A stretch of DNA of 64,000 bases from contig CACBMD010000004.1 in the NCBI GenBank assembly GCA_902539895.1, forward strand, positions 1 through 64,000, in the 5' to 3' direction. Made by a program: the position numbers and the translations under genes. This stretch comes from an uncultured SAR116 cluster alpha proteobacterium (GTDB lineage: Bacteria > Pseudomonadota > Alphaproteobacteria > Puniceispirillales > Marisalimonadaceae). Below, in pieces: positions 1 to 64,000 of this stretch (positions within the stretch are counted from its first letter, which is position 1; every line of letters starts with the position of its first letter). A model generated the notes under the pieces. It saw nothing but the letters and a program-made list of their open reading frames with translations, was not told where the DNA came from and did no database searches.

Positions 1-2
1 AA

Positions 3-200
3 TTTATCAGGTTAGCTGAGCTAAGAACTGAAAAAGCAGTTATGGCAATTGAAAATTTGATTGGATTATCAAATCCTAGAAATTATGACTATAATACTAA
101 AGACGTTGAAAAGATAATAAAAGCTCTTAAAGATTCAATTAGTGTTGTATCTAGCTCTTTTTCTAAATCTAAGGAAAAAAAGAAATTCAAAATAAGGTGA
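3..200 (+). CDS. 3' end of a small uncharacterised protein (partial)
   Basis: The frame is open from the window edge to a TGA at 198-200, leaving 65 visible residues. I do not recognise a named family, but the visible part aligns along its whole length with the 78-residue protein at 33180-33416: both have FI(K/R)LAE near the start, LSN..NY(E/D)Y in the middle and a lysine-rich tail ending in FK. That paralogue opens a methyltransferase/GHKL ATPase cluster. Here the gene ends 3 bp before an att-like repeat, so it is probably the last gene of a neighbouring mobile element. Function unknown; seeing it as coding rests on the similarity and the intact frame. Confidence 0.6.
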   Translation, partial: FIRLAELRTEKAVMAIENLIGLSNPRNYDYNTKDVEKIIKALKDSISVVSSSFSKSKEKKKFKIR

Positions 201-203
201 CTA

Positions 204-305
204 ATGGCGGAGGGAACCTCCTCATTATTCCATTTTAATCATCTGATTTAACTAAATTTTATATATTAATAATAAATCAGTCTACAATTTAGTCTACACT
301 TTTAG
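204..305. repeat. att-like repeat copy 1 (R1)
   Basis: The first 12 bases, ATGGCGGAGGGA, are identical to the 3' CCA end of tRNA-Ser at 39858-39869. They are followed by AACCTCCTC, giving a small GGAGG/CCTCC hairpin, then an AT-rich stretch ending in a doubled AGTCTACA motif (279-299). Copies R2 (981) and R3 (2730) share parts of this sequence. I read it as an attachment-site remnant of elements that use tRNA-Ser. Confidence 0.5.
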
Positions 306-346
306 TTTAATTAAAGCTTTTATATATTTTACAAGTAATTGAATAA

Positions 347-961
347 TTATAAATGAATTAAATTTATGTTTTTACTTTCCATATCTTTTAAGGATTTATT
401 TTTAGAACCATCTAAATCAATTGCTTTTGTTGCATCAAGAATTACATAAGTATCATAACCTAAAGTTTTAGCGTCAATAGCAGAATAATAAACGCAAAAA
501 TCAAGTGCTAAACCACAAAGATACACTTTTTTAATGTTATTCTGTTTTAAGAAACCATCTAATCCTGTCATGGTTTTTTTGTCGTTTTCGTAAAAAGCTG
601 AATAGCTATCGATTTGTTTTCTATATCCCTTTCTAATAATCATATTTGCTTTGGTTGTATCAAGGTCTTTGTGAAATTCAGCACCAAAAGTTCCTTGTAC
701 ACAATGATTAGGCCACAAAACTTGAACTCCATAAGACATTTCAATTGTTTCATAGGGTGCTTTATTATTTTGATTAGAAGCAAAAGATAAGTGGTCTAAT
801 GGATGCCAGTCCTGAGTTAAAATAATTGAGGCGAACTTTGTTTGCAAAGAGTTAATTTTTTTTATAATTTTGTTACCTTCGTTTACAGCCAAAGAGCCAT
901 CAGGACAGAAATCATTCTGCATGTCGACAATTATTAAAGAACAATTTTTTTCAAAGTTCAT
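347..961 (-). CDS. pncA: nicotinamidase (PncA-like)
   Basis: Cysteine hydrolase of the isochorismatase fold that would deamidate nicotinamide to nicotinate for NAD salvage in the cytoplasm. The 204-residue length fits the family. The catalytic triad is visible: Asp13 in VDMQNDF, Lys111 in IRKGY and Cys156 in LDFCV. The metal-binding motif DWHPLDH supplies Asp51, His53 and His57. The gene stands alone, flanked by att-like repeats R1 and R2, so it may have been carried in with an element. No signal peptide. Other isochorismatase-like amidases are possible, but the metal motif argues for nicotinamidase. Confidence 0.9.
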   Translation of the reverse strand: MNFEKNCSLIIVDMQNDFCPDGSLAVNEGNKIIKKINSLQTKFASIILTQDWHPLDHLSFASNQNNKAPYETIEMSYGVQVLWPNHCVQGTFGAEFHKDLDTTKANMIIRKGYRKQIDSYSAFYENDKKTMTGLDGFLKQNNIKKVYLCGLALDFCVYYSAIDAKTLGYDTYVILDATKAIDLDGSKNKSLKDMESKNINLIHL

Positions 962-980
962 AAATTTCTCATATTTTTTT

Positions 981-1065
981 AATCATCTGATTAAGTTAGA
1001 TTTTATAGACTAATAGTTTTTCAGTCTATAATTTAGTCCACATATTGTTTATTATAATTTTAAAT
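981..1065. repeat. att-like repeat copy 2 (R2)
   Basis: Starts with AATCATCTGATT exactly as in R1 and continues with CAGTCTATAATTTAGTCCAC, close to the R1 segment at 279-299. Its end, ATTGTTTATTA, matches R3. The part equal to the tRNA end is missing, so this copy seems decayed. Confidence 0.4.
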
Positions 1066-1167
1066 GTATATATATATAAACTTTGTATGTTATTTTAGTT
1101 CATTATCAATGCAAAGTGCAAAATTATTGGTTAACTTGTCCAACAAGTAGTAAACTTTCCATAAAAT

Positions 1168-2136
1168 TTAATTTTTTGATTTTTTATAAGCTGCTTTGTT
1201 AGAAGTTTTTAAATCATAACGTTGAAGTTTTTTTGCGTCATTCCAATTATGTGGTCGGTATAATTTATAGACTTGAACTTTTTGTGATAATAGTTCTTTA
1301 CATTTTTTTTTATCATTAAGTAATTTTTGGCAGCTTGTTTCTCCTCTAACACCGTCAAAATAAATTACTCTTTTTTTATGTTTTGTTTCATTAAATGCTT
1401 TTCTATATCTGTCTAAACTAGATGAATACATTCCATATCTTAAGTTTAATTCATTCCCAATCTTAGCGTTGGCTACCCCTTTATAATCAACTTTCATTTT
1501 ACCATCTATCCAAACTTTCATAAACCCTTTGTTTTTATCAGGGTGCCAATTAGTATTGAATAAAATTTCAGTCCATTTTTCTCTCATATCTTTATCATAC
1601 TTTAGGTGATAATATACACCTGGAGCAAATGTATCTCCATTCATGTCAAAATATAATCCACCATGATGGTAGCGGAACATAATAATAACTCTTGATGGTT
1701 TCAATCTTTTCCATTGTATTATAGAGGTTGATGAGGGTGCTAAAATGTTATGTTCTTTTGGTATGAAAACAAAAAACCTATACCATTTTTCTTTTTTCCA
1801 CTGTTCATTTTTGGTTTTACCAAATTCATTATTTTTCCATTTATAATAAAGTTCAGACCTTTCTCTTTCATTCTCACAATCACTCCATTTTGGTTCTTGC
1901 CCACACTCCCCATGATTTACTTCAAACCTAAATGATTTTCCTCCTACAATAGATTTTTCACTTATTGAAACTGGGTTGATTGCATTAGGAGCATTTAAAT
2001 TATGAGTTTGCTCTAAATAAAGTTTTCCATCGTTATCAGCTTTAGCTTCTTTTTGTAATTCAGAGATTTTTGCTCCACCTGCGAAAGCATTGAATATTAA
2101 AAATAATGATAAAATTATAAAAAAGAGTTTTGTCAA
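1168..2136 (-). CDS. secreted polysaccharide lyase-like protein (PF14099-type)
   Basis: A 322-residue protein with an N-terminal signal peptide (hydrophobic residues 4-19 ending FAGG). The body looks like the concanavalin-fold polysaccharide lyase family PF14099: E(R)SELYYKW, WYRFFVFIPKEH, IIQWKR, WTEILFNTNWHPDKNKG and KVWIDGK are the usual landmarks of heparin-lyase-like folds. It would act in the periplasm or outside on an acidic polysaccharide; the substrate cannot be told. The C-terminal 40 residues are lysine-rich and low complexity. It is an isolated gene between repeats R2 and R3. Family assignment is from motif memory, not an alignment. Confidence 0.65.
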   Translation of the reverse strand: MTKLFFIILSLFLIFNAFAGGAKISELQKEAKADNDGKLYLEQTHNLNAPNAINPVSISEKSIVGGKSFRFEVNHGECGQEPKWSDCENERERSELYYKWKNNEFGKTKNEQWKKEKWYRFFVFIPKEHNILAPSSTSIIQWKRLKPSRVIIMFRYHHGGLYFDMNGDTFAPGVYYHLKYDKDMREKWTEILFNTNWHPDKNKGFMKVWIDGKMKVDYKGVANAKIGNELNLRYGMYSSSLDRYRKAFNETKHKKRVIYFDGVRGETSCQKLLNDKKKCKELLSQKVQVYKLYRPHNWNDAKKLQRYDLKTSNKAAYKKSKN

Positions 2137-2261
2137 TATTTACTCCCAAATAAATTTGTAAATATAATTTAATTGATACGTTAAATGGTTAACAAATAAA
2201 ATAATTTTTAATAATATACTGGAGGGGGTACTGACAGCTGCTAAAGGTAATTTACATATAA

Positions 2262-2324
2262 GTCACTATTTTATATACATTATTGCAAATTCTTGTAATT
2301 ATAAACATTTTTCAAAATAGTGAC
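2262..2324. repeat. 11-bp inverted repeat with long AT-rich spacer
   Basis: GTCACTATTTT at 2262-2272 is exactly reverse-complemented as AAAATAGTGAC at 2314-2324 with 41 bases between. It lies in the 218-bp gap between the polysaccharide lyase gene's 5' end and the gene at 2355-2639. It could be an operator, the stem of a cruciform, or the scar of a small miniature element. No coding capacity is seen in the gap. Confidence 0.4.
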
Positions 2325-2354
2325 CATTATAGTTAGATATTTTTTAAATGCACA

Positions 2355-2639
2355 TCATTGGTCAGCTCTAAATACTCTTTCACCTTCAATAAACTTAATT
2401 TTAATATTGCCTTTTACTTCATTAATTTCATTAGCGACCATTTTCATAATACTATTTGCATCATTTTTACTTTTAAAAGTGGACATTAAAAATCCTTCAG
2501 TATCTGAAACTCTATAAATTTCAGAACTCAACATCCCGTTTTTTAAATTTCTTGGAATCATAACATTTTGAAAAAAGGCAATTATCATGTCGCAATGGGT
2601 TTTTGAGCTTGACTGAAATTCTGTAACTCTTGAATACAT
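2355..2639 (-). CDS. small alpha+beta protein, possible dimeric ferredoxin-like fold
   Basis: A 94-residue soluble protein that I do not assign to a named family. Its pattern of alternating strands and helices (DTEGFLMSTFKS, then an NDANSIMKMV helix, then a KIKFIEGERVF strand) resembles the antibiotic-monooxygenase / DUF1330 class of small dimeric ferredoxin folds, which are common just downstream in this window. It stands alone between repeats; function unknown. The ATG at 2639 is preceded by a weak purine-rich stretch only. Confidence 0.55.
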   Translation of the reverse strand: MYSRVTEFQSSSKTHCDMIIAFFQNVMIPRNLKNGMLSSEIYRVSDTEGFLMSTFKSKNDANSIMKMVANEINEVKGNIKIKFIEGERVFRADQ

Positions 2640-2729
2640 ATTTTTACCTGTTTTCCTAAATATCTAATTTAAATTTATACTAATACATTAAAATAGGGAA
2701 AGTTATTATTTAAAGAACTTTAAAAAATT

Positions 2730-2845
2730 ATGGTGGAGAGAACCTCCTCGTATTCCATTCTAACTATTTGATTTAGTAAATATTATAAATTTGTAATTTT
2801 ACAGTATACGATTTATCCTACAAATTGTTTATTAAAAATTTATGT
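2730..2845. repeat. att-like repeat copy 3 (R3)
   Basis: ATGGTGGAGAGAACCTCCTC at 2730-2749 differs by two bases from R1 at 204-223, and the following ATTCCATT(C)TAA and TGATTTA blocks also match R1. The distal part, ATTGTTTATTA, matches R2. Together with R1 and R2 it marks three copies of a tRNA-Ser-derived junction. The rest of the 230-bp gap around it is AT-rich with no gene. Confidence 0.45.
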
Positions 2846-2869
2846 ATGATTACTAACATTTTTTAATTT

Positions 2870-3172
2870 TTACTTAATACCTTCAACCATAAGTATATTC
2901 GACGTAGAAGTATTAAATCTTATTTTTTTATAAGGCTTGTATTCCTCACTATTATACCAATCCATAGCAGCCTTTTTGTTTGGAAATTTCACCAAGACTA
3001 TTCTTGTGGGTGTCCAAAGCTTAGTTTCCAAAGCCTCTATTTCTCCACCACGAATAAGGTAATCTCCTCCGTATCTTTCAATCATTGGTTTTACTTTTTC
3101 CATGTATTTTTTGTATTCTTCTAAATCATGTATATCCACATCCCCAATCATATATACTGAATTACTACTCAT
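2870..3172 (-). CDS. DUF1330-like small protein
   Basis: A 100-residue protein resembling DUF1330: a strand starting YMIGDVDIHD, GGDYLIRGGEIE, then W(T)PTRIVLVKFPNKKAAMDWYNSEEYKPYKKIR, which is the usual DUF1330 core. The family has a dimeric ferredoxin-like fold and mostly unknown roles, often near catabolic enzymes. It is first downstream of the cupin gene at 3190 (17-bp gap, same strand), so they are probably cotranscribed. No catalytic residue can be named. Confidence 0.75.
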   Translation of the reverse strand: MSSNSVYMIGDVDIHDLEEYKKYMEKVKPMIERYGGDYLIRGGEIEALETKLWTPTRIVLVKFPNKKAAMDWYNSEEYKPYKKIRFNTSTSNILMVEGIK

Positions 3173-3189
3173 TTTATTTTTCCTATGAA

Positions 3190-3600
3190 TTATTTAAATT
3201 TATCAAGTTCTTTAACCAAATCTGGCATTGAGATTAATTCATCTTGATCATCTCCCGATGAATGAACAACTACCCATATGCATTCTTTATCACTTTGATT
3301 AAAAGGAGCGTGTGGTACATTCTCAGGAATAAATATTTGTTCCCCTTGTTTTACTAAAGTTTGTTTTTCTAATTTTTCACCATGAAATAGTGTGCATTCT
3401 CCTTCAAGCATATACGCAATAGTTTCGATTTCTTTATGAATATGTGGTATTGAATGAACACCTGGTGGCATTGGAAGGATGTTCATACACACTTTTTCTG
3501 AACCAGCTGTATTCCTTGAAACACCGGCATTATATGAAACACCTTGTAAACCAACATAAGTCTTACCTGGTTTAATAAGCTTTACGTTTTTACTTAACAT
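3190..3600 (-). CDS. cupin-domain protein
   Basis: A 136-residue single-domain cupin. Motif 1 is visible as PGVHSIPHIHKEIETIAYMLEG, with two histidines and a glutamate placed to bind metal; motif 2 is seen around FIPENVPHAPFNQS. It is cytoplasmic, with no signal peptide. It sits in a minus-strand run with small ferredoxin-fold proteins and an epoxide hydrolase, which suggests a small-molecule degradation or detoxification module. The substrate is unknown: cupins range from dioxygenases and isomerases to simple binding proteins. Confidence 0.8.
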   Translation of the reverse strand: MLSKNVKLIKPGKTYVGLQGVSYNAGVSRNTAGSEKVCMNILPMPPGVHSIPHIHKEIETIAYMLEGECTLFHGEKLEKQTLVKQGEQIFIPENVPHAPFNQSDKECIWVVVHSSGDDQDELISMPDLVKELDKFK

Positions 3601-3618
3601 ATTATTTAGCTTTCATGA

Positions 3619-3879
3619 TTATTCATTATTCATTTTTGTGAGGGTATAAATTTCGTGTTCTAGCCCAAGTTTTGGTGCAATTTCTGGAATTCTTTCTGAC
3701 ATTACTTTTTCCATTTTTTCAGGATCAGTAATGGTTGCTTTAATCATAGCTGTATTTTCATTGACTTTTCCGACCAAATCATCTTTCATAAACTGTTTTC
3801 TTAATTCTAAATCACCATCATAAACTGACTTCCACTCGTTATAAGAACAAGTAAATTTTGCTATAAAAAATATTTCCAT
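3619..3879 (-). CDS. small protein, DUF3764-like
   Basis: An 86-residue protein beginning with a strand (FFIAKFTCSYNEWKSVYD) and containing VGKVNENTAMIKATITDPEKMEKVM, a pattern I associate loosely with DUF3764-type single-domain proteins. It lies 18 bp upstream of the cupin gene on the same strand, so is likely in the same transcript. No motif indicates catalysis. Family call tentative. Confidence 0.55.
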   Translation of the reverse strand: MEIFFIAKFTCSYNEWKSVYDGDLELRKQFMKDDLVGKVNENTAMIKATITDPEKMEKVMSERIPEIAPKLGLEHEIYTLTKMNNE

Positions 3880-4011
3880 AATATATATCCTCTAAAAATT
3901 AATAATTACATCTTATTATAAAGAAGTCTGCAAATCTCTAATTTAAAAATAGAAATAATTGCTATATTTATTGGCATTATGAGTTAACTAGATAATAATT
4001 TGAATGTTATT

Positions 4012-4305
4012 CTAGGCTTTATAGTATAAGTCAGGATTAATTATTCCTGTGTCTACAGTGACTTTACAAGAAAATCTATCTTCGTAATCTTTGTTGAAAT
4101 TTTTTATGTCAGATAAATGCTTTTTCAAGTTTTCTTGGTTATCAAAAGTAAAAATGCCTAATCCCTTATCAGGAGTTAAATGAAAAGTTTTAAATTCTAA
4201 AAGGCCATTTAATGTTTTAGGGTCAAAATTATCGGCCATATATTGATGACCTACGTGCATTAATTTAGAATTTGAATATCTAACACTACACACAATACAA
4301 AACAT
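4012..4305 (-). CDS. small uncharacterised protein, YciI/muconolactone-isomerase-like
   Basis: A 97-residue soluble protein: N-terminal strand MFCIVCSVRYSNS, then HVGHQYMADNFD, LEFKTFHLTPDKGLGIFTFDNQENLKKHLSDIKNF. This order of strands and helices is that of YciI-like or muconolactone-isomerase-like ferredoxin folds, where a histidine is often functional; His18 and His21 in HVGHQYM are candidates. It lies 75 bp before the epoxide hydrolase gene on the same strand. Function unknown. Confidence 0.5.
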   Translation of the reverse strand: MFCIVCSVRYSNSKLMHVGHQYMADNFDPKTLNGLLEFKTFHLTPDKGLGIFTFDNQENLKKHLSDIKNFNKDYEDRFSCKVTVDTGIINPDLYYKA

Positions 4306-4379
4306 CTATATCTCCAACATCATATATTTAAGCTACTATGTTATTTACGAATAAATAAAATTCAATTGATAAATTAATT

Positions 4380-5528
4380 TTATATGGCGACTTTTTTGTA
4401 AAAATCTTGAATGTCTTTTATTAGAGAAGAGGGTTGCTCAAGAGCTGCAAAATGCCCACCTTTCTCCATCTCAGTCCAATGCACTAGATTAAAAAGCCTT
4501 TCTACATAAGATTTAGGAGGCCACGTTAAAAACTCTTTTGGATAAACAGCACATCCAGTTGGAACTTCTACTTTTCTTCCTTCCTTAGAGAGAATTCGTC
4601 CTCCTTCTTTAACTCTGCCATAATAAATCCAAGATGACGTATTAAATGATTTAGTTAGAATATAGATCATAATATTGGTTAATAAATCGTCTTTTTGGTA
4701 TGTCAAATCTAGACTTCCATCTTTTAAATCAGACCAATGGTAAAATTTTTCTACAATCCAAGCAGCCACACCTACAGGGCTATCCATCATGGCGTAACTA
4801 AGTGTTTGAGGTTTTGTGCTTTGTATAGCAAAATATCCGCTTTGAGAGACATAATCTATATTAAATTGCTTTTCCCAACTTTTTTCTTCCTCGGTTTTTG
4901 GCCCATCGATATGTCTTGCTGGAAGCATATTAATATGAATACCTTTACAATTTTTTGAGTGATCAAAACCAAGCCATGTAGAAATTGCACTACCCCAATC
5001 ACCTCCTTGAGCAACATATCTTTCATAACCTAGGTTTTCAGTAATAAGTTTATTAAAAATCTCAGCAATTCTTCTTGGTCCAATCGGATTAGCTGGTTTC
5101 CCAGAAAATGCAAAACCAGGAATAGAGGGAGCAATAATATCAAAACAAATTTCGTCTTTATTCCCAAATTTTTCTGGTTCACAAAGTGGTTCAATAATTT
5201 CCAGAAATTCAACTATTGAGCCGGGCCATCCGTGAATTAAAATTAACGGGATAGCCTTCGGGGAAGAAGATTTTTTAAAAATGAAATGAATATCAATATC
5301 ATCTACTTTTGTTATATAATTAGGCTGTTGATTTAATCTGACCTCTTGAGATGCCCAGTCATATTTCTTGGTCCAATAATCAGCTAAATTCTTCATGTAA
5401 TCTATATTTGCTCCAAAAGACCAGCCACCTTCTTTAGGCATTTCATGCCATGGAAACATTTCAACTTTTTCTTTAATTTCCACAATTCTTTGTTTGGGAT
5501 AGGATATTTTAAAAGGTTCTATTTTCAT
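4380..5528 (-). CDS. epoxide hydrolase, microsomal-type with N-terminal EHN domain
   Basis: Alpha/beta hydrolase that opens epoxides to diols. Its 382 residues and N-terminal segment (MKIEPFKISYPKQRIVEIKEKV, an EHN-type start, about residues 1-105) match microsomal-type epoxide hydrolases. HGWPGS (99-104) carries the oxyanion HGxP motif; Asp177 in GGDWGS is the nucleophile; His359 in KGGHFAALEQP is the charge-relay histidine. It is soluble, without a signal peptide. It is the largest enzyme of the minus-strand 2.87-6.24 kb module, so the nearby small proteins may process related compounds (inference). The natural substrate is unknown. Confidence 0.88.
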   Translation of the reverse strand: MKIEPFKISYPKQRIVEIKEKVEMFPWHEMPKEGGWSFGANIDYMKNLADYWTKKYDWASQEVRLNQQPNYITKVDDIDIHFIFKKSSSPKAIPLILIHGWPGSIVEFLEIIEPLCEPEKFGNKDEICFDIIAPSIPGFAFSGKPANPIGPRRIAEIFNKLITENLGYERYVAQGGDWGSAISTWLGFDHSKNCKGIHINMLPARHIDGPKTEEEKSWEKQFNIDYVSQSGYFAIQSTKPQTLSYAMMDSPVGVAAWIVEKFYHWSDLKDGSLDLTYQKDDLLTNIMIYILTKSFNTSSWIYYGRVKEGGRILSKEGRKVEVPTGCAVYPKEFLTWPPKSYVERLFNLVHWTEMEKGGHFAALEQPSSLIKDIQDFYKKVAI

Positions 5529-5570
5529 TTTTAAAAAATATTAAATATAAAAATGCAATAATATAAATAT

Positions 5571-6242
5571 TCAATTGACATGCAAGCGGAATAATTCTTC
5601 TACATGGATTTTTGCACAATCAATTAATTTAAAATCAACATTGTCTGATCGATAAATCAAGGCTAGGTCAGTCCCTCCCAGCATTACTGCATCGACCTTA
5701 TTCTTGGAAAGAAATTGATTACATGCTTTTTCAAATATTTTTTTTTGTTCGTTATTTGCACGACCCAAAGTTGCCATCTCTGCATATGCTTCATGCACTT
5801 TATCTAAAAGGTTATCCTCTGGTATAAATATTTCGGCTGATGTTATCATTGAATAAAATTTTGATACCATAACTGGTTTCGTACCAATGATGCCAATTCT
5901 TTTATAACCCCTGTGTTTAATTTCTTTTTGCACGCAAGATAAAAGGTCCACAACTGGAAGCACAGATTTTTCTTTGAACTTTTCAATACAGAAATGACCA
6001 GCGATAGAAGTAATAGCGACAAAGTTAGCTCCTGCTTTTTTTAGTCTTAGCGTTAAATCATTATAGATTGCTACTTGTCCATCTTTGTTATCGTCCATCA
6101 AATTTTTAATTAGAGTTGGGGCATCCGCGTGTACAATCGTCATATCCAAATTTTTTTCTTCGGATGCAAATTTTTCTATCAAACTCCGATAGTAAAAATC
6201 CGTTGCAGCAGGCCCAATGCCACCAATCAAACCAATTTGCAT
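5571..6242 (-). CDS. aspartate/glutamate-racemase-like protein lacking both catalytic cysteines
   Basis: The fold is clear: start QIGLIGGIGPAATDFYYRSL, then KRIGIIGTKPVM and GRANNEQKKIFEKACN are typical of the Asp/Glu racemase family. However, the two catalytic cysteines are not where they should be. The first site, normally CNT(A/S)H, reads ITSIAGHF; the second, normally GCTE, reads GGTDLAL. A true racemase reaction is therefore unlikely; it may be a lyase-like relative or a binding protein. I place the start at the ATG ending at 6242, which has GTGGAGAA upstream; a GTG at 6257 is the alternative. Confidence 0.7.
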   Translation of the reverse strand: MQIGLIGGIGPAATDFYYRSLIEKFASEEKNLDMTIVHADAPTLIKNLMDDNKDGQVAIYNDLTLRLKKAGANFVAITSIAGHFCIEKFKEKSVLPVVDLLSCVQKEIKHRGYKRIGIIGTKPVMVSKFYSMITSAEIFIPEDNLLDKVHEAYAEMATLGRANNEQKKIFEKACNQFLSKNKVDAVMLGGTDLALIYRSDNVDFKLIDCAKIHVEELFRLHVN

Positions 6243-6294
6243 ACAAATTTTCTCCACATAATATATCTGATTTTAAGCATATTTATTGATTATA

Positions 6295-6318
6295 AAATAT
6301 AAATATAAATATAAATAT
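6295..6318. repeat. hexanucleotide tandem repeat AAATAT x4
   Basis: Four exact copies of AAATAT followed by degenerate AAATAAATAA up to about 6327. It lies in the divergent intergenic region between the racemase-like gene and the monooxygenase-like gene. Such a tract could vary by slippage and change promoter spacing, but this is only a possibility. Confidence 0.7.
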
Positions 6319-6398
6319 AAATAAATAATTTATCTTCAAATATGTTATTATTTATTATTTACCTATCTGATTAAATTGAATTAAATTAGGATAATATT

Positions 6399-6782
6399 AT
6401 GAAAGAATTAAATTCAAAAACACAAAAAATAATATTTGTCATTCAATGTAGTATCAAATCTGATGCTAATGAATTTCTAACATGGTCAAAAGAACGTGCT
6501 GCAAAATATGTGTTTAATTTAAAAGAAGAAAAAACTATAAGTTATGAGTGGCATTTGTCTGATGATAATTCAGAAGCAACATTAGTAGAGTCATTTATTG
6601 ATAGTGATGGTGCAATGCAACGTTTGAACAACCATATGTCAAGCCCTATAGCAGAAGAAGTAACGCAATATGTTGACATTAAAGAATGGCTAGTTTTTGG
6701 CAATTCTAAACAAGATTTAATTGACGCACTAACTCCTTTTGGTGCCAAGTTTAAAAGGCAACATTGTGGATTTAATCAATGA
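6399..6782 (+). CDS. small quinol-monooxygenase-like (ABM-fold) protein
   Basis: A 127-residue protein. The core KIIFVIQCSIKSDANEFLTWSKERAAKYVFNLKEEKTISYEWHLSDDNSEATLVESFIDSDGAMQRLNNH resembles antibiotic-biosynthesis-monooxygenase-type ferredoxin folds, with the family's strand-helix-strand order and an acidic (D/E)ATLVESF strand. It is transcribed divergently from the racemase-like gene and its stop codon touches the decayed recQ fragment. Function not known. Confidence 0.55.
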   Translation: MKELNSKTQKIIFVIQCSIKSDANEFLTWSKERAAKYVFNLKEEKTISYEWHLSDDNSEATLVESFIDSDGAMQRLNNHMSSPIAEEVTQYVDIKEWLVFGNSKQDLIDALTPFGAKFKRQHCGFNQ

Positions 6783-6981
6783 ATTGAATACTAAAGCTTT
6801 TGATATATTGTGAGACACTTTTGGCTACTTCTCATACAAATATGAGCAAAAAGAGATTATAGAAACTGTTCTCTCTGAAAATCATACCCTTGCTATCATG
6901 CCTACTGGTGCAGGTAAATCATTGTGTTATCAAATACCAGCAATTATTTCTTCAAAGAAAACTATAATTATCTCTCCTTAA
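6780..6981 (+). pseudogene. recQ: recQ N-terminal fragment (decayed)
   Basis: In the frame of 6781 the translation reads ELNTKAFDIL, a TGA stop (6811-6813), DTFGYFSYKYEQKEIIETVL, then IMPTGAGKSLCYQIPA and TIIISPL before a TAA at 6979-6981. This is the N-terminal Walker A segment of RecQ DNA helicase (consensus MPTGGGKSLCYQIPA), cut off directly after motif Ia. Only about 65 of roughly 600 codons remain and there is an internal stop, so it is a remnant. Its abrupt end coincides with the start of the accessory gene block and may mark an insertion or deletion edge. Confidence 0.8.
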
Positions 6982-7114
6982 AATATATTTTATATACTAA
7001 ATGTATTACTAAATATTGAAATCGTAATTTAAAAGTATTATATGTATTAAAGGCATTTAATTACCAACTTGTACGCCTTGGCATCCCGCCTAAAGTACTA
7101 AAGCGGAGGCTTCA

Positions 7115-7363
7115 ATGAAACACACCATAAAAAAACTTAATAAAGATGATCCTATCTTCAAAGAGGGATTTGTAATTTCTTCCCCTAAAAAAAACCTTAA
7201 AGATTATATCAAACATAAAGAAGAAACAGAGAATAAAAAAAATTTATTTTTAGAACCTATAGCAGATAAAAATACGACTACAGAAGAAATTTATCAAAGG
7301 CTTGTAAATATTCTTATCAAAAATGGTTGGAAAATTAAGGGTGATAAAAATGACAGTAATTAA
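7115..7363 (+). CDS. small uncharacterised island protein
   Basis: An 82-residue basic protein with a good ribosome site (GCGGAGG, 7 bases before the ATG). Its C-terminal half (KKNLFLEPIADKNTTTEEIY, then QRLVNILIKNGWKIK) is homologous to the 48-residue protein at 31533-31679 (KKELLFMTPIDKSMTVDEIY, then LKLIKLLEKNGVKVK). So the island has two copies of a short predicted two-helix domain. Function unknown. Upstream (6982-7114) I see only an imperfect palindrome around TAAAGTACTAAAG. Confidence 0.6.
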   Translation: MKHTIKKLNKDDPIFKEGFVISSPKKNLKDYIKHKEETENKKNLFLEPIADKNTTTEEIYQRLVNILIKNGWKIKGDKNDSN

Positions 7364-7727
7364 ATTTCCAAGGAACGTATGTGTTCCATTAAAATATGAA
7401 ATCCCCTTACCTAGGCAAAGAGTGTTTTATCTTGGAATTGTATATACTGGACCAGCTATGTGCCAGGACGTCACAAGACTTTACTTAAAACGTCATGGTA
7501 AAAAAAATGGAACTCGAAAATGGTCACTTATTACATATGAAAAATATGATGAAAATGATCATAGAGAATACTCTATTGAATTAGATAGTTGTCAAGAAGA
7601 TGATGTACCTGAAATGTTATGCCAATACTTCATTGGCGAACACATTAGTATTGATGATCTTAAGACATTTGGGTGGAATGGAAAAACAAAACAGAATGCA
7701 AAGATAATTGAGTTAAGGAAAAATTAA
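7350..7727 (+). CDS. uncharacterised island protein
   Basis: A soluble protein of 125 residues if started at the ATG at 7350, which follows TAAGGG and overlaps the preceding gene by 14 bp, suggesting coupled translation. It is rich in charged residues (LKRHGKKNGTRKWSLITYEKYDENDHREYSIEL) and ends FGWNGKTKQNAKIIELRKN. I do not recognise a family. It converges with the gene at 7724-7912, overlapping by 4 bp. Confidence 0.55.
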   Translation: MTVIKFPRNVCVPLKYEIPLPRQRVFYLGIVYTGPAMCQDVTRLYLKRHGKKNGTRKWSLITYEKYDENDHREYSIELDSCQEDDVPEMLCQYFIGEHISIDDLKTFGWNGKTKQNAKIIELRKN

Positions 7728-7912
7728 CTTTGATTTTTGTGTAAGGTTTCTACTTTTAATCGAAAAGCATCGTCAACTGTAAAATAGTGACCGTTTTCTT
7801 CGTGAATGGATGTGCCAGATGAGTGATACTCTTGAATATGCTGATAAAAAGACTCAATGTCTTTTATTACATAATCATGACCATTATTGTCTTTTATTTT
7901 GGATAAACTCAT
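7724..7912 (-). CDS. small uncharacterised protein
   Basis: A 62-residue acidic protein (MSLSKIKDNNGHDYVIKDIESFYQHI...). It starts directly after the stop codon of the ADP-ribosylglycohydrolase-like gene on the same strand and so is probably its second cistron. No family recognised; it could be a partner or immunity protein, but nothing in the sequence proves this. Confidence 0.5.
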   Translation of the reverse strand: MSLSKIKDNNGHDYVIKDIESFYQHIQEYHSSGTSIHEENGHYFTVDDAFRLKVETLHKNQS

Positions 7913-7913
7913 T

Positions 7914-8612
7914 TCACATCCATTCGTGAGAATTATTTGTCATACACTTTTTAATAACACTAAAAATTATAGAACAATAATTAGCTTTTCCAGAAAACTT
8001 TATTGCATCTTTAAGTGTTTTATCCTGTTTTATAAAATGCAATGCAGAAAAGATAACATTATATATATATCCATCTGGTTTTAACTCAGCATTCTGTAAT
8101 TTAATCCAACTATCTTTTAAGTCTTTATCATTGCAGACAAGATTTTCAGCATCATAAAAACTTTTACCTTCTAACAAATATCTACAAAGCAGAATTACAA
8201 TTGCTGAACCATTTCCTGCATCATCGTCATAATGTGTAATTTTTGCTTCTTGCTTTGATAAAGAAATAAGTTGATTGGTCGATACATTAAACATTCCAGC
8301 AAGTGGAGTTGCTCTATGAACAGGTCCACACCCAGCTGTATTATACCCAAATTCTTCGTGGACTTTTTTTACAGCTACTTTAGGATCTATTCCTTTTTCA
8401 ATTTTATTAAAAACACTTGCATAAGTTGGACCAGTATCAAAGGCATCTTCTTTCCACCAATCTAAATATCTTTTTCTTAGATCCTTTTCGTTAAATCCAT
8501 TATTTATCTTTAAACTTTCAGTAAATATTTTAGCAAGTTTGAATGGGCCTCCTATCTGGTCACCTTCTTTAATTCCCTGTAAAATTAAGTTTAATTGATC
8601 AGATTTCTGCAT
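7914..8612 (-). CDS. ADP-ribosylglycohydrolase-like protein (DraG/ARH family)
   Basis: A 232-residue protein of the DraG/ARH class, which removes ADP-ribose from modified substrates using two metal ions. Visible landmarks: LQGIKEGDQIGGPFKLA near the N-terminus (the GDxxGxP-like metal site), FGYNTAGCGPVHRATPLAG in the middle, and ITHYDDDAGNGSAIVILLCRYLLEG, a form of the (T)HxDxxA site. Length is slightly short for the family. In the same island there is an ARPP-1-like protein, a family I recall as associated with ADP-ribosylglycohydrolases, so an ADP-ribose theme is possible. No signal peptide. Confidence 0.75.
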   Translation of the reverse strand: MQKSDQLNLILQGIKEGDQIGGPFKLAKIFTESLKINNGFNEKDLRKRYLDWWKEDAFDTGPTYASVFNKIEKGIDPKVAVKKVHEEFGYNTAGCGPVHRATPLAGMFNVSTNQLISLSKQEAKITHYDDDAGNGSAIVILLCRYLLEGKSFYDAENLVCNDKDLKDSWIKLQNAELKPDGYIYNVIFSALHFIKQDKTLKDAIKFSGKANYCSIIFSVIKKCMTNNSHEWM

Positions 8613-8709
8613 TCACAACATTTTGAAATTAATTGATTTCATATCAACTAAATTCTAACATAAATGGTAAATTAATTTGAAACTATTCGTTATTTTGAAA
8701 ATAGGTTTT

Positions 8710-9261
8710 ATGAGAACTTTAATTATTATATTTTTACTATTTTTTTCTTTTGCTTCTTCTGTTCATGCGAACTCCATTGAAGCTGCTCGTTGTTCAGCTA
8801 TATTTTTTATAATGACGGCTGTTGAACGAGTAGAGCCAAATCTGGGTAAATATTTTACTCAGCAGGGTGGTTTTTCAACAATGATGACTGGTTTATATTT
8901 AAGTGAAGAAACTAATAAACCTGCATCTAGAGGTGATATTAATAAGCTTAAGTCCAAAGAGATAACTTGGATAGGAAACCAATATCCAAATAAAAAAATA
9001 TTTATTCAAAATAAAATTAAATCTTGTATGGGGTGGAATGCAGCTGTTGCAAAATTATATCAAAGCAACAAGCATCTATTGAAGAAAAAAGACAAAATGA
9101 AATCACTTTTACTTTCGGGCCCAAGTCCTACTAAAACCTATAAATATCCGTTTAATGATTTTGGCACTATTAGAAGATACATTGATATAGCTTTTGATAA
9201 ATGGATTGAAAATGGCAAGGTTACTCCAAATAGTATTAATGAATTTTTAAAAAAGAAATAA
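8710..9261 (+). CDS. exported uncharacterised protein
   Basis: With the ATG at 8710 (preceded by AATAGG) the protein has 183 residues and a clean signal peptide: RTLIIIFLLFFSFASSVHA, cleaved before NSIEAARC. An upstream TTG at 8677 would only lengthen the N-terminus before the signal. The mature part has two cysteines and helices but no known motif. It lies 5 bp before the Sel1-caspase gene, so the two are very likely cotranscribed and may work together in the periplasm. Confidence 0.7.
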   Translation: MRTLIIIFLLFFSFASSVHANSIEAARCSAIFFIMTAVERVEPNLGKYFTQQGGFSTMMTGLYLSEETNKPASRGDINKLKSKEITWIGNQYPNKKIFIQNKIKSCMGWNAAVAKLYQSNKHLLKKKDKMKSLLLSGPSPTKTYKYPFNDFGTIRRYIDIAFDKWIENGKVTPNSINEFLKKK

Positions 9262-9266
9262 AGAAA

Positions 9267-12200
9267 ATGTTAAGAATTTTATTTTTAATAATTTTTATAT
9301 TTTTTAGTTTTATAAAAACTATTTTTGCAATGGATGAAAAAGATATTCATTTACTTATCAGCAAAAAATACAACATTGAGATTAATTTAAATGATCATAA
9401 GTTTCAGTATTTTCTCGGAAATAGTTATATTCAAGGATCAGAGATTCCTAAAGATATACTAAAAGGCATGAAACTACTTAAGTTATCATCTGATCAAGGT
9501 AATGATTACGCTCAAAATGCTCTTGGTTTAATTTATGAACTTGGAAATGAAAAAGTAAAAATAAACAAGAGTAAAGCTTTCAGTTTTTTCAAATTAGCAT
9601 CTGAACAAGGAAATAAATTTTCACTATATAATTTAGGTCTTTATTACTTAAAAGGGATTGTTGTTGAAAAAGATGCTAATCAAGCAGCTAAATTATTTAA
9701 ATTATCAGCAATGCAAGGTTATGGTTATGCCCAAAATGATTTAGGACTTCTTTATGAAAAGGGACTGGGAGTTGAGCGGGATTTAAAAAAAGCTACTAAT
9801 TATTTTAAATTATCAGCTGATCAAAATAATCCTCAAGGTTTATATAATCTTGCTTTTTTTTATAGTAATGGTCTATCAGTAAATAAGAATTTAAAAAAAG
9901 CGATTGAATTGTATCAAAGATCCTCAGATTTAGGAAATATTGAGGCTACTTTCAATTTATCTCTTATTTATCAAAACGATTTAGGGACTTTAGAAGATCT
10001 TAAAAAAGCAACGGAACTTCTAAAATTGGGAGTTCAAAGAGGACATTTACCATCTATAAATAATTTAGGATTTAACTATCAAAATGGTATTTTTGTTGAA
10101 AAAAATATCATTGAAGCGATTAGACTTTATAAAATCGCAGCTCAATTAGGATATAAAGTTTCACAAAATAATCTCGCAGAATTTTATGTGTTAGGAAAAT
10201 TTGAAAAAAAGGATATAAAAAAAGCTATTGAATTATATACAAAGTCTGCAAATCAAAATTATGCAATGGCTCAATATAATCTTTCTGTTTTATACCTCGA
10301 TGGTATTCATGTTCCAAAGAATAAAAAAAAAGGTTTAGAATATCTTAAACTTGCTGTTGCTCAAAATTTAGGCGAAGCCCAATATAATATGGCTACTTTA
10401 TACGAACAAGGAATAGAAATACCTAAGAATGTTCCAAAGGCAATTTATTATTATAAACTAGCTGCAAACAATAATATTGCTCAAGCTCAATATAGTCTCG
10501 GATGGAAGTATTATAATGGAAGATTTGTTAAAAAAGACATAGATAAAGCAACCTATTTTTACAAATTAGCTGTACAAAACGGTCATATTCAAGCACATAC
10601 TAATCTAGGGTTGATCTATGATCGATCTGATGATCCCAAAAAGCATAAAGAGGCAATAAAATTGTATGAGTTTGCTTCTAACTATGATTCTGAATCAGCA
10701 ATATATAACCTAGCTTTAAAGTATGAAAAAGGTAAGGGAGTTGAGAAAAATCTCTCAAAATCAATAGAATTGTTATCAAAAGCCTCTAAGTTAGGTCATG
10801 CTCCTTCCCAATATAATTTGGGTTGGATGTATAAAAATGGATATGGAATAAAACAAAATTATCAAGAGGCTGTAAGATTATATTCATTAGCAGCTGATCA
10901 AGGAGATGAATTTGCAGAATATAATCTTGCGTTGTTATATGAAAAAGGTGAGGGTGTAAAAAAAGATTTAAAAAAAGCTATAGACCTTTATACTTCATCA
11001 TCAGAAAAAGACTTTGCAAAAGCCCAATACAATCTGGGGTTAATATACAAAAACAAGAATGGTACAGAAGTAGACCTAGAAAATGCTTTTAAGTTTTTTT
11101 CTCTGTCATCTGCCAATGGATTTACTAAGGCTCACTTTCAATTGGGTTTGCTATATAAAGACGGCATTGGTATTGAAAAAAACAAGGAAGAAGCAATTAA
11201 GCTCTTTAAATTAGCTGCATCACAAGGAGACGATCTCAGTCTCAAAGAACTTGCAAGTGAAGGTGTGATTTTTGATCAACAAATTTTAGTTGAAAACCAA
11301 TCTAAAAAAAAATCGTTTGAAAATGAAAAAAATTTAGACATAGAACCTACGCAAGAAAAAATAAGAACGACAGAATTATCTAAAGCAATTGAAAAAATAA
11401 AATCCTTGGAAACAAAAATTTATAATATGGAAAAACAATTAAATTCCAAAAAGGATAAAAAACTGATTGAAAATCAAAATGAGGGTAACTTTTATGCAAT
11501 TCTCATAGCGAATTACAAATATGAGTTCATGAATAATCTTAAAACTCCTGAAAAAGACGTTGATGAACTTAATAGGATTTTGAAATCAAAGTATGGTTTT
11601 GAAACATACGTATTTAAAAACGCAAATAGAAAAAAATTAGTTGCTGAAATTACAAAATTGAATTCTCAAATTTCTTCCAATGATCATCTTTTAATTTATT
11701 ATGCTGGTCACGGTCATCTAGATATGAATGAAGGTTTTTGGTTGCCGGTAGACGCAAAATTAGATGATGAAAGCAACTGGTTAAGTAATAATTTCATCAT
11801 AAGACAGATGAAAAAGAATAAAGCTAAAAATATTCTTTTAATGGCAGACTCGTGTTTTTCAGGAGCCCTAACTAGAGGAATTTCCACAGACAAAAATAAT
11901 GATAATAATAAAAACGCCATAGATTTATATCTTAAGACAAAATCAAGAATTGCAATTTCATCTGGAGGTTTGAAACCAGTCCTTGATGGAGGAGGAGGTG
12001 ATTATTCTATTTTTGCCAGAATGTTTTTGAATACTCTTAAAACAAATCTAAAGCCAATGACTGCCTTTGATCTTTTTAATAAAATTAATAGAAAAATAAC
12101 AGAGCAGGCTCTTGCATATAATGTAGAACAAACTCCAGAGATTGGGACTATTGAAAGAGCCGGTCATGTTGGAAGAGACTTTGTTTTTATTCCTAACTAA
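9267..12200 (+). CDS. exported Sel1-repeat protein with C-terminal caspase (peptidase C14) domain
   Basis: 977 residues in three parts. Residues 1-22 form a signal peptide (LRILFLIIFIFFSFIKTIFA). About residues 45-640 are some 16 Sel1-like repeats of about 36 residues (for example AQYNLGLIYKNK, EAIKLFKLAASQGDD), a protein-binding solenoid. After a charged coiled linker (640-740) comes a caspase-like domain: FYAILIANYKYEF, the catalytic histidine His815 in YYAGHGH, and the nucleophile Cys863 in LMADSCFSG. It would be a periplasmic cysteine protease, probably cutting after a basic residue as metacaspase-like bacterial enzymes do (inference). It ends 4 bp into the convergent trypsin-like protease gene. 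Confidence 0.88.
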   Translation: MLRILFLIIFIFFSFIKTIFAMDEKDIHLLISKKYNIEINLNDHKFQYFLGNSYIQGSEIPKDILKGMKLLKLSSDQGNDYAQNALGLIYELGNEKVKINKSKAFSFFKLASEQGNKFSLYNLGLYYLKGIVVEKDANQAAKLFKLSAMQGYGYAQNDLGLLYEKGLGVERDLKKATNYFKLSADQNNPQGLYNLAFFYSNGLSVNKNLKKAIELYQRSSDLGNIEATFNLSLIYQNDLGTLEDLKKATELLKLGVQRGHLPSINNLGFNYQNGIFVEKNIIEAIRLYKIAAQLGYKVSQNNLAEFYVLGKFEKKDIKKAIELYTKSANQNYAMAQYNLSVLYLDGIHVPKNKKKGLEYLKLAVAQNLGEAQYNMATLYEQGIEIPKNVPKAIYYYKLAANNNIAQAQYSLGWKYYNGRFVKKDIDKATYFYKLAVQNGHIQAHTNLGLIYDRSDDPKKHKEAIKLYEFASNYDSESAIYNLALKYEKGKGVEKNLSKSIELLSKASKLGHAPSQYNLGWMYKNGYGIKQNYQEAVRLYSLAADQGDEFAEYNLALLYEKGEGVKKDLKKAIDLYTSSSEKDFAKAQYNLGLIYKNKNGTEVDLENAFKFFSLSSANGFTKAHFQLGLLYKDGIGIEKNKEEAIKLFKLAASQGDDLSLKELASEGVIFDQQILVENQSKKKSFENEKNLDIEPTQEKIRTTELSKAIEKIKSLETKIYNMEKQLNSKKDKKLIENQNEGNFYAILIANYKYEFMNNLKTPEKDVDELNRILKSKYGFETYVFKNANRKKLVAEITKLNSQISSNDHLLIYYAGHGHLDMNEGFWLPVDAKLDDESNWLSNNFIIRQMKKNKAKNILLMADSCFSGALTRGISTDKNNDNNKNAIDLYLKTKSRIAISSGGLKPVLDGGGGDYSIFARMFLNTLKTNLKPMTAFDLFNKINRKITEQALAYNVEQTPEIGTIERAGHVGRDFVFIPN

Positions 12201-13504
12201 TTTTTATGTTGAGCAAGAATTATGTCATTTAATTCTGGTAATATAAAATTTGTAGATTTTAGATAAATTTTTTCTTTATTGATTCTAATTTTTGTATGGT
12301 AGTTTTGTGTTAATATGTGATCCTTGTTTGACCAACAAGCATATATAATATTAGAAACATTTTTTGCTCTCAGAATAATATATAATTTTACCAAATTTTC
12401 AGGTTTGACTCTGTTTACAAATCTTATCCAGCATCCAGGCCCTAAATCTTTTTGATCTGCACCTGATCCTTTTAAAACCGAATGAATATAGAATTTTCTG
12501 TTGAGAAAATTTTTATCAACCTGAATTTGTTCTGAGACTATTGCTCCATCAAGAAATAAAAACTCACGGTCTAAGATTTTTTTTTGTTTCTGGAAGTGAA
12601 TAGTGTAAGATTTTATTCTATTTTCATTTTGAATTTTCAAAACTGTTGGGCTTTTAGATCCTCTCAAAATAAAATTTAGATCACTTGAATCATCAATCTT
12701 ATATCCATTGGCTTCTATTAATCGCGAACCCATTTCAATATATTTATTATTATGTTTAAGAAAAGCTATTATATTGCTCTCTACCTCATCTATGTCTTTA
12801 GCAAATCTAATGTTCATAATAGGTGGAGAGGGATCTTTCTTTTCTTTTAGTAATGTTAAGATTTTACAGGCAATATATATTGGCACTGCAAATCCAAGCC
12901 CTTCAGAATTTCTTTTGTATTTAGATTTATTTATTCCAACAACACGCCCATTTTTAAGATTAATTAAAGGGCCTCCGGAATTACCAGGATTAATAGCAGC
13001 GTCAGTTTGAATAACTTTTCTTTCATTTAAAACTAATTCTTGGGAAATTATTCCACGAGATGCAGAAAAAGAGAGACCATTTGGATGACCAAAGGCAGCT
13101 ACTTCTGTACCTGGTTTTGCAAGAAAGTAACAATCAAGATCAGCTTCAAGTGCATAATTTGGAATATCATCTTGATTTATCTTAAGAATAGCAAGATCAT
13201 ATTCAGGATCAATATAAACTGGTTTTACACTTTTATATGAACCATTTTTAAATTTTAACTTGAGTTTTGTGTCTCCTCTTCCTGAAACATGAGCATTTGT
13301 TAAAAAATATCCCTTTTCTTTATCAATCAGGAATCCTGCACCCATCCAACTACCAGCACCTTTAGTCTCAGCAAAAGGATATTGTGATTTTGCTTTTATT
13401 TTTACAGTATAATTTGATGCATTAAGTAAAAAATTCTCACTATAGGCAAGAGATTTAAAAATGATTAGGGTCAATATATTAAAAATTATTATTTTTATTT
13501 TCAT
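12197..13504 (-). CDS. exported trypsin-like serine protease (DegP-type S1C fold)
   Basis: 435 residues. A signal peptide (IKIIIFNILTLIIFKSLAYS) precedes a chymotrypsin-fold domain with a complete triad: His72 in FLTNAHVSG, Asp103 in YDLAILKI and Ser176 in NPGNSGGPLI. The C-terminal half (about 230-435) has weak PDZ-like features (MGSRLIEANGYKIDDSSDLNFIL) and a second similar segment (SVLKGSGADQKDLGPGCWIRFVNRVKPENL), as in DegP/HtrA proteins. It would act in the periplasm. It is convergent with the Sel1-caspase gene (4-bp overlap), suggesting a long-standing pairing rather than a transcript shared with it. Confidence 0.88.
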   Translation of the reverse strand: MKIKIIIFNILTLIIFKSLAYSENFLLNASNYTVKIKAKSQYPFAETKGAGSWMGAGFLIDKEKGYFLTNAHVSGRGDTKLKLKFKNGSYKSVKPVYIDPEYDLAILKINQDDIPNYALEADLDCYFLAKPGTEVAAFGHPNGLSFSASRGIISQELVLNERKVIQTDAAINPGNSGGPLINLKNGRVVGINKSKYKRNSEGLGFAVPIYIACKILTLLKEKKDPSPPIMNIRFAKDIDEVESNIIAFLKHNNKYIEMGSRLIEANGYKIDDSSDLNFILRGSKSPTVLKIQNENRIKSYTIHFQKQKKILDREFLFLDGAIVSEQIQVDKNFLNRKFYIHSVLKGSGADQKDLGPGCWIRFVNRVKPENLVKLYIILRAKNVSNIIYACWSNKDHILTQNYHTKIRINKEKIYLKSTNFILPELNDIILAQHKN

Positions 13505-13530
13505 TCAGATTTGTCCTTTTAATTGATTTT

Positions 13531-13557
13531 GGATCAAACGACATATTCGTTTGATCC
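13531..13557 (-). terminator. intrinsic terminator of the helicase operon
   Basis: GGATCAAACGA and TCGTTTGATCC form a perfect 11-bp stem with a 5-base loop, 17 bp past the helicase stop codon and followed on the minus strand by AAAATCAATT. The run of T is weak on this strand, so termination may be partial before the protease gene at 13504. Confidence 0.65.
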
Positions 13558-13573
13558 ACTTATTTTCAAGCTA

Positions 13574-15250
13574 TTATTTTGAACATGGATTTGACTGAGA
13601 GGTCATCTTGGCAAGTCTTGCAAAACTTTCTTTGGGTAACTTGTTTAATAACTTAATAAGAACATCATCACCTGAAGAAAGTATGTCATTTATAAGAGAA
13701 TCTCCCATAGCTTCACCAAATTTGACCTCCTCTTCCTTGAGATCCATTCCACGAATTATAGCTCCGTCTCTGAGTGCATTTTTTAACTCAACAATGAATT
13801 CCTGTTTTAATTTTGAACCACATTCATCACATTCATAATTGTTAAGATCATTTAAATGGCCACAATGATGGCATGATTTTAATTGATTTGATATTTCAAA
13901 GAATTCATGCCCGCACTCGTCACATTTTTGAGCTCCAAGAGAACATTCAGTTTCACAAGTTGGACATACCTTATGTGTAGGTCTTTTTACAGAACTCCTG
14001 AATTTAGCTGGCATTTCACTCTCAACTCTAAGTGCATATTTCTCGAACTGAGGAAGTGATGGCATAACAACATAAGCACTTGTCATATCGTTTTCACCAA
14101 TGGTTCTTACTACACGACCAATTGCCTGCCTGAAAAAAAGCTCAGTCTGTGCAGATGGTAGATAAATCAGAACTCTAAGTCTTTTTATATCCACACCTTC
14201 AGACACCATTGCAACTGATACCATCCATCGCTTGTTAGATCTTCTGAAGGAGGCAATTCTTTGTTCTGCATTAGCAATATTACTGTGAACCATGGCAGGT
14301 TTTTCTCCTTCCAGTAATTCTATGATATTGCTCATGTGCTCTGCTGTTGCAATGTTTGGAGCTATTATAAGACCTCCTGCGTCAGGCATTTGAAGTCTTG
14401 TCTCATTTAGTTTATTTATGCCCCATTTAATCATAGTTCCCTGATATGAATCTACATCAGGTGTTATCTGATCACTTTTGAACTGTCTTGTACAAGCAAG
14501 TTTATAAAAATCAAGAGCCTGTTGAAGGCCAGTTATTTTAAGCTTGTCCTTAGTTAAATCATTTTTGGATTGACTGTTTACATTTGCAAGAGTTTCTCCA
14601 GCAAGCGAAACTGAAAAGTTTCCCTCATGTCTGTGAAATGTAACTGGCCTGCAATATCCTAAATCTACAGCTTTACCATAACTTAGGGTATATGTACCTT
14701 CTACAGGCTGATTTATTCTACCATTACTGTCATAGGCCATCCACACAGTTTCTTGACCATCTGATCTAATCGGTGTTCCAGTCAGTATTAATACATATTT
14801 AGCATTTGAAAATGAACTGTTTGCACCGTCACCCCATGCAGCTTTGACCGCTGCATGATGATGTTCATCACAAATTACTAGTGTCCGTGATGATGAACAT
14901 ACAGAATGAAAAGCTTCTTGCAGATTCTGTATAGCTGCCCAGGTTGCACACAAATCCTCTCCGTAGCCATCTATATCATCTGATGAGGTCACTTTCATCA
15001 TATGTCTTCCAGTAACAAACTCAAAATCATTACCCCATTGCCTAACAATTTCTGAACGTGGAGCTATTACAATAACGCGATCAATCATATTATTTTTGAT
15101 TAATTCTCTTGCTATTACAGAAGCACATATGGTTTTCCCTGAACCAGGGGCTGCATTTATAACAAAGTGTTTATTATTTTCATTGTTATACCAATCAATA
15201 GCTTGCCTTTGAGCATCTGCCTGCCAAGGTCTTAATTTAATTTCTTTCAT
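13574..15250 (-). CDS. RadD-like superfamily 2 helicase with zinc ribbons
   Basis: 558 residues. Motif I is APGSGKT (34-40), motif II is DEHH (128-131), motif III is LTGTP, and motif VI is RQAIGRVVRT, so the ATPase core is complete. The C-terminal part has two zinc-ribbon clusters (CPTCETEC with CDECGHEF; CHHCGHLN with CDECGSK), as in RadD (YejH) and phage SSL2-like helicases. It would unwind or remodel DNA, perhaps in repair or element replication. Its start codon overlaps the stop of the HNH gene (TAATG), so translation is coupled. It is the last gene of a four-gene operon driven by promoter P6 through the structured leader. Confidence 0.85.
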   Translation of the reverse strand: MKEIKLRPWQADAQRQAIDWYNNENNKHFVINAAPGSGKTICASVIARELIKNNMIDRVIVIAPRSEIVRQWGNDFEFVTGRHMMKVTSSDDIDGYGEDLCATWAAIQNLQEAFHSVCSSSRTLVICDEHHHAAVKAAWGDGANSSFSNAKYVLILTGTPIRSDGQETVWMAYDSNGRINQPVEGTYTLSYGKAVDLGYCRPVTFHRHEGNFSVSLAGETLANVNSQSKNDLTKDKLKITGLQQALDFYKLACTRQFKSDQITPDVDSYQGTMIKWGINKLNETRLQMPDAGGLIIAPNIATAEHMSNIIELLEGEKPAMVHSNIANAEQRIASFRRSNKRWMVSVAMVSEGVDIKRLRVLIYLPSAQTELFFRQAIGRVVRTIGENDMTSAYVVMPSLPQFEKYALRVESEMPAKFRSSVKRPTHKVCPTCETECSLGAQKCDECGHEFFEISNQLKSCHHCGHLNDLNNYECDECGSKLKQEFIVELKNALRDGAIIRGMDLKEEEVKFGEAMGDSLINDILSSGDDVLIKLLNKLPKESFARLAKMTSQSNPCSK

Positions 15251-15447
15251 TAATTTGCGCCTTTCTTAAGGTTGCATGTAGGGCATAAAGCCATTCCATT
15301 TTTAAGAATTGTTTTTCCGGATTTGGAAAATGGAATTTTGTGATCAGCATGGAAGTTTTTTTTCAGAACATTTCCACAAATGCCACAAAGGTTTCCAGAT
15401 AAAAGTCTGAGAGTTATTCTTTGTTTTCTATTGAACAAGCGCCTCAT
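15250..15447 (-). CDS. small HNH endonuclease-like protein
   Basis: A 65-residue HNH domain: CGICGN and CPTCNLKKG are the two zinc-binding CxxC pairs, and FHADHKIPFSKSGKT supplies the catalytic AxHKxP core. It overlaps both neighbours by a few bases. Such stand-alone HNH proteins nick or cut DNA, often with a helicase partner; here the partner is the RadD-like helicase directly downstream. The small size is normal for phage-type HNH proteins. Confidence 0.85.
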   Translation of the reverse strand: MRRLFNRKQRITLRLLSGNLCGICGNVLKKNFHADHKIPFSKSGKTILKNGMALCPTCNLKKGAN

Positions 15448-15728
15448 TTACTTATCCAATATTCACTCACAAGAATATCTCTAACAGGAAGTTCTTTTGG
15501 TGGAATGACAGTACAATGTTCATTCATCCTTTTTAAAATGCGTGCCATTGGAACTTTTGTTGATTTAATCATATAGCCATCGCGTTTCATTTGACTTATG
15601 TCAGCGGTAAGGTTTTGAACACCGAAGAGTATCTGAGATTCCAGACGTGAAATTCTACGCCCATTTTCCATTTCAATTAGTAAGGCCATATGGCCATTAA
15701 ATTTTTCTGTTTTATGCATTAATTCCAT
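15444..15728 (-). CDS. small uncharacterised protein, possible helix-turn-helix
   Basis: A 94-residue basic protein. The middle (RISRLESQILFGVQNLTADISQMKRDGYMIKSTKV) looks like a winged-helix segment of the kind used by phage DNA-binding proteins. It overlaps the HNH gene by 4 bp (ATGA) and the upstream gene by 10 bp, so it belongs to the same tightly packed operon. Two ATG codons (15728 and 15719) are possible starts. Family not identified. Confidence 0.6.
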   Translation of the reverse strand: MELMHKTEKFNGHMALLIEMENGRRISRLESQILFGVQNLTADISQMKRDGYMIKSTKVPMARILKRMNEHCTVIPPKELPVRDILVSEYWISK

Positions 15729-16060
15729 CCCATATTAATTTGGTTGAATTTATTAAACCCCTCATTCCAGTCTAAACAACAAGGATCATGGAGTTGGTTT
15801 GAGCTATAATATTCATAGTATGTTTTCCATGGCTTTTTAGTCATGACAGTGTAGGTGTCCTGAGCATAATATGAAGGATAGCCTTGTCTTTCATTGATCT
15901 TTTCTTTACTGATTTTTCCTCGTGCAATTTCTAAAAAATTGTTTGCAGCAAGAAATAATTCCTTTGATGAAAACTCACCATCATCAAGGTCTGAAAATTC
16001 TGTAAAAACTTCGATTACTTCGTCAAGTTTACTTGGTTTTAAATCATAATTATCTAGCAT
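15719..16060 (-). CDS. uncharacterised first gene of the helicase operon
   Basis: A 113-residue acidic protein with a strong ribosome site (AAGGAGAAAG before ATG). It has predicted helices (KLDEVIEVFTEFSDLDDGEFSSKELFLAANNFLEIARGKI) and an aromatic-rich C-terminus (YYEYYSSNQLHDPCCLDWNEGFNKF). No family recognised. It follows the structured leader and promoter P6 and is therefore the first cistron of the operon with the HNH and helicase genes. Confidence 0.6.
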   Translation of the reverse strand: MLDNYDLKPSKLDEVIEVFTEFSDLDDGEFSSKELFLAANNFLEIARGKISKEKINERQGYPSYYAQDTYTVMTKKPWKTYYEYYSSNQLHDPCCLDWNEGFNKFNQINMGWN

Positions 16061-16106
16061 TATCTTTCTCCTTAATTTTTGAAAAAGATGATAAATTTAT
16101 CTTTTT

Positions 16107-16283
16107 AATTGACCTGCTCGCTTTCAGGCATTGTGTTGCCACCATCAGCTTTTGATTTTAGTCTGGTCGAACATTTTACCCTGTTCGATAGTCATCTTTG
16201 TCCCGTCCGCTAGGTTCAATTGAACCATCAAAGCGCAGTCCGTTAGGTCTGGGTAAGATGCGGGCCTTAAACTCATCATCTTG
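16107..16283 (-). ncRNA. candidate structured leader RNA, copy A
   Basis: A 177-nt sequence with near 50% GC in a 30% GC background, repeated without gaps and with 7 mismatches at 29848-30024 in opposite orientation. It is read from promoter P6 towards the helicase operon and ends 46 bp before its first gene. Possible stems include a UCGAACA/UGUUCGA hairpin, the palindrome GGUUCAAUUGAACC, CAUCUU with AAGAUG enclosing it, and CCUG/CAGG near the 3' end. Between copies, the change in the first hairpin is in the loop and that in the last stem keeps a U-G pair. An alternative reading as a short peptide is weakened by a stop in the other copy. Flanking sequence 16284-16369 holds only the promoter. 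Confidence 0.5.
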
Positions 16284-16290
16284 ACTTGTT

Positions 16291-16327
16291 ATAAGTAATA
16301 AGATTGGCCGGCCATTTTTCTTGGAAG
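16291..16327 (-). promoter_or_regulatory. promoter-like motif P6 (helicase operon)
   Basis: On the minus strand TTCCAAGAA is followed by CTTATTAC, which starts exactly 22 nt after the first C of CCAAG, as in the five other copies. The spacer uniquely contains the perfect palindrome TGGCCGGCCA. The expected start of transcription, about 16285, leads directly into the structured leader. Confidence 0.7.
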
Positions 16328-16369
16328 ATAGATAATTAATTATTTAAGTAATTGATTTCTATAAATAAA

Positions 16370-19300
16370 TTAATTAATAGTGGATTCAATATTCACATAA
16401 GGCGCCCAGTAAAATGGATGGAGCCATTGTAAATTTTTGCTTTTTCTTAATTCATGTTGAGCTTTTTGAAGACTTTGTGATCGTGAAAAACCATCATTTT
16501 TAAATTTTTTCACAGCTGAAATCGAAAAATTTTTAGCAGAATTAGTTTCTATAGGCCATAAAGTAGACATTACACCATCAGATCCAGCCGAAAGAAATGA
16601 ACTTGCAAGACCTGCAAAAGGATTTTGATCTGAATCTTTTGTGTTAAATGTATTGCAAGCTGTTAATAAAACCCAATCTGCTTCAAGGTTAAGAGAGATA
16701 ATCTCACTAGATGATAGATAACCATCTTCAGTGTTTTGACTTCCAAAATTTGAGAGAGCAAGTCCTGGTTCGGATACTGGAGATAATTCAGAGGTCATAA
16801 ATCCATGAGTTGCAAAAACAATGATATTAAATTTATCTAATAATTGCTTTTTAAAAATCTCCTCACTAGCATTTTCTCCAATTAGAATTTTTCTGTCATT
16901 TTTTTTAAAAAGATCAGATATCATTTTTATCTCTTCTCTGGTTGAGGGAAGAGGTACAAGTTTTTCAAGATTAATATTTTTACCTTCATATGTAAGTTTT
17001 GATGACTTGAATTTCGGATCTCCTATACCCAAGAATTTGAATTTTTTTGTTAATCTGTTTTTCTTATTTTTAAACTTTATAATAGAAGGTACATAAGTAA
17101 CGTTATATACGTGATTCAACCACAGTATACTATCAAGTCCTGATGATTTTTCTGTTTGACTATTTTGCTTTGATATACCTCTTGAGGCCATATAAATAGG
17201 TGGATTTAATACGGCATTAGTTTCTTTTAATATAAGAGCTCCAAAGGGCAACTTATAAAAAATTCCATCTGCTGATATTCTTATTTCATCAATATTATTT
17301 TTAAAAATCGATAAAGGAAGTATTTTTTGTTGCAGTTTAAAAACTCTGTTCAAACTATAATTTGTTAACTGACCATTTATAGCCTTGTTATAATCGATAA
17401 TTTCATTATTGATTGATTTTAAATCATCAATGAGTTTGATTTTTACATCGTTTTTTGAAATTCCGTAAATTAATAATTTGTTAATGTCTTTTATTTCAAA
17501 AAAGTTTAAGTAAACCTGATTAGACGATAGGTTATTTTGAATTTCTTCTACTAAAGGTTTATTAAAATCAAAAATTTTATCTAAATATTCTTGGTTTGAT
17601 ATTTCATAATATTTTTCACTTAATATTGACTCATCTATAAATTTCACAATGTCTTTACTTATGTCTTTATTATCATTTAAATTATTGGATGATAGGAGTA
17701 ATAATCTTTTTCTTCTTTCAAAATACTCTCTATATTTGTGTTTATTCTCTTTTTTAATTATTGCTTGATAATTAATATAAGACTCTGAATTAGAAAATTT
17801 GCTTAAAATCAACAATCTTAATAAATTTGAATTTTTAATTTTGGTTTTATCTTTTTCAAATAAATATTCGTATATAATAAGTTGTGTTAATAAAGATATA
17901 TTTTTGTTTTTCTTGTTGCCTTTAAAAAATGATATTAGGTTTTTCATTATCTTATTTTGATCGTCTAATCCTCTATAAGATCGATAGCTGTCAGAAAATG
18001 AGTTTGTTTTGGCATCAGTCAAAAGTTGAATTGTTAACAATTTAATAAGATTATTTTTCAGATCAAAAAAAGATTGATAATCAATACCTGATGCATCATC
18101 ACTTAAATTCATTAATAAGTTTTCACTTAATTTAAGTATAAATTTTCTATTTGCTATGTCCTGAATTAATTCATCGTCATTTGCAATTTTGGATACTTCT
18201 TCAACATATATCTTGTTGAATTCAGAGAATTTAATTTTTTCTGATAGCGTCAATATAATTAGCATTTTCATTCGAGAGCTAAAAATAATGGATTCATCGT
18301 ACGCAAGTTTATTGATTAACTTAAAATCAATAAAATTATTTTTGTTTTTAACTAAATTTTCAACCACTGACATGAAGTATTGCTGAAAAATATATGGTAT
18401 CGCCATCTGTTTGGAATAGTTAATTAATTCTGGTAAAAATGGAGAACAATGATCTAACATTATTTGTTTCGCAAGATCTCCATTACCTTGCTGAACATAG
18501 TGTTGACTTAGTGATAGGGTGGTTTGGCAGACACCGACAATAGATGATATTTTAAAATAATTTGAAATTTCAGGTCTGTTTTTTAAATTAATTTTTTCTA
18601 GATTATTTTTTTTAATTTTTAGTTTATTTTTGTAGAATAAAATTAGATCATCGAAATTATTATTTTTTTTAAGATAATTTTCATAAATATTATCAAGAGT
18701 TTTTAAATTCACACTGTCATTCTTTTCTTTTTTATATATTTCAAGTGCGTATTTAACATATCCATCTTTTAATTGCGTGTCGGTTTCTGAAGCAATGTTA
18801 ATTAATTTATCAAGAAATTTTAAGTGCAATTCAGAGCCTTCACCTTGAGTTGAATATGCCTTTCTTTCCAATATCTTTATAATTTCGTACCAACTTTTAG
18901 GATTAAATAATCTCTGTGGATCAAGTTGATAAATCTCATTAAGATATTCTAATATATAAATCTGATTGAATTCAGAGACATTATTTTTCAGAAAATTATT
19001 AATCTTGTTATCATAAAAAATGTAACTTTCATTGAAGTTAGTAGTTTTTAATAATTTTTCATTATCTCTTAAAATACTCTCAAGTGCTAAATCCTTATAT
19101 TGATTAAAAATATTTTTATTTTGTAATAATATTTTTATCTCTTCATCAGTAAGATAATTTGAAAGTGCCATGAATTCTTGGGAAGTGAAACCTCTAAAAA
19201 TAGAGTTTAAACGTGTATTAAAATGAGCAAATATTTTTATTTTATCATCGATCAATATATGTTTGCTTTTAATAATATTTTTAAAAACTCGTCCCCAAAT

Positions 19301-19885
19301 CAACTTTGCTTTTGTCTTATCAAAAACATGCAAACTTAAAATGGAATTTGAAAATAGAAACTCGTCTTTAAAAAGTTTTAGCAGATTTTTATTCTGGCAA
19401 TCATCTTCTTTGACCAAACATAAAAAAATCTTACCATTTTCTGTATTTGAAAATGTGGTAACTATTTTGGTTTCGATGTTAAAAAATTTTGTTTCATTTA
19501 AAATTAGAAATCTAAGAATGTCCTGTTCACTAAAGTTTTGACTTTTGATTTTTTTGCTTAAGAATTGCATAAATTTATTGATGTCAACCTTCTGATTTCT
19601 CCATACCAAAAATTCAGAAGCAAGAATGTTTAAAGTTGAGGCATCTTGATGAAATTTTTTTGGAACTTTAGAAAAATCATATTTTCTTAAGAAATTTTGA
19701 AAATCTTTAATACTACTTGCTTTTTCAAGGTCTGAATTAGATTTATCTATGAATTCATTTAGCGTGTAATTTTTGAAATTATAATCTTCGGCTTTTAAAG
19801 AAATATTTAAAAATGAAACAATTATTATAAAAAATATAATATATTTTTTCAAAACTACATATCCTTGGTTTTTTCTGTTTTCCAA
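16370..19885 (-). CDS. exported CHAT-domain caspase-like protein (CHAT-1)
   Basis: 1171 residues. An N-terminal membrane/signal segment (YIIFFIIIVSFLNISLKAE) sends the rest to the periplasm. Residues 40-850 are helical and low in clear motifs, likely degenerate TPR-like helices. The C-terminal CHAT domain (about 870-1171) has His1027 in VFATHGF, Cys1077 in LLTACNTF, the GLASSFLSAGSDGVMSTLW core and the closing HPFYWAPY, so the caspase dyad is intact. The gene overlaps the membrane-protein gene by 31 bp, and a TTG at 19852 would give a more typical signal peptide start (KKYIIFF). It is the third gene of the sigma operon. A protease role is inferred from the dyad; the substrate is unknown, the neighbouring membrane protein being the obvious candidate. 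Confidence 0.85.
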   Translation of the reverse strand: MENRKNQGYVVLKKYIIFFIIIVSFLNISLKAEDYNFKNYTLNEFIDKSNSDLEKASSIKDFQNFLRKYDFSKVPKKFHQDASTLNILASEFLVWRNQKVDINKFMQFLSKKIKSQNFSEQDILRFLILNETKFFNIETKIVTTFSNTENGKIFLCLVKEDDCQNKNLLKLFKDEFLFSNSILSLHVFDKTKAKLIWGRVFKNIIKSKHILIDDKIKIFAHFNTRLNSIFRGFTSQEFMALSNYLTDEEIKILLQNKNIFNQYKDLALESILRDNEKLLKTTNFNESYIFYDNKINNFLKNNVSEFNQIYILEYLNEIYQLDPQRLFNPKSWYEIIKILERKAYSTQGEGSELHLKFLDKLINIASETDTQLKDGYVKYALEIYKKEKNDSVNLKTLDNIYENYLKKNNNFDDLILFYKNKLKIKKNNLEKINLKNRPEISNYFKISSIVGVCQTTLSLSQHYVQQGNGDLAKQIMLDHCSPFLPELINYSKQMAIPYIFQQYFMSVVENLVKNKNNFIDFKLINKLAYDESIIFSSRMKMLIILTLSEKIKFSEFNKIYVEEVSKIANDDELIQDIANRKFILKLSENLLMNLSDDASGIDYQSFFDLKNNLIKLLTIQLLTDAKTNSFSDSYRSYRGLDDQNKIMKNLISFFKGNKKNKNISLLTQLIIYEYLFEKDKTKIKNSNLLRLLILSKFSNSESYINYQAIIKKENKHKYREYFERRKRLLLLSSNNLNDNKDISKDIVKFIDESILSEKYYEISNQEYLDKIFDFNKPLVEEIQNNLSSNQVYLNFFEIKDINKLLIYGISKNDVKIKLIDDLKSINNEIIDYNKAINGQLTNYSLNRVFKLQQKILPLSIFKNNIDEIRISADGIFYKLPFGALILKETNAVLNPPIYMASRGISKQNSQTEKSSGLDSILWLNHVYNVTYVPSIIKFKNKKNRLTKKFKFLGIGDPKFKSSKLTYEGKNINLEKLVPLPSTREEIKMISDLFKKNDRKILIGENASEEIFKKQLLDKFNIIVFATHGFMTSELSPVSEPGLALSNFGSQNTEDGYLSSSEIISLNLEADWVLLTACNTFNTKDSDQNPFAGLASSFLSAGSDGVMSTLWPIETNSAKNFSISAVKKFKNDGFSRSQSLQKAQHELRKSKNLQWLHPFYWAPYVNIESTIN

Positions 19886-21795
19886 TCACCATCTTCATCA
19901 TATCCCATTTGGTCAATGAAGCCATCGTAGTTTGTATCAATCAACCATTCGTAACTTATAAAATTTTCTTCAATTTTTGGATAAACAAGAATATCACCTA
20001 TAGAGTCTTCATTAGTATCAAATACGTAATACTCAACATTTTTTTCATCATTAATGATTGCTATTATTTCAGCCTTATTGTCTCCGTCAAAATCTATAAA
20101 AATATTATTAATATCATTTTTATCTTCATCTATGTTTTTCCATGATTTTATATTTGGTGCATATAGTGTTTTTTTAAAAACATTAGAATAAAGTTTATAA
20201 AGCCCGTTACGTTCTAATTCTTGAACATTTTTTTTCTTTTCCCACTCCATATTCATAAATTTTTTATCAAAAATTTCTAGGGTTGTAGGCTGATAATTCA
20301 AAAGACCAATTGGGTATTTTTCTTCACTTTTTTCATCTTTGAAGAAGATAATTATTCTCTCTTTTCTCCAAGGTGGGTTTATTGAATATGTTTCTCCAAT
20401 TTTTGATCTAGTGTTAGCTTTATAATCCGCTATTAAAAAATTTTCTGTTTCGCATGGAGTGTCTTCTTCGATTTTCTCTAGTATTCTTAAACCTTCATTA
20501 GATTTAAGTACATTATCTATATAAATTGATCCATTATTATTATAGTCAAAATAAAACTCAATTTCATTACCTGAAAGTAATTTGTCGTTATCTGAAAATT
20601 TAAAAGTTTTTTTGGTTTTAGGATTTGTAACCATAATGTGAAATTGTTTATTAAATGCTTTTGGGTCTGACTTTAATTTTGGAAGAGTACAGTCTTTAAA
20701 ATTTAAAACTTTTCTTTGACTAGCAACTAAATTATTTTCTCCTCTCGATATCATAGCATTAGATCCCGGAAAAGTATTCTCAACACTTTCTAAATAAATT
20801 TCAGAGTCTGAAGATAAACTGGATAATTGAATTATTGCAGGATTTGATGCAACAATCGTACTGTTTGTTCCATATAATAATCCAGCCCCAATAAACAGGG
20901 GGGTGATTGCTGCAAAACTTAAATCCAAAGGTCTGAAAGTTATAAAGTCTTTTATTTTAGAAAAAAGACTTCTGTCTTTTGAAATAAATTCGGCCAGAAT
21001 TTCTTCATTTTTTTTTGAATTTTCTTCAATTTTAAGCCAATTTTCAAGAATTGAAGCGTCAGGTCCTTCATAATGATTTTTTAGACTTAATGAATATGAA
21101 TTAAATTTTTTCTGTATTTCAATTTTTTCTCTGAGCTCGCCATCATATTCAAGTATTAAATTAAATTTTTCTGCTTCTTTCATATCCAAATAACCATCTG
21201 TGAAAGCAAGTATTTTTTCACTATCAATAGACTTGGCAAAGGATACTAAACTAGTAAGCTTTTCAATTTCACTTTGATTTTTTCTAATTTTAGATCTTAC
21301 AAAAGCTAATTCACCATTTAACTGATTTTCATTTCTGATGTCTGGTTTGATCAGAAAATTCTGATTGGTGTTATTTGAGGTTTGTTTTTTAATAAAATCT
21401 TCAAGACCTTCATCAAGTCTCTTATTTAATTCAAAACCTTTATCAATGGACTCCTCAAGAAGATTAATAAAACTAATTGCTGTAGAACCATATATGCTTT
21501 CACCATTATCTTTTGATTTAATCAAACTTTCTATAAAATAATTATTTTTAAAATTGTCACCGTTAGTTTCATGCCATGATAGAAATTTTTCAAGATCCCC
21601 AATCGTAACATTATCAATTTTAAAAATAGCTTTCTCTTCTTCAATTTTTTCTTGCTGTTCTCTAATTAAAAATCTTTCTTGTTCATAGAAACTTAAATCT
21701 TCTAAAAGTTGATCTTTTTTTAAACTTAATTCGTCTAACTCTAATTGATGGCTATCTATTAAATCCCTAATTATTTTAAAATGTTGTTCAGCCAT
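19855..21795 (-). CDS. single-pass membrane protein with cytoplasmic coiled coil, possible anti-sigma/sensor
   Basis: 646 residues. The first 285 are charged and rich in coiled coil (LDELSLKKDQLLEDLSFYEQ and following). One membrane segment lies at about 291-309 (LSFAAITPLFIGAGLLYG), with basic residues before it, so the N-terminal half should be cytoplasmic and the rest periplasmic. The C-terminus carries Ca-binding-like loops: FDGDNKAE, DTNEDSIGD, DTNYDGFID and DEDGDWK. Its start overlaps the stop of the sigma gene by one base, and its end overlaps the CHAT-1 gene. This order (sigma, membrane protein, protease) is what one expects of a sigma factor held by a membrane anti-sigma factor, but no known anti-sigma motif is visible, so the role is inferred. 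Confidence 0.75.
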   Translation of the reverse strand: MAEQHFKIIRDLIDSHQLELDELSLKKDQLLEDLSFYEQERFLIREQQEKIEEEKAIFKIDNVTIGDLEKFLSWHETNGDNFKNNYFIESLIKSKDNGESIYGSTAISFINLLEESIDKGFELNKRLDEGLEDFIKKQTSNNTNQNFLIKPDIRNENQLNGELAFVRSKIRKNQSEIEKLTSLVSFAKSIDSEKILAFTDGYLDMKEAEKFNLILEYDGELREKIEIQKKFNSYSLSLKNHYEGPDASILENWLKIEENSKKNEEILAEFISKDRSLFSKIKDFITFRPLDLSFAAITPLFIGAGLLYGTNSTIVASNPAIIQLSSLSSDSEIYLESVENTFPGSNAMISRGENNLVASQRKVLNFKDCTLPKLKSDPKAFNKQFHIMVTNPKTKKTFKFSDNDKLLSGNEIEFYFDYNNNGSIYIDNVLKSNEGLRILEKIEEDTPCETENFLIADYKANTRSKIGETYSINPPWRKERIIIFFKDEKSEEKYPIGLLNYQPTTLEIFDKKFMNMEWEKKKNVQELERNGLYKLYSNVFKKTLYAPNIKSWKNIDEDKNDINNIFIDFDGDNKAEIIAIINDEKNVEYYVFDTNEDSIGDILVYPKIEENFISYEWLIDTNYDGFIDQMGYDEDGDWKTEKTKDM

Positions 21796-22733
21796 CAGAC
21801 ATTCACCCTAGTTTTTCCTTCGATGCAATTCATAAACGCTTCTCTAATTTGAATAGCAAGGTCGCCTACAGTTCCGGCTGCCATACCGAGTATTTCTGCA
21901 ATTTTTTCAGTTGTAGGTCTTTGTTGGTTAGTTATATCTTGATCAGGATGCAGGCTAAGATCCAAAATTGCTTTTTCTCTTTCAGTAAATTGCTTCTTGC
22001 AATCATCAATTCTCATCTTAAGTATTGTTATATCTTCTTCAGTATTTTCTGAAAGAACTTTTGATAAATTTTCATTTTTTAAAACCGAGGGTTTTGATTT
22101 TATTCCTACTCTTACATTTTTTCCACCTATGCCAATTTCACTAATTTCATGATCAAACCAAACTCTTATTGAAAATGTATGTTCATCAATTATTTCGTCG
22201 ATTACAATTTCATTGCCCCATTTATTTCTTAATCTATCTTTGGTTCTTTCACTGAGCTCGTTATCATTAAATCCTGTCAAAATTACAGCAGAACCCAAAT
22301 TTGCTTTATGAGGATTTTTTGTAGATATGAAAATTTTATTTTTGTCATTATTTTCTGTTCTGATTGAATTTTCTTTCAAGTGTAAAGGTTTCTTAATCTC
22401 AAATGGTTTGAAATCAAAAAATTGCTCATCTTTATCACTTAAGTTATAGACAGAGCGTTCTAGAGCAGCTTCATCACGTTCTTTTTTTTCAATATCATCG
22501 TGAAATATCCAATTTATTCTTTTTTTCACATAATTAGTTAAATTCTTACTTCGATCAATTTTTTCTGGGTTCTCCACAATTTTAAAACCAGCTCTTACAA
22601 ATAAATCTTCGGCATCATCGCGTGTTATATTAAATCTTGCTTGAGCATAATATATATAACTCTTGCGATCTCGCCAAATTTCTCTAGCGAGACTATTTTG
22701 GTTATGCTTCTGGGATTTGTTTGCTTCTGCCAT
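21795..22733 (-). CDS. sigma-70-family-like factor with inserted middle domain
   Basis: About 312 residues from the ATG at 22733 (a TTG at 22742 is less likely). Residues 28-95 resemble region 2 of extracytoplasmic-type sigma factors: YYAQARFNITRDDAEDLFV, NLTNYVKKRINWIFHDDI. Residues 240-308 resemble region 4: FTEREKAILDLSL, then a helix-turn-helix TEKIAEILGM..GTVGDLAIQIREAF. Between them sits an insert of about 100 residues with strands (KIFISTKNPH, AVILTGFND, IDEHTFSIRVWFD), longer than the linker of normal ECF factors. Promoter P5 of the six-copy family lies 25 bp upstream, pointing to autoregulation. It could also be a transcription factor without core-polymerase binding. Confidence 0.7.
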   Translation of the reverse strand: MAEANKSQKHNQNSLAREIWRDRKSYIYYAQARFNITRDDAEDLFVRAGFKIVENPEKIDRSKNLTNYVKKRINWIFHDDIEKKERDEAALERSVYNLSDKDEQFFDFKPFEIKKPLHLKENSIRTENNDKNKIFISTKNPHKANLGSAVILTGFNDNELSERTKDRLRNKWGNEIVIDEIIDEHTFSIRVWFDHEISEIGIGGKNVRVGIKSKPSVLKNENLSKVLSENTEEDITILKMRIDDCKKQFTEREKAILDLSLHPDQDITNQQRPTTEKIAEILGMAAGTVGDLAIQIREAFMNCIEGKTRVNV

Positions 22734-22756
22734 ATTATTCAATTAGTTTTTGTACG

Positions 22757-22792
22757 AATATTATAAGAACAATAAAACAAAATTCTTGGAAA
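22757..22792 (-). promoter_or_regulatory. promoter-like motif P5 (sigma operon)
   Basis: On the minus strand TTTTCCAAGAA and CTTATAAT, again with 22 nt between the first C of CCAAG and the first C of the second box. It is back to back with P1: the two CCAAGAA boxes form an inverted repeat (TTCTTGGAAAA, then TTTTCCAAGAA) around 22783-22818. It sits 25 bp before the sigma gene. Confidence 0.6.
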
Positions 22793-22808
22793 ATAAAAAA
22801 ATAATTTT

Positions 22809-22846
22809 TTTCCAAGAAAAATCTCCTTCCATTCTTATTACATATG
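22809..22846 (+). promoter_or_regulatory. promoter-like motif P1
   Basis: TTCCAAGAA (22810-) and CTTATTAC (22834-22841), 22 nt apart by the same measure, followed by the DUF4258-like gene at 22869. Divergent from P5. Confidence 0.7.
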
Positions 22847-22868
22847 AATGAAAAAAAAGGAGAGAAAA

Positions 22869-23150
22869 ATGCAGACATTAAATTTGACAAATCACGCAAA
22901 ACACAGAATCCAACAAAGAGGTATTACTGGTGATGTTGTCCAATTCATCATGGATCAGGCTGATAAGGTTGAATATTCCCGAGATGGAGCAAATGCAATA
23001 TTTGTATCAAGGAAGAGAATTAAAAAGCTAATTCAAAAGAAAGTTGTAAAACCGGCTCTTGCAGAAAAGGCAAATGGTGTAGTGCTTATTGAAAATAGTG
23101 GAGACGTGCTTACTGTTTTCCATCAAACAAGATCTCGGTTAAAGCACTAA
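22869..23150 (+). CDS. DUF4258-like small protein
   Basis: A 93-residue protein from the ATG at 22869, which has AAAAGGAGAG just upstream; an ATG at 22848 lies at the expected transcription start and is unlikely. The pattern LTNHAKHRIQQRGITGDVVQFIMDQADKVEYSR followed by a basic middle and a GDVLTVFHQTR ending is that of DUF4258, a small basic RNase-like (RelE/BECR-type) family sometimes acting as toxins. No antitoxin gene is next to it. It lies alone between P1 and P2 and is the first plus-strand member of the inferred regulon. Confidence 0.7.
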   Translation: MQTLNLTNHAKHRIQQRGITGDVVQFIMDQADKVEYSRDGANAIFVSRKRIKKLIQKKVVKPALAEKANGVVLIENSGDVLTVFHQTRSRLKH

Positions 23151-23176
23151 GACCATAAAATAAAAAAAGAGAAATT

Positions 23177-23214
23177 TTTCCAAGAAAAATATTCTCCCAA
23201 TCTTATTACATAAT
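23177..23214 (+). promoter_or_regulatory. promoter-like motif P2
   Basis: TTTTTCCAAGAA with the C at 23180, and CTTATTAC at 23202-23209: the same 22-nt step. It precedes the DUF2130-like and cyclotransferase genes by about 50 bp. Confidence 0.7.
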
Positions 23215-23262
23215 GAACATGCCAATTATTTGGCCTTTAACCTAAATTTCAAAGGGGAAAAA

Positions 23263-24429
23263 ATGCCTACACAATCAAACGAAATTGAATGCCCTCATTG
23301 TAAAAAAACTATTGATATTTCTTTATTCGCAAAAGGAGAACTTGCTCAAAAACTTGAAAGTGAGATTGAAAAAAAACTTACAAGTCAAATTGAACAAAAA
23401 CTCAGGGAAACCAATAAAGAAAATCTTGAGACATCAAAAGCAATGTTAAGAGAGCAGCTTAAAAATGAATTTCAAACAACAGTAGATCAGCTTAACAGTG
23501 AAGTAAAAGGTAATCTTAAGATGATTTCCGAACTGGAATTAAGTAAAGCCAAGCTTGAGATTGAAAAATTAAAAAAAGAAAATCAATTAAAGAAAATTGA
23601 AGAAGATAAAAATTTGGCAGTTTCAATTGCTGTAACTGAAGCTTTAAAAACAGAAAAGGCAAATAATGACAATGTTATTTCCGAAAAAGATTTAACTATT
23701 CAAAGTCTCCAGAATTCCATTGCTGAACTAGAAAGGCAGAGCCGACAGGGATCACAGCAAATGCAAGGTGAGGCGGGGGAAATTCTTATTGAAAAAATTC
23801 TTGAAAGAGAATTTCCCAGCGATAATGTCGAAGAAATTAAAAGAGGACAGGCTGGAGCGGATAGTGTGCTTAGAGTAAGGGGACCATCCGGAGCTGTTTC
23901 TGGATCAATTTATTTTGAGGCAAAACGAACAACATCATTTTCCAAACCATGGATTGAGAAACTAAAAAAAGATGTTGCAAAACAGAATGCCAGCGTAGGT
24001 GTTTTAGTAACTGAAACAATGCCTGTTGATAAAGAAAAACCTCATTTGGTTGATGGTATATGGGTTTGTCATTTCAGTGATTTTGTAACAGTCACAAAAA
24101 TTCTGAGACATGGTTTGGTAAATATTGCCAAAATCAGAAATGCAGAACTGGTTAGAACTGACAGAGCCCAGGTTATGTTTGATTACCTGATAAGTAAAAG
24201 GTTTGCAGATACTATGACAGCCATGCTTTCACCCATTTTTAAAATGTCAGAACAACTTCAAAAGGAAAGAACTGCCATTACAAGACAATGGGCAATCAGA
24301 GAAAAGATGATTGATGAGGTGATTTCAAATGCCAACATTTTTCATGGGCACCTTGTTTCTGTATCTGATAACGGAATGCCTGCAATTGAAGGCCTTGCAT
24401 CAATTAATGAATTAGATCAATTAAATTAA
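23263..24429 (+). CDS. DUF2130-like coiled-coil protein with nuclease-like C-terminus
   Basis: 388 residues from the ATG at 23263 (AAAGGGGAAAA upstream). It opens with a zinc ribbon half (IECPHCKKTIDISLF), then a long coiled coil (residues 30-165, ELAQKLESEIEKKL and onward), then a domain with GEAGEILIEKILEREFP, RGQAGADSVLRVRG and YFEAKRT, where E(x)n D(x)n ExK resembles a restriction-endonuclease-fold active site. This is the layout of DUF2130 proteins, which are thought to be DNA-acting nucleases. It is followed 10 bp later by the cyclotransferase-like gene, so both share promoter P2. Confidence 0.75.
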   Translation: MPTQSNEIECPHCKKTIDISLFAKGELAQKLESEIEKKLTSQIEQKLRETNKENLETSKAMLREQLKNEFQTTVDQLNSEVKGNLKMISELELSKAKLEIEKLKKENQLKKIEEDKNLAVSIAVTEALKTEKANNDNVISEKDLTIQSLQNSIAELERQSRQGSQQMQGEAGEILIEKILEREFPSDNVEEIKRGQAGADSVLRVRGPSGAVSGSIYFEAKRTTSFSKPWIEKLKKDVAKQNASVGVLVTETMPVDKEKPHLVDGIWVCHFSDFVTVTKILRHGLVNIAKIRNAELVRTDRAQVMFDYLISKRFADTMTAMLSPIFKMSEQLQKERTAITRQWAIREKMIDEVISNANIFHGHLVSVSDNGMPAIEGLASINELDQLN

Positions 24430-24439
24430 GGAAAAAATA

Positions 24440-25402
24440 ATGCATAACGCAAATGAGGAATATTACGAGCCTGAAACAACTATTCAGGATTTAAAGAAAA
24501 TGACAAATAAGATTGTACTTAGACTTGAGGATCTTAAAAGAAGAGTTGAAAGATCCGGTGTCAATTGGATTATCAAAAATGGAAAGGATTTTAAAAAAGA
24601 ACATTTTCCTTTCCCAGATCATATTTACTGGAGTGGAGCAAAGATTCAGGTAATTAAGGAAAAATTGAGTTCAGAAGGTTTTTTAAAACCTAGAACTTAT
24701 ATTATTACAAAGAACCCTTTTTTTGCTACTGGACTTATGGATTTGCTTGTTCAGTCCTATAATAACACGTTTGTAAGAGAGTATATGGATAGCGAATTCA
24801 GATATCTGTATCTAGAGGCTGCAGTAGAATTTTTCAGTGACAACAGATTGAATGATGATAAAAATATTTCAATTGAATATGTATTGGAATTTTTGAACTA
24901 CTCTCAAAATTTTGTAAAAAACTTTTATGAAATTTTACCTATGGTTAAAACAGAATTGTTTGAAGCATTTGTGACTACCAGACATCCAAACTTTTATTTT
25001 GCATATGGATCAAACATGGACCCTATCCAAATGGAAGAAAGATGTCCTGGAGCTGATCCTGTTGGTGTTGGATATATTGATAATTACAGGACAATCATTA
25101 ATGAAAGAGGGGTAGCAACCATTATTCAGGCTCCAGGTGAGTACGCTTGTGGAATTCTTTGGGCTGTAAGCGATAGTCATATTCAGACACTTGATGAAAA
25201 AGAGGGTGTTCGTTTTCGAACATATTTAAAAACTGAAAAATCTATCAAGCTTGAATGTGTTGAGTTACCAGCTCTTGTTTACATTGCCTCCAAATCATCA
25301 TCAGGCAAGCCAAGACCGGGATATCTTGAAAAGCTTATTCAAGGTGCCGATCATTTTAAGTTAGGGGATAAATTTAGAAACTATCTTAAAAATTTGAAAT
25401 AA
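24440..25402 (+). CDS. protein with C-terminal gamma-glutamylcyclotransferase (AIG2-like) domain
   Basis: 320 residues in two halves. The first 195 residues are helical and unassigned. Residues 197-310 are a GGCT/AIG2-like domain: FYFAYGSNMD is the YGSN substrate loop, and Glu in LDEKEGVRF is the catalytic acid position. Such domains release 5-oxoproline from gamma-glutamylamines or peptides. A second, shorter GGCT-fold protein is at 30874-31263. It follows the DUF2130-like gene and is the last gene before P3. What it acts on in a mobile element is unknown. Confidence 0.8.
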   Translation: MHNANEEYYEPETTIQDLKKMTNKIVLRLEDLKRRVERSGVNWIIKNGKDFKKEHFPFPDHIYWSGAKIQVIKEKLSSEGFLKPRTYIITKNPFFATGLMDLLVQSYNNTFVREYMDSEFRYLYLEAAVEFFSDNRLNDDKNISIEYVLEFLNYSQNFVKNFYEILPMVKTELFEAFVTTRHPNFYFAYGSNMDPIQMEERCPGADPVGVGYIDNYRTIINERGVATIIQAPGEYACGILWAVSDSHIQTLDEKEGVRFRTYLKTEKSIKLECVELPALVYIASKSSSGKPRPGYLEKLIQGADHFKLGDKFRNYLKNLK

Positions 25403-25411
25403 AAAAATAAA

Positions 25412-25449
25412 ATTCCAAGAAAAGTAAACTCTCAATCTTATTACTTGTG
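25412..25449 (+). promoter_or_regulatory. promoter-like motif P3
   Basis: ATTCCAAGAA (C at 25415) and CTTATTAC at 25437-25444, with the constant 22-nt step. It begins 9 bp after the stop codon of the preceding gene and leads to the gene at 25472. Confidence 0.7.
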
Positions 25450-25471
25450 AATATAACAATGGAGCTGTTTA

Positions 25472-26350
25472 ATGCAGATATTTAAAAATACATTTAAAGA
25501 AATTAATTTTCAGGAAATGATAAATATAAACAACCTGAAAATCGTACCAGTACAAATAGATAGTTTAAAACACGATGACCGTATTGTACCTTTTGACGAA
25601 CTGTATGACAAAGGATTGGCGAAGGCTGAAGAAGTTTCTGATGAAGGGATAGTTTCACAGGTAAAAATTATAAACGATAGTGAAAATCTTTTATTCATTA
25701 CAGACGGCGAAGCTATTATAGGTGCCAAACAAAACAGAATTGCAGAAAGATCTGTTATAATTCAGGATCAATCTGATGCGGTGGTGCCCGTATATTGTGT
25801 TGAGCGAGGTCGTTGGGGATATCGAGGGAGTGAGAATGCTCGTTTTTCCAAAAGTGATTTTTCACTTTCACCAAGAACCAGAGATAAGAAGGCTGAATTT
25901 TTAAAAAACTCTGATGGACGTGACACTCAAAGTATGGTGTGGCAGGATATTGACGAATTTTCAGAAAAGGTTAATTACTCTTCTTCAACCTCTGATCTTG
26001 GCGATATATTAAAATCAAGAAAAAATGATAATTTATTCAAAAAAATCGAAAAGGTTAATTCAAACGGTTACATTGTTTTCGGTACAGGAAGACCATTTAT
26101 TGAAGTATTTTCTGACAATGAAATATGCAAGAAAAATTTAAAGAAATCCATTAATGTTTGGGCTGCAGATGAAAACACTGTTGCAGAAACATTTGAAAAA
26201 CCTGAGATTTATTTTGAAAAATTTAATAATTCTGAGTGGGATATGGATTTATCAATTGGGCTTGAAAATGCTTTTATGTCCAAAGGTGATAATAATGGTC
26301 GTGCCATTTTTCACGATGATAAGTTTGTTCATTCATATATGTATTTCTAG
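25472..26350 (+). CDS. ARPP-1-like protein
   Basis: 292 residues, soluble. The core VKIINDSENLLFITDGEAIIGAKQNRIAERSVII with VPVYCVERGRWGYRG is what I recall of the ARPP-1 domain (PF20208), a family noted for association with ADP-ribosylglycohydrolases and rhodanese/phosphatase proteins in conflict systems. The catalytic role is not known. It has its own promoter P3 and ends before a good terminator at 26468. A DraG-like protein is encoded in the same island at 7914, consistent with that theme. Family assignment is from motif memory. Confidence 0.7.
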   Translation: MQIFKNTFKEINFQEMININNLKIVPVQIDSLKHDDRIVPFDELYDKGLAKAEEVSDEGIVSQVKIINDSENLLFITDGEAIIGAKQNRIAERSVIIQDQSDAVVPVYCVERGRWGYRGSENARFSKSDFSLSPRTRDKKAEFLKNSDGRDTQSMVWQDIDEFSEKVNYSSSTSDLGDILKSRKNDNLFKKIEKVNSNGYIVFGTGRPFIEVFSDNEICKKNLKKSINVWAADENTVAETFEKPEIYFEKFNNSEWDMDLSIGLENAFMSKGDNNGRAIFHDDKFVHSYMYF

Positions 26351-26467
26351 AGGTAATAACATTGTTTATTTTTTGGATGCTAGGAAGACTAATATATGGA
26401 AAGGATTTTGACAAACATTGGAATAATGCCAATAAAATCCGGCGACGTAGAAGGCGATAAACATTTT

Positions 26468-26495
26468 AGGAATGGTACTTTTTAGTATCATTCCT
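26468..26495 (+). terminator. intrinsic terminator after the ARPP-1-like gene
   Basis: AGGAATGGTAC and GTATCATTCCT form an 11-bp stem with one G-U pair and a TTTTTA loop, about 118 bp past the stop codon. The rest of 26351-26615 is AT-rich without a gene or a copy of the regulon promoter. Confidence 0.65.
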
Positions 26496-26615
26496 TACAC
26501 TTAAAAATTCTATAATTATAAGAAATTTATTTAAAATATTTGAATATATTAAATTTGATTTGATGATATATTTAAATATATTGAGCGTATTCTGTTTATA
26601 ATCTAATGTTTATTA

Positions 26616-29603
26616 ATGAAATTTATTTTTAAACTATTATTTATTTCATTTTTAATTTTAACTTCTTTAAACGCATTCTCATCAACAATTATAAATAAAG
26701 AAATAAATTTTTCTATCATTGAAAAAGATAATTGTAATAGGATTGATTTGTTAAAAGAACAACCAATAATTATAATTACTGCTATTTGTTCGCCAAAGGA
26801 AAATAAATATTTCTTTAATTTATGGAAATCGACAGAAAAAATTTTTGTATCTTCCAGAATTCACTCAAAAAAAATAAATACAGATAATTTTCCAATAAGT
26901 TTTAAATTTAAAGATTTCTTATCATCTAAGCAGTTTGTTTTAAGAAAAAAAACATCAAAAAGAAAATTCCCTAAAATTATAATTTATGACCAAGATCTTT
27001 TTTTAAAAATTACAAAATTTTATGAGCAAAATAAAAATTTTGATATTTTATTAGCAACTTCTAAAACTTACAATTTATTAACATTTGATTTTAACAAAAA
27101 CACAAATGAGCCTTTGAGTTATGATGTAAATCAAATATCTTCTTTTAAAGAAATACAAAAACAAAATTTTGCAAACTCATCTTATTTTCATACATTTAAT
27201 TTAGACATCATTGATGACAGTGCTTGGTATTGTAAATTAAAAAAACCAGCAATAGACACCTATAAATTTTTAGATGCTTGGGGTAATGACGGCTCTAATA
27301 ATAATTTTAAAAATTGTTGGTATGAATTTATAGTTAAAAAAAAGACATTAAAACATGTTAATAAGATTGAGGAGTTTACTTGGTATTTAATAAGGCAGGT
27401 TAATTTAGATTATGATAAAATTAATACTAATAGACACAAAATATTTAATTCTTTGAAAACAGTTGAAAAAAAAACTTTGAGAAATTTTATTTCTTATAAG
27501 CTTATACAGTTTGCTACAAATAAAAAATTTTCAACTCAATCAATTTATAAAATTCTAAACATTTATTTTCAAAATAATATTGTTGATTTGTATATGGCTT
27601 CTTTGGCAATGAATTGTTCATCATTTTCAAAAAAAAATATTACAAATGCTCAAGAGAGAATTGAATATTATTCAAAAAAAATGTCGTTAGATGAACGTGC
27701 TTATGCTCGGTTTCATTTTTATTTAAATAGAAAAGAAAATTTTCCAAATATTGGTTATGCTGCAGGTCCTTATGGTATTATTGGAAAGTTCAATAACTAT
27801 GATTATTGTGTTAATTTAGGCACAAACATAGATTATTTTTGGTCACAGAATTCAAAATATAATGAAAAAACAATCAAAGATAAGTCGATCCAAAGTATTA
27901 ATTATCTTCATATTATTGAAATAAATAAGGAATTAGCAAAAGAAGATATATCACTTGAACAGAAAACTATATTATTAGACTTATTTTGGAAAAAATTACA
28001 ATTTTTTCAGAAAGATAAGAAAAGCTTCATAACCTTTAAACTTTGGTATTTCCACTCCGCTTCGTTAAATTATTTTAATAAAATCATAGAAAATGATAAA
28101 AAAAATTTTTTTCCGTCAAAGAACTCAACACTCGAAGAATTATTTACTAGTGGTACTTTAGTTCTCCCTGCTAATATTAAAAGAAATCAAATTGGTATTA
28201 CTAGTCAGATTTACATATCTAACTTGATGAAAAATGTAGATTTTTTTAGGCAAAATAAACCTTCTTATTATGGATTAGACGATATAAAATTTAATAATTT
28301 TAATTCAAACTTGGCAATTAATTCATACAAAAAATTAAAAGAATTAGATGAAACTATAGAGCTTTTAGATAAAGATGCTTTTGAAATAATAACAAATAAA
28401 GCTTTGAGTCTTAAGGATGTTAGAAAAGGAATTAAAAATAATGAGGCCATTATTTTTATTTCTCAGAATTCTATAAGCCAAAATTATACCACTTATACAA
28501 TTACTAATAAAAAATATAAAATCTCTATTCATAAAAATTCTTTAATTTTGAAAAAATGCCTTAAAGAATTCGAAACTAATATTATTAATCAAAATTATCA
28601 GGAAAATAAATGTAATGAATTATATAGAGATATTTTCTTTTCTAATGAGAAAATTCTTGGAAGTGAAGTTACAAATTTAAAATATATTGTTCAAGGCGAA
28701 ATTAAAAAAATCCCTCCGAGTTTGATTTATAAAAATATTGGAACACAAAAAAATACAAGTAACACCATTAATCAAAATAAGAATTATGAAAATAAAAGAG
28801 GAATTTCCTTAGACAACTTAAATAAAAATTCAAATGAGAGACTTTTATTGGATTGGTATTGGAAAGAATACAATTTTATCTTATATCCATCTTTTGGCTT
28901 ATTGAAAGTTGCAGATTTTTATCAAAAATATAAAACAAAAAATAATGATTTCTATTTAGGTGTAGCTGTTTCAAAACTTCCATCTTCAAACAAAAACAGT
29001 TTTAACATTTTTAGTAAATTGTCACTACAAGATATTCCTCAAACAAAAATAGAGGTTGAAAATAATTCAAAAATTTGGGGCCTTAATAAATCAAAAATAC
29101 TTTTAAATGAAGATGCAAACATTATTAATTTAAGATCATATTTTAAAGATGTACATCCAAAAATTCTTTCAATAGGTACTCATACAATCAAAAGGATCCA
29201 AAAAAATAAAAGTAAGGAAACATCTTTACTTTTATATCCAAATTCTATTGAAGCTTTAGACGAAAGTTTTTTAACTCCTAAAAAAATAGAGAAAAATAAA
29301 TTATCTGCGGATTTAGTTATTTTGAGTTCTTGTAAAACTATGGAAACGGAAAATAATTTTTCGCAAAAAAGTAATTTAGCATCATCTTTTTTAATCAATG
29401 GATCAAAATCAATATTAGTTACTTATTGGCAGATAGAAGATCTTTCAACAAGAATATTTATGAATACATTTTTTAAAACAATTTCGAACCAAAAGACAAA
29501 ATACAGTGATGCACTAAAGATAAGCATACAAAAGCTAATAGATAAAGGATATAAACATCCTTTTTATTGGGCTCCATTTGCAATAATGGGGCATGCTAAT
29601 TAA
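26616..29603 (+). CDS. second exported CHAT-domain caspase-like protein (CHAT-2)
   Basis: 995 residues with a signal peptide (FIFKLLFISFLILTSLNAFSS). The long middle is helical and asparagine/lysine-rich without clear repeats. The C-terminal CHAT domain has His856 in SIGTHTI and Cys906 in ILSSCKTM, separated by exactly the same 50 residues as in CHAT-1, followed by NLASSFLINGSKSILVTYW and the shared ending HPFYWAPF. Both dyad residues are present, so a periplasmic protease is expected. Unlike other genes here it has no copy of the regulon promoter in front. Outside the CHAT domain I see no obvious similarity to CHAT-1. Confidence 0.85.
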   Translation: MKFIFKLLFISFLILTSLNAFSSTIINKEINFSIIEKDNCNRIDLLKEQPIIIITAICSPKENKYFFNLWKSTEKIFVSSRIHSKKINTDNFPISFKFKDFLSSKQFVLRKKTSKRKFPKIIIYDQDLFLKITKFYEQNKNFDILLATSKTYNLLTFDFNKNTNEPLSYDVNQISSFKEIQKQNFANSSYFHTFNLDIIDDSAWYCKLKKPAIDTYKFLDAWGNDGSNNNFKNCWYEFIVKKKTLKHVNKIEEFTWYLIRQVNLDYDKINTNRHKIFNSLKTVEKKTLRNFISYKLIQFATNKKFSTQSIYKILNIYFQNNIVDLYMASLAMNCSSFSKKNITNAQERIEYYSKKMSLDERAYARFHFYLNRKENFPNIGYAAGPYGIIGKFNNYDYCVNLGTNIDYFWSQNSKYNEKTIKDKSIQSINYLHIIEINKELAKEDISLEQKTILLDLFWKKLQFFQKDKKSFITFKLWYFHSASLNYFNKIIENDKKNFFPSKNSTLEELFTSGTLVLPANIKRNQIGITSQIYISNLMKNVDFFRQNKPSYYGLDDIKFNNFNSNLAINSYKKLKELDETIELLDKDAFEIITNKALSLKDVRKGIKNNEAIIFISQNSISQNYTTYTITNKKYKISIHKNSLILKKCLKEFETNIINQNYQENKCNELYRDIFFSNEKILGSEVTNLKYIVQGEIKKIPPSLIYKNIGTQKNTSNTINQNKNYENKRGISLDNLNKNSNERLLLDWYWKEYNFILYPSFGLLKVADFYQKYKTKNNDFYLGVAVSKLPSSNKNSFNIFSKLSLQDIPQTKIEVENNSKIWGLNKSKILLNEDANIINLRSYFKDVHPKILSIGTHTIKRIQKNKSKETSLLLYPNSIEALDESFLTPKKIEKNKLSADLVILSSCKTMETENNFSQKSNLASSFLINGSKSILVTYWQIEDLSTRIFMNTFFKTISNQKTKYSDALKISIQKLIDKGYKHPFYWAPFAIMGHAN

Positions 29604-29659
29604 TACTTAAGGTATTCTTAAATATTCCCTTATTTATGCATGTAATATCTAAAATATCT

Positions 29660-29680
29660 TTAGAAAATTATCTTTTCTAA
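29660..29680 (+). terminator. AT-rich terminator-like hairpin after CHAT-2
   Basis: TTAGAAAA and TTTTCTAA make a perfect 8-bp stem with a 5-base loop, followed within 10 bases by a T-run just upstream of P4. Weak because the stem is nearly all A-T. Confidence 0.4.
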
Positions 29681-29694
29681 AAAAAATAATTTTT

Positions 29695-29732
29695 TTTCCA
29701 AGAAAATATTCTTCCCAATCTTATTACTTATG
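29695..29732 (+). promoter_or_regulatory. promoter-like motif P4
   Basis: TTTTTCCAAGAA (C at 29698) and CTTATTAC at 29720-29727, with the constant 22-nt step. It leads through a short broken reading frame and leader copy B into the genes from 30071 on. Confidence 0.7.
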
Positions 29733-29746
29733 AGAAGGAGAAAATA

Positions 29747-29847
29747 ATGAAATTTTTAATCAGAGTAAATTAACAAGAATTAAAAAAGATTGAGAAGCAG
29801 GTTTCTAAACAGTTGGGTTGTCTGATTGTTGAACAGAGATCTGTAAC
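29747..29847 (+). pseudogene. short or broken reading frame between P4 and leader copy B
   Basis: AGAAGGAG is followed by an ATG at 29747 that opens only 8 codons before TAA at 29771-29773. The same frame then continues QELKKIEKQVSKQLGCLIVE, which looks protein-like. It may be a gene broken by one stop codon, or an intentional leader peptide. Copy A of the leader has no counterpart of this 100-bp segment. The region 29604-30070 otherwise contains P4, leader copy B and no full gene. Confidence 0.35.
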
Positions 29848-30024
29848 CAAGGTGATGAGTTTAAGGCCCGCATCTTACCCAGACCTAACGGACTGCGCTT
29901 TGATGGTTCAATTGAACCTAGCGGACGGGACCAAGATGACTATCGAACAGGGTTAAATGTTCGACCAGACCAAAATCAAAAGCTGACGGTGGCAACACAA
30001 TGCCTGAAGGCGAGCGGGTCAATT
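29848..30024 (+). ncRNA. candidate structured leader RNA, copy B
   Basis: Gap-free inverted counterpart of 16107-16283 (170 of 177 bases equal by eye). Here it reads rightwards and ends 46 bp before the ATG of the gene at 30071, the same distance as in copy A, and the AT-rich stretch up to the ribosome site is also similar. The frame that is open in copy A is stopped here by TAA (29953-29955), favouring an RNA function over a peptide. Confidence 0.5.
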
Positions 30025-30070
30025 TAAAACATAAATTCATCATCTCTTTTTTAATATATGGAGTAATTAA

Positions 30071-30313
30071 ATGAATAAAAATTCAAATGTAATTTATATT
30101 TCTGAAACTATTTCTCAAATGGAAAAAATTCAGAAAAAATATTTAGGTAAAAAATATCACGTTCGCAATAAGCCTTTTAAAAAGAAGAAGAGAAATAAAA
30201 CAAAAACTGTGAAAGTGTTGTCTACATTAGCTCGGCTTGAAAAAAAATATCCTGAAAAGTGGGGATATGGTTTTAGAACAGTGCAGGGAGGTAGCGTTGG
30301 TAGCAGACGATAA
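30071..30313 (+). CDS. small basic uncharacterised protein
   Basis: An 80-residue very basic protein (KKKKRNKTKTVKV in the middle), preceded by ATGGAGTAA as ribosome site. No family recognised; the charge suggests nucleic-acid binding. First intact cistron after P4 and leader copy B, and overlaps the next gene. Confidence 0.55.
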   Translation: MNKNSNVIYISETISQMEKIQKKYLGKKYHVRNKPFKKKKRNKTKTVKVLSTLARLEKKYPEKWGYGFRTVQGGSVGSRR

Positions 30314-30635
30314 AAAAACCAACCAATTATGTGTTGAAAACAAAGTGGATTATTTTATTGAAACTCATATTAGACAGAATAAAGCTAAATGTTTTTTTTG
30401 TAATAATACTATCAAATTCAATCCAGACTTTGAAAAAAGATCAAAACTGATTTGTAAAATAGGAGATAAAATGAATCTCAATCAAAAATCAGGTTTTGTA
30501 AACGATCATATCTTGGATGGTGATAAACCATTTGCTTACTATTACTATGAATCTGAATGGATACACAAAAAGCAAAGCTTTAAAATTTATGTAGACTTTA
30601 TTTTCTCAGATCAAAAATCTGACCTCATAAAATAA
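30297..30635 (+). CDS. uncharacterised protein with CxxC motif
   Basis: From the TTG at 30297, which has GGGAGG five bases upstream, the protein has 112 residues; an in-frame ATG at 30267 is an alternative. It contains KAKCFFCNNTIKF, a half zinc ribbon, and an aromatic segment FAYYYYESEWIHKKQSFKIYVDF. It overlaps the gene before it by 17 bp and is followed by a clear terminator hairpin. Function unknown. Confidence 0.5.
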   Translation: MVADDKKTNQLCVENKVDYFIETHIRQNKAKCFFCNNTIKFNPDFEKRSKLICKIGDKMNLNQKSGFVNDHILDGDKPFAYYYYESEWIHKKQSFKIYVDFIFSDQKSDLIK

Positions 30636-30660
30636 ATCAAAGAAAATTTAAGTTAGATTT

Positions 30661-30680
30661 AAAGGAGCTAAGGCTCCTTT
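30661..30680 (+). terminator. terminator hairpin
   Basis: AAAGGAGC and GCTCCTTT form a perfect 8-bp stem with loop TAAG, followed by AAATTTTAAT, 25 bp after the preceding stop codon. Confidence 0.65.
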
Positions 30681-30703
30681 AAATTTTAATATGGGAGTAA
30701 TAA

Positions 30704-30877
30704 ATGAAAAAAGAAATCATAAAAAAATATATTAAATACTTTGGAATGTCAGCACCAGTTCCTCGATTTAAAATAATGAAATCATTAGTTGAAATGAAAG
30801 AGAATGGTACTTACGAGAAAAGTCGAAATTACTATCTCAGGTCTATGGTGGGCTTAGTCTGGGAAGGAAAATCATGA
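30704..30877 (+). CDS. small uncharacterised protein coupled to the GGCT gene
   Basis: 57 residues, basic and helical (KKEIIKKYIKYFGM, then PRFKIMKSLVEMKENGTYEKS). GGGAG lies 6 bases before the ATG. Its stop overlaps the next start as ATGA, so translation of the cyclotransferase-like gene is probably coupled to it. No family recognised. Confidence 0.55.
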   Translation: MKKEIIKKYIKYFGMSAPVPRFKIMKSLVEMKENGTYEKSRNYYLRSMVGLVWEGKS

Positions 30878-31263
30878 TTTACATTGCATATGGTGCCAAC
30901 CTTAACAAATCAGCTATGAGACATAGATGCCCCGATGCAACGCCTATTGGGTCTTCAAAAGTTAAGGATTACAAACTCATATTTAATAATGTTGCAAGCA
31001 TAGTGAAATCTCCCGGATCACACGTTGAAGTTGGTTTGTGGAGAATTACCAAAAATTGTGAGAAATCACTTGATCGTTTTGAGGGATTTCCAAGTTTGTA
31101 CCGAAAGAAATATTTTTATCAGGGTATGGTTTACATTATGAACCATGATGGCAAAGCTGTTCCAAATAAAAATTATTTTGAAACAATCGCACAGGGTTAT
31201 AGAGATTTTAACCTGGATCGTTCCTATCTCGATAAGGCCCTTGAAGAAGCCTATGATCACTAA
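30874..31263 (+). CDS. gamma-glutamylcyclotransferase-like protein (AIG2 fold)
   Basis: A 129-residue single GGCT domain: IYIAYGANLN is the YGxN loop, and Glu in LDRFEGFPSLY is the catalytic acid position. It shares the RCP(D/G)A(T/D)P(I/V)G segment with the C-terminal domain of the protein at 24440, so the two are island paralogues. It would act on gamma-glutamylamine or similar compounds in the cytoplasm; substrate unknown. Confidence 0.8.
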   Translation: MIYIAYGANLNKSAMRHRCPDATPIGSSKVKDYKLIFNNVASIVKSPGSHVEVGLWRITKNCEKSLDRFEGFPSLYRKKYFYQGMVYIMNHDGKAVPNKNYFETIAQGYRDFNLDRSYLDKALEEAYDH

Positions 31264-31291
31264 GAATCAATGAATTTCACTGGAGAAATGA

Positions 31292-31492
31292 ATGAAGAAA
31301 AAAAACAAGAGTTTAATAACAGTAAATGAACAAGATGAAACCATTTCAGATCGTATTTTCATGCAGGAAATCAATACATGGGAATATATAGATGCTGGTA
31401 TCAAAAAAACTACCTTGATAAGGAAATTTCGAAAGAACGATCATAATGATCACTTCATATCTGAAGTATTTCCTTATGAAAAACAAAATTAA
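31292..31492 (+). CDS. small uncharacterised protein
   Basis: 66 residues, charged, with TGGAGAA just upstream of the ATG. The 5' region resembles that of the gene at 31533 (CTGGAGAA, ATGAATGAA, AAACAAGA), which suggests a local duplication of the translation start region. Function unknown. Confidence 0.5.
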   Translation: MKKKNKSLITVNEQDETISDRIFMQEINTWEYIDAGIKKTTLIRKFRKNDHNDHFISEVFPYEKQN

Positions 31493-31532
31493 AAATTATT
31501 TTACTTTTTAAAGGATATACCTGGAGAATAAA

Positions 31533-31679
31533 ATGAATGAAAAAAAACAAGAAAAGAAAACCAAAAAAGAATTACTGTTTATGACACCAATAGATAAGTC
31601 TATGACCGTAGATGAGATATACCTTAAATTAATAAAACTACTAGAAAAGAACGGTGTAAAAGTAAAAGAAAGTCATTAA
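31533..31679 (+). CDS. 48-residue protein related to the gene at 7115
   Basis: Short reading frame with CTGGAGAA upstream. The protein (MNEKKQEKKTKKELLFMTP, then DEIYLKLIKLLEKNGVKVK) matches the C-terminal half of the 82-residue protein at 7115-7363 at most conserved positions, which supports it as a real gene despite its size. The following 31680-31874 is AT-rich without a recognised feature. Confidence 0.6.
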   Translation: MNEKKQEKKTKKELLFMTPIDKSMTVDEIYLKLIKLLEKNGVKVKESH

Positions 31680-31874
31680 TTCACACACTTATTAGGTGTT
31701 ACTTTTAAAAATAGATAATCACATTTAATTTAAAATTTTGAAGAGACACTTAATAAAATAGTAAGAAAAATAATTATTATGATTAATTAATTGGTTCTTT
31801 ACGTTCATCAATTAATAAATTCATTCAAGTAAATCAAAATTTATATATCAGCAAAGATAATAGGAGAAGTGTTT

Positions 31875-32354
31875 ATGAGTAATACTCATATTGTAGATCC
31901 ACGTGAAAATACTGTTACAAAACAAATTTATAACCATAAATGTGAGGTTTATTTTTGTCCTGCTTTATTAAAATATTACCCAGATGAAAAAGACAGGGAT
32001 CAAATACTAAAAAAGATAGAGGATCAGTTCCACTCTTATGAAAGTCTGACTTACTATTTCAGTTATTTGGATTACAAAAAGACTGAAATTGTGTGGAGAT
32101 CAGAATATATAGAAGAAATCAATATATTATGGATAGGTGTAAATATTAATAAGGAACATCGTTACGATAGCGATGGGAACCAATATATTGATATACCTCA
32201 AGAAGCAGTAGATGAAATAAATGACTTTCTAGAGAGGTATCAAAAGATTGTAGAAAGTGGCAAGGAAGACGAATTTTGGGATGAATTTTTTGAACATCAC
32301 CCAGCTAATCCTGACAAGAAAGTAAATAAAAAAAATAAAAAAATTATAAATTAA
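31875..32354 (+). CDS. uncharacterised acidic protein
   Basis: 159 residues from the ATG at 31875, eight bases after AGGAG; a GTG at 31869 is too close to that site. It is rich in Tyr, Trp and acidic residues (SYESLTYYFSYLDYKKTEIVWRSEY) with a lysine-rich tail. I recognise no family. It is 9 bp before the MORN-repeat gene, so probably in one transcript with it. Confidence 0.6.
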   Translation: MSNTHIVDPRENTVTKQIYNHKCEVYFCPALLKYYPDEKDRDQILKKIEDQFHSYESLTYYFSYLDYKKTEIVWRSEYIEEINILWIGVNINKEHRYDSDGNQYIDIPQEAVDEINDFLERYQKIVESGKEDEFWDEFFEHHPANPDKKVNKKNKKIIN

Positions 32355-32363
32355 GGGGGGGGC

Positions 32364-32738
32364 ATGTTTGGATTATTTAAAAAAAAAAATATTATGCTTC
32401 CATACATTGATGATGAAGGAAATATGTATGACGCAGACTCTATCAGTGTGTATTATGAGGGTACATTAATCTCACCAGAATATGCTGCAGAAACACTTGT
32501 GTGGCATAATAATGGAAAAAAATTAAGAGATGATTTTAATTCACAACCTTACCCCTATCATATGCTTTTGCCACATGGAAAAGGTAAAATGACATACAAA
32601 GATGGTGATGATGTTCTCGAGCAATATGAAGGTGAGTTTCAGCATGGACAATATCATGGTAAAGGAACACTTATTGATAGGCATGGTGAAATACTCGAAG
32701 GTACTTTTAGAGAAAACAAATTCATTAAAGATAAATAG
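32364..32738 (+). CDS. MORN-repeat protein
   Basis: 124 residues. The C-terminal half contains MORN-type repeats: GKGKMTYKDG, YEGEFQHGQYHGKGTLIDR and LEGTFRENKF. MORN repeats mediate lipid or protein contacts. The N-terminal half (residues 1-60) is unassigned. A run of eight G serves as the ribosome site (GGGGGGGGC before ATG). The stop codon directly abuts the next start, so translation is coupled. Confidence 0.75.
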   Translation: MFGLFKKKNIMLPYIDDEGNMYDADSISVYYEGTLISPEYAAETLVWHNNGKKLRDDFNSQPYPYHMLLPHGKGKMTYKDGDDVLEQYEGEFQHGQYHGKGTLIDRHGEILEGTFRENKFIKDK

Positions 32739-33089
32739 ATGGCCAATATAAAAGGTATCAGAAGAGTTGGCAGGTATTCAAAACAGGAAGTTTCAGAACT
32801 TACAAGAATGTTTGATGAAGGAAATTCTATTTATAAAATATGTAGACATTTGAACCGTAGCCAAAATTCTATTAAAAATAATTTGATTAGATTGGGTCTA
32901 ATAGAAGGAGTAATCACTCCAAGGCGTGTTTCAAAATTAAAGACAGATGTTGTAAGCAAAAATAGTATTACATCTCAAATAATTAAATATATACGCTATT
33001 TTTTTTTATTAATAACATTATCAATAATTTTTATAATTGATCCACAATTGAATATTTTAGAAATAATCTTAATAATTTTTTTGGGTTAA
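32739..33089 (+). CDS. helix-turn-helix protein with C-terminal membrane helix
   Basis: 116 residues. Residues 12-55 form a helix-turn-helix of the resolvase/GcrA-like kind (YSKQEVSELTRMFDEGNSIY, KICRHLNRSQNSIKNNLIRL). Residues 80-115 are strongly hydrophobic (YIRYFFLLITLSIIFII and LEIILIIFLG), one or two membrane helices. A DNA-binding domain on a membrane anchor could couple a membrane state to transcription or tether DNA. It begins at the stop codon of the MORN gene. Confidence 0.65.
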   Translation: MANIKGIRRVGRYSKQEVSELTRMFDEGNSIYKICRHLNRSQNSIKNNLIRLGLIEGVITPRRVSKLKTDVVSKNSITSQIIKYIRYFFLLITLSIIFIIDPQLNILEIILIIFLG

Positions 33090-33138
33090 TAATAAAAATA
33101 GATTGTCACTTTAAAATTAATTTATTAAAATTAACTAT

Positions 33139-33179
33139 AAATGTAGTGTAGATATAAATAAATGTAGTGTATATATAAA
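33139..33179 (+). promoter_or_regulatory. tandem direct repeat abutting the start codon at 33180
   Basis: AAATGTAGTGTAGATATAAA and AAATGTAGTGTATATATAAA stand in tandem (33139 and 33160), and the second runs straight into the ATG at 33180. No ribosome site is left between them. It may be an operator-promoter for a leaderless message. Confidence 0.55.
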
Positions 33180-33416
33180 ATGGTAGAAAATATAAGAAAA
33201 AGTAAACATGAAAGGTTTATCAAGTTAGCAGAAAGTCGAATGAAGAAAGTTCTTTCAGCTTTAGCAAGTCTTCGAAATTTATCAAATAAACAAAATTATG
33301 AGTATTCAAAAGAAGAGGCAAGTCAAATGCTAAATTTTCTTAAAAATGAAATTCGTGAGCTAGAAAACTCATTTTTAAAAGATTCAAAAAAGAAAGACTT
33401 CAAATTTAATAAATGA
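33180..33416 (+). CDS. small protein heading the methyltransferase cluster
   Basis: 78 residues, helical and charged, with RFIKLAESRMKKVLSALASL and LRNLSNKQNYEYSKEEASQM. It is homologous to the partial protein at 3-200. It is 8 bp before the methyltransferase gene, as controller proteins often are, but it has no helix-turn-helix that I can see. The role could be a subunit or regulator of the restriction-like system. The start directly follows a tandem repeat. Confidence 0.65.
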   Translation: MVENIRKSKHERFIKLAESRMKKVLSALASLRNLSNKQNYEYSKEEASQMLNFLKNEIRELENSFLKDSKKKDFKFNK

Positions 33417-33424
33417 GATAAGAA

Positions 33425-34420
33425 ATGACTAACTTACAAAATCATGTAGCCCTTTTTGCTGGACTAGGAGGTTTTATACTAGCTACAGAAAAACTAGGAA
33501 TTAAAACTGTTTTAGCCAATGAAATTGATGAAAATTGCAATAAAACATTAAAAACAAACTTTCCTGATTTATATATTGAAAAGAAAGATATAAGAGAACT
33601 TTCGTTTGTTGATAATGTAAGAAATAAAGATATAGATCTGGTTACAGCAGGTTTCCCCTGTCAATCATTTTCAGTAGCAGGAGAAAATAAAGGTTTTGAG
33701 GATCCAAGGGGAAAGCTTTTTTTTGAAATTCCAAGATTATTAAAGGAACTAAAAGATTATCCAAAAGTAATAATTCTAGAAAATGTTCCTAATTTAAAGA
33801 ATTTTAATTCTGGTGAGAGATTGTCGGTAATTATTAAGGAATTAAGATCCATGGGGTATTGGGTTAACCAAAATAATTCTATGATTTTAAATACTAATAA
33901 ATACACTAAGTCGCCACAAAGTAGAAATAGATTATACGTAGTAGCGCTTCATTCTAAGTTTTTTAGGTCAAATAAAATAAGTAAAGAAATTTTAGTCGAA
34001 ACAAAACCACATTCATTATGGAAAATTATTAATAAATCAAAAAAGGTGGATAAATCATATTATTTATCCAATGAAAATAAGCATTTCCATATGTTGCAAA
34101 ATTTAGTCAACAAACATGGAAAAGAATTTGTATATCAAGTTCGTAGATCGGACGTTAGAGTTGCAACTCAAAAGGGTGTTTGTCCTACTCTTACTGCAAA
34201 TATGGGATTGGGAGGTCATAATATACCATTCATATCTGATGATTTTGGAATAAGGACACTTACAATTGAAGAATTATTAACTCTTCAAGGTTTAAACATT
34301 AAAAATTTTAATTTTCCAGACATTTCACGAGCCTCAAAGCTCGAAATGTTAGGTAATGCTGTGCATCCAGAAGTAATTTTAGAAATTTTGAATAAAATTT
34401 TAACATTAAAGTCAAGTTAA
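33425..34420 (+). CDS. C5 cytosine DNA methyltransferase
   Basis: 331 residues, within the usual range. All main motifs are visible: FAGLGGF (motif I, SAM binding), GFPCQSFSVAG with nucleophile Cys79 (motif IV), ENVPNL (motif VI), SPQSRNRLYVV (motif VIII, QxRxR), RTLTIEELLTLQGL and GNAVHPEV (motifs IX-X). It would methylate cytosine C5 in a short DNA site; the target-recognition segment (about 185-260) does not reveal which. It leads a four-gene cluster of the type seen with GHKL/MORC ATPases. No ordinary restriction endonuclease is recognised beside it. Confidence 0.92.
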   Translation: MTNLQNHVALFAGLGGFILATEKLGIKTVLANEIDENCNKTLKTNFPDLYIEKKDIRELSFVDNVRNKDIDLVTAGFPCQSFSVAGENKGFEDPRGKLFFEIPRLLKELKDYPKVIILENVPNLKNFNSGERLSVIIKELRSMGYWVNQNNSMILNTNKYTKSPQSRNRLYVVALHSKFFRSNKISKEILVETKPHSLWKIINKSKKVDKSYYLSNENKHFHMLQNLVNKHGKEFVYQVRRSDVRVATQKGVCPTLTANMGLGGHNIPFISDDFGIRTLTIEELLTLQGLNIKNFNFPDISRASKLEMLGNAVHPEVILEILNKILTLKSS

Positions 34421-34433
34421 GGAGATAAAAAGA

Positions 34434-36356
34434 ATGCCAAATTCAGATAACAAAAAATGGGTTTTTCGTCTTTTAGAAGGAACAGGTTTTGAAGGCCCTA
34501 ACTCAGGTTCAGGTGATCATTTCAAAGGAACTAAGTTATCCTCTTTAGTAAGAGAATTGGTCCAAAACTCAATGGATGCTCATAATAACAAAATTGGTAA
34601 ACCAGTTAAGATAATTTTAGATTTAAAGAAAGTAAAAGCAAATTCTTTTAATGGTTTTAAAGATATTTGGCCTCATATTGAGGCATGTCGTGATTATCAA
34701 AAAGATTACAACAAAAATAATAATCTATGGAAACTTAGATTTCAAAATTCTATTGATCAATATAAAAATAATAAAGATGTTGGTATATTGTGTTTCCATG
34801 ATGCTGAAACTAATGGACTTCATGGACCAATAGATGGGACACCTGAAGGTGCTTTCCATGCTTTAAAAGCGCAAGGTTTGTCAGCTAAGCAAGATGGAGG
34901 CTCTGGTGGATCCTTTGGGCACGGAGCAGTTGCTGCATTATTGTATAGTGGAATAAGGGCAGTTTTTTATTATTCTAATGTTGAAGAAACACCCAAAGAG
35001 AGATTTTTTGGAAAAATTATTCTTCAATCACACAAACATCCTTATTTAAAGGATAATAATTTTACTAGATCTTTTGGATATTATGGTCATGAAGATAGAA
35101 ATATTTCTCCTTTAACAAATGAGGAAATACCTTCATGGGCAAGAGAATTCAGAAAAGAAGCTAATCTAAAGACTGGATGTTCAGTATACATACCATATAC
35201 ATTTTTTACTGAAGATTTGTATCCTGAAACTATTATATCCTTAATTGCTAATTTTTACATGGCTTTTAAAGAAAAAAAATTAGAAGTATGTGTTGGTGGA
35301 AAAGACATCAATTCAAACAATATTGATGAAATTTACGAAGAATATAAGGGTAAATTTGATAGTGGTGAAGAAAATGAAGATATAGATGTTGATTATATTA
35401 AAGAATGTTTCAAGTCTATTGACACTATTAGACACCACGATGAGAGTGGATATCAAGAGATACCTGGTATTGGTAGAATAGAATGGTACTTAAGATTATC
35501 AAATGATGTAAAATGGAAAAAAGTTGGAATTTCTAGAAAAATTGGAATGCTTATAACAAGAAAAGCTAAGTTTTTAGAACAATTTGCCGGTTTTAAATTT
35601 TTTGACATGTTTGTTTGTGTTAAGGGTCAAGAAGGTAACAATATTCTTCAAAAACTTGAGAATCCACAACATACAGATTTTGAACTTAGTAGGGTTGACG
35701 ATTTGCCCGAAAATGAGCGATTAAAAATAGTTTCTAGTTATAGACGTTTTACTAAAAAAATTAAAGATGTCCTAAAAAAATATGCTTCATCACAAACTTC
35801 TGATGAATTAATTGTTGATGAATTAGCTGAACTTTTTGGTGAATTTTCAAATGATAATGATGTTTCTAATGATCAAGAAAGAGGTTTATTAATAAACATT
35901 GCTGATGGACCTTTACCAAAGCCTAAAATAGATAAAACCAAAGGTTCTGGAACAGGAACCACAGGCACAGGTTCTGGTGAAACAGGTGGCACAGGAACAG
36001 TTAACGAAGGGGGCGGAAAAAATCCTGGTGATTTCGAGATTGTTGTTCCTGGTGATGGTGACAAAACTTCCACAGAACTTGGTAAAAGTTTACAGATCCA
36101 GAACTTACGTATTGGACAGGTTTCTAATGAAGGCAGAAAGATCACAGTTTTTTTTGATCCCCCCGAAATTGGAAAATATTATTTTAATTTGGCAAAAAAA
36201 GGAGAGCATGGCAGCGCTCCTATTTTACTCAAGGGAAATAAAAAAAGGTGTGAAATAGACATCACGAGAAAGAAACGCACAAAATTAGAAATAGAGTTGA
36301 CTGAAAATGCAACTGAATTTGTTTTAGAGGGTTTTTTAAATGAAATTAAGAACTGA
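34434..36356 (+). CDS. GHKL (MORC/Hsp90-type) ATPase of a restriction-like system
   Basis: 640 residues. The ATP-binding Bergerat fold is shown by the N-box VRELVQNSMDA (Glu41, Asn45, Asp48), FHDAETNGLHGP as the DxGxG-like motif, and GGSGGSFGHGA as the glycine lid. Residues about 500-530 are a Gly/Thr linker, followed by a beta-rich C-terminal domain. Published work (Iyer, Abhiman and Aravind 2008) described MORC-type ATPases in restriction-modification operons, and the neighbouring methyltransferase fits that. It overlaps the next gene by 17 bp. Its likely job is ATP-dependent DNA clamping or gating of a nuclease. Confidence 0.8.
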   Translation: MPNSDNKKWVFRLLEGTGFEGPNSGSGDHFKGTKLSSLVRELVQNSMDAHNNKIGKPVKIILDLKKVKANSFNGFKDIWPHIEACRDYQKDYNKNNNLWKLRFQNSIDQYKNNKDVGILCFHDAETNGLHGPIDGTPEGAFHALKAQGLSAKQDGGSGGSFGHGAVAALLYSGIRAVFYYSNVEETPKERFFGKIILQSHKHPYLKDNNFTRSFGYYGHEDRNISPLTNEEIPSWAREFRKEANLKTGCSVYIPYTFFTEDLYPETIISLIANFYMAFKEKKLEVCVGGKDINSNNIDEIYEEYKGKFDSGEENEDIDVDYIKECFKSIDTIRHHDESGYQEIPGIGRIEWYLRLSNDVKWKKVGISRKIGMLITRKAKFLEQFAGFKFFDMFVCVKGQEGNNILQKLENPQHTDFELSRVDDLPENERLKIVSSYRRFTKKIKDVLKKYASSQTSDELIVDELAELFGEFSNDNDVSNDQERGLLINIADGPLPKPKIDKTKGSGTGTTGTGSGETGGTGTVNEGGGKNPGDFEIVVPGDGDKTSTELGKSLQIQNLRIGQVSNEGRKITVFFDPPEIGKYYFNLAKKGEHGSAPILLKGNKKRCEIDITRKKRTKLEIELTENATEFVLEGFLNEIKN

Positions 36357-37209
36357 AGCTTTCCCATATCCAGTGTTATCCCCAGAAACGAATGAGGATA
36401 ATGATTATATAGACACGGCTTTTCAATGTAATATTGATACATCAGTGGATAAATCTGAAGATGGAACTCAATATATAAAATTAGATTATAGTTTTCTGTT
36501 ATCTAATGATGAAATTAGAGATCTTATAGAAAAAAAACAAGCTAGTTATATGTTAGATATTTCTTGTACATCAACAGGTTTTAAGAAAATTTATAGTATA
36601 ACATCTGATAATGGTCATGTTTCTATTGATATACATGACTTATATCAACGTGTTGTTATTTATCCTTTAATAGTAATTACTTCAAAAGTAAGTGACTTTA
36701 CGAGTAAAGAGTTAAACCCTGAATACATATTATCCAGTAAAAATGGTAAGAATGTCTATAGAACTTTTAATCTTAATCCAGGTGACATGATTGCCTTTGA
36801 TGAACCAACAATAAAGTATTTAGATTATGAACCTTTGGGATTAAAATCACTCTTAAAAGTTGTTCTTGATGAAGAACTAGATGAAGATAATTATAGTGTA
36901 GACCCAAATCATGATAATGAATTAATTGTTCGTATGGGGTCTGAGATAAAGAAATTATGGGATAATACGAAAATTCGAGAATATTTGTTCATGCCCGTAA
37001 TCAAAGATTGTATCTTAGTAGCTATCGATGAATTCAGAAGAGATAAAGAAAGTGTCCAAGAAAAAAGATGGGCAAAACTTTTTCTAGAAGTAATAGATTT
37101 TGAGCATGGTATTGATAGTGATGCATCTGTTGATGAACTTAATTTGCTAGCGCAAAAAGTCTCAAAAAAATTTGGACTTTCAAAAATTAAAAACAAGGTA
37201 ACTGAATAA
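36340..37209 (+). CDS. uncharacterised protein of the restriction-like cluster
   Basis: 289 residues, acidic, mostly beta in the first 130 (YIKLDYSFLLSNDEIRDLIE, SYMLDISCTSTGFKKIY) and helical in the last 100. It overlaps both neighbours (17 bp and 1 bp), so it is translated with the GHKL ATPase and the DUF6339-like gene. I recognise no nuclease motif; as one of only two unassigned genes in the cluster it is a candidate for the missing effector or structural subunit. Confidence 0.6.
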   Translation: MKLRTEAFPYPVLSPETNEDNDYIDTAFQCNIDTSVDKSEDGTQYIKLDYSFLLSNDEIRDLIEKKQASYMLDISCTSTGFKKIYSITSDNGHVSIDIHDLYQRVVIYPLIVITSKVSDFTSKELNPEYILSSKNGKNVYRTFNLNPGDMIAFDEPTIKYLDYEPLGLKSLLKVVLDEELDEDNYSVDPNHDNELIVRMGSEIKKLWDNTKIREYLFMPVIKDCILVAIDEFRRDKESVQEKRWAKLFLEVIDFEHGIDSDASVDELNLLAQKVSKKFGLSKIKNKVTE

Positions 37210-37916
37210 TGAAAATACTCACATCTAAAAGTATTGCAAAATTAAAAATTGCTTTTAAAGAAAATAATAATCTAATTGATAAATCAATTGATGAACTAAC
37301 AAATGAACTTACATTAGCATTTGTAGAGCGGTATAAATTTGATCAGAATATACAATTACTAGAGCCCACTGGAAGTTCAATTGCAGACTCAAAAGATAAA
37401 GAAAATTGTATCTTAATCTATCAAGCGCTTCCAGAGTTAAATCGCGCTGACGCTACAGATGAACGTTTGTGGGTTACCTTATGTTTGTCCAACTATAAAT
37501 CTTATTTTCTAAAACGTTGGCCAGATAAAGATAAATTATTTAACCACATTTTTGCTGCTAATTGGCGTCAAAGGATGAGAGACAATGCAATAGGTAGATT
37601 GTGGTGGACAATGCATTTATCCTTTAATCTTGACAAAAAAAATCCAGAAACATTTCTTAAAACTTTATTATCAAATAGTGACTACAGATCTAGTTTGTTA
37701 GAAAGAAGCTCTTCAGCTAATTCAACTGTAGTTTTAAAATCAATATTAGAAATTACTGAAGAAATGAAACAAAAGGGTTTAGATTACGATCGTAGTAAAT
37801 TTAGAAATTTTATGAAAGAGGTTGATTTTTTAGGAAAGAAAACACTAATACATTCATTAAATTCAGATCAAATAAAAGCTTTACTAATACCTGTTTTTAA
37901 AAATGCTTATAAATAG
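37209..37916 (+). CDS. DUF6339-like protein
   Basis: 235 residues. The segments ALPELNRADATDERLWVTLC, NAIGRLWWTMHLSFNLDK and SSSANSTVVLKSILEI are what I recall of the DUF6339 family, often seen in operons with a methyltransferase and ATPase. Its biochemical role is unknown. It is the last gene of the cluster; its start overlaps the previous stop by one base. Confidence 0.6.
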   Translation: MKILTSKSIAKLKIAFKENNNLIDKSIDELTNELTLAFVERYKFDQNIQLLEPTGSSIADSKDKENCILIYQALPELNRADATDERLWVTLCLSNYKSYFLKRWPDKDKLFNHIFAANWRQRMRDNAIGRLWWTMHLSFNLDKKNPETFLKTLLSNSDYRSSLLERSSSANSTVVLKSILEITEEMKQKGLDYDRSKFRNFMKEVDFLGKKTLIHSLNSDQIKALLIPVFKNAYK

Positions 37917-38272
37917 AAACTAATAAAAACTAATATTTAAACAAGTATCAATGTTCTAGGAAGTCCAACCTGGGTCCTTGGTACTTGAGAACAGGTCCCT
38001 TAAAGTACTGTTATTATTTGATTTATATTTGTATATTAGATGAAAATCAAATCTATAAAGTAGCCTATAGAGTTTATTCCTCATTTTTTATTTTTTTCAA
38101 AACTTTTTTGAAGTTCTCTACGATCTGATAAGTGTAGAAACGTGCCAAAAGTGTGCCATGAATTTATCTATATAAAACAATAACTTGCTACACTTGCTAC
38201 ACTTGCTACACCTATTTTGAAAAATATTTTTAAAAATTTTTTTTTGAAATTTAAACTGTATTAAATAAATAT
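37917..38272. other. 356-bp non-coding region between cluster and excisionase gene
   Basis: It holds a possible hairpin region at 37950-38010 (TGTTCT and GAGAACA bracket GGGTCC/GGTACTT-type short complements), the repeated GTGCCA in ACGTGCCAAAAGTGTGCCAT (38141-38160), and three tandem 9-mers at 38184-38210. No gene is seen. Likely the regulatory or recombination region of the element. Confidence 0.5.
38184..38210. repeat. three tandem 9-bp direct repeats (CTTGCTACA)
   Basis: Three exact head-to-tail copies of CTTGCTACA, followed by an A-T-rich stretch. They lie 63 bp beyond the 3' end of the AlpA-like gene. The iteron-like layout would suit binding of AlpA, integrase arms or a replication protein. 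Confidence 0.7.
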
Positions 38273-38524
38273 TTACTTTTGAGAACAAAGAGTATTTACC
38301 AGATCCTGAATTTGATCAGATCTCCATGCTGTGGTGTTGGGACCAATTTTTATACCCTTTGGATAATGACCTTTTTTAATACCATCCCACCATGCTGATT
38401 TGGATACAGGTATAATTGGTTTAATAGGAGGATTTGATTTATTATCACCCAATATATGTTTCAGCCTTAAAAATTTTGGTTCTACATTACTTTCCAAATT
38501 TATCTCCTTTTTGTGAGAATGCAT
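38273..38524 (-). CDS. alpA: AlpA-like excisionase / transcriptional regulator
   Basis: 83 residues with a winged-helix MerR/AlpA-type domain: FLRLKHILGD, IPVSKSAWWDGIKKGHYPKG, IKIGPNTTAWRSDQIQDLV, the standard AlpA pattern in which PVSKS..W begins the recognition part. AlpA proteins of P4-like elements act as recombination directionality factors or activate the integrase gene. It overlaps the integrase gene by 38 bp on the same strand. Confidence 0.8.
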   Translation of the reverse strand: MHSHKKEINLESNVEPKFLRLKHILGDNKSNPPIKPIIPVSKSAWWDGIKKGHYPKGIKIGPNTTAWRSDQIQDLVNTLCSQK

Positions 38525-39734
38525 GAATAACTTTACTTTGATTATTGTTTATGAAATCACTCCACATTTGCATTAGATGGCGTCTCTTATCCATCAGATT
38601 ACCTCTTCGATAGGCTGCTTCTGTTTTGTTGGGTATTACATGAGCCAGAGCCATCTCTGAGACTTCATTTGCAAAATTGGTGGTTTCGCTTGCCCAATCT
38701 TTGAATGATGATCTCATTCCATGAATGGTAGTGTCTACACCCAGCCTTTTTTGAACGGCAAGACGAAGAGTGTTGTTAGATAATTCTTTTCCTGATTGAT
38801 CACTTGAAAAAATATAATCTGGTGAATCGATTTTATCCTTTGCATCTTTTAGTATGTCTTTCATTCCTGAACTAATAGGAACTTCGTGTATCTTCTCAGT
38901 TTTCATTCTCTTAGCAGGAATTGTCCAAATAAGATTTTGCATGTCTATTTCGTCCCATGATGCTCTAAGTACTTCTGAAGTCCTGCATGCGGAAAGAATA
39001 GTAAATTGAATTGCAAGTTGAGTAGGAAGACTGATTTTACTTTCCTTAATTTTAACGATTAGATCAGGCACATCTTTATATGATAGAGATTTATGATGAT
39101 TATCAGATCTTTTCTTTCTTGGAAGAGCCTGTTCAGCTAGTTCAACTGGATCATCTCCTTGAAAAAAACCTTTTGCTCTTGCCCATTTTATAATGAGGCG
39201 AATTCTTTGTTTTAATTTTCTTGCTGTATCGGTTCTAGTATTCCAGATAGGGGATAATACATTTAAAATATCTGATGAGGTTATCTGTGATATGGGCAAT
39301 TTACCAATTTTAGGTAGTACATGGTTTTCAAGTGATGAATACCATTGAAGCGCAAATTTTTCATTTTTCCATGTTGGTTTATTTAACTCGTGGACCTTTT
39401 GCGCGCAATAAGCAAATGTAACCTTAAAACCTCTTTCCTTTTGACGTTCTAGAAAAGGATCTCCTCCAGATTTAGCTATACCTCTATATAATCTTGCAAG
39501 CTGTCTTGCTTCTTCAAGTGATACGATCATTGTGCTGCCTAGTCCCATATCACGCCTTCTATGGCCTACAGTTAGTCTTAAAATCCACCTCCTGGCGCCA
39601 GAAATATCAATTTGAAGATATAGGTTGTTTCCATCAGCGTATTTACCTGGTTTTGATAGCTTTTTAACAGTCATTGCTGTTAGTTTATTAAAAGGATGTC
39701 TTTTTATCATTTTATCCCACAAAATACCCCACAT
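38487..39734 (-). CDS. int: P4-type tyrosine integrase
   Basis: 415 residues: an N-terminal DUF4102 arm-binding domain (about 10-110, ADGNNLYLQIDISGARRW), a SAM-like core-binding domain, and a catalytic domain with Arg251, His338 and Arg341 (HGMR), His365 (ALAH) and Tyr375 (AAYRR), so the active site is complete. It lies 125 bp from the 3' end of tRNA-Ser, the standard place for a P4-type integrase whose attachment site is the tRNA end. It would insert and excise the island. Overlaps alpA at its 3' end. Confidence 0.92.
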   Translation of the reverse strand: MWGILWDKMIKRHPFNKLTAMTVKKLSKPGKYADGNNLYLQIDISGARRWILRLTVGHRRRDMGLGSTMIVSLEEARQLARLYRGIAKSGGDPFLERQKERGFKVTFAYCAQKVHELNKPTWKNEKFALQWYSSLENHVLPKIGKLPISQITSSDILNVLSPIWNTRTDTARKLKQRIRLIIKWARAKGFFQGDDPVELAEQALPRKKRSDNHHKSLSYKDVPDLIVKIKESKISLPTQLAIQFTILSACRTSEVLRASWDEIDMQNLIWTIPAKRMKTEKIHEVPISSGMKDILKDAKDKIDSPDYIFSSDQSGKELSNNTLRLAVQKRLGVDTTIHGMRSSFKDWASETTNFANEVSEMALAHVIPNKTEAAYRRGNLMDKRRHLMQMWSDFINNNQSKVIHAFSQKGDKFGK

Positions 39735-39858
39735 AATAACATGTATTTTACTGGACTGTAAAGAATTAAAATTTAAAAGATTATCCTATAAAATGCATAT
39801 ATATCAACACATTATAAGCATATTTTAAGTATAAATTAGGTATATATAATGAGATTTA

Positions 39859-39950
39859 TGGCGGAGGGAGGGGGATTCGAACCCCCGAAAGGGATTGCTC
39901 CCTTTAACGATTTAGCAAACCGGCGCCTTCAGCCACTCAGCCACCCCTCC
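39859..39950 (-). tRNA. tRNA-Ser(GCU)
   Basis: Minus-strand gene starting GGAGGGGTGGCTGAG with anticodon loop TTGCTAA (anticodon GCT), a long variable arm (AAAGGGA / TCCCTTT), the T-arm GGGGGTTCGAATCCCCC and an encoded CCA end. One mismatch at the foot of the anticodon stem (position 27-43) is visible. It is intact on the integrase side, so it is the reconstituted target of the island. Confidence 0.93.
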
Positions 39951-40097
39951 GCGGGCTCGTTTAATGTCTTAAGTGTCCTACTTCACGCCGTATGCTATTT
40001 CGTAATACAAAATGACAAAAATTATTTCAAGTTTTATTAATGTATTATACAAAATAAAATTTTTTATGATAAATATAGATTTGTTTAGAGGTAATGT

Positions 40098-41042
40098 ATG
40101 GATCTAATATCTGGAATGAGAGTTTTTGTTTCTATAGCCGATAATGGTTCACTTGCAAAAGCAGGTAGAGAGTTAGATTTATCTCCCTCTGTGGTTTCAA
40201 AACATATTTCTGCATTAGAAGACAGATTAGGAGCAAGATTACTTTATAGAACTACAAGATCTGTTTCACTTACTGAGGTTGGCCTAGCTTATCTTGATAG
40301 AGCTAGACGAATTATTGGTGACGTAGATGAGGCTGAAGCAGCTGTTTCAAGTGCTACCAATGCCCCAAGAGGGCATCTTCGTATTACTGCTCCAGGAACA
40401 TTTTCTTATAGACATATAGCTCCACATCTTCCCTTATTCAGAGAACGCTTTCCTGAGGTAGAAATAGAAATGATTATTTCAGATGAGGTTGTTGATTTAG
40501 TTGATAACAATATTGATTTGGGTATCAGAATTGCGGTCATGAAGGACTCGTCACTTATTGCGAGAAAACTGGCTCCAAATCCAAGAACTTTGTTTGCTTC
40601 TCCAGGGTATATAAAAAAACATGGAAAACCAAATCACCCAGATGAGATATTAAACCATGATATTATTTCATTTAGGAGTGGAAGTCCTTATAATGAATGG
40701 CATTTTTTAGTAGACGGTAAAATCAAATTGATACACGCAAAAGGAAAGTTACAGTTCAACCACGGCGATGCAATTCTTAGATCAGCAATTAATGGTGGTG
40801 GATTAGCTATGTTATCTAGATTTGTTGTTGGAAGACACTTAGCTGCAGGCACATTAGTGTCTATATTAGATGAATATGTCCAAGAGGATGTTCCAATCTA
40901 TGCTGTTTACCCAAGTGGCAAACATTTGTCACCTAAGGTAAGAGCTTTTTTAGATTTTTTAATAGAAATTTATGGACCTATACCTTATTGGGATGAAGCT
41001 GGTGATCATACTTCAGATGCTGCAAAGCGGACTGTTATTTAA
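40098..41042 (+). CDS. LysR-family transcriptional regulator
   Basis: 314 residues: N-terminal winged helix (MRVFVSIADNGSLAKAGRELDLSPSVVSKHISALEDRLGARLLYRTTRSVSLTE) and a substrate-binding domain (GHLRITAPGTFSYRHIAPHLPLF). Typical of the CrgA/AaeR-like subgroup that controls small-molecule catabolism or efflux. No divergent target gene is next to it, since the tRNA is upstream; the gene downstream is convergent. First chromosomal gene outside the island. The target is unknown. Confidence 0.92.
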   Translation: MDLISGMRVFVSIADNGSLAKAGRELDLSPSVVSKHISALEDRLGARLLYRTTRSVSLTEVGLAYLDRARRIIGDVDEAEAAVSSATNAPRGHLRITAPGTFSYRHIAPHLPLFRERFPEVEIEMIISDEVVDLVDNNIDLGIRIAVMKDSSLIARKLAPNPRTLFASPGYIKKHGKPNHPDEILNHDIISFRSGSPYNEWHFLVDGKIKLIHAKGKLQFNHGDAILRSAINGGGLAMLSRFVVGRHLAAGTLVSILDEYVQEDVPIYAVYPSGKHLSPKVRAFLDFLIEIYGPIPYWDEAGDHTSDAAKRTVI

Positions 41043-41043
41043 T

Positions 41044-42234
41044 CTAAACATTCTGACCTGCAACATAGCCACTTGACCAAGCCCATTGAAAATTATGTCC
41101 CCCTAAATGCCCAGTGACATCAATAACTTCTCCAATGAAATATAATCCTGAGTATTTTTTACATTCCATTGTTGCTGAATTAATTTCATTTGTGTCGATA
41201 CCACCTAAAGTAACTTCTGCAGTCTTGTAACCTTCAGTACCAGTTGGCAAAACATTTAATTTATTTATAAAATTAGAAATTTGGTTTAGTGTGCTATTCG
41301 ATGCATCTCCTATTTTTTGGTTTATATTAAGCAAACTAGTAATAGCCATTGCTAATTTACTTGGAAGAAAATCTGATAAAACATTTGATATGTTTTGTTT
41401 TGGTGTTTTTACTCTTCTTTCTTTTAAAGTTTTATCCATTGAATTTTTTGGTAATAAATTAACTTCAATACTCCTATCAGGTTTCCAGTAAGAAGAAATT
41501 TGTAAAATTGATGGTCCACTGATACCCCTGTGGGTAAAGATTAAACCTTCATTAAAAATTGTTTTATTGATTTTAACTGAAGCTTCAATTGAAACACCTG
41601 CTAGTGATTTGCAAAACTCTAATATATCATCTTTAAAAGTTAATGGGACAAGAGCAGGATAAAGGTTAGTAACTTTTAAGTTAAACTGATTAGCAATCTT
41701 ATATCCAAAATCAGAAGCTCCTATTTTAGGTATTGACAATCCACCTGTAGCAATAACAAGAGAAGAACATATAAATTTCACTTTTTTTTCTGTTTCTAAT
41801 ATATATAAATTTTCTTCACGAATTATTGATTTGATTTCAGTATTTAAAATAATTTCAACTTTTTGAATTTCACATTCAGTAATTAACATTTCAATAATAT
41901 CTTTTGCAGAATTATCACAAAAAAGTTGACCCAATTTTTTTTCATGAAATTTAATTTTATGTTTTTTTACCAAATCTATGAAATCATTTTGCGTATATTT
42001 TGAAAAAGCAGATTTACAAAAATGCTTATTGTTTGATAAAAAATTTTCACTATTGCTGTTTATATTTGTGAAATTGCACCTTCCTCCCCCAGAAATTCTA
42101 ATTTTTTCTGCAATCTTGGAGGAATGTTCTATTATCAGTACCTTTTTATTTCTCTTTCCTGCTTCAATTGCACACATAAGACCAGCTGCACCTGCTCCAA
42201 TTACAACAACATCAAAATTTTTATTTATTTTCAT
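41044..42234 (-). CDS. HI0933/YhiN-family FAD-dependent oxidoreductase
   Basis: 396 residues with an N-terminal Rossmann motif VVIGAGAAGLMCAIEAGKR and the family signature ISGGGRCNFTN, later LVIATGGLSIPKIGASDFGY and a C-terminal TLGGIDTNEINSATME, GLYFIGEVIDVTGHLGGHNFQWA. This is the HI0933 (BaiN/RdsA-like) family of flavoproteins, some of which reduce unsaturated steroids or other C=C bonds. Cytoplasmic. It converges with the LysR gene with one base between them. Confidence 0.9.
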   Translation of the reverse strand: MKINKNFDVVVIGAGAAGLMCAIEAGKRNKKVLIIEHSSKIAEKIRISGGGRCNFTNINSNSENFLSNNKHFCKSAFSKYTQNDFIDLVKKHKIKFHEKKLGQLFCDNSAKDIIEMLITECEIQKVEIILNTEIKSIIREENLYILETEKKVKFICSSLVIATGGLSIPKIGASDFGYKIANQFNLKVTNLYPALVPLTFKDDILEFCKSLAGVSIEASVKINKTIFNEGLIFTHRGISGPSILQISSYWKPDRSIEVNLLPKNSMDKTLKERRVKTPKQNISNVLSDFLPSKLAMAITSLLNINQKIGDASNSTLNQISNFINKLNVLPTGTEGYKTAEVTLGGIDTNEINSATMECKKYSGLYFIGEVIDVTGHLGGHNFQWAWSSGYVAGQNV

Positions 42235-42380
42235 TTATTTCTTTATTATTTAATTTAAGTGTTAACATAAATAAAGTTTCTATTGCTTTACTTTATTGAT
42301 ATTGAAGACTAAAAGAACAGTCTAGTTAATTTAAAAGAAATTTAGAAAGTATTTCTTAGAGTGTCTCTTAAATCTGAAAG

Positions 42381-44231
42381 TTGATTATGTTAAAAAATTA
42401 TGGAATTCCTAATGCAATAGCCGAGGCCATGATCCAAAGAGGTTATGAAAAATTAACGCCAGTTCAAGAAGAAGTTATAAAAAAAAATTATTCAGGATTA
42501 GATTTATTAGTCTCTGCACAAACTGGATCAGGTAAAACAATAGCCTTTGGTTTTTCAATAGTAGAAAACATACTTGGTAAAGATACTTATTTTAAAAAAT
42601 CAAAACTACCTCAAGCACTTATTATTGTTCCTACTCGAGAATTAGCTCTGCAAGTTAAAAATGAATTAACTTGGTTCTTACAAAGTTGTGATGCAAAGAT
42701 TATTTCTTGTGTTGGAGGAATGGATATACGTGCTGAAAAAAGAAACTTAGAGATGAATCCTAACATAGTTGTAGGCACTCCTGGAAGATTAAGAGATCAT
42801 ATAGAAGGTCAAAAATTAAAACTACAGGATATTAAAACTGTTGTTCTTGACGAAGCTGATGAGATGTTAGACATGGGTTTCAAAGAAGATTTAGAAGCTA
42901 TTTTAGATACCACACCTGAAGAAAAACAGACTTTAATGTTTTCAGCAACTGTTCCAAAAACCATTGCTAAACTTGCAAAAGATTATCAAAAAGATGCTGT
43001 TAGAATAACTATTGGTAAATCTAATGCACAACATGTTGATATTGAATATAAAGCATTCAAAATTGTATCAAGTGATCAAGAAAATGCTATTATTAATACC
43101 CTACGATATTACGAAGCTACAAATTCTATAATTTTTTGTGCTACTAGAATGGCTGTAAATCATATGACTAGTCGTTTAACAAACAGAGGTATTTCAGCAG
43201 TAGCTCTTTCAGGTGAATTAAGCCAAAACGAAAGAAATATGGCTTTACAAGCAATGAGATCTTCAAAAGCAAGGGTGTGTGTTGCTACAGATGTAGCAGC
43301 TAGGGGACTGGATTTACCAAATCTTGATTTAGTCATTCATGCGGATATACCAAGAACGTCAGATACATTACTTCATAGAAGTGGAAGAACAGGAAGAGCT
43401 GGAAGAAAAGGTGTTTGTGTAATTCTTGTACCTCAAAATAGAAATAGAATTGCTGACCGTTTATTTGGTCAAGCAAATATAAAGCCTCATTGGACTTTGC
43501 CTCCAACTAGAGAAGAAATTTTAATCGAAGATAAAAAAAGAATTCTAGAAAATAAAATTTTTGAGGATCCAATAGAAGCAGAAGAGCAAGGTTTTGTAGA
43601 CGAATTAATTTCAAAAAACACAATTAATCAGCTTGCAGTTGCCTACTACAGACTAGTTAGCAAGGATTTATCTGTTCCAGAAGATTTAAAAAATCCTTCC
43701 GATAAAAGAGATAAAAACTCACAAAATTCTACTTTTACTAAAAGTGTATGGTTTGAGCTGTCGGTTGGGCGAGATGATACAGCTGAACCAAGATGGTTAG
43801 TAGCAATGCTCTGTAAAGCTGGAAATCTCTCAAAAAGAGATATTGGTTCTATTAAAATACAAACAAAAGTTACTTATGTTGAAATTTCAGAACAAACCTC
43901 TAATTCACTGCTTAAGTTTGTAAATGATAAAAAGCCAATAGAACGACATATTATGGTAAAATTATTAAAAAATCCGCCAAAACTTGATAGAGCAACATCT
44001 CAACCTTCACAAAATAAAAAAAGAAGAAGTTCAAAATTATTTTTAAAAGATAAAGATGAAGAGGGATTGAATAAACCTAAAAATATTGATTTCAAAGGTA
44101 AAAGAAAATCTGATAGGTGGAAAAAAATAGAAAAAAAAACCAAGCCTGGGAGTGATACTTCTAAACTAAGCAAGGATAAAAAAAATAATAAAAAATCCAA
44201 AAAAATTAGAGTAAAGAACAAAAAATCATAA
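42381..44231 (+). CDS. deaD: DEAD-box ATP-dependent RNA helicase (DeaD/CsdA-like)
   Basis: 616 residues. Q motif GYEKLTPVQEEVI, motif I AQTGSGKT, motif II DEAD, motif III SAT, motif VI HRSGRTGRAGR are all in place. A DbpA-like RNA-binding region lies at about 470-545 (WFELSVGRDDTAEPRWLVAMLC), and the last 70 residues are a lysine-rich tail. It would unwind structured RNA in ribosome assembly or mRNA turnover, often at low temperature. It stands alone. Confidence 0.92.
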   Translation: MIMLKNYGIPNAIAEAMIQRGYEKLTPVQEEVIKKNYSGLDLLVSAQTGSGKTIAFGFSIVENILGKDTYFKKSKLPQALIIVPTRELALQVKNELTWFLQSCDAKIISCVGGMDIRAEKRNLEMNPNIVVGTPGRLRDHIEGQKLKLQDIKTVVLDEADEMLDMGFKEDLEAILDTTPEEKQTLMFSATVPKTIAKLAKDYQKDAVRITIGKSNAQHVDIEYKAFKIVSSDQENAIINTLRYYEATNSIIFCATRMAVNHMTSRLTNRGISAVALSGELSQNERNMALQAMRSSKARVCVATDVAARGLDLPNLDLVIHADIPRTSDTLLHRSGRTGRAGRKGVCVILVPQNRNRIADRLFGQANIKPHWTLPPTREEILIEDKKRILENKIFEDPIEAEEQGFVDELISKNTINQLAVAYYRLVSKDLSVPEDLKNPSDKRDKNSQNSTFTKSVWFELSVGRDDTAEPRWLVAMLCKAGNLSKRDIGSIKIQTKVTYVEISEQTSNSLLKFVNDKKPIERHIMVKLLKNPPKLDRATSQPSQNKKRRSSKLFLKDKDEEGLNKPKNIDFKGKRKSDRWKKIEKKTKPGSDTSKLSKDKKNNKKSKKIRVKNKKS

Positions 44232-44234
44232 ATT

Positions 44235-45137
44235 TCAGACTGATTTTGAACCCCTTTTATTTATTAGATAGATACCAAGACAAGTAAAAAATAAAGATAA
44301 GTAAATTTGTTCATTTATTGGATCATCCATAATTAACCACCCAAATAACACGCCAAATATTGGAGTTAAAAATGCAAACGAACTAGTGCTACTTGCAGAG
44401 TATCTTGACATTATCCATAACCATCCAATAAACCCCATACACATAATTACAATTACTTGAAAAGAAAAAATTAATATTAAATCTAGATTGATATTTCTAA
44501 CGTAATCATTTAACTGCATTGATAAAGGTAATAAAATAATTCCAGAAACAACTAGTTGATATAATAGTTGTGTTTCAGGTGTCGCGTTTGAAAGACGCGT
44601 GGTTTTCAGCATTATCGCTATTGTTGCCCAGCATAGACTTGCCAATAATGAATATGCATCTCCATAGAATTGTGATGTATCATAACCAGTAGTTGGTTCA
44701 TAAACAGCTAGAAATAATCCTACTAATGCAATTATTAAACCTAATATTCTGTTTAAATTGAGTTTATCATTTTCTATTAAAAAATGTGCAGCTAAAGTAA
44801 GCCACACAGGCATTGTATAAAAAATTAAAGATACGCGTGTGACTGTTGAGTAGTCTAAAGCTGTAAACAAAAATATAAACTCTATTGCAAATAATATCCC
44901 TGCAATAATGCCAGGTATTAAACTACCGTTATTAATGATAATTTTCTTTTTTAAAATGTAGCAATAAATTAAAATTGGAAAGATTGCAAAAGTGGATCGT
45001 AAGGCTACCTGAAAAACTGGATGCATTCCTTCGTTAACTAACTTAACCATAACTTGGTTTAAGCCCAATAAAATTGAAAATATTATTAAAAAAGATGCAG
45101 CTAGAAAATCAACTGGTCTATTTTTTATATTATTCAT
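44235..45137 (-). CDS. EamA-family (DMT) transporter
   Basis: 300 residues with about ten hydrophobic segments and two EamA repeats (for example LAASFLIIFSILLGLNQVMVKLV and YSLLASLCWATIAIMLKTTRL). Inner-membrane exporter or importer of small metabolites; the substrate cannot be read from sequence. It lies 11 bp downstream of the SDR gene on the same strand and probably shares its transcript. Confidence 0.88.
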   Translation of the reverse strand: MNNIKNRPVDFLAASFLIIFSILLGLNQVMVKLVNEGMHPVFQVALRSTFAIFPILIYCYILKKKIIINNGSLIPGIIAGILFAIEFIFLFTALDYSTVTRVSLIFYTMPVWLTLAAHFLIENDKLNLNRILGLIIALVGLFLAVYEPTTGYDTSQFYGDAYSLLASLCWATIAIMLKTTRLSNATPETQLLYQLVVSGIILLPLSMQLNDYVRNINLDLILIFSFQVIVIMCMGFIGWLWIMSRYSASSTSSFAFLTPIFGVLFGWLIMDDPINEQIYLSLFFTCLGIYLINKRGSKSV

Positions 45138-45148
45138 TGTTTAATATT

Positions 45149-45895
45149 TTACGGAAAATAACTTCCACCATTAACATGAATTGTTTGTCCAGTTATAAAA
45201 TCAGAATTAGGACCACATAAATTAGAAATCATAGTAGCTACTTCAACAGGATAACCTTTTCTTCCAATAGGAGGATTTGAATGAGATGGATGTACAAGGC
45301 TTCTTCCTGCAGAAGCACCTCTAACGGTATCAATCAACCCTGGCACAACTGTATTAACAGTAATACCTACCTCAGCATATTCCATTGCTAAAGCTCTAGA
45401 AAAACCAACTACTGCTGACTTTGACGTTATAACATGGGCTCTTCCTATTGCGCTGATATGTGCTGACAATCCTCCAAGATTTATAATTCTTCCCCAATTA
45501 TTTTTTTTCATTTCTGGAATTACTGCCTTACAAGTATGAAATAATGTATCTAGATTAATAGATAGTACAAATCTCCATTGATCAAATGACATATCATCAA
45601 ATTTATTGAACTCTCTTTGTGATGCATTATTTACTAAAATCGAAACATTACCTAATTTTGATCCAGCATCTACAAGATGACGTGATGTATCTTCGTTCGT
45701 TAAGTCACCAATGAAAATGTCAGCATTAACCCCATTTTTTTTTACAATTTCTAGTGTTTCCATAGCACCCTCTTTGTCAGAGTTTGCGTGAACTAAAACA
45801 TTAAAGCCTAACTTCGAAAGACTATCACAAGTTGCTCTGCCAATATTTTTAGCAGCTCCAGTGACTATAGCAACTTTTCCTTTATTTTCTGTCAT
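45149..45895 (-). CDS. SDR-family protein with altered active site
   Basis: 248 residues of classical SDR shape: VTGAAKNIGRATCDSL binds the nucleotide, ILVNNAS is the NNAG-like motif, and the C-terminus ends in TGQTIHVNGGSYF. The catalytic Y-x-x-x-K reads V-I-T-S-K within GRAHVITSKSAVVGF, so the lysine is kept but the tyrosine is missing (a histidine lies one residue before). It may still bind NAD(P) and use another acid. It is divergent from the decarboxylase cluster. Confidence 0.85.
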   Translation of the reverse strand: MTENKGKVAIVTGAAKNIGRATCDSLSKLGFNVLVHANSDKEGAMETLEIVKKNGVNADIFIGDLTNEDTSRHLVDAGSKLGNVSILVNNASQREFNKFDDMSFDQWRFVLSINLDTLFHTCKAVIPEMKKNNWGRIINLGGLSAHISAIGRAHVITSKSAVVGFSRALAMEYAEVGITVNTVVPGLIDTVRGASAGRSLVHPSHSNPPIGRKGYPVEVATMISNLCGPNSDFITGQTIHVNGGSYFP

Positions 45896-46050
45896 TTAAA
45901 ATTATTCCCGGTAAGTAAATTGTTAAAACGATTTCTAAAAATTCTACGAAAAAATAGTTACATAATTTTACATACTACACTAATGTATAAACTTGAATTT
46001 TTTTAATTACAATTTAACATTATTCTCATTATAAACAAACGGATTAAACT

Positions 46051-46578
46051 ATGGAGGGTGCGATTAAAGACTGGCGTAATGATATTTACAAAGTTTTCAA
46101 AGAATTAGAAATTACAATGGTTTCTCATGTTCCTGATGCTGGACATACACCTTTAATAAATCTGTGTGAAAAAGATAATGAAATTGATGTTGTAACACTT
46201 ACAACTGAACAAGATGGAGTTGGTTTATCTTGTGGCGCATTTGCTGGTGGTAGAAAAAGCGCACTGCTAATGCAGTCAAGTGGTGTAGGTAATTGTATAA
46301 ATGCACTTGCTTTACCAAATATTTGTAGAATCCCATTCTTAACTTTAGTTTCTATGAGAGGTGAATGGGGAGAATTTGTTCCATGGCAAGTTCCAATGGG
46401 ATTAGGAACTCCAAAAGTTTTGGAAGCAATGGACGTTAAAGTTTTTAGAGCTGATTATAAAGAAGAAGTCGGGTCAACAGTAGATGCTGCTGCAAGATTT
46501 GCATTTAATACCAATCGTTCTGCAGCAGTTTTGTTATCTCAAAAAATGATTGGCGCAAAACAATTTAAAAATGGATAA
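46051..46578 (+). CDS. ThDP-dependent decarboxylase, alpha (PYR) subunit
   Basis: 175 residues equal to the pyrimidine-binding domain of sulfopyruvate/phosphonopyruvate decarboxylases: VSHVPDAGHTPLINLCE, then TTEQDGVGLSCGAFAGG with the conserved activating glutamate, LLMQSSGVGNCINAL. It lacks the diphosphate-binding half, which the next gene encodes 6 bp downstream, as in ComD/ComE. The partner enzymes here (Gfo/Idh, SDR) suggest breakdown of a 2-oxoacid formed from a sulfonate, phosphonate or sugar acid; which one cannot be decided. Confidence 0.85.
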   Translation: MEGAIKDWRNDIYKVFKELEITMVSHVPDAGHTPLINLCEKDNEIDVVTLTTEQDGVGLSCGAFAGGRKSALLMQSSGVGNCINALALPNICRIPFLTLVSMRGEWGEFVPWQVPMGLGTPKVLEAMDVKVFRADYKEEVGSTVDAAARFAFNTNRSAAVLLSQKMIGAKQFKNG

Positions 46579-46583
46579 ATATT

Positions 46584-47153
46584 ATGATTGAAAGAAGACC
46601 CTTTGTTCAAAAAATTTTAAAAAACAGACAAACAAACCTCAGAGTTGTAAGCGGCCTTGGAACTTCAACTTGGGATTTAATGTCTGGCGGTGATGATAAA
46701 GCAAATTTTGGTTTTATTGGAGCAATGGGGCAGGCAATACCTTTTGCGTTAGGTTTAGCTATGGCACAGCCAGATTTGAGAATTCTTTTGTTTACCGGAG
46801 ACGGAGATACTCTAATGAGCCTTGGTTCAATTGCTACAGTCGCAAATCATCCAGTTACGAACCTTACTATTGTGGTTATGGACAATGAATCTTATGTTGA
46901 AACAGGAAGTCAACCTACCGCAACTGCTGGAAAAACAGATCTTGAAATCGTGGCTAAAGGATCAGGGATCTCTAACTCTTATACAATAAAAAATGAAAAA
47001 GATTATGATAGGTTGATAAAAACTATTTATGAAGAAGAAGGTCCTTCACTTGTTGTTGCAAAATGTCAAGCAAAGGCAACACCTTTGGTTTTCCCACATT
47101 CATTTGATGGATCGGTTTCAATAAACAGATTTATGAGCACTCTTAAATCATAA
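46584..47153 (+). CDS. ThDP-dependent decarboxylase, beta (PP) subunit
   Basis: 189 residues of the diphosphate-binding domain: GAMGQAIPFALGLAMAQPDL, the GDGD..N magnesium/ThDP motif in FTGDGDTLMSLG with MDNESYVETG. Pairs with the alpha subunit just upstream; active sites would form between them. It overlaps the start of the Gfo/Idh gene by one base, so the cluster is one operon. Confidence 0.87.
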   Translation: MIERRPFVQKILKNRQTNLRVVSGLGTSTWDLMSGGDDKANFGFIGAMGQAIPFALGLAMAQPDLRILLFTGDGDTLMSLGSIATVANHPVTNLTIVVMDNESYVETGSQPTATAGKTDLEIVAKGSGISNSYTIKNEKDYDRLIKTIYEEEGPSLVVAKCQAKATPLVFPHSFDGSVSINRFMSTLKS

Positions 47154-48196
47154 TGCAAAATAATCAAATGATTAATCTTGCCATCATGGGCATAGGAACT
47201 ATTGGTAAGCGCCATTTAATGGCTATCGATAGAATAGAGAATGTAAACCTATGTGGTATAGTTGATTTAACTGAAGATGCAAAAACATTTTGTAATTTTA
47301 AAAAAATATCATTTTTTAATGATCTAATTGAATTAAAAAAATCTACTGAAGTAGATAGTGTGATTATTTCTACACCTACTATTATGCACCATGAAAATGC
47401 AATATCAGCATTGAATTTAGGATTAGACATTCTAATTGAAAAACCTATTTCAGCAACAATTTCTGAAGCTGAGCAAATTGAAAAAATTGCACAACTAAAT
47501 AATTGTTCAGTTTTAGTTGGTCATCAAAGAAGATTTAATCCAACAGTGTTAAAAACAAAAGAAATTATTCATGAAAAAAGAATTGGAAAAGTTATTGGGC
47601 TATCTGGAATTTGGGCGCTTCGAAAAGATGAAGAATATTTTTTACCTGAATGGAGAAAAGAAATTAGCGCTGGTCCTGTAATAACTAATCTTATTCATGA
47701 CATTGATTATCTAAGATTTATATTTGGAGAAATTACAGAGGTTTCGGCATTCTCATCAAATAATATAAATAATTTTGAAAAAGAAGATATTGTTTCTACA
47801 AATCTAAAGTTTGAAAAAGGGCTGATAGGTAATTTTTTAATTAGTGATAGTGGTGCTTCTCCTTGGTCTTGGGAGACTGGAACGGGCGAAAATATATATT
47901 TGCCTCATCTTAAAGAAAATAATCTTAGAATAGTTGGTACACAAGGCTCATTAGAATTTCCAAATCTTAAGCTCTGGAGTTACAAAACTGATAGAGACAA
48001 TTGGAAAAGTGAATTAGAGAGCTTTAATTATGATTTCGATGAAGTGGATCCTTACATTTCCCAAATCAACCATTTCATTGATGTGATAAATAAAAAAGTG
48101 GACCCCATTACAAATGCTTCTGACGCAAAAAGAACACTTAAGGTAGCACTTTCAATTCTTGAGTCAGCTAAATTAAATAGTATAGTTAAGATATAA
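47153..48196 (+). CDS. Gfo/Idh/MocA-family oxidoreductase
   Basis: 347 residues. N-terminal Rossmann fold NLAIMGIGTIGKRHLMAI, the family motif IEKPISATISEAEQ with catalytic-region lysine (EKP), and GPVITNLIHDIDYLRFIFGEI in the C-terminal sheet domain. It would oxidise or reduce a sugar, inositol or related hydroxyl compound with NAD(P). Sits in an operon with the two-subunit decarboxylase and an SDR. Confidence 0.9.
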   Translation: MQNNQMINLAIMGIGTIGKRHLMAIDRIENVNLCGIVDLTEDAKTFCNFKKISFFNDLIELKKSTEVDSVIISTPTIMHHENAISALNLGLDILIEKPISATISEAEQIEKIAQLNNCSVLVGHQRRFNPTVLKTKEIIHEKRIGKVIGLSGIWALRKDEEYFLPEWRKEISAGPVITNLIHDIDYLRFIFGEITEVSAFSSNNINNFEKEDIVSTNLKFEKGLIGNFLISDSGASPWSWETGTGENIYLPHLKENNLRIVGTQGSLEFPNLKLWSYKTDRDNWKSELESFNYDFDEVDPYISQINHFIDVINKKVDPITNASDAKRTLKVALSILESAKLNSIVKI

Positions 48197-48218
48197 TCAT
48201 AAAATTTGGAGAAATGAC

Positions 48219-48992
48219 ATGTACGATTTAGGCCTAAAAGATAAAGTAATATTAATCACTGGTGGAAGTGATGGTTTGGGTTACGCATCAGCTGAATTAT
48301 TATCATCTGAAGAAGCACATGTTGTAATTTGTGGAAGAAGAGGGGATTATTTAAACGAAAAAGCTAAAATAATTACAGAAAAAACAGGTAATGAAGTTAT
48401 TCCGATTAAAGCAGATGTAAGTATTGCAGAAGATTGTAAAAAACTAGTTGAGGAAACTATCGCTAGGTTCAAGAAAATTGACGTATTAGTCAACAATGCT
48501 GGAGCATCGGCTGCTGCACTTTTTGAGGATGTGACTGATAAAAACTGGGAAGATGATATAAATCTAAAATTAATGTCTACGATAAGAATGTGTCGTTTAG
48601 CAATACCTTATATGAAATCAAATAATGGTGGAGTTATAATAAATGCTACAATTGGAGGCGGAAAAGCCCCTAATGCTGGATCATTACCAACTACTGTTAC
48701 TAGAGCTGCTGGTATAAACTTGACAAAATCTCTTGCTAATCAATATGCAAAAGATCAAATAAGAGTTAACACAATATGTATTGGACTAATTAAAAGTGCT
48801 CAATGGGAACGTAGAGCTGGATCAGGAAGTATAGAGGACTTCTATAATGAACTATCAAAAAAAGTTCCTATGGGTATGGTTGGTGAGGAAATTGACTACG
48901 CCAACCTAGTTGCATTTCTATCTTCTAAAAGAAGTTCATATATTACAGGAACTGCTATTAATTTAGATGGTGGTTTGTGTCCTGTAGTATAG
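48219..48992 (+). CDS. SDR-family protein lacking the Tyr-Lys pair
   Basis: 257 residues with an SDR cofactor site (LITGGSDGLGYASAELL), NNAGASAA and a C-terminal TGTAINLDGGLCP. The position of Y-x-x-x-K reads T-T-V-T-R (LPTTVTRAAGINLTKSL), so neither catalytic residue is present. It is not expected to work by the classic mechanism; it could be a lyase or dehydratase-like member. Last gene of the decarboxylase operon, 22 bp after the Gfo/Idh gene. Confidence 0.85.
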   Translation: MYDLGLKDKVILITGGSDGLGYASAELLSSEEAHVVICGRRGDYLNEKAKIITEKTGNEVIPIKADVSIAEDCKKLVEETIARFKKIDVLVNNAGASAAALFEDVTDKNWEDDINLKLMSTIRMCRLAIPYMKSNNGGVIINATIGGGKAPNAGSLPTTVTRAAGINLTKSLANQYAKDQIRVNTICIGLIKSAQWERRAGSGSIEDFYNELSKKVPMGMVGEEIDYANLVAFLSSKRSSYITGTAINLDGGLCPVV

Positions 48993-49009
48993 ATTTAAAA
49001 GAAAGACAA

Positions 49010-49918
49010 TTAACTTTTTTTAATTCTTGGTGGATCAACTTCAGCAAGTTCACAAGCATAATCAAGTAATGCGCTAAAATCTTTTTTAGCAAATTTACCG
49101 GATCTTGCTTGACCATAAACTGCTTGTACTGATGAACCAACTGGTAAACCAACTCTAAAACTATTTGCCGTCTCAATTGCTAACCCCATGTCTTTGTGAG
49201 CAAGATCAATTGTAAACCCTGGTTCAATATCATTTTTAAGTACTTTTGATAAAAAATTAATATGGAACTGTCCATTATTAGCAGTTGTTCCAGCATTCAC
49301 TTCTTTAAATGTATTTAAATCTAAACCAATTTTTTGAGCAAGTGTAAGGGCTTCAGCAGTTATTTGAGCAATACTTAGTATTTGAAAATTATTTACAACT
49401 TTTGCTCTTATTCCTGACCCAACTTTCCCACATCTTATAATAGTGGTTCCCATTGCATTAAGTAATGGTTCAATTTTTTTAAAAGCTCCCTCGTTATCAC
49501 ATCCTACCATAAAAAGAGAATCACCAGAGATTGCGTGACTTACTAACCTGCCAACTGGAGCATCTATAAAATCAATATCTTTTTGTTTGCATATTTCATA
49601 TATTTCATCTGTTCCTGTTGGTGCAATTGTACTCATATCTAATATAATCGATCCAGGCTTTATAAATGATAAAACACCATCAGGGTCGGTTATTACGGAT
49701 TTAACATTTTCTGTAGATGGCAACATTGTTACAATAATTTCTGCATCCTCGACAGTATCTTTAATACTATTTCCTGGAACAGCTCCTGACTTGATGTGGG
49801 GCTGCATCTTTTCTTTTTCTATGTCATAAACAGATAAATTCGTTCCCTTTTTTATAATATTGAGAGCCATTGGTCCTCCCATTGCGCCAAGACCAATAAA
49901 AGCTATCGGTTCACTCAT
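49010..49918 (-). CDS. 3-hydroxyisobutyrate/tartronate-semialdehyde-reductase-like dehydrogenase
   Basis: 302 residues of the beta-hydroxyacid dehydrogenase family: IAFIGLGAMGGPMALNIIKKG (NAD(P) site with the family signature), VSHAISGDS variant of the substrate loop after DAPVGR, and GSGIRAKVVNNF containing the catalytic lysine. It would convert a beta-hydroxyacid to its semialdehyde or the reverse. It converges with the decarboxylase operon and may join the same pathway. Confidence 0.88.
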   Translation of the reverse strand: MSEPIAFIGLGAMGGPMALNIIKKGTNLSVYDIEKEKMQPHIKSGAVPGNSIKDTVEDAEIIVTMLPSTENVKSVITDPDGVLSFIKPGSIILDMSTIAPTGTDEIYEICKQKDIDFIDAPVGRLVSHAISGDSLFMVGCDNEGAFKKIEPLLNAMGTTIIRCGKVGSGIRAKVVNNFQILSIAQITAEALTLAQKIGLDLNTFKEVNAGTTANNGQFHINFLSKVLKNDIEPGFTIDLAHKDMGLAIETANSFRVGLPVGSSVQAVYGQARSGKFAKKDFSALLDYACELAEVDPPRIKKS

Positions 49919-50044
49919 AAAATACTTCTCCCTAACTTATTGCTAATTATTTAATCAACATTAAACTTAAATAATATTAATTTACAATTATTTATAATAT
50001 TTAAGGTATTTATTAATTATTTTAGAGTAAATAAAAGTTGTAAC

Positions 50045-51481
50045 ATGGTATCAGATAAATCTAACATCGTTCCAAGTGAATTCATAATCGTTGGTGGGAC
50101 AGGAAATCTCTCTAAAAATAAAATATTACCAGCTTTATTTTGGAGATTTTTAGATAAGCAGATTGATGAAAATTCAAATATAATTTTGTGCGATAAAGAA
50201 ATAAAATCCAAGGGTGATTTTTTTTCGGGATTAAAACTTAAATGTGATGAAGCTATAAAAAAAGTTATTGATAATGAAAAAATTTGGGATGATTTTTTAA
50301 ATATTATAAAATTTGTTGAGCTAGATGTTGTTTCTGGTAATGGTCATCTTGAATTAGTTAAAATTTTAAAAGAAAAATTTGACCCAAATAGACCCATAAT
50401 ATTTTACTTAGCAATAGCGTCTAGCTTATTTGGTAATAGTTGTAGGTTCATTAGAGACTCTGGTTTAAATGTTCCTCAAAGTAGGCTTGTAATTGAAAAA
50501 CCAATTGGCAAAAATAAATCAACAGCCATACAAATTAACAATGAAATATCAAGTGTTTTTAAAGAAAGTCAAATCTATAGAATAGATCATTATTTAGGTA
50601 AAGAAACAGTTCAAAATTTGATGGCTTTAAGGTTTGCTAATACATTTTTCGAAAATCAATGGAACAATAAAAATGTAGACAATGTTCAAATTACAGTTTC
50701 TGAGACAGTTGGTGTTGAAGATAGAATTTCTTATTATAATGAATATGGTGCAATAAGAGATATGTTACAAAATCATCTCTTACAACTTGTATGTTTGATA
50801 GCTATGGAACCGCCTTCATTTTATGAAGCAGATCAACTTAGAGACGAGAAATTAAGAGTTTTAAAAGCTCTCAAACCAATTACAGAAGAAGAAATTCAGA
50901 CAGGCCAATATAGAAGTTTTTCAGACGAATTAGGAGAAAACTCAAATACAGAAACTTTTGTATCTTTAAAAGTTGTAATAAATAATTGGAGATGGGCTGG
51001 AGTTCCATTTTACATCAGAACTGGTAAAAAATTATCTACTAGAGCAAGTGAAATAATTATTACCTTTAAAAATAAACCACATGATATTTTTTCTAAATTT
51101 ATAACAGATGCTCATGACGAACCCAATAGACTTATAATAAGAGTACAGCCCGAAGAAGGCCTTAAACTAAAATTAACTTCAAAAGCACCTGGCCCAGGTG
51201 GTATGCGCTTTTTCCCTTCAGAACTCAATTTGTCCTTTGGTGATACTTTTGCTGATAGACTACCCGATGCTTACGAGAGGCTTTTAATGGATGTTGTTAG
51301 AGGTAATCAAACACTTTTTATGAGATCTGATGAAGTTTTAGCAGCATGGGATTATATTGATCCGATTGTAAAATTAGTGAAAAAACAAGACCCTCAATTA
51401 TATAGGACTGGAACTATGGGACCAGAGGATAAAATATTAACGTTAGATGGACGCCAATGGCTTGATCCAAAAGATGAATAA
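50045..51481 (+). CDS. zwf: glucose-6-phosphate 1-dehydrogenase
   Basis: 478 residues, close to the family's usual 480-490. N-terminal nucleotide motif IVGGTGNLSKNKILPALF, active-site motif RIDHYLGKETVQNL, and the C-terminal substrate region (FYIRTGKKLSTRASEIIITFK) are clear. It oxidises glucose 6-phosphate to 6-phosphogluconolactone. The stop codon overlaps the start of pgl by one base. With pgl and edd it forms the upper Entner-Doudoroff pathway. Confidence 0.96.
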   Translation: MVSDKSNIVPSEFIIVGGTGNLSKNKILPALFWRFLDKQIDENSNIILCDKEIKSKGDFFSGLKLKCDEAIKKVIDNEKIWDDFLNIIKFVELDVVSGNGHLELVKILKEKFDPNRPIIFYLAIASSLFGNSCRFIRDSGLNVPQSRLVIEKPIGKNKSTAIQINNEISSVFKESQIYRIDHYLGKETVQNLMALRFANTFFENQWNNKNVDNVQITVSETVGVEDRISYYNEYGAIRDMLQNHLLQLVCLIAMEPPSFYEADQLRDEKLRVLKALKPITEEEIQTGQYRSFSDELGENSNTETFVSLKVVINNWRWAGVPFYIRTGKKLSTRASEIIITFKNKPHDIFSKFITDAHDEPNRLIIRVQPEEGLKLKLTSKAPGPGGMRFFPSELNLSFGDTFADRLPDAYERLLMDVVRGNQTLFMRSDEVLAAWDYIDPIVKLVKKQDPQLYRTGTMGPEDKILTLDGRQWLDPKDE

Positions 51482-52101
51482 TGATGAGTATTGTTAATTT
51501 AATTTCTGATAGATTAAATTCTTCTATAGAAAATGAAGGGTCTGCCAGTTTAGTAGTATCTGGTGGATCTAGTCCAATTAGTATTTATGAAGAATTATCA
51601 AATATTGATATATCCTGGTCGAAAGTTTTTCTAACATTAGTAGATGATAGATTAGTTGACCCTGATCATAGAGACAGTAACCAAAAATTATTACATAATC
51701 ATTTCATAAAAAATAAAGCTAAAAATATTAATTTCTTTCCTCTAACAGAAAACTTTTTATCAAATACAAAATTCAAAAAACCTTTTGATGTAACTCTACT
51801 TGGTATGGGTGAAGATGGACATTTTGCTTCTTTATTTCCTGATATGATAAACCAATATGAAGCATTTGATATAAATGCAAGTCCAAAAATTTTAACAACA
51901 CCACCTAAAGGTAATCCATTAATACCAAGAATAACTATGAATTTATCTTTGATAATGGAAAGTTTAAACATAATTTTATTAGTTAAAGGAAAAGCTAAGC
52001 AAAATATTTTTGAGAAAGCTAAACAAGAACAGAAATTACCAATTCATCATTTAATTAAAAATAGAAATAGAGATTTTTTTATAGAGAAAGCAAATGACTA
52101 A
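51481..52101 (+). CDS. pgl: 6-phosphogluconolactonase
   Basis: 206 residues, a little shorter than usual. SLVVSGGSSPISIYEEL, TLVDDRLVDPDHRDSNQ and LLGMGEDGHFASLFPD are the family's phosphate- and lactone-binding motifs. It hydrolyses the zwf product to 6-phosphogluconate. It overlaps zwf by one base and edd by 8 bases, showing tight coupling. Confidence 0.94.
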   Translation: MMSIVNLISDRLNSSIENEGSASLVVSGGSSPISIYEELSNIDISWSKVFLTLVDDRLVDPDHRDSNQKLLHNHFIKNKAKNINFFPLTENFLSNTKFKKPFDVTLLGMGEDGHFASLFPDMINQYEAFDINASPKILTTPPKGNPLIPRITMNLSLIMESLNIILLVKGKAKQNIFEKAKQEQKLPIHHLIKNRNRDFFIEKAND

Positions 52102-53911
52102 ATTAAATAGTAAAATCATTGAAGTAACCAATAGAATAAAAGATAGAAGTAAATATTATAGAAAACAATATTTGGATAATGTTGTTGCTATGGAAGATGA
52201 TAATGATAACGATAGAGGTTCAATATCATGTTCTAACATGGCACATGTGGTGGCTGGATCACCTTCAACAGAAAAAGACTCAATTTTACTCAATACTAAA
52301 CCAAATATTGGCATTGTATCAGCTTATAATGATATGCTTTCTGCTCATAAACCGTTAGAAAATTTTCCAAAAATAATCAAAGCTGCAGCAAATCAATTTG
52401 GTGCCACTGCCCAGATGGCTGGCGGTGTGCCAGCGATGTGTGACGGTATTACACAAGGCAGACCTGCGATGGAACTATCTCTTATGTCAAGAGATGTAAT
52501 TGCAATGTCGACGGCAGTTTCATTAAGTCATGGGGTTTATGATGCAGCATTATGTTTAGGTGTTTGTGATAAAATTGTACCTGGACTTTTTATTGGAGCT
52601 CTTTCTTTTGGACATTTGCCAATTATTTTCATTCCAGCTGGACCAATGTCATCTGGAATTCCTAATGAAGAAAAAGCTCGAGTAAGAAAAGCTTTTGCTA
52701 AAGGTGAGGTATCTAGAGCAGAATTACTAAAAGCAGAAACTTCAGCATACCATGGAGAGGGGACTTGTACTTTTTATGGAACTGCAAATTCTAATCAAAT
52801 GCTGATGGAAATTATGGGCTTACATTTACCTGGTGCCGCTTTTATCCATCCTCATAGTGATTTAAGACATGCATACAATATTGCCGCAACGCAACAAGCA
52901 ATTTCAATCTCAAGAAAGAACAATGATGTAAGGCCAATTGGAAAAACTATAGATGAAAGAAGTTTTGTTAATGCTATTATTGGCTTACTTGCAACCGGTG
53001 GATCAACCAATCATACATTACATCTCCCAGCTATGGCTGCAGCTGCAGGCATAAAATTATTGTGGGAAGATTTTGAGGATTTATCAGAAATCACCCCCTT
53101 ATTGGCAAAGGTATATCCAAATGGTAGTGCAGATATAAATCAATTTCATGCAGCTGGAGGTATGAGTTTTATAATTGGAGAGCTATTAGATGAAGGTTTA
53201 TTGGATGGATCTGCTAAAACAATTTGGGGCGAAAATTTATTTGATTATATTTCAGAGGCAACTTTAAAAGATGCTAAATTAATTTGGAATAAAGAAAAAT
53301 CAAAATCATATGATGATAATATTTTAAGAACCGTTAAAGATCCACATCAAAAAAATGGTGGATTAAAAATATTGAAAGGTAATCTAGGTAAAGGAGTTAT
53401 TAAAATATCTGCTGTAAAACCTGAGCATTATAATATTACTGCACCTGCTATTGTATTCGATAATCAAGAAGACGTTAAAATAGCCTATAATAAAGGTATT
53501 CTGAACCGGGATGTAATAGTTGTAGTAAAATTTCAAGGACCAAAAGCTAACGGAATGCCTGAATTACACGCACTTACACCTATTCTTTCTAACATACAAG
53601 ATATGGGTTTTAAAGTAGCTTTGATTACTGATGGCAGAATGTCTGGTGCCTCAGGAAAAGTTCCTTCTGCAATCCACATTACACCTGAAGCAATTGACGG
53701 TGGTATAATAGCTAAAATTCAAGATGGAGATGAAATAGAAATTGATGCAAGTAATGGAAAAATTAATGTAAACGAAGATATTTCAAAAAGAAAAATAATA
53801 ACGTCAGAAAAGAATAAAAACTTAAATTTTGGTAGAAATTTATTTTCTTTGTTAAGAAGTAATGCAACTGGCGCTGAAAATGGTGCAGGCTTAAATTTAA
53901 TTAATAATTAA
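52094..53911 (+). CDS. edd: phosphogluconate dehydratase
   Basis: 605 residues, normal for the family. NIGIVSAYNDMLSAHKPLENFP, GGVPAMCDGITQGRPAMELSLMSRD (Fe-S cysteine region), LCLGVCDKIVPG, GEGTCTFYGTANSNQMLMEIMG and GRMSGASGKVPSAIHI are all typical of Edd/IlvD dehydratases, and the context with zwf-pgl makes it Edd. It yields 2-keto-3-deoxy-6-phosphogluconate. No eda (aldolase) follows. Confidence 0.95.
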   Translation: MTKLNSKIIEVTNRIKDRSKYYRKQYLDNVVAMEDDNDNDRGSISCSNMAHVVAGSPSTEKDSILLNTKPNIGIVSAYNDMLSAHKPLENFPKIIKAAANQFGATAQMAGGVPAMCDGITQGRPAMELSLMSRDVIAMSTAVSLSHGVYDAALCLGVCDKIVPGLFIGALSFGHLPIIFIPAGPMSSGIPNEEKARVRKAFAKGEVSRAELLKAETSAYHGEGTCTFYGTANSNQMLMEIMGLHLPGAAFIHPHSDLRHAYNIAATQQAISISRKNNDVRPIGKTIDERSFVNAIIGLLATGGSTNHTLHLPAMAAAAGIKLLWEDFEDLSEITPLLAKVYPNGSADINQFHAAGGMSFIIGELLDEGLLDGSAKTIWGENLFDYISEATLKDAKLIWNKEKSKSYDDNILRTVKDPHQKNGGLKILKGNLGKGVIKISAVKPEHYNITAPAIVFDNQEDVKIAYNKGILNRDVIVVVKFQGPKANGMPELHALTPILSNIQDMGFKVALITDGRMSGASGKVPSAIHITPEAIDGGIIAKIQDGDEIEIDASNGKINVNEDISKRKIITSEKNKNLNFGRNLFSLLRSNATGAENGAGLNLINN

Positions 53912-53920
53912 TTTTGGATT

Positions 53921-55159
53921 TTACGAAGCAGATGCAATAGCAGAATGAAGTAAAACGTTTGTACTTGAGTATGCCCATTCAGGTTTTATCTCCTCAGCTT
54001 CATTATGACTTAAACCATCTATGCAGGGACACATTATCATAGCAGACGGTACGACAGTATTAATCCAACATGCATCGTGGCCGGCACCTGAAACAATATC
54101 TTTATAAGAATATCCAAATTTTTTGGCACTATCTCTAATGTTTTCAAGACAAAGTTTGTCAAAGGTTACGGGATCAAATCCACCAATTTGTTCCATTTGA
54201 AGATTTACTTTATATTTTTTACAAATTTTCTCTGCAGATGACTTTATTTCTTTTTCCATATCATTAAGTTTGTTTATTTCAGGAGATCTAATGTCTATTG
54301 TAAATATAGTTTGACCAGCAATCACATTTCTCGAATTAGGTGATACTTCAATGTGACCTACACTGCCCAGTGCATTAGGTTGGTTATTGTTTGCAACTTT
54401 ATTAACAGTTAAAACAATTTCTGATAAAGCTAGTGCCGTATCTTTCCTTATGTTCATTGGAGTTGTGCCAGTATGTTGTTCAACTCCGGTAAGTTTTACT
54501 TCTAACCATTTTAATCCCTGGCCGTGAGTAACTACTCCAATGTCTATATTTTCATTTTCAAGTATTGGACCTTGTTCAATATGAAGTTCATAATAACAAT
54601 GAAACTTTTCTTTACCAACTGGTTCAGTTCCTTTCCATCCAATTTTATCAAGTTCTTCACCAAAAATATTTCCTTCATAATCAGTTGCGGCAAGTAAAGT
54701 CTTAGTATCATATATACCGGCATAACCGGCTGAAGCCATCATTGCGGGAGGAAAACGTGATCCTTCTTCGTTTGTCCAATTAACAACTAAAATAGGTCTT
54801 TTTGTTTTTATATTTAAATCATTAAGAGTTCTGACAACTTCTAGACCTGCTAGAACACCAAGAACACCATCATACTTGCCACCTGTTGGCTGAGTATCCA
54901 AATGACTTCCTATAACAACAGGAAGAGCGTCATTTTCTGTTCCTTCTCTCTTTAAAAACATAGATCCAAGTTCATCAACTTTCATTGACATACCTGATTC
55001 TGAAGCCCATTTCTGTAAAAGTTTTCTAGCTTCACCATCCTCGAAAGTAACAGTTTGTCTATTATTTCCTCCTGCTATTCCGGGACCAATTTTTGCCATT
55101 TCCATCAAACTATCCCATAACCTATTCTCATTAATTGAAATATTTGTTTCTTTAACCAT
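53921..55159 (-). CDS. M20-family amidase (N-carbamoyl-amino-acid hydrolase / allantoate amidohydrolase type)
   Basis: 412 residues. VVIGSHLDTQPTGGKYDGV supplies two metal ligands, VNWTNEEGSRFPPAMMASAGYAG is the hydantoinase/carbamoylase signature, and YELHIEQGP and GAGHDACW give the remaining ligands. Cuts N-carbamoyl or ureido groups from amino acids or allantoate. Its exact substrate is not decided by context, since it converges with the Entner-Doudoroff operon. Confidence 0.9.
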   Translation of the reverse strand: MVKETNISINENRLWDSLMEMAKIGPGIAGGNNRQTVTFEDGEARKLLQKWASESGMSMKVDELGSMFLKREGTENDALPVVIGSHLDTQPTGGKYDGVLGVLAGLEVVRTLNDLNIKTKRPILVVNWTNEEGSRFPPAMMASAGYAGIYDTKTLLAATDYEGNIFGEELDKIGWKGTEPVGKEKFHCYYELHIEQGPILENENIDIGVVTHGQGLKWLEVKLTGVEQHTGTTPMNIRKDTALALSEIVLTVNKVANNNQPNALGSVGHIEVSPNSRNVIAGQTIFTIDIRSPEINKLNDMEKEIKSSAEKICKKYKVNLQMEQIGGFDPVTFDKLCLENIRDSAKKFGYSYKDIVSGAGHDACWINTVVPSAMIMCPCIDGLSHNEAEEIKPEWAYSSTNVLLHSAIASAS

Positions 55160-55241
55160 TGGATTTTCCCTTAATTTGAAATCTTTATTAACTTAATAAA
55201 TCGTAATAATATAAAATTAATCAATTTATTAGGAAATAGAA

Positions 55242-55643
55242 ATGTTTAAATTAGATAATAGAATAGAACAGGATAGTTTTCTAGTTAAGGAAAATAATGA
55301 TTTTCAAATAAGATTAATGGACATAAGTGAAGTTTTTTGGGTGATCCTAATTCCAAAAAAATCAAACTTAACAGAGTTATATGAATTAGAGATAAAAGAT
55401 AGAAATTATTTATTAAATTTTGCAATTGAACTAGGTGACTATCTTAAATCTAAAGGAAGATACTATAAGACAAATATTGGTATGTTAGGAAATGTAGTAT
55501 CTCAACTTCATTTACATTTGGTTTTAAGAAAAAAAAGTGACCCAGCTTGGCCTGGTCCTGTTTGGGGATACAATTTTAAAAACAAACTTGATGAAAAATC
55601 TAAATCAAATAGATCAAAGTTAATACATCAATTTTCAAAATAA
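55242..55643 (+). CDS. HIT-domain protein
   Basis: 133 residues. VSQLHLHLVLRKKSDPAWPGPVWG is the HIT motif in the common variant form where the first histidine is a glutamine; the catalytic middle His is kept. Such proteins hydrolyse nucleotide conjugates. It is divergent from the M20 amidase gene. Confidence 0.88.
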   Translation: MFKLDNRIEQDSFLVKENNDFQIRLMDISEVFWVILIPKKSNLTELYELEIKDRNYLLNFAIELGDYLKSKGRYYKTNIGMLGNVVSQLHLHLVLRKKSDPAWPGPVWGYNFKNKLDEKSKSNRSKLIHQFSK

Positions 55644-55669
55644 TTTTTCCAAATTTTATATAAATCAAA

Positions 55670-56563
55670 TTATTTGGAAAAAGAAATTTTTATTTGATCT
55701 ACTAAAATATACCAAGCAAGACTAAAAATAACTATAACTCCACCAACTATCATATAGATATTTGGAGTTTCATTTGTGCCAAGCCATACCCAAAATGGAC
55801 CCAGAGAGGTTTCTAAAAGCATTAAAAGTCCAATATTTGAAGCTTGTGTATACCTTGTTGCAAAAGTTAAGCATGCAAAAGATATTGGAAGGATTATTAA
55901 TCCAGATAAAGAAATTGCTATTATATCCCCTTTAAAAAGAAGATCTGGAGATACAATAAATAACCCAATTATACCATAGCCAAAAGAACTCAATCCAGTA
56001 ACAGTCATAGCTGGTATATCAGGTTTGCTTCTCAAAAATACTAAACTCAAGCCTAATGTGGCTGCAGCTCCTATTCCGCATACCGTCCCAATGAAAACGC
56101 TACCCTGAGGTGCATTTAAAACATTTTCACCATTTGCCACAGAAATCCCAACACCAATCAATGCAAAAAATGCAGTTATCCATGTCGAAGATGTTGTTTT
56201 TTCTTTGAGAATAAAAATTGAAAATATAGAGGCAAATATTGGAGAGGTTGCTAGACAAAATAAAATTAACGATACTGAAGTTTCAGCAACACCATACGTG
56301 AAAAATATAGAACTTAATATCTGAGATAAAATTATCCAGATACCAACTCTTGAAAAAACTTTTTTAAAATTTTTTCTATAAATTCCAAAACAGCTAGAAA
56401 ATAAGATGAGCATTAATCCCATTTCAAAGCCTCGCCACGTCAGCATTGACCATGCGTCCATTTCAGACCATCTCATAAACAAGGTGTCTGGAGATAAAAC
56501 TAATGCACCAATAGTAGCTATTCCAATTCCCTTAAAAAGATTTCCAGATAAAGAGAAGTTCAA
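55670..56563 (-). CDS. EamA-family (DMT) transporter
   Basis: 297 residues with about ten membrane segments (GIATIGALVLSPDTLFMRW, ISLSGLIILPISFACLTFATRY). Inner-membrane metabolite transporter, substrate unknown. It is 8 bp downstream of the alpha/beta hydrolase gene and probably in one operon with it and the enolase-superfamily gene, so it may move a compound of that pathway. Confidence 0.87.
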   Translation of the reverse strand: MNFSLSGNLFKGIGIATIGALVLSPDTLFMRWSEMDAWSMLTWRGFEMGLMLILFSSCFGIYRKNFKKVFSRVGIWIILSQILSSIFFTYGVAETSVSLILFCLATSPIFASIFSIFILKEKTTSSTWITAFFALIGVGISVANGENVLNAPQGSVFIGTVCGIGAAATLGLSLVFLRSKPDIPAMTVTGLSSFGYGIIGLFIVSPDLLFKGDIIAISLSGLIILPISFACLTFATRYTQASNIGLLMLLETSLGPFWVWLGTNETPNIYMIVGGVIVIFSLAWYILVDQIKISFSK

Positions 56564-56571
56564 AATAATTC

Positions 56572-57696
56572 CTAAAATAAATTATTATTTTTAAAAAAAT
56601 CTATTAAAGTTTTTGCTACATCGACATGATTTTCTTGTTGAACCCAATGTCCAGCATTCTGGATAATATGTCTGCCCTTATAATGCAAACATAAATTATT
56701 TTCCATTATTTCTAATGCTCCCGGTTTTTGGTAAATACCCCAATCTTTTTCACCTGCAATAAAACAAGATGGAACTTCAATCTTTTTACCAGAAAAAATT
56801 CTTAAATCACTATTAAGATTATTTGAGGTCATGCACCTATACCAGTTTAATGCAGGTTGAAAACTATTTTTCAAAAAGCTGTTGGTGTAAACTTCTAATT
56901 CTTGATCATTTAACCAATTTTCATAACAATTTGACTGTGGATAGTGCGGCATTACACTTTGGACCATATCCTCGTTAAGGTGCATAATGTAATACTCTGG
57001 CATTTTAGCTAAGTTTTCCGCATTCCAAGAATTCAAATTGTAAGGAACGTTCTTTTTCCAGTCTGCACTTTTCATGTGATAGTAAGCTCTTAAAAATTTA
57101 TGTAGTTCTTTTTTTTCTAAGTGCATATCTTTGTTGGCTTCAATTGTAGAATAATACCATTGGTAGTGTTTTCTGGGAGGGTCTAATTTTTCTAATTCTT
57201 TGTGAATAGGATCTTCATATGTCAAACTTCTATTTATATTTGGAGTTCCAGCGTATGGAGCACTCATCATAACTAAAGATTTAAAGATGTCTGGTCTGAT
57301 TATAGCTGACACTGCAGCAACTGATGAACCTGCATCATGTCCAACCAATAAATCAATTGTATCAAGATTTAAAGAACTCATAAGACTTATTATATCTGTG
57401 CTTAAGTTTAATAATCTATATTCAGATATGTCGGCATGAAATTCTTTTCCCCCACCTGAGGTTTGGCCATATCCTCTCATATCAGGAGCAATAACCCTAA
57501 AACCTTCAGCAGCTAATAAAGGTATAATTTTTCTCCAACTAAAACTTAATTCGGGAAACCCATGCAGAAGAAGAGCCGTTGGTTTTTGAGATTTGTTTAA
57601 ATTTGCCTCTAAATAATGAACATTGAGACCATTTGAGATTTCTACATTATGTGATTTTATTATTGGGTCTAAATGTTCAATCATGATTTGTTTCAA
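56572..57696 (-). CDS. alpha/beta hydrolase (soluble epoxide hydrolase-like)
   Basis: 374 residues. HGFPELSFSWRKIIPLLAAEGFRVIAPDMRGYGQT is the epoxide-hydrolase-type opening with oxyanion HGxP, the nucleophile is Asp in VGHDAGSSVAA, and the last catalytic histidine lies in QNAGHWVQQENHVDV. Haloalkane dehalogenases share these motifs, so an ester, epoxide or halide substrate is possible. It overlaps the enolase-superfamily gene by 4 bp (ATGA), an operon arrangement. Confidence 0.87.
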   Translation of the reverse strand: MKQIMIEHLDPIIKSHNVEISNGLNVHYLEANLNKSQKPTALLLHGFPELSFSWRKIIPLLAAEGFRVIAPDMRGYGQTSGGGKEFHADISEYRLLNLSTDIISLMSSLNLDTIDLLVGHDAGSSVAAVSAIIRPDIFKSLVMMSAPYAGTPNINRSLTYEDPIHKELEKLDPPRKHYQWYYSTIEANKDMHLEKKELHKFLRAYYHMKSADWKKNVPYNLNSWNAENLAKMPEYYIMHLNEDMVQSVMPHYPQSNCYENWLNDQELEVYTNSFLKNSFQPALNWYRCMTSNNLNSDLRIFSGKKIEVPSCFIAGEKDWGIYQKPGALEIMENNLCLHYKGRHIIQNAGHWVQQENHVDVAKTLIDFFKNNNLF

Positions 57697-58847
57697 TTAG
57701 TTTTGAATTTTTTAATAGTTTCTAGATTTACTTCAATTCCTAAACCTTTATTGTCTGGGATATTTATCATGCCATTCACAAGCTCAAAGGGTTTTGAAAG
57801 TAATTCTCTTCTAAAGGGATGACTTGATTGATCATATTCAAAAATAGGCTCTCTAGCAAAAATTGAAAAATGGGTTACTGGAATTGAGGCAATAACTTGA
57901 ATAGATGCTGCTTGAGCAATTGCTGAACCCCATACATGAGGATTAACCTCTACACCAAAACTATGTGCTAAATTAATAATATGTTTTGCTCCTGTTATAC
58001 CGCCACATGACCCAATGTCAGGTTGTGCAATGTCAATTGCATTATTTTCGAAAAGTGATTTAAATCCAAATAGAGTATGCTCATTCTCACCTCCTGCAAT
58101 AGGAATGTCTAACTTAGATCTCAATTCTGCATAACCTTTAATATCCTCAGGAACAACTGGTTCTTCATACCAGCGTAATTTATAACTCTGTAAGTTTTTT
58201 CCTAATGTCAGTGCCTCAGATCTTCCATAAGCGTGATTAGTATCAATCATAAGAGTAACATTTTTATTTTTCAGAGCATGACCGATACTTTCCATACACT
58301 TCAGGTCGTCGTCTATTCCAAAACCAAGTTTAACCTTCATATGATCAAAACCATTTTCGAAGTGAGATAAAGCTTCTTCTGCTAATCTGCTTGCTTCACC
58401 TTTACCTTTTATTCTGTAAAAACCCGTTGCATAAGGTTTAATTTTTTTTCTAAATGCACCTCCTAATAATTGATATACAGGTTGGTCGTAATATTTGCCT
58501 GCAATATCCCATAATGCTATATCCACTGCACTTATGCCAGATACTACAGATCCTTTTCTTCCATAATCTCTTGTAGAATTGTACATTTTGTGCCACAGGA
58601 CTTCTATATTTAATGGGGACTGATCTAATAAAATAGGCTTTAGAGCATTTTCAATTACAGCTGCCGAGATTTCGGGAGGTTCTAATCCTTGACAAAAGGC
58701 TTCCCCCCAGCCAACTAAACCTGAGTTTGTTTTTATTTCTACGAGTGTCGCAGACCTTACATTTACCCATCCTTGAGAAAATGCAAAAGGTACATCTAAT
58801 GATGATTTAATAACATGGACTTTAACATCAATTATCTTTATTTTCAT
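57693..58847 (-). CDS. mandelate racemase/muconate lactonizing enzyme-family protein
   Basis: 384 residues of the enolase superfamily. The acid/base motif KVK lies in FDHMKVKLGFG, metal ligands are Asp in LMIDTNHAYG, Glu in WYEEPVVPED and Glu in IAGGENEH, and His in VNPHVWGSAI is the second base region. These residues fit acid-sugar dehydratases or racemases. The substrate is probably a sugar acid or lactone, but the sequence alone does not say. First gene of a three-gene operon with the hydrolase and the DMT transporter. Confidence 0.9.
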   Translation of the reverse strand: MKIKIIDVKVHVIKSSLDVPFAFSQGWVNVRSATLVEIKTNSGLVGWGEAFCQGLEPPEISAAVIENALKPILLDQSPLNIEVLWHKMYNSTRDYGRKGSVVSGISAVDIALWDIAGKYYDQPVYQLLGGAFRKKIKPYATGFYRIKGKGEASRLAEEALSHFENGFDHMKVKLGFGIDDDLKCMESIGHALKNKNVTLMIDTNHAYGRSEALTLGKNLQSYKLRWYEEPVVPEDIKGYAELRSKLDIPIAGGENEHTLFGFKSLFENNAIDIAQPDIGSCGGITGAKHIINLAHSFGVEVNPHVWGSAIAQAASIQVIASIPVTHFSIFAREPIFEYDQSSHPFRRELLSKPFELVNGMINIPDNKGLGIEVNLETIKKFKTN

Positions 58848-58880
58848 TTAATGCCTCCATGATACTTGTTTTTAATTTGC

Positions 58881-59420
58881 TTATTTGGTTTTAATTCTTC
58901 CTTTTAATGTAATTGGCAATTGGCACAACATAAAAATTCCAACTAAAGGCGATAATACAAAAACTTTGATAAAAACCCAATCCTCAGTTTCAAGAAACCT
59001 CCAAGATATTTCATTTATAATTGTAAGAAATAAAAAAAATAAACCCCATCTCAAACTAAGTTTATACCAGGTTTCATCATTAAGAGAAAATTGAGATCCA
59101 AAAAATTGTTTCATCATTGCTTTCTTATATAATATGCCAAAAAGTAAAACAGCACTAAAAAAGCCATTAAAAATTGTTGGTTGAATTTTCACAAACTCAT
59201 CGTCATTAAAAGAATATGCAAAAAAAGTAAAAAGAGCAGACATGCAAATTCCAAATATTTGAAATTTGGAAATGCGTTTTTCTATGACATAGAACACTAG
59301 CATAACCATAAGACCAAGAATTAGTGATATGATAGCAGCAACAATTAGAGTGTAATATTGCGCTCCTAAAAAAAAACCTGATAAAGGTACAATTTCAAAA
59401 AAAAATGCACTTAATCGCAC
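58881..59420 (-). CDS. inner-membrane septation protein A (IspZ/YciB family)
   Basis: 179 residues with five predicted membrane helices. The C-terminal signature NDETWYKLSLRWGLFFLFLTIINEISWRFLETEDWVFIKVF is typical of YciB/IspZ. The family influences cell-envelope integrity and division. It follows two envelope-related genes on the same strand. Confidence 0.88.
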   Translation of the reverse strand: MRLSAFFFEIVPLSGFFLGAQYYTLIVAAIISLILGLMVMLVFYVIEKRISKFQIFGICMSALFTFFAYSFNDDEFVKIQPTIFNGFFSAVLLFGILYKKAMMKQFFGSQFSLNDETWYKLSLRWGLFFLFLTIINEISWRFLETEDWVFIKVFVLSPLVGIFMLCQLPITLKGRIKTK

Positions 59421-59424
59421 GTAA

Positions 59425-59985
59425 CTATCCTCTAGTTTTTCCCAATAATTCTTGAGTGAATTTTGGGTTTTGACTATTTTCTCTTAACCAAATATCAAAA
59501 AAAATCTTTATAAATTCAGAGTTGTCAGTTTCTAATACTTTTTCATTTTGAAAATAAAATATTGCTTTATCGTTATTTTTGATACCTACGAATTTATTAT
59601 TTTTCTTTATCTCTCTAAATGCTTTATTTAATAGAGTATTTACTTCTTTTAATTCTTTTTCTTTGAATGTTTTTTGCTTTTTCAGTTGATTGATGGTTTC
59701 ATCTACAACACTTTTTTTGGAAAAATCTTTATTATATTTTAAAATTAAAGCAAATTTATTTGAAGGATAGCTGCCACTTTCACTTATAAGTTTTGCATCA
59801 TACATATTCCAAAAAAGAAATTGAAAATTAGCTTTTCCTACCATAGTTTGTTTTGAAAAATAATTATTCAATATTTTTACAGTTTTTTGGTCTTCCCCAA
59901 TGTCGTTTTTGGGATTTGAGTATACTAAGTTAGAATGTGAAAGTAGAATTAGTGTGAAAATTAAACAAAATTTATTAAACATCAA
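59425..59985 (-). CDS. exported chalcone-isomerase-like protein
   Basis: 186 residues: signal peptide (KFCLIFTLILLSHSNLVYS), then a domain with VGKANFQFLFWNMYDAKLISES, FALILKYNKDFSKKSVVDETINQL and a FDIWLRENSQNPKFTQELLG end, the bacterial chalcone-isomerase-like family (PF16036), which lacks plant-type activity. It would work in the periplasm. It lies 3 bp from the DUF3833 lipoprotein gene; such a pairing is common in Gram-negative bacteria. Confidence 0.8.
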   Translation of the reverse strand: MMFNKFCLIFTLILLSHSNLVYSNPKNDIGEDQKTVKILNNYFSKQTMVGKANFQFLFWNMYDAKLISESGSYPSNKFALILKYNKDFSKKSVVDETINQLKKQKTFKEKELKEVNTLLNKAFREIKKNNKFVGIKNNDKAIFYFQNEKVLETDNSEFIKIFFDIWLRENSQNPKFTQELLGKTRG

Positions 59986-59988
59986 ATA

Positions 59989-60591
59989 TTACCAGCTTTT
60001 TAGATTTAAGGGTCCTATTTGAGCTGCAGTTTTGCCTCTTAAAAAAACTAATGTAACTGATCCAATATTAATACCAAATTTACTTACGTAAGCTCTATTA
60101 ATTGCTAAATCTTCACTTTGTTTATAGATCCAATCGTTAAAGTGAACTTTAATATTTGAACCTTTGATATTTAGATAAATATCATAAGACCAATTAAGTG
60201 TATTTCCCGAAATAGATCCAGAGGCTTCACCTTCAATATCATCAGCTTGTCCTTGATATATGACTTTATTTTTATCAGTGATTTTTTTTATTTTCCAAAT
60301 ACGATTTGCTTGTTCACCATCATCATATAAAAAATCTTCGTCAAGAGTTAAGGTATTATTCTCTATCTTCCCAGTAATGTTAACTCTAAATTGTCTTTTT
60401 AAATTCCCAAATCTATCTTCAAAAATACCATAAGCTATGGTTTTACCTTCAAAAAAAGAAAATAAATCTAGTTTAGGAGTATTATTTTCAAATTGTTTCA
60501 TATCAATTTTACTACAAGAACTTAAGAATAATATAAATATAAATATAAAAAAAACTTTTAATTTGTATACAGGTTGACTAACAGAAAACAA
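59989..60591 (-). CDS. DUF3833-family lipoprotein
   Basis: 200 residues. A lipobox LFLSSC follows a hydrophobic stretch, so it should be anchored in the outer or inner membrane facing the periplasm. The core (DLFSFFEGKTIAYGIFEDRFG, LDEDFLYDDGE, DIEGEASGSISGNTLNWSYDIYL) matches DUF3833. Function unknown. It heads the short run with the chalcone-isomerase-like and IspZ genes. Confidence 0.85.
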   Translation of the reverse strand: MFSVSQPVYKLKVFFIFIFILFLSSCSKIDMKQFENNTPKLDLFSFFEGKTIAYGIFEDRFGNLKRQFRVNITGKIENNTLTLDEDFLYDDGEQANRIWKIKKITDKNKVIYQGQADDIEGEASGSISGNTLNWSYDIYLNIKGSNIKVHFNDWIYKQSEDLAINRAYVSKFGINIGSVTLVFLRGKTAAQIGPLNLKSW

Positions 60592-60645
60592 TTTTTACTC
60601 CACGATTTATTTGCTTTATATAAGAGTTTTTTTTCTAAATTCAAT

Positions 60646-61680
60646 TTATACGACAGATTTTTCAGGCTCTCTTTTTTCAGACAATTCAAAAGCATTTGCA
60701 AAAATTTCGTAAGATTTAATACGATGATTTTCGTTGTGACACCAAGTTAAAATAGCAATCTCATCAATATTATTTTCTTCTACTAGTTTAGAAATTTTAT
60801 CCTTTGTTATATTTGCGTCTCCTACAAATGAGTTTTGATACATATTTTGATATTGTTCAGTCCAACCATTATCATTGATAATACTCAAGGCATTATCAGG
60901 ATCAGTAATAGATCCAAGTTGACCATAATTTCTTCCAATCTTCCACGCAGCTCTAGATGCAAATAAATATTTTGCTTCTTCATTTGTATTTGCAGTTAAG
61001 GCCCACATACATACATTAACTAAAGGTTTAAGGAATTTTTTTGACGGACGAAATTCAGATCTATAAATATCTAAAGCTTCTTTCAGTCCTTGTCCATCTG
61101 TAATGAAATGTGCAAAACAATATGGAATACCCAAGTAAGCTGCTAACTGAGCACCGTAATTAGATGTTCCAAGCATCCAAATTTCTGGAATAGTATCTGA
61201 AATAGGCTGAGCGATTAAATGTCTAAATGGATGACCTTCGATTAACTTTTCGTTTGAAACCCATGCTATTAGATCCCTTACATGACTTGGAAAATGTTCA
61301 CTATCACTCCTGCTGTTTGGATTTAATGCTAATGCAGTTCTTCCATCAGAACCTGGTGCTCTTCCCAAACCTAAATCAATTCTGTTAGGGGCTATTGCCT
61401 CTAAAACTCTAAATTGTTCTGCAACTTTGAGTGGTGAATAATGAGGTAACATTATGCCTGCGCTTCCAATCCTTATTGAAGATGTGTTACATGCTATGGC
61501 TGCCATCAATATTTCAGGTGCAGTCCCAATAATTGTAGGATGGTTATGGTGTTCTGAAACCCAAAATCTTTTGTAACCAAGTTTTTCGGCTTTTTTAGCT
61601 AAATTTATACTATCTTGTATTGTTACTGACTGAGGCTTTCCCTCAACTGAAACTGATTGTTCAAGAATTGAAACGTTCAT
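60646..61680 (-). CDS. LLM-class flavin-dependent oxidoreductase (luciferase-like)
   Basis: 344 residues. LGYKRFWVSEHHNHPTIIGTAPE, IRIGSAGIMLPHYSPLKVAEQFRVLEAIAPNRIDLGLGRAPG and IPEIWMLGTSNYGAQLAAYLGIPYCFAHF are typical of MsnO8-group LLM proteins. They use FMNH2 and oxygen to oxidise small organics. The specific substrate is unknown. It is 23 bp after the amidohydrolase gene, same strand. Confidence 0.92.
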   Translation of the reverse strand: MNVSILEQSVSVEGKPQSVTIQDSINLAKKAEKLGYKRFWVSEHHNHPTIIGTAPEILMAAIACNTSSIRIGSAGIMLPHYSPLKVAEQFRVLEAIAPNRIDLGLGRAPGSDGRTALALNPNSRSDSEHFPSHVRDLIAWVSNEKLIEGHPFRHLIAQPISDTIPEIWMLGTSNYGAQLAAYLGIPYCFAHFITDGQGLKEALDIYRSEFRPSKKFLKPLVNVCMWALTANTNEEAKYLFASRAAWKIGRNYGQLGSITDPDNALSIINDNGWTEQYQNMYQNSFVGDANITKDKISKLVEENNIDEIAILTWCHNENHRIKSYEIFANAFELSEKREPEKSVV

Positions 61681-61702
61681 AGAATTTGCCTAAAAATAAT
61701 TA

Positions 61703-62746
61703 TCATAATTTTATCTTATATGTTTTTGCAGCATTTTCATAAAACAATTTATTTTTTTCATTATGTGACATGTTTTCTGAAATTATTTTGAACGCATTCC
61801 ATAATGAACCATAACTGCAAGAGCCTTTATCAACTGGAAAGTTACTTTCAAACATACACCTGTCAACGCCAAACATATCAATTGTTTCATAAATCCATGA
61901 CTTCCATATATCAGCTAATTGAGAAGAGTTTGGTGGATTTTGATTTAAATGAAATTTTGCACCATTAACTTCCATACCTAATCCACCTAATTTTACTTTG
62001 ATGTTTGGTAATCTTGATAATCTCATCATAGCCGTTCGCCACTCTCTATGAGTTAAGGCTTGCTTTCCTTCATATTCACCAAGATGAATAGGTCCTCCAA
62101 TATGATTAAGAATAATGTTAAGTTCTGGTAGTGTCCTGGCTATTTTTTCCATTTCACCTAGTTGTGTGTGATATATCCAAAAATCAAGTGAAAGTCCTGC
62201 GTCTTGCAAGCATCTTGCACCTTCAACAAATTTTGGATGTGACATTAGGGATAAATCAGAATTTACAGCACCAGATTTAATTCTAGGGTCTGGATGTGCT
62301 GCTAAAAGCATTCTTACGCCTTTTAGTCGACCTTCACTAATTTCTAAACCTTTTTGTATAACTGGTTTCAATTTATTTCCAAAAGTTAGATCAAGAGATC
62401 CAACTATAGATGCATTTACCTTAACTTTATTATCCGGTATTAGATCAGCTCTTTTGCCTTCATTTGTAGCAAATTCAATTTCACTAAGAGTTCTGAATTC
62501 TTCAAGTCCATCTTGTAAATATATCTTTGTGTTAGACGAACTCATAATATAAACAGTTGCCTTTATATTATGACCTGAAGTCTCAATGTCCTCCAACAAT
62601 TCTTCTACATAATATTTTCCAAATCCAACATCCCAAAGATGATGATGTGGATCAATAATATTCAGATCAGGAAGTAAAGGTTGTTCTTTTAATTTATTTA
62701 ACCAGTTTGGTCTCACATCAAGGTGAGGTGATTTGATTTTTTTCAT
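61703..62746 (-). CDS. amidohydrolase-2-family protein
   Basis: 347 residues. LNIIDPHHHLWDVG gives the HxH metal motif, then LNHIGGPIHLGEY and MFESNFPVDKGSCSYG near the end supply the further ligands; the family (PF04909) hydrolyses lactones or decarboxylates. It is divergent from the TauD-type dioxygenase gene and upstream of the LLM flavoprotein gene; a small aromatic or lactone catabolic route is likely. Confidence 0.88.
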   Translation of the reverse strand: MKKIKSPHLDVRPNWLNKLKEQPLLPDLNIIDPHHHLWDVGFGKYYVEELLEDIETSGHNIKATVYIMSSSNTKIYLQDGLEEFRTLSEIEFATNEGKRADLIPDNKVKVNASIVGSLDLTFGNKLKPVIQKGLEISEGRLKGVRMLLAAHPDPRIKSGAVNSDLSLMSHPKFVEGARCLQDAGLSLDFWIYHTQLGEMEKIARTLPELNIILNHIGGPIHLGEYEGKQALTHREWRTAMMRLSRLPNIKVKLGGLGMEVNGAKFHLNQNPPNSSQLADIWKSWIYETIDMFGVDRCMFESNFPVDKGSCSYGSLWNAFKIISENMSHNEKNKLFYENAAKTYKIKL

Positions 62747-62877
62747 CTAAATTTCTCGGTAGAAATTGAAAATAATTTATTTTTTATTTATAATTTAAAT
62801 TATTTAACACTAACTTAATAAGTGCAAATAAAATTTGGATGTTTTCCTAGTTCTACCTTAAGGAGCCTAAATATATT

Positions 62878-63741
62878 ATGAAAATTAATAATAATCAGAA
62901 TATTAATTTTAAGAAAATTAAAGTAAATCCTATTGCAGGTGCGCTTGGAGCTCAGATAGATAATATTGATTTATCTGAAAATCTGCCTGATGAAATTATA
63001 TCTGAAATTTATGATGCACTGTTAGCACATCAAGTGATATTTTTTAGAGACCAAAAGTTCAGTCCAGACACTCAAAAAGCATTCGCAGAAAGAATTGGAG
63101 AGCCAATAGTTTATCCTTTTGTAAAAAGTTTAGAAAATTTTCCTGAGATAACACCAATTTTGAAAAAGGAAACTGACACAAACAATTTTGGTGGAATTTG
63201 GCATAGTGATACTACCTATCAAGAAGAACCTCCTATGGGAACAATGCTGTATGGTATTGAAACACCTGATTATGGCGGAGATACAGAGTGGTCCAATCAA
63301 TATATGGCTTATGAAAGTTTATCTGAGGGTATGAAAAAATTTTTAGATACTCTTGAAGCAGTAAATATTTCAGGCAAATCACGTGTTGCTAAAACTAGAT
63401 CGGATATTATGAAACATGCATCAGTTGGTCTAAAAGGAGATGAATTAAAAGCTATTCATCCAGTAGTAAGAACACACCCAGAAACTAAAAGAAAATCATT
63501 ATATGTTAATGAAGCTCATACGACCAATTTTGTTGGCATGACGGAGGAAGAAAGTACACCAATATTAGAGTACTTATACAAGCATCAAATCAAATCAGAA
63601 TTTACTTGTAGATTTCAATGGAAACCAGGGTCTGTAGCAATTTGGGATAATAGATGTACAATGCATAATCCTATAAATGATTATCATGGACAAAGACGAT
63701 TAATGCATAGAATTACTTTTGCAGGAGACAAACCGTCATAA
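62878..63741 (+). CDS. TauD/TfdA-family dioxygenase
   Basis: 287 residues. IWHSDTTYQEEPP holds the HxD metal pair, MHNPINDYHGQRRLMHRITF contains the distal histidine and the 2-oxoglutarate-binding arginine. Fe(II)/2-oxoglutarate enzymes of this kind hydroxylate taurine, phenoxyacetates or other small acids. A clear ribosome site (AAGGAG) lies before the ATG. Followed by a cupin gene 20 bp later. Confidence 0.92.
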   Translation: MKINNNQNINFKKIKVNPIAGALGAQIDNIDLSENLPDEIISEIYDALLAHQVIFFRDQKFSPDTQKAFAERIGEPIVYPFVKSLENFPEITPILKKETDTNNFGGIWHSDTTYQEEPPMGTMLYGIETPDYGGDTEWSNQYMAYESLSEGMKKFLDTLEAVNISGKSRVAKTRSDIMKHASVGLKGDELKAIHPVVRTHPETKRKSLYVNEAHTTNFVGMTEEESTPILEYLYKHQIKSEFTCRFQWKPGSVAIWDNRCTMHNPINDYHGQRRLMHRITFAGDKPS

Positions 63742-63761
63742 GCAAAAAAGTGGAGAAAAAG

Positions 63762-64000
63762 ATGTCGCAAAAAAAATATTTTAATAACATAAATGACTTA
63801 GATTCAGGTATAAAAAGACAACTTGCAGAAGGAGTTTCTACAAGAATTTTTTGTGGTCAACAAGCTATGCTATCTTTAGTTGACATTGAGCCAAATGCTA
63901 AAGGTAAAATTCACTCACATCCAGAAGAGCAATGGGGACTTTTGATTGAAGGTTCTGGAATTAGAATTCAAGGTGGCGAAGAAATAGAAATTAAAAAGGG
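63762..64000 (+). CDS. cupin-domain protein (5' part, cut by window end)
   Basis: ATG at 63762 with TGGAGAA upstream; 79 codons are visible. The cupin motif KIHSHPEEQWGLLIEGSG contains two histidines and a glutamate for metal binding. It follows the TauD-type gene by 20 bp and is likely cotranscribed. Confidence 0.85.
   Translation, partial: MSQKKYFNNINDLDSGIKRQLAEGVSTRIFCGQQAMLSLVDIEPNAKGKIHSHPEEQWGLLIEGSGIRIQGGEEIEIKK

Follow-up and report, generated by a model that had tools for sequence, protein, structure and literature searches.

The window analysed here, a stretch of 64,000 nt from a marine alphaproteobacterium of SAR116 type, carries two copies of an element that is probably a structured RNA domain of ~205 nt at the start of two mRNAs, compact and closed by a long stem. 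We read the element as a lineage-restricted, cis-acting structured 5' leader RNA that two transcripts of a small regulon share, and give this reading a probability of about 0.5. On the basis of only three copies, it is probably an undescribed regulatory RNA. Computation supports its fold and its conservation; we infer that it is transcribed, folds in the cell and regulates.

Two copies and their predicted promoters

A sequence-only reading of the window had described two ungapped 177-nt copies in inverted orientation with 7 differences, and alignment of the cores at 16107-16283 (-) and 29848-30024 (+) agrees with this description. The GC content was also as far above that of the surroundings as had been claimed, with 46% in one core and 50% in the other against 30% for the whole window, a level of 46% being reached by just 0.26% of 177-nt windows. 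The same holds for the claimed position behind a regulon promoter and 46 nt ahead of an operon's first ATG: this distance from the 3' end of the core is identical in copies A and B (ATG at 16060 and 30071, respectively), and each copy lies 3' of a perfect CCAATCTTATTACTTAT, for which 0.8 sites at ≤3 mismatches are expected in the window.

The homology between A and B extends past the 177 nt into a further 26-28 nt of AT-rich flank. When whole leaders were folded, the first bases of the element paired with bases 8-22 nt inside this 3' flank, and the conserved unit is therefore 203 nt (A) or 205 nt (B) long. Its ends are defined by A/B similarity and not by the fold, and they were examined after the fold had been seen. 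The copies of the sequence-only reading are thus real, but their boundaries were drawn too short, as they leave out the 3' strand of the closing stem (P1). A third copy, C, is found in another SAR116 genome of the same genus (G036), where it precedes the same operon as copy B does. Leader B and its orthologue C differ at 2 of 177 positions, compared with 142 of 2920 positions downstream (Fisher p 0.009) and 3.8% in intergenic DNA. The copies, with their promoters and operons, are as follows.

16081..16283 (-): element copy A, 203 nt (177-nt core plus 3' arm), based on A/B homology, fold z and match to model R1
29848..30052 (+): element copy B, 205 nt, based on A/B homology, fold and match to model R1, with the orthologous copy C known
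L006:3378-3582 in G036: element copy C, orthologous to copy B
16295..16324 (-): regulon promoter, leader A
29698..29727 (+): regulon promoter, leader B
13574..16060 (-): operon behind leader A, encoding a 113-aa protein, a 94-aa HTH_39-like protein and a DEAD/ResIII helicase with zinc ribbon
30071..31263 (+): operon behind leader B, encoding 80-aa, 132-aa and GGACT-domain proteins

The regulon promoter has the motif CCAAGAA-N14-TCTTATNAY with fixed spacing, and the window holds six perfect sites. None of 100 shuffles contained six such sites, even when 2 mismatches were allowed. A search of the genome, which is incomplete (69%, 71 contigs), with a nearly identical promoter pattern gave five sites, all inside the window, and one site was found in G036; a match in a further genome (G065) lies inside a hydrolase-like gene and was rejected. 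Besides the two sites before the element, the regulon includes the following promoters and genes.

22760..22789 (-): regulon promoter 5' of the sigma-factor operon, 0 mismatches; predicted autoregulation
22812..22841 (+): regulon promoter 5' of a 100-aa gene (22848-23150) with weak likeness to DUF4258; leader short and plain
23180..23209 (+): regulon promoter 5' of a DUF2130 gene; leader lacking the element
25415..25444 (+): regulon promoter 5' of an ARPP-1 gene; leader lacking the element
21795..22742 (-): ECF-type sigma factor, 315 aa (TIGR02937 E 4.6e-10, 39.4 bits, just below the 42.9 cut-off)
19855..21795 (-): 646-aa protein with one hydrophobic segment, a possible anti-sigma factor; no family match
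16370..19885 (-): 1171-aa protein with a CHAT domain (PF12770 E 1.6e-40), encoded at the end of the sigma operon

The presence of six perfect, equally spaced promoter sites, one of them before the ECF sigma operon, suggests an island-encoded regulon. The ECF-type sigma factor is the likely reader of the six predicted promoters. The operon of sigma factor, 646-aa protein and CHAT protein, with a regulon promoter of its own, could form a protease-triggered, autoregulated sigma circuit.

The island that holds the element contains proteases and phage-defence-like genes. Further island proteases are a caspase C14 with Sel1 repeats at 9267-12200 (+) and a trypsin-like protease with a weak PDZ match at 12197-13504 (-), and a second CHAT protein is encoded at 26616-29603 (+). 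A pair of genes at 34434-36356 and 36340-37209 (+) matches the PADLOC candidate defence proteins PDC-M33A (4.3e-66) and PDC-M33B (2.7e-30), and is preceded by a C5 cytosine methylase gene at 33425-34420. A tyrosine integrase adjoins tRNA-Ser(GCT) at 38487-39950, which suggests an integrated island with its likely integration end at this site; a second end of the island was not found. In G036 (L006:1176-3220), the region that corresponds to window position 29660 and upstream holds, as judged from sequence, genes for a Vsr-like endonuclease and a cytosine methylase instead of the CHAT gene. The two loci part immediately ahead of the regulon promoter, which would fit movement of promoter, leader and operon as a single cassette. 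At four loci read in other SAR116 genomes, relatives of the 132-aa gene had no GC-rich leader at their 5' side.

A probable long closing stem and branched fold

The structural evidence centres on P1, a stem of 14-15 bp in which AAGAUGAUGAGUUUA pairs with UAAAUUUAUCAUCUU in copy A and AGGUGAUGAGUUUA with UAAAUUCAUCAUCU in copy B. Its 3' strand is contained in the extra 26-28 nt of 3' flank, which has otherwise diverged between A and B; the conserved bases there are mostly those on the P1 strand. The strands of P1 and an extension of leader B are located as follows.

16268..16282 (-): P1 5' strand, copy A (AAGATGATGAGTTTA)
16085..16099 (-): P1 3' strand, copy A (TAAATTTATCATCTT)
29850..29863 (+): P1 5' strand, copy B
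30032..30045 (+): P1 3' strand, copy B; next come a U tract and the ribosome-binding site
29732..29847 (+): 116 nt that extend leader B alone at its 5' side; they include a mini-ORF (MKFLIRVN, 29747-29773) and an interrupted hairpin of 19 bp (29797-29844)

By themselves, the 177-nt cores fold no better than shuffled sequences (z -0.18 and -0.76), whereas inclusion of the 3' flank with P1 gives z values of -2.76 (A), -2.6 (B) and -2.1 (C). A structured leader RNA is thus the best reading through the 3' flank, P1 and differences that keep pairs, and not through the evidence originally offered for it, on 177 nt. Among 126 random windows of equal length the mean z was -0.29 and 3 reached -2.6, which makes fold energy alone weak evidence; the reverse strand also folds about as well (z -1.59 vs -1.80). 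The strong part of the structural evidence is P1 as an end-to-end helix, which is far beyond chance: helices of at least 14 bp in this position occurred in 3 of 6254 control windows, and in 0 of 5000 and 2 of 5000 shuffles.

Inside P1, a second stem (GGCCCGC/GCGGGUC) is intact in B and C and has one mismatch (C-A) in A. An inner arm, CAUCUU/AAGAUG, contains internal hairpins, among them GGUUC-AAUU-GAACC, and a further hairpin of the domain is formed by UCGAACA-8-UGUUCGA. The 5' extension of leader B has a fold z of -2.64, and its pairs are kept by 2 of the 3 differences between B and C. From the 3' end of P1 it is 11-13 nt to the ribosome-binding site, and the sense strand yielded no intrinsic terminator. 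When P1 was blocked, the ribosome-binding site became hidden in A and not in B, which means that no switch common to both copies was found; a ribosome-site switch via P1 was therefore considered and then dropped.

Over the 205 columns of A, B and C, paired columns hold 4 substitutions that preserve pairing and 1 that disrupts it (the C-A in the second stem of A), and the rest are unpaired; the three columns of P1 that vary or wobble are all G-U or Watson-Crick when read on the sense strand. Variation that breaks all stems, which the sequence-only reading had named as speaking against an RNA, did not occur, most A/B differences keeping pairs. On the structure of B alone, the substitutions toward A did less damage than random changes (p 0.01 for energy, 0.07 for pairs kept), and the same test on the structure of A alone gave p 0.045 for energy and 0.13 for pairs. 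Limited to the 177 nt it was not significant, and on the consensus structure the p-values were smaller, this consensus being derived from the very same sequences. No pair showed a double compensatory change among the three near-identical sequences, and the structure is therefore likely rather than proven. Taken together, the fold is likely, with support from P1 and pair-keeping substitutions and no true covariation from three near-identical copies.

Function and alternative explanations

Both copies lie on the sense strand between the predicted promoter and the ribosome-binding site. Since they hold this same place in two of the six regulon leaders, cis control of these mRNAs fits best. In the mechanism that we propose, the island-encoded ECF sigma factor would start both transcripts, probably a few bases 3' of CCAAGAAAA-N12-TCTTATTAC as judged from the motif. 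In the RNA of copy A, the 5' strand of P1 would then lie almost at the very start, and P1 would close a branched domain of the second stem, the CAUCUU/AAGAUG arm and the UCGAACA-8-UGUUCGA hairpin. The most likely role of the fold would be in cis, as control or 5' protection of the mRNA of the downstream operon, with translation, stability or termination as candidate outputs. For A, whose stem would start only a few bases from the inferred start site, a plausible output is 5' protection. A bolder proposal, which we consider quite improbable, is that a new class of structured leader RNA acts as a second, RNA-level checkpoint on a protease-triggered ECF sigma defence regulon, where selected operons would need both freed sigma and a further, RNA-sensed signal.

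The RNA might instead act in trans or bind a protein: a 205-nt domain would leave the mRNA by release or processing, with P1 and the U tract as its 3' end, and would bind an island product in the manner of abiF-associated or type III antitoxin RNAs. This fits the compact form of both copies, closed by P1 and with a U tract behind it, and the use of one regulon to drive two copies; RNAs encoded next to defence genes are known, the abiF RNA being an example (PMC12373285). Yet the sense strand has no terminator-like site at the 3' end of the unit, the downstream genes include no toxin or Abi family, and the nearby genes searched include no reverse transcriptase or CRISPR-type gene, the sole RT-named match covering a protease domain. 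We hold this alternative to be unlikely. A reading as template/variable repeat (DGR) or retron was dropped, as no reverse transcriptase was matched among the genes searched. Another idea, that P1 is the terminal inverted repeat of a MITE-like mobile remnant and that the copies arose through transposition, is improbable in our judgement, even though inverted arms (identical as DNA at 13/15 and 12/14) mark the limits of the unit almost exactly and its two copies have opposite orientation. No target-site duplication is visible, and no more copies turned up in the incomplete genome or across 136 genomes of the order, whereas a MITE is expected as multiple dispersed copies with such duplications; moreover, both copies are placed sense-strand between a regulon promoter and the first gene, and every mismatch of the arms is a G-U on the sense strand.

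A coding ancestry of the element is possible and less likely than an RNA. On this reading, which we find rather unlikely, each operon would once have had a short first gene, and the element would be what is left of it, broken by stops or still giving a peptide of 34-44 aa. The frame in question is the 44-aa ORF of copy A at 16145..16279 (-), which the sequence-only reading had noted as open in A and stopped in B; a TAA is indeed found, and the frame is stopped early in both B and C. In its favour, B and C have an ATG with a good ribosome-binding site where the first genes of the regulon start, from which the frame runs on into the 177 nt, the third-position GC of the element exceeds that of first and second positions, and 5 of 8 in-frame differences are at third positions. 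This bias reaches just p = 0.09, however, and the GC trend is opposite to that of the window's own genes. B and C share two in-frame TAA, A lacks the 5' half, and P1 is left unexplained. No homologue was found in Pfam, PHROGs, phages, plasmids, IMG/VR or about 500 genomes. The codon-type conservation of a peptide that had been named as evidence against an RNA was thus looked for and met shared stops and no homologues; an open frame, homologues and conservation of this type are not what characterizes the element. A second frame is open in B and has two TAA in A, and an AlphaFold2 model of the 44-aa peptide from its single sequence was uninformative (mean pLDDT 64).

Relation to known RNAs and defence systems

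In Rfam 15 at the gathering cut-off, nothing but tRNA-Ser was matched in the window, and at permissive thresholds the best sub-threshold matches of both leaders were far under their cut-offs. This agrees with the earlier statement that the element resembles no nameable riboswitch. When phages, plasmids, IMG/VR, 136 genomes of the order and 385 genomes of the class were searched at the DNA and peptide levels and with covariance models, copy C was the sole relative returned. Weak model matches in two genomes (G104 and G101) and a 17-mer match in IMG/VR fall within ordinary ORFs and are regarded as chance matches.

For metabolic genes, structured leaders are a familiar feature; to our knowledge, and within a narrow literature search, they have rarely been described before defence-like operons, and we know of no counterpart of this leader in CASP-sigma / Csx30 / TPR-CHAT systems. 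If real, the element would be an undescribed RNA motif of an abundant ocean lineage, in an island with an apparent sigma factor of its own, a possible anti-sigma protein and a CHAT protease, and would offer a case in which to test whether bacterial defence is controlled at the RNA level.

It is the regulon, and not the RNA, that can be likened to the CASP-sigma / Csx30 / TPR-CHAT system of type III-E CRISPR (PMC10028731), through its CHAT-family protein, ECF-type sigma factor and possible sigma inhibitor; unlike that system, it has no Cas7-11 or CRISPR among the genes searched. The abiF-associated RNA and the RNAs of type III toxin-antitoxin systems (PMC12373285) are similar in being structured RNAs just 5' of genes in a defence-like or mobile context, but here there is no Abi_2 or type III toxin gene, no Rfam match to the abiF RNA and no tandem antitoxin repeats. 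According to published work, high GC in the intergenic regions of an AT-rich genome is a hallmark of structured RNAs (PMC8632094, PMC8723152). Compared with the structured 5' leader RNAs known from such regions, among them riboswitches and protein- or signal-responsive leaders, the element differs in having no Rfam match, three copies only and no switch found in common between both copies. It is like them in its GC-richness and size of ~200 nt, in its closing stem with a branched interior, and in its place between promoter and ribosome-binding site.

Follow-up and report, generated by a model that had tools for sequence, protein, structure and literature searches.

Three tightly packed genes on the minus strand (16370–22742), located in an island of an uncultured SAR116 cluster alphaproteobacterium, encode a sigma-like protein (P0003), a membrane protein (P0002) and an exported CHAT protease (P0001). 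This raises the question of whether the three products form one signaling device and, if so, whether the protease acts ahead of the sigma-like factor or is produced under its control. The locus was analyzed within a stretch of 64,000 nucleotides, referred to below as the window, from an assembly of 1.44 Mb (71 contigs, 69% complete). We hypothesize that the operon is an envelope-sensing switch, in which P0002 would be the anti-sigma factor of P0003 and proteolysis would free the sigma factor; we put the probability of this reading at about 0.4. It is based on gene content and packing, the catalytic dyad of CHAT, export signals recognized by sequence, recurrence in other lineages and a promoter-like element restricted to the island.

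Products of the three genes

P0003 (ORF 21795–22742, minus strand, confirmed; 315 aa, likely start at ATG 22733) resembles a sigma-70/ECF factor in which sigma2 and sigma4 are split by an insert of ~130 aa. In a profile search it matched the NCBIfam model TIGR02937 (sigma70-ECF) with 39.4 bits (E = 4.6e-10), which falls below the curated cut-off of 42.9 bits. The alignment covers residues 31–294 as one span across the insert; when the protein was cut into pieces, region 4 on its own scored 25.4 bits, compared with 13.8 bits for region 2. Because of the sub-cut-off score and these piecewise values, P0003 is graded as sigma-like but divergent and no textbook ECF factor, and in this form the sigma-70-like factor proposed by the sequence-only reading is borne out. 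No close relatives of P0003 or P0002 were found in the viral, plasmid, genus and order collections searched, and single-sequence AlphaFold models of the two proteins were too poor for use (pLDDT 36.6 and 34.6, respectively).

The gene encoding P0002 (ORF 19855–21795, minus strand, confirmed; 646 aa) lies directly downstream of the sigma gene and shares one base with it (TGATG at 21795). Such a coupling of a sigma gene to a single-TM protein immediately downstream supports the proposed switch. As expected for the single-pass membrane protein described from the sequence, P0002 possesses one hydrophobic segment near residues 290–310 (a single KD peak of 1.59 at 290), preceded by a charged, helical and heptad-periodic N-terminal half; its C-terminal half contains DxDxDG calcium-type loops. 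Basic residues on the N side of the segment suggest a single TM with a cytoplasmic N-terminus, as judged from hydropathy only, without a topology predictor. Family searches revealed no recognizable anti-sigma domain in P0002, which counts against the switch, and a suspected DUF4384-like domain was not found either. P0002 is a candidate anti-sigma factor by its position and topology only.

P0001 (ORF 16370–19885, minus strand, confirmed; 1171 aa) is a CHAT (clan CD) protease matching PF12770 with 139.8 bits, above the curated cut-off of 24. His1027 and Cys1077, named earlier as an intact dyad, are correctly placed and occupy invariant columns in an alignment of 18 homologues. The description of three overlapping genes holds for the one-base overlap between the sigma and TM genes but probably not for the TM/CHAT pair. 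Overlap of this pair hinges on TTG at 19885, and a likely better start, TTG 19852 with AAGGA ahead of it, leaves a 2-nt gap after the TM gene; the two genes therefore probably abut. The N-terminus read from TTG 19852, MKKYIIFFIIIVSFLNISLKA, resembles a signal peptide (by eye and hydropathy, without a dedicated predictor), in line with the claimed export. Searches with P0001 in the viral, plasmid, genus and order collections yielded generic CHAT matches only. Since 39 further genomes of the same genus lack P0001 and 60 relatives searched lack P0003, the three-gene set is accessory.

Recurrence in other marine alphaproteobacteria

Four other lineages encode an exported CHAT protein together with an ECF sigma factor and, overlapping the latter, a TM anti-sigma-like protein: L077 (a sister genus), AG-893-E21 (L179, L205–L207), L204 and the Pelagibacterales genome L212. 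The search started from CHAT: scanning species genomes with a CHAT profile, without regard to sigma, gave L179, and L204–L207 and L212 came from later searches for CHAT in the orders to which L179 and L189 belong. L077, the second CHAT genome of the host's order and a member of another genus of the family, encodes an ECF-like sigma factor and an overlapping single-TM protein, followed by an exported, DxNxDG repeat-containing trypsin and then an exported TPR-CHAT protein. The marine single cell L179 and L205, L206 and L207 represent one lineage with the order CHAT, sigma, TM and trypsin, to which a divergent exported caspase (where the locus extends far enough) and, downstream, PrsW are added; in L179 the caspase lies on the side of the exported CHAT, the sigma and TM genes overlap, and the trypsin is exported and carries DxNxDG repeats. 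In L204, genes for sigma, TM, trypsin, caspase and CHAT all lie on the same strand. In L212, sigma and TM are divergent from CHAT, and the neighbors are those of the window (54% and 48% identity): a DEAD/ResIII helicase (13574–15250, minus strand; 53.7% identity over 555 aa) and an HTH_39-like small protein (15444–15728, minus strand; 47.7% over 88 aa).

An exported trypsin with DxNxDG repeats is encoded in most of these loci, and several additionally encode a caspase, likewise exported, or an intramembrane protease of the PrsW family. The window has candidate counterparts of the first two. A Sel1-repeat caspase (Peptidase_C14; 9267–12200, plus strand; PF00656, 76.6 bits), predicted to be exported, is a candidate member of the wider set, with homologues near CHAT in L179 and L203–L206; an exported trypsin-like protease (12197–13504, minus strand; PF13365, 91 bits; weak PDZ match, 19.3 bits) is a candidate site-1 enzyme. 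PrsW-family proteases were detected in the L179-type loci, L203, L208 and L189 (PF13367, 108 and 93 bits; NF033739, 145 bits). Their presence in several relative loci favors the switch; their absence from the window in a profile search speaks against it.

Local profiles were used to screen the sequence up to 5 kb from CHAT in 13 marine loci and in 121 further proteobacterial CHAT loci. A sigma gene was found in seven of the former and two of the latter, trypsin in 10 and one, and caspase in five and one, respectively. These counts are descriptive, as four of the seven sigma loci are one lineage, the choice of orders was guided by L179 and L189, and some of the profile seeds came from these loci. 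Both sigma cases outside the marine group are the same SigJ neighborhood of Pseudosulfitobacter, where a link to CHAT is not obvious. Counted by lineage, with the window included, there are five separate arrangements. CHAT itself is rare: it was found in 2 of 136 genomes of the host's order, in 6 of 162 in that of L179 and, among 397 sampled genomes of the order of L189, in 6. A tree of 60 CHAT rows separated a group of 16 (support 100/99), comprising both CHAT proteins of the window (the second is described below) and all marine CHATs but one, from 43 others; because the window branches are long and rich in AT, their placement within the marine clade is unsure. The recurrence with its enrichment, and the position of both window CHATs in a supported marine clade, argue for the switch.

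The relationship between loci appears to be one of function. The sigma proteins of relative loci belong to different subtypes. A profile built from them failed to recover P0003, which in a profile comparison was not detectably nearer to them, and a profile of their anti-sigma proteins showed neither a match nor similarity to P0002. We therefore claim no shared ancestry for the sigma and membrane-partner parts; these results, together with the sub-cut-off sigma score, weaken the switch reading. The link lies in function and gene content and recurs with varying sigma/partner pairs, rather than reflecting inheritance of a single three-gene operon. Linkage of the three functions extends beyond the source genome, and the objection that the genes never co-occur elsewhere does not hold; of the set as first described, the functions and the layout of exported CHAT and membrane anti-sigma are kept in kind, while gene orders and sigma subtypes differ. 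Such recurrence favors a working relation between envelope-facing CHAT, trypsin and caspase proteins and an ECF-type switch.

The main rival takes CHAT as the output of the sigma factor, not its trigger: P0002 and P0003 would be an ordinary anti-sigma/sigma pair of the envelope-stress kind, opened by a protease of the trypsin/RseP or PrsW type, and the exported CHAT, along with other island products, would be an effector made under sigma control that acts in the periplasm or farther out. We hold this to be possible, though somewhat less likely than the switch. CHAT comes last in the sigma operon, behind a sigma-facing promoter-like element (see below), and it is divergent from sigma in L212 and a separate unit in L077. 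Trypsin, the better site-1 candidate by DegS/RseA analogy, is also the more frequent companion of the set, at 10/13 loci compared with 7/13 for sigma. However, this explanation alone does not account for the CHAT/trypsin pairs of L189, L208, L209 and L210, where no sigma gene was seen, and leaves unexplained the precedents tying CHAT or caspase-like proteases to sigma factors (PMC10028731; EACC2-caspase-ECF, PMC8195603). The sigma-less loci, several of them from Pelagibacterales, likewise count against the proposed switch.

A promoter-like element restricted to the island

A tyrosine integrase gene (38487–39734, minus strand) adjoining tRNA-Ser(gct) (39859–39950) marks the region as a mobile island by its gene content; no att repeat matching the tRNA-Ser end was detected within the window. 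The motif TTCCAAGAA-N14-TCTTATNA has six perfect copies in the 1.44 Mb assembly, all within the island (16296–29726), all intergenic and directed into island units. No site elsewhere in the assembly has zero or one mismatch; the next-best sites have two, and overall counts equal the background of a control pattern. One copy, TTCCAAGAA-N14-TCTTATAA (22761–22791, minus strand), faces the sigma operon and, read from 22791 to 22761, stops ~20–28 bases ahead of the sigma start.

The other five face other units. Three, all on the plus strand, precede genes predicted to be co-regulated: a DUF4258-like small protein (22848–23150, plus strand; weak DUF4258 match; element at 22810–22840), a DUF2130 protein with a weak, nuclease-like Mrr_cat match (23230–24429, plus strand; PF09903, 170 bits; element at 23178–23208, ahead of DUF2130/GGCT genes) and an ARPP-1 domain protein (25472–26350, plus strand; PF20208, 176 bits; element at 25413–25443). 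The remaining two follow the CHAT genes. One (16296–16326, minus strand) points from the first CHAT toward a ~190-bp repeat and the 113-aa/HTH_39/helicase genes, and the other (29696–29726, plus strand) points toward a ~190-bp repeat after the second exported CHAT protein (26616–29603, plus strand; PF12770, 91.7 bits), which belongs to the same clade as the first and is 28% identical to it over 282 aa. The two copies of the ~190-bp repeat, one after each CHAT gene, are 95% identical; interpreted as structured RNA, they gave no Rfam match and fold z-scores of −1.98, +0.51 and −0.84, which do not support this idea.

Boxes and spacing of the element are constant across copies and the spacer sequence varies, as expected of a promoter, so we regard it as promoter-like. 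The TTCTTGGAA repeats had also been considered as terminal inverted repeats of a cassette, which was dropped, since fixed spacing and orientation into genes favor a promoter-type element. Six perfect copies with one at the sigma operon would, at first sight, fit a switch in which P0003 reads them and the sigma regulon is autoregulated. An extended form, TTCCAAGAAAA-N8-CCAATCTTATTAC, is present in a few uncultured marine phage contigs, sitting intergenically between the small terminase gene and a divergent operon, ahead of the latter; no sigma gene was detected in the available sequence of the element-bearing contigs. Because of this, the reader may be P0003, with phages sharing the promoter class, or a phage-linked factor, and the former, which the switch reading assumes, becomes less secure.

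This leads to a second rival, in which a phage or helper-phage factor recognizes the element as a phage-type promoter or operator, so that infection would turn on island genes including the sigma operon, as in phage satellites and defense islands, and P0003 would have its targets elsewhere. Besides the position of the extended element in phages and the missing sigma gene, the lack of further copies in the host assembly and the integrase and tRNA-Ser of the mobile island are consistent with this scenario. However, the sigma-operon copy retains the two boxes and spacing only, without the extended sequence, and the extended form is known from about eight phage contigs only, mostly fragments, with no cultured phage match found; we consider this explanation unlikely. 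Still less probable is a chance neighborhood, in which a cassette-collecting island happens to carry sigma-like, membrane-protein and CHAT genes: P0003 and P0002 lack close relatives in the collections searched and the island is accessory, but the genes are coupled behind a single element, and four further lineages bring these functions together with differing sigma subtypes and gene orders.

Proposed switch and known systems

In the preferred envelope-sensing switch, the cytoplasmic half of P0002 would hold the ECF-like P0003, and the periplasmic half with its calcium-type loops, together with exported CHAT, would form the sensing and proteolytic side, with the exported trypsin and caspase encoded nearby assisting or preceding CHAT. 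An envelope signal, e.g., damage or phage attack, would activate exported proteolysis of P0002; intramembrane proteolysis would follow and release sigma, which could then transcribe the operon encoding it and, probably, further genes of the island via TTCCAAGAA-N14-TCTTATNA. CHAT would thus act upstream of sigma rather than downstream, and a Craspase-like mechanism in which CHAT frees sigma is plausible by analogy. We further speculate, as an improbable extension, that ocean alphaproteobacteria including SAR11 relatives use a CRISPR-free periplasmic caspase/trypsin/CHAT cascade to sense envelope attack, perhaps phage entry, and to free an ECF-type sigma factor via a membrane anti-sigma, with the island response wired to a promoter class common to marine phages so that infection can trigger it.

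No published description of a sigma/membrane protein/exported CHAT set was found in the open-licence literature. The set appears to combine known kinds, namely ECF sigma/anti-sigma membrane signaling and CHAT or caspase proteases, and suggests an undescribed way in which ocean alphaproteobacteria may turn cell-surface damage into a gene response. If true, the cell envelope would join CRISPR systems as a setting for proteolytic control of sigma factors by caspase-fold proteases, and this in some of the most abundant bacteria of the sea. These marine bacteria have small genomes and few known signaling systems. The defined gene set and promoter element make the idea testable in E. coli without culturing the host.

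Outside CRISPR, EACC2-caspase-ECF neighborhoods contain genes for proteases of the caspase family next to that of an ECF sigma factor, with proteolytic signaling proposed (PMC8195603); here CHAT replaces the EACC2-caspase, the proteins are exported and a membrane anti-sigma-like partner is present. The CalpL/CalpT/CalpS system of type III CRISPR also has a protease acting through a sigma-linked partner with a transcriptional response (PMC11417357), but it uses a Lon-SAVED protease and cyclic nucleotide input, with no CHAT and no exported proteases. The type III-E CRISPR Craspase (Cas7-11/Csx29/Csx30/CASP-sigma) likewise unites a CHAT protease with a sigma-like ECF factor and a third protein at a single locus, the protease relieving sigma inhibition (PMC10028731). 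In contrast to that cytoplasmic system, CHAT is exported here and the third protein spans the membrane. P0001 does not fit a Csx29-type cytoplasmic TPR-CHAT, given its exported N-terminus and an E value of only about 0.7 for Csx29 structure chains against the CHAT profile, and the window contains no CRISPR-like direct repeats or array, as the CRISPR-free label had implied. For these reasons a special link to Craspase is disfavored; kinship is not supported, and the comparison is useful for its logic only.

RseA/DegS/RseP-sigmaE and RsiW/PrsW-SigW are systems of regulated membrane proteolysis, PrsW being the protease of RsiW. The set resembles them in the sigma gene followed by an overlapping single-TM partner, and in the exported trypsin and PrsW of related loci, where PrsW accompanies the sigma/anti-sigma pair in L179. 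It differs in the added exported CHAT and caspase-type proteases and in P0002, which is far larger than RseA or RsiW. Given the trypsin and PrsW found with the set, the relatives point, by analogy, more to membrane proteolysis of the RseA/DegS or RsiW/PrsW type than to Craspase.

A repeated element beyond the CHAT genes

An element of ~190 bp occurs twice in the window, at 16098-16290 (minus strand) and at 29848-30041 (plus strand), the two copies sharing 95% identity. One copy lies past each CHAT gene, with the promoter-like element in between. The ~190-bp element has no match in Rfam and shows no clear RNA fold.

Possibly ADP-ribose-linked genes and a methylase gene of the island

The island holds genes for an ADP-ribosylglycohydrolase (7914-8612), two gamma-glutamyl cyclotransferase-like proteins (24440-25402 and 30874-31263) and ARPP-1 (25472-26350), and their sharing one island hints at a function linked to ADP-ribose or NAD. 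A C5 DNA methylase gene, followed by unknown genes and DUF6339 (33425-37916), possibly represents a restriction-modification cassette.

Related protease loci and phage copies of the promoter-like element

Some Pelagibacterales genomes encode paired adjacent exported CHAT proteins together with an exported trypsin and PrsW; examples are L189 (8036-12322) and L208 (10215-13871), with no sigma gene within reach in either. A Pseudosulfitobacter plasmid (L004, 826-9071) carries consecutive caspase, trypsin, TPR and CHAT genes, a further instance of these protease types together, and no sigma operon adjoins this row.

The island's promoter-like element is also found in uncultured marine phage contigs (L224, L234, L236, L237, L241, L243, L247 and L248), where it is intergenic, flanked by the small terminase gene on one side and a divergent operon on the other. 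The large terminase of L247 shares 50-55% identity with its counterparts in the Pelagibacter phages HTVC027P and HTVC023P.
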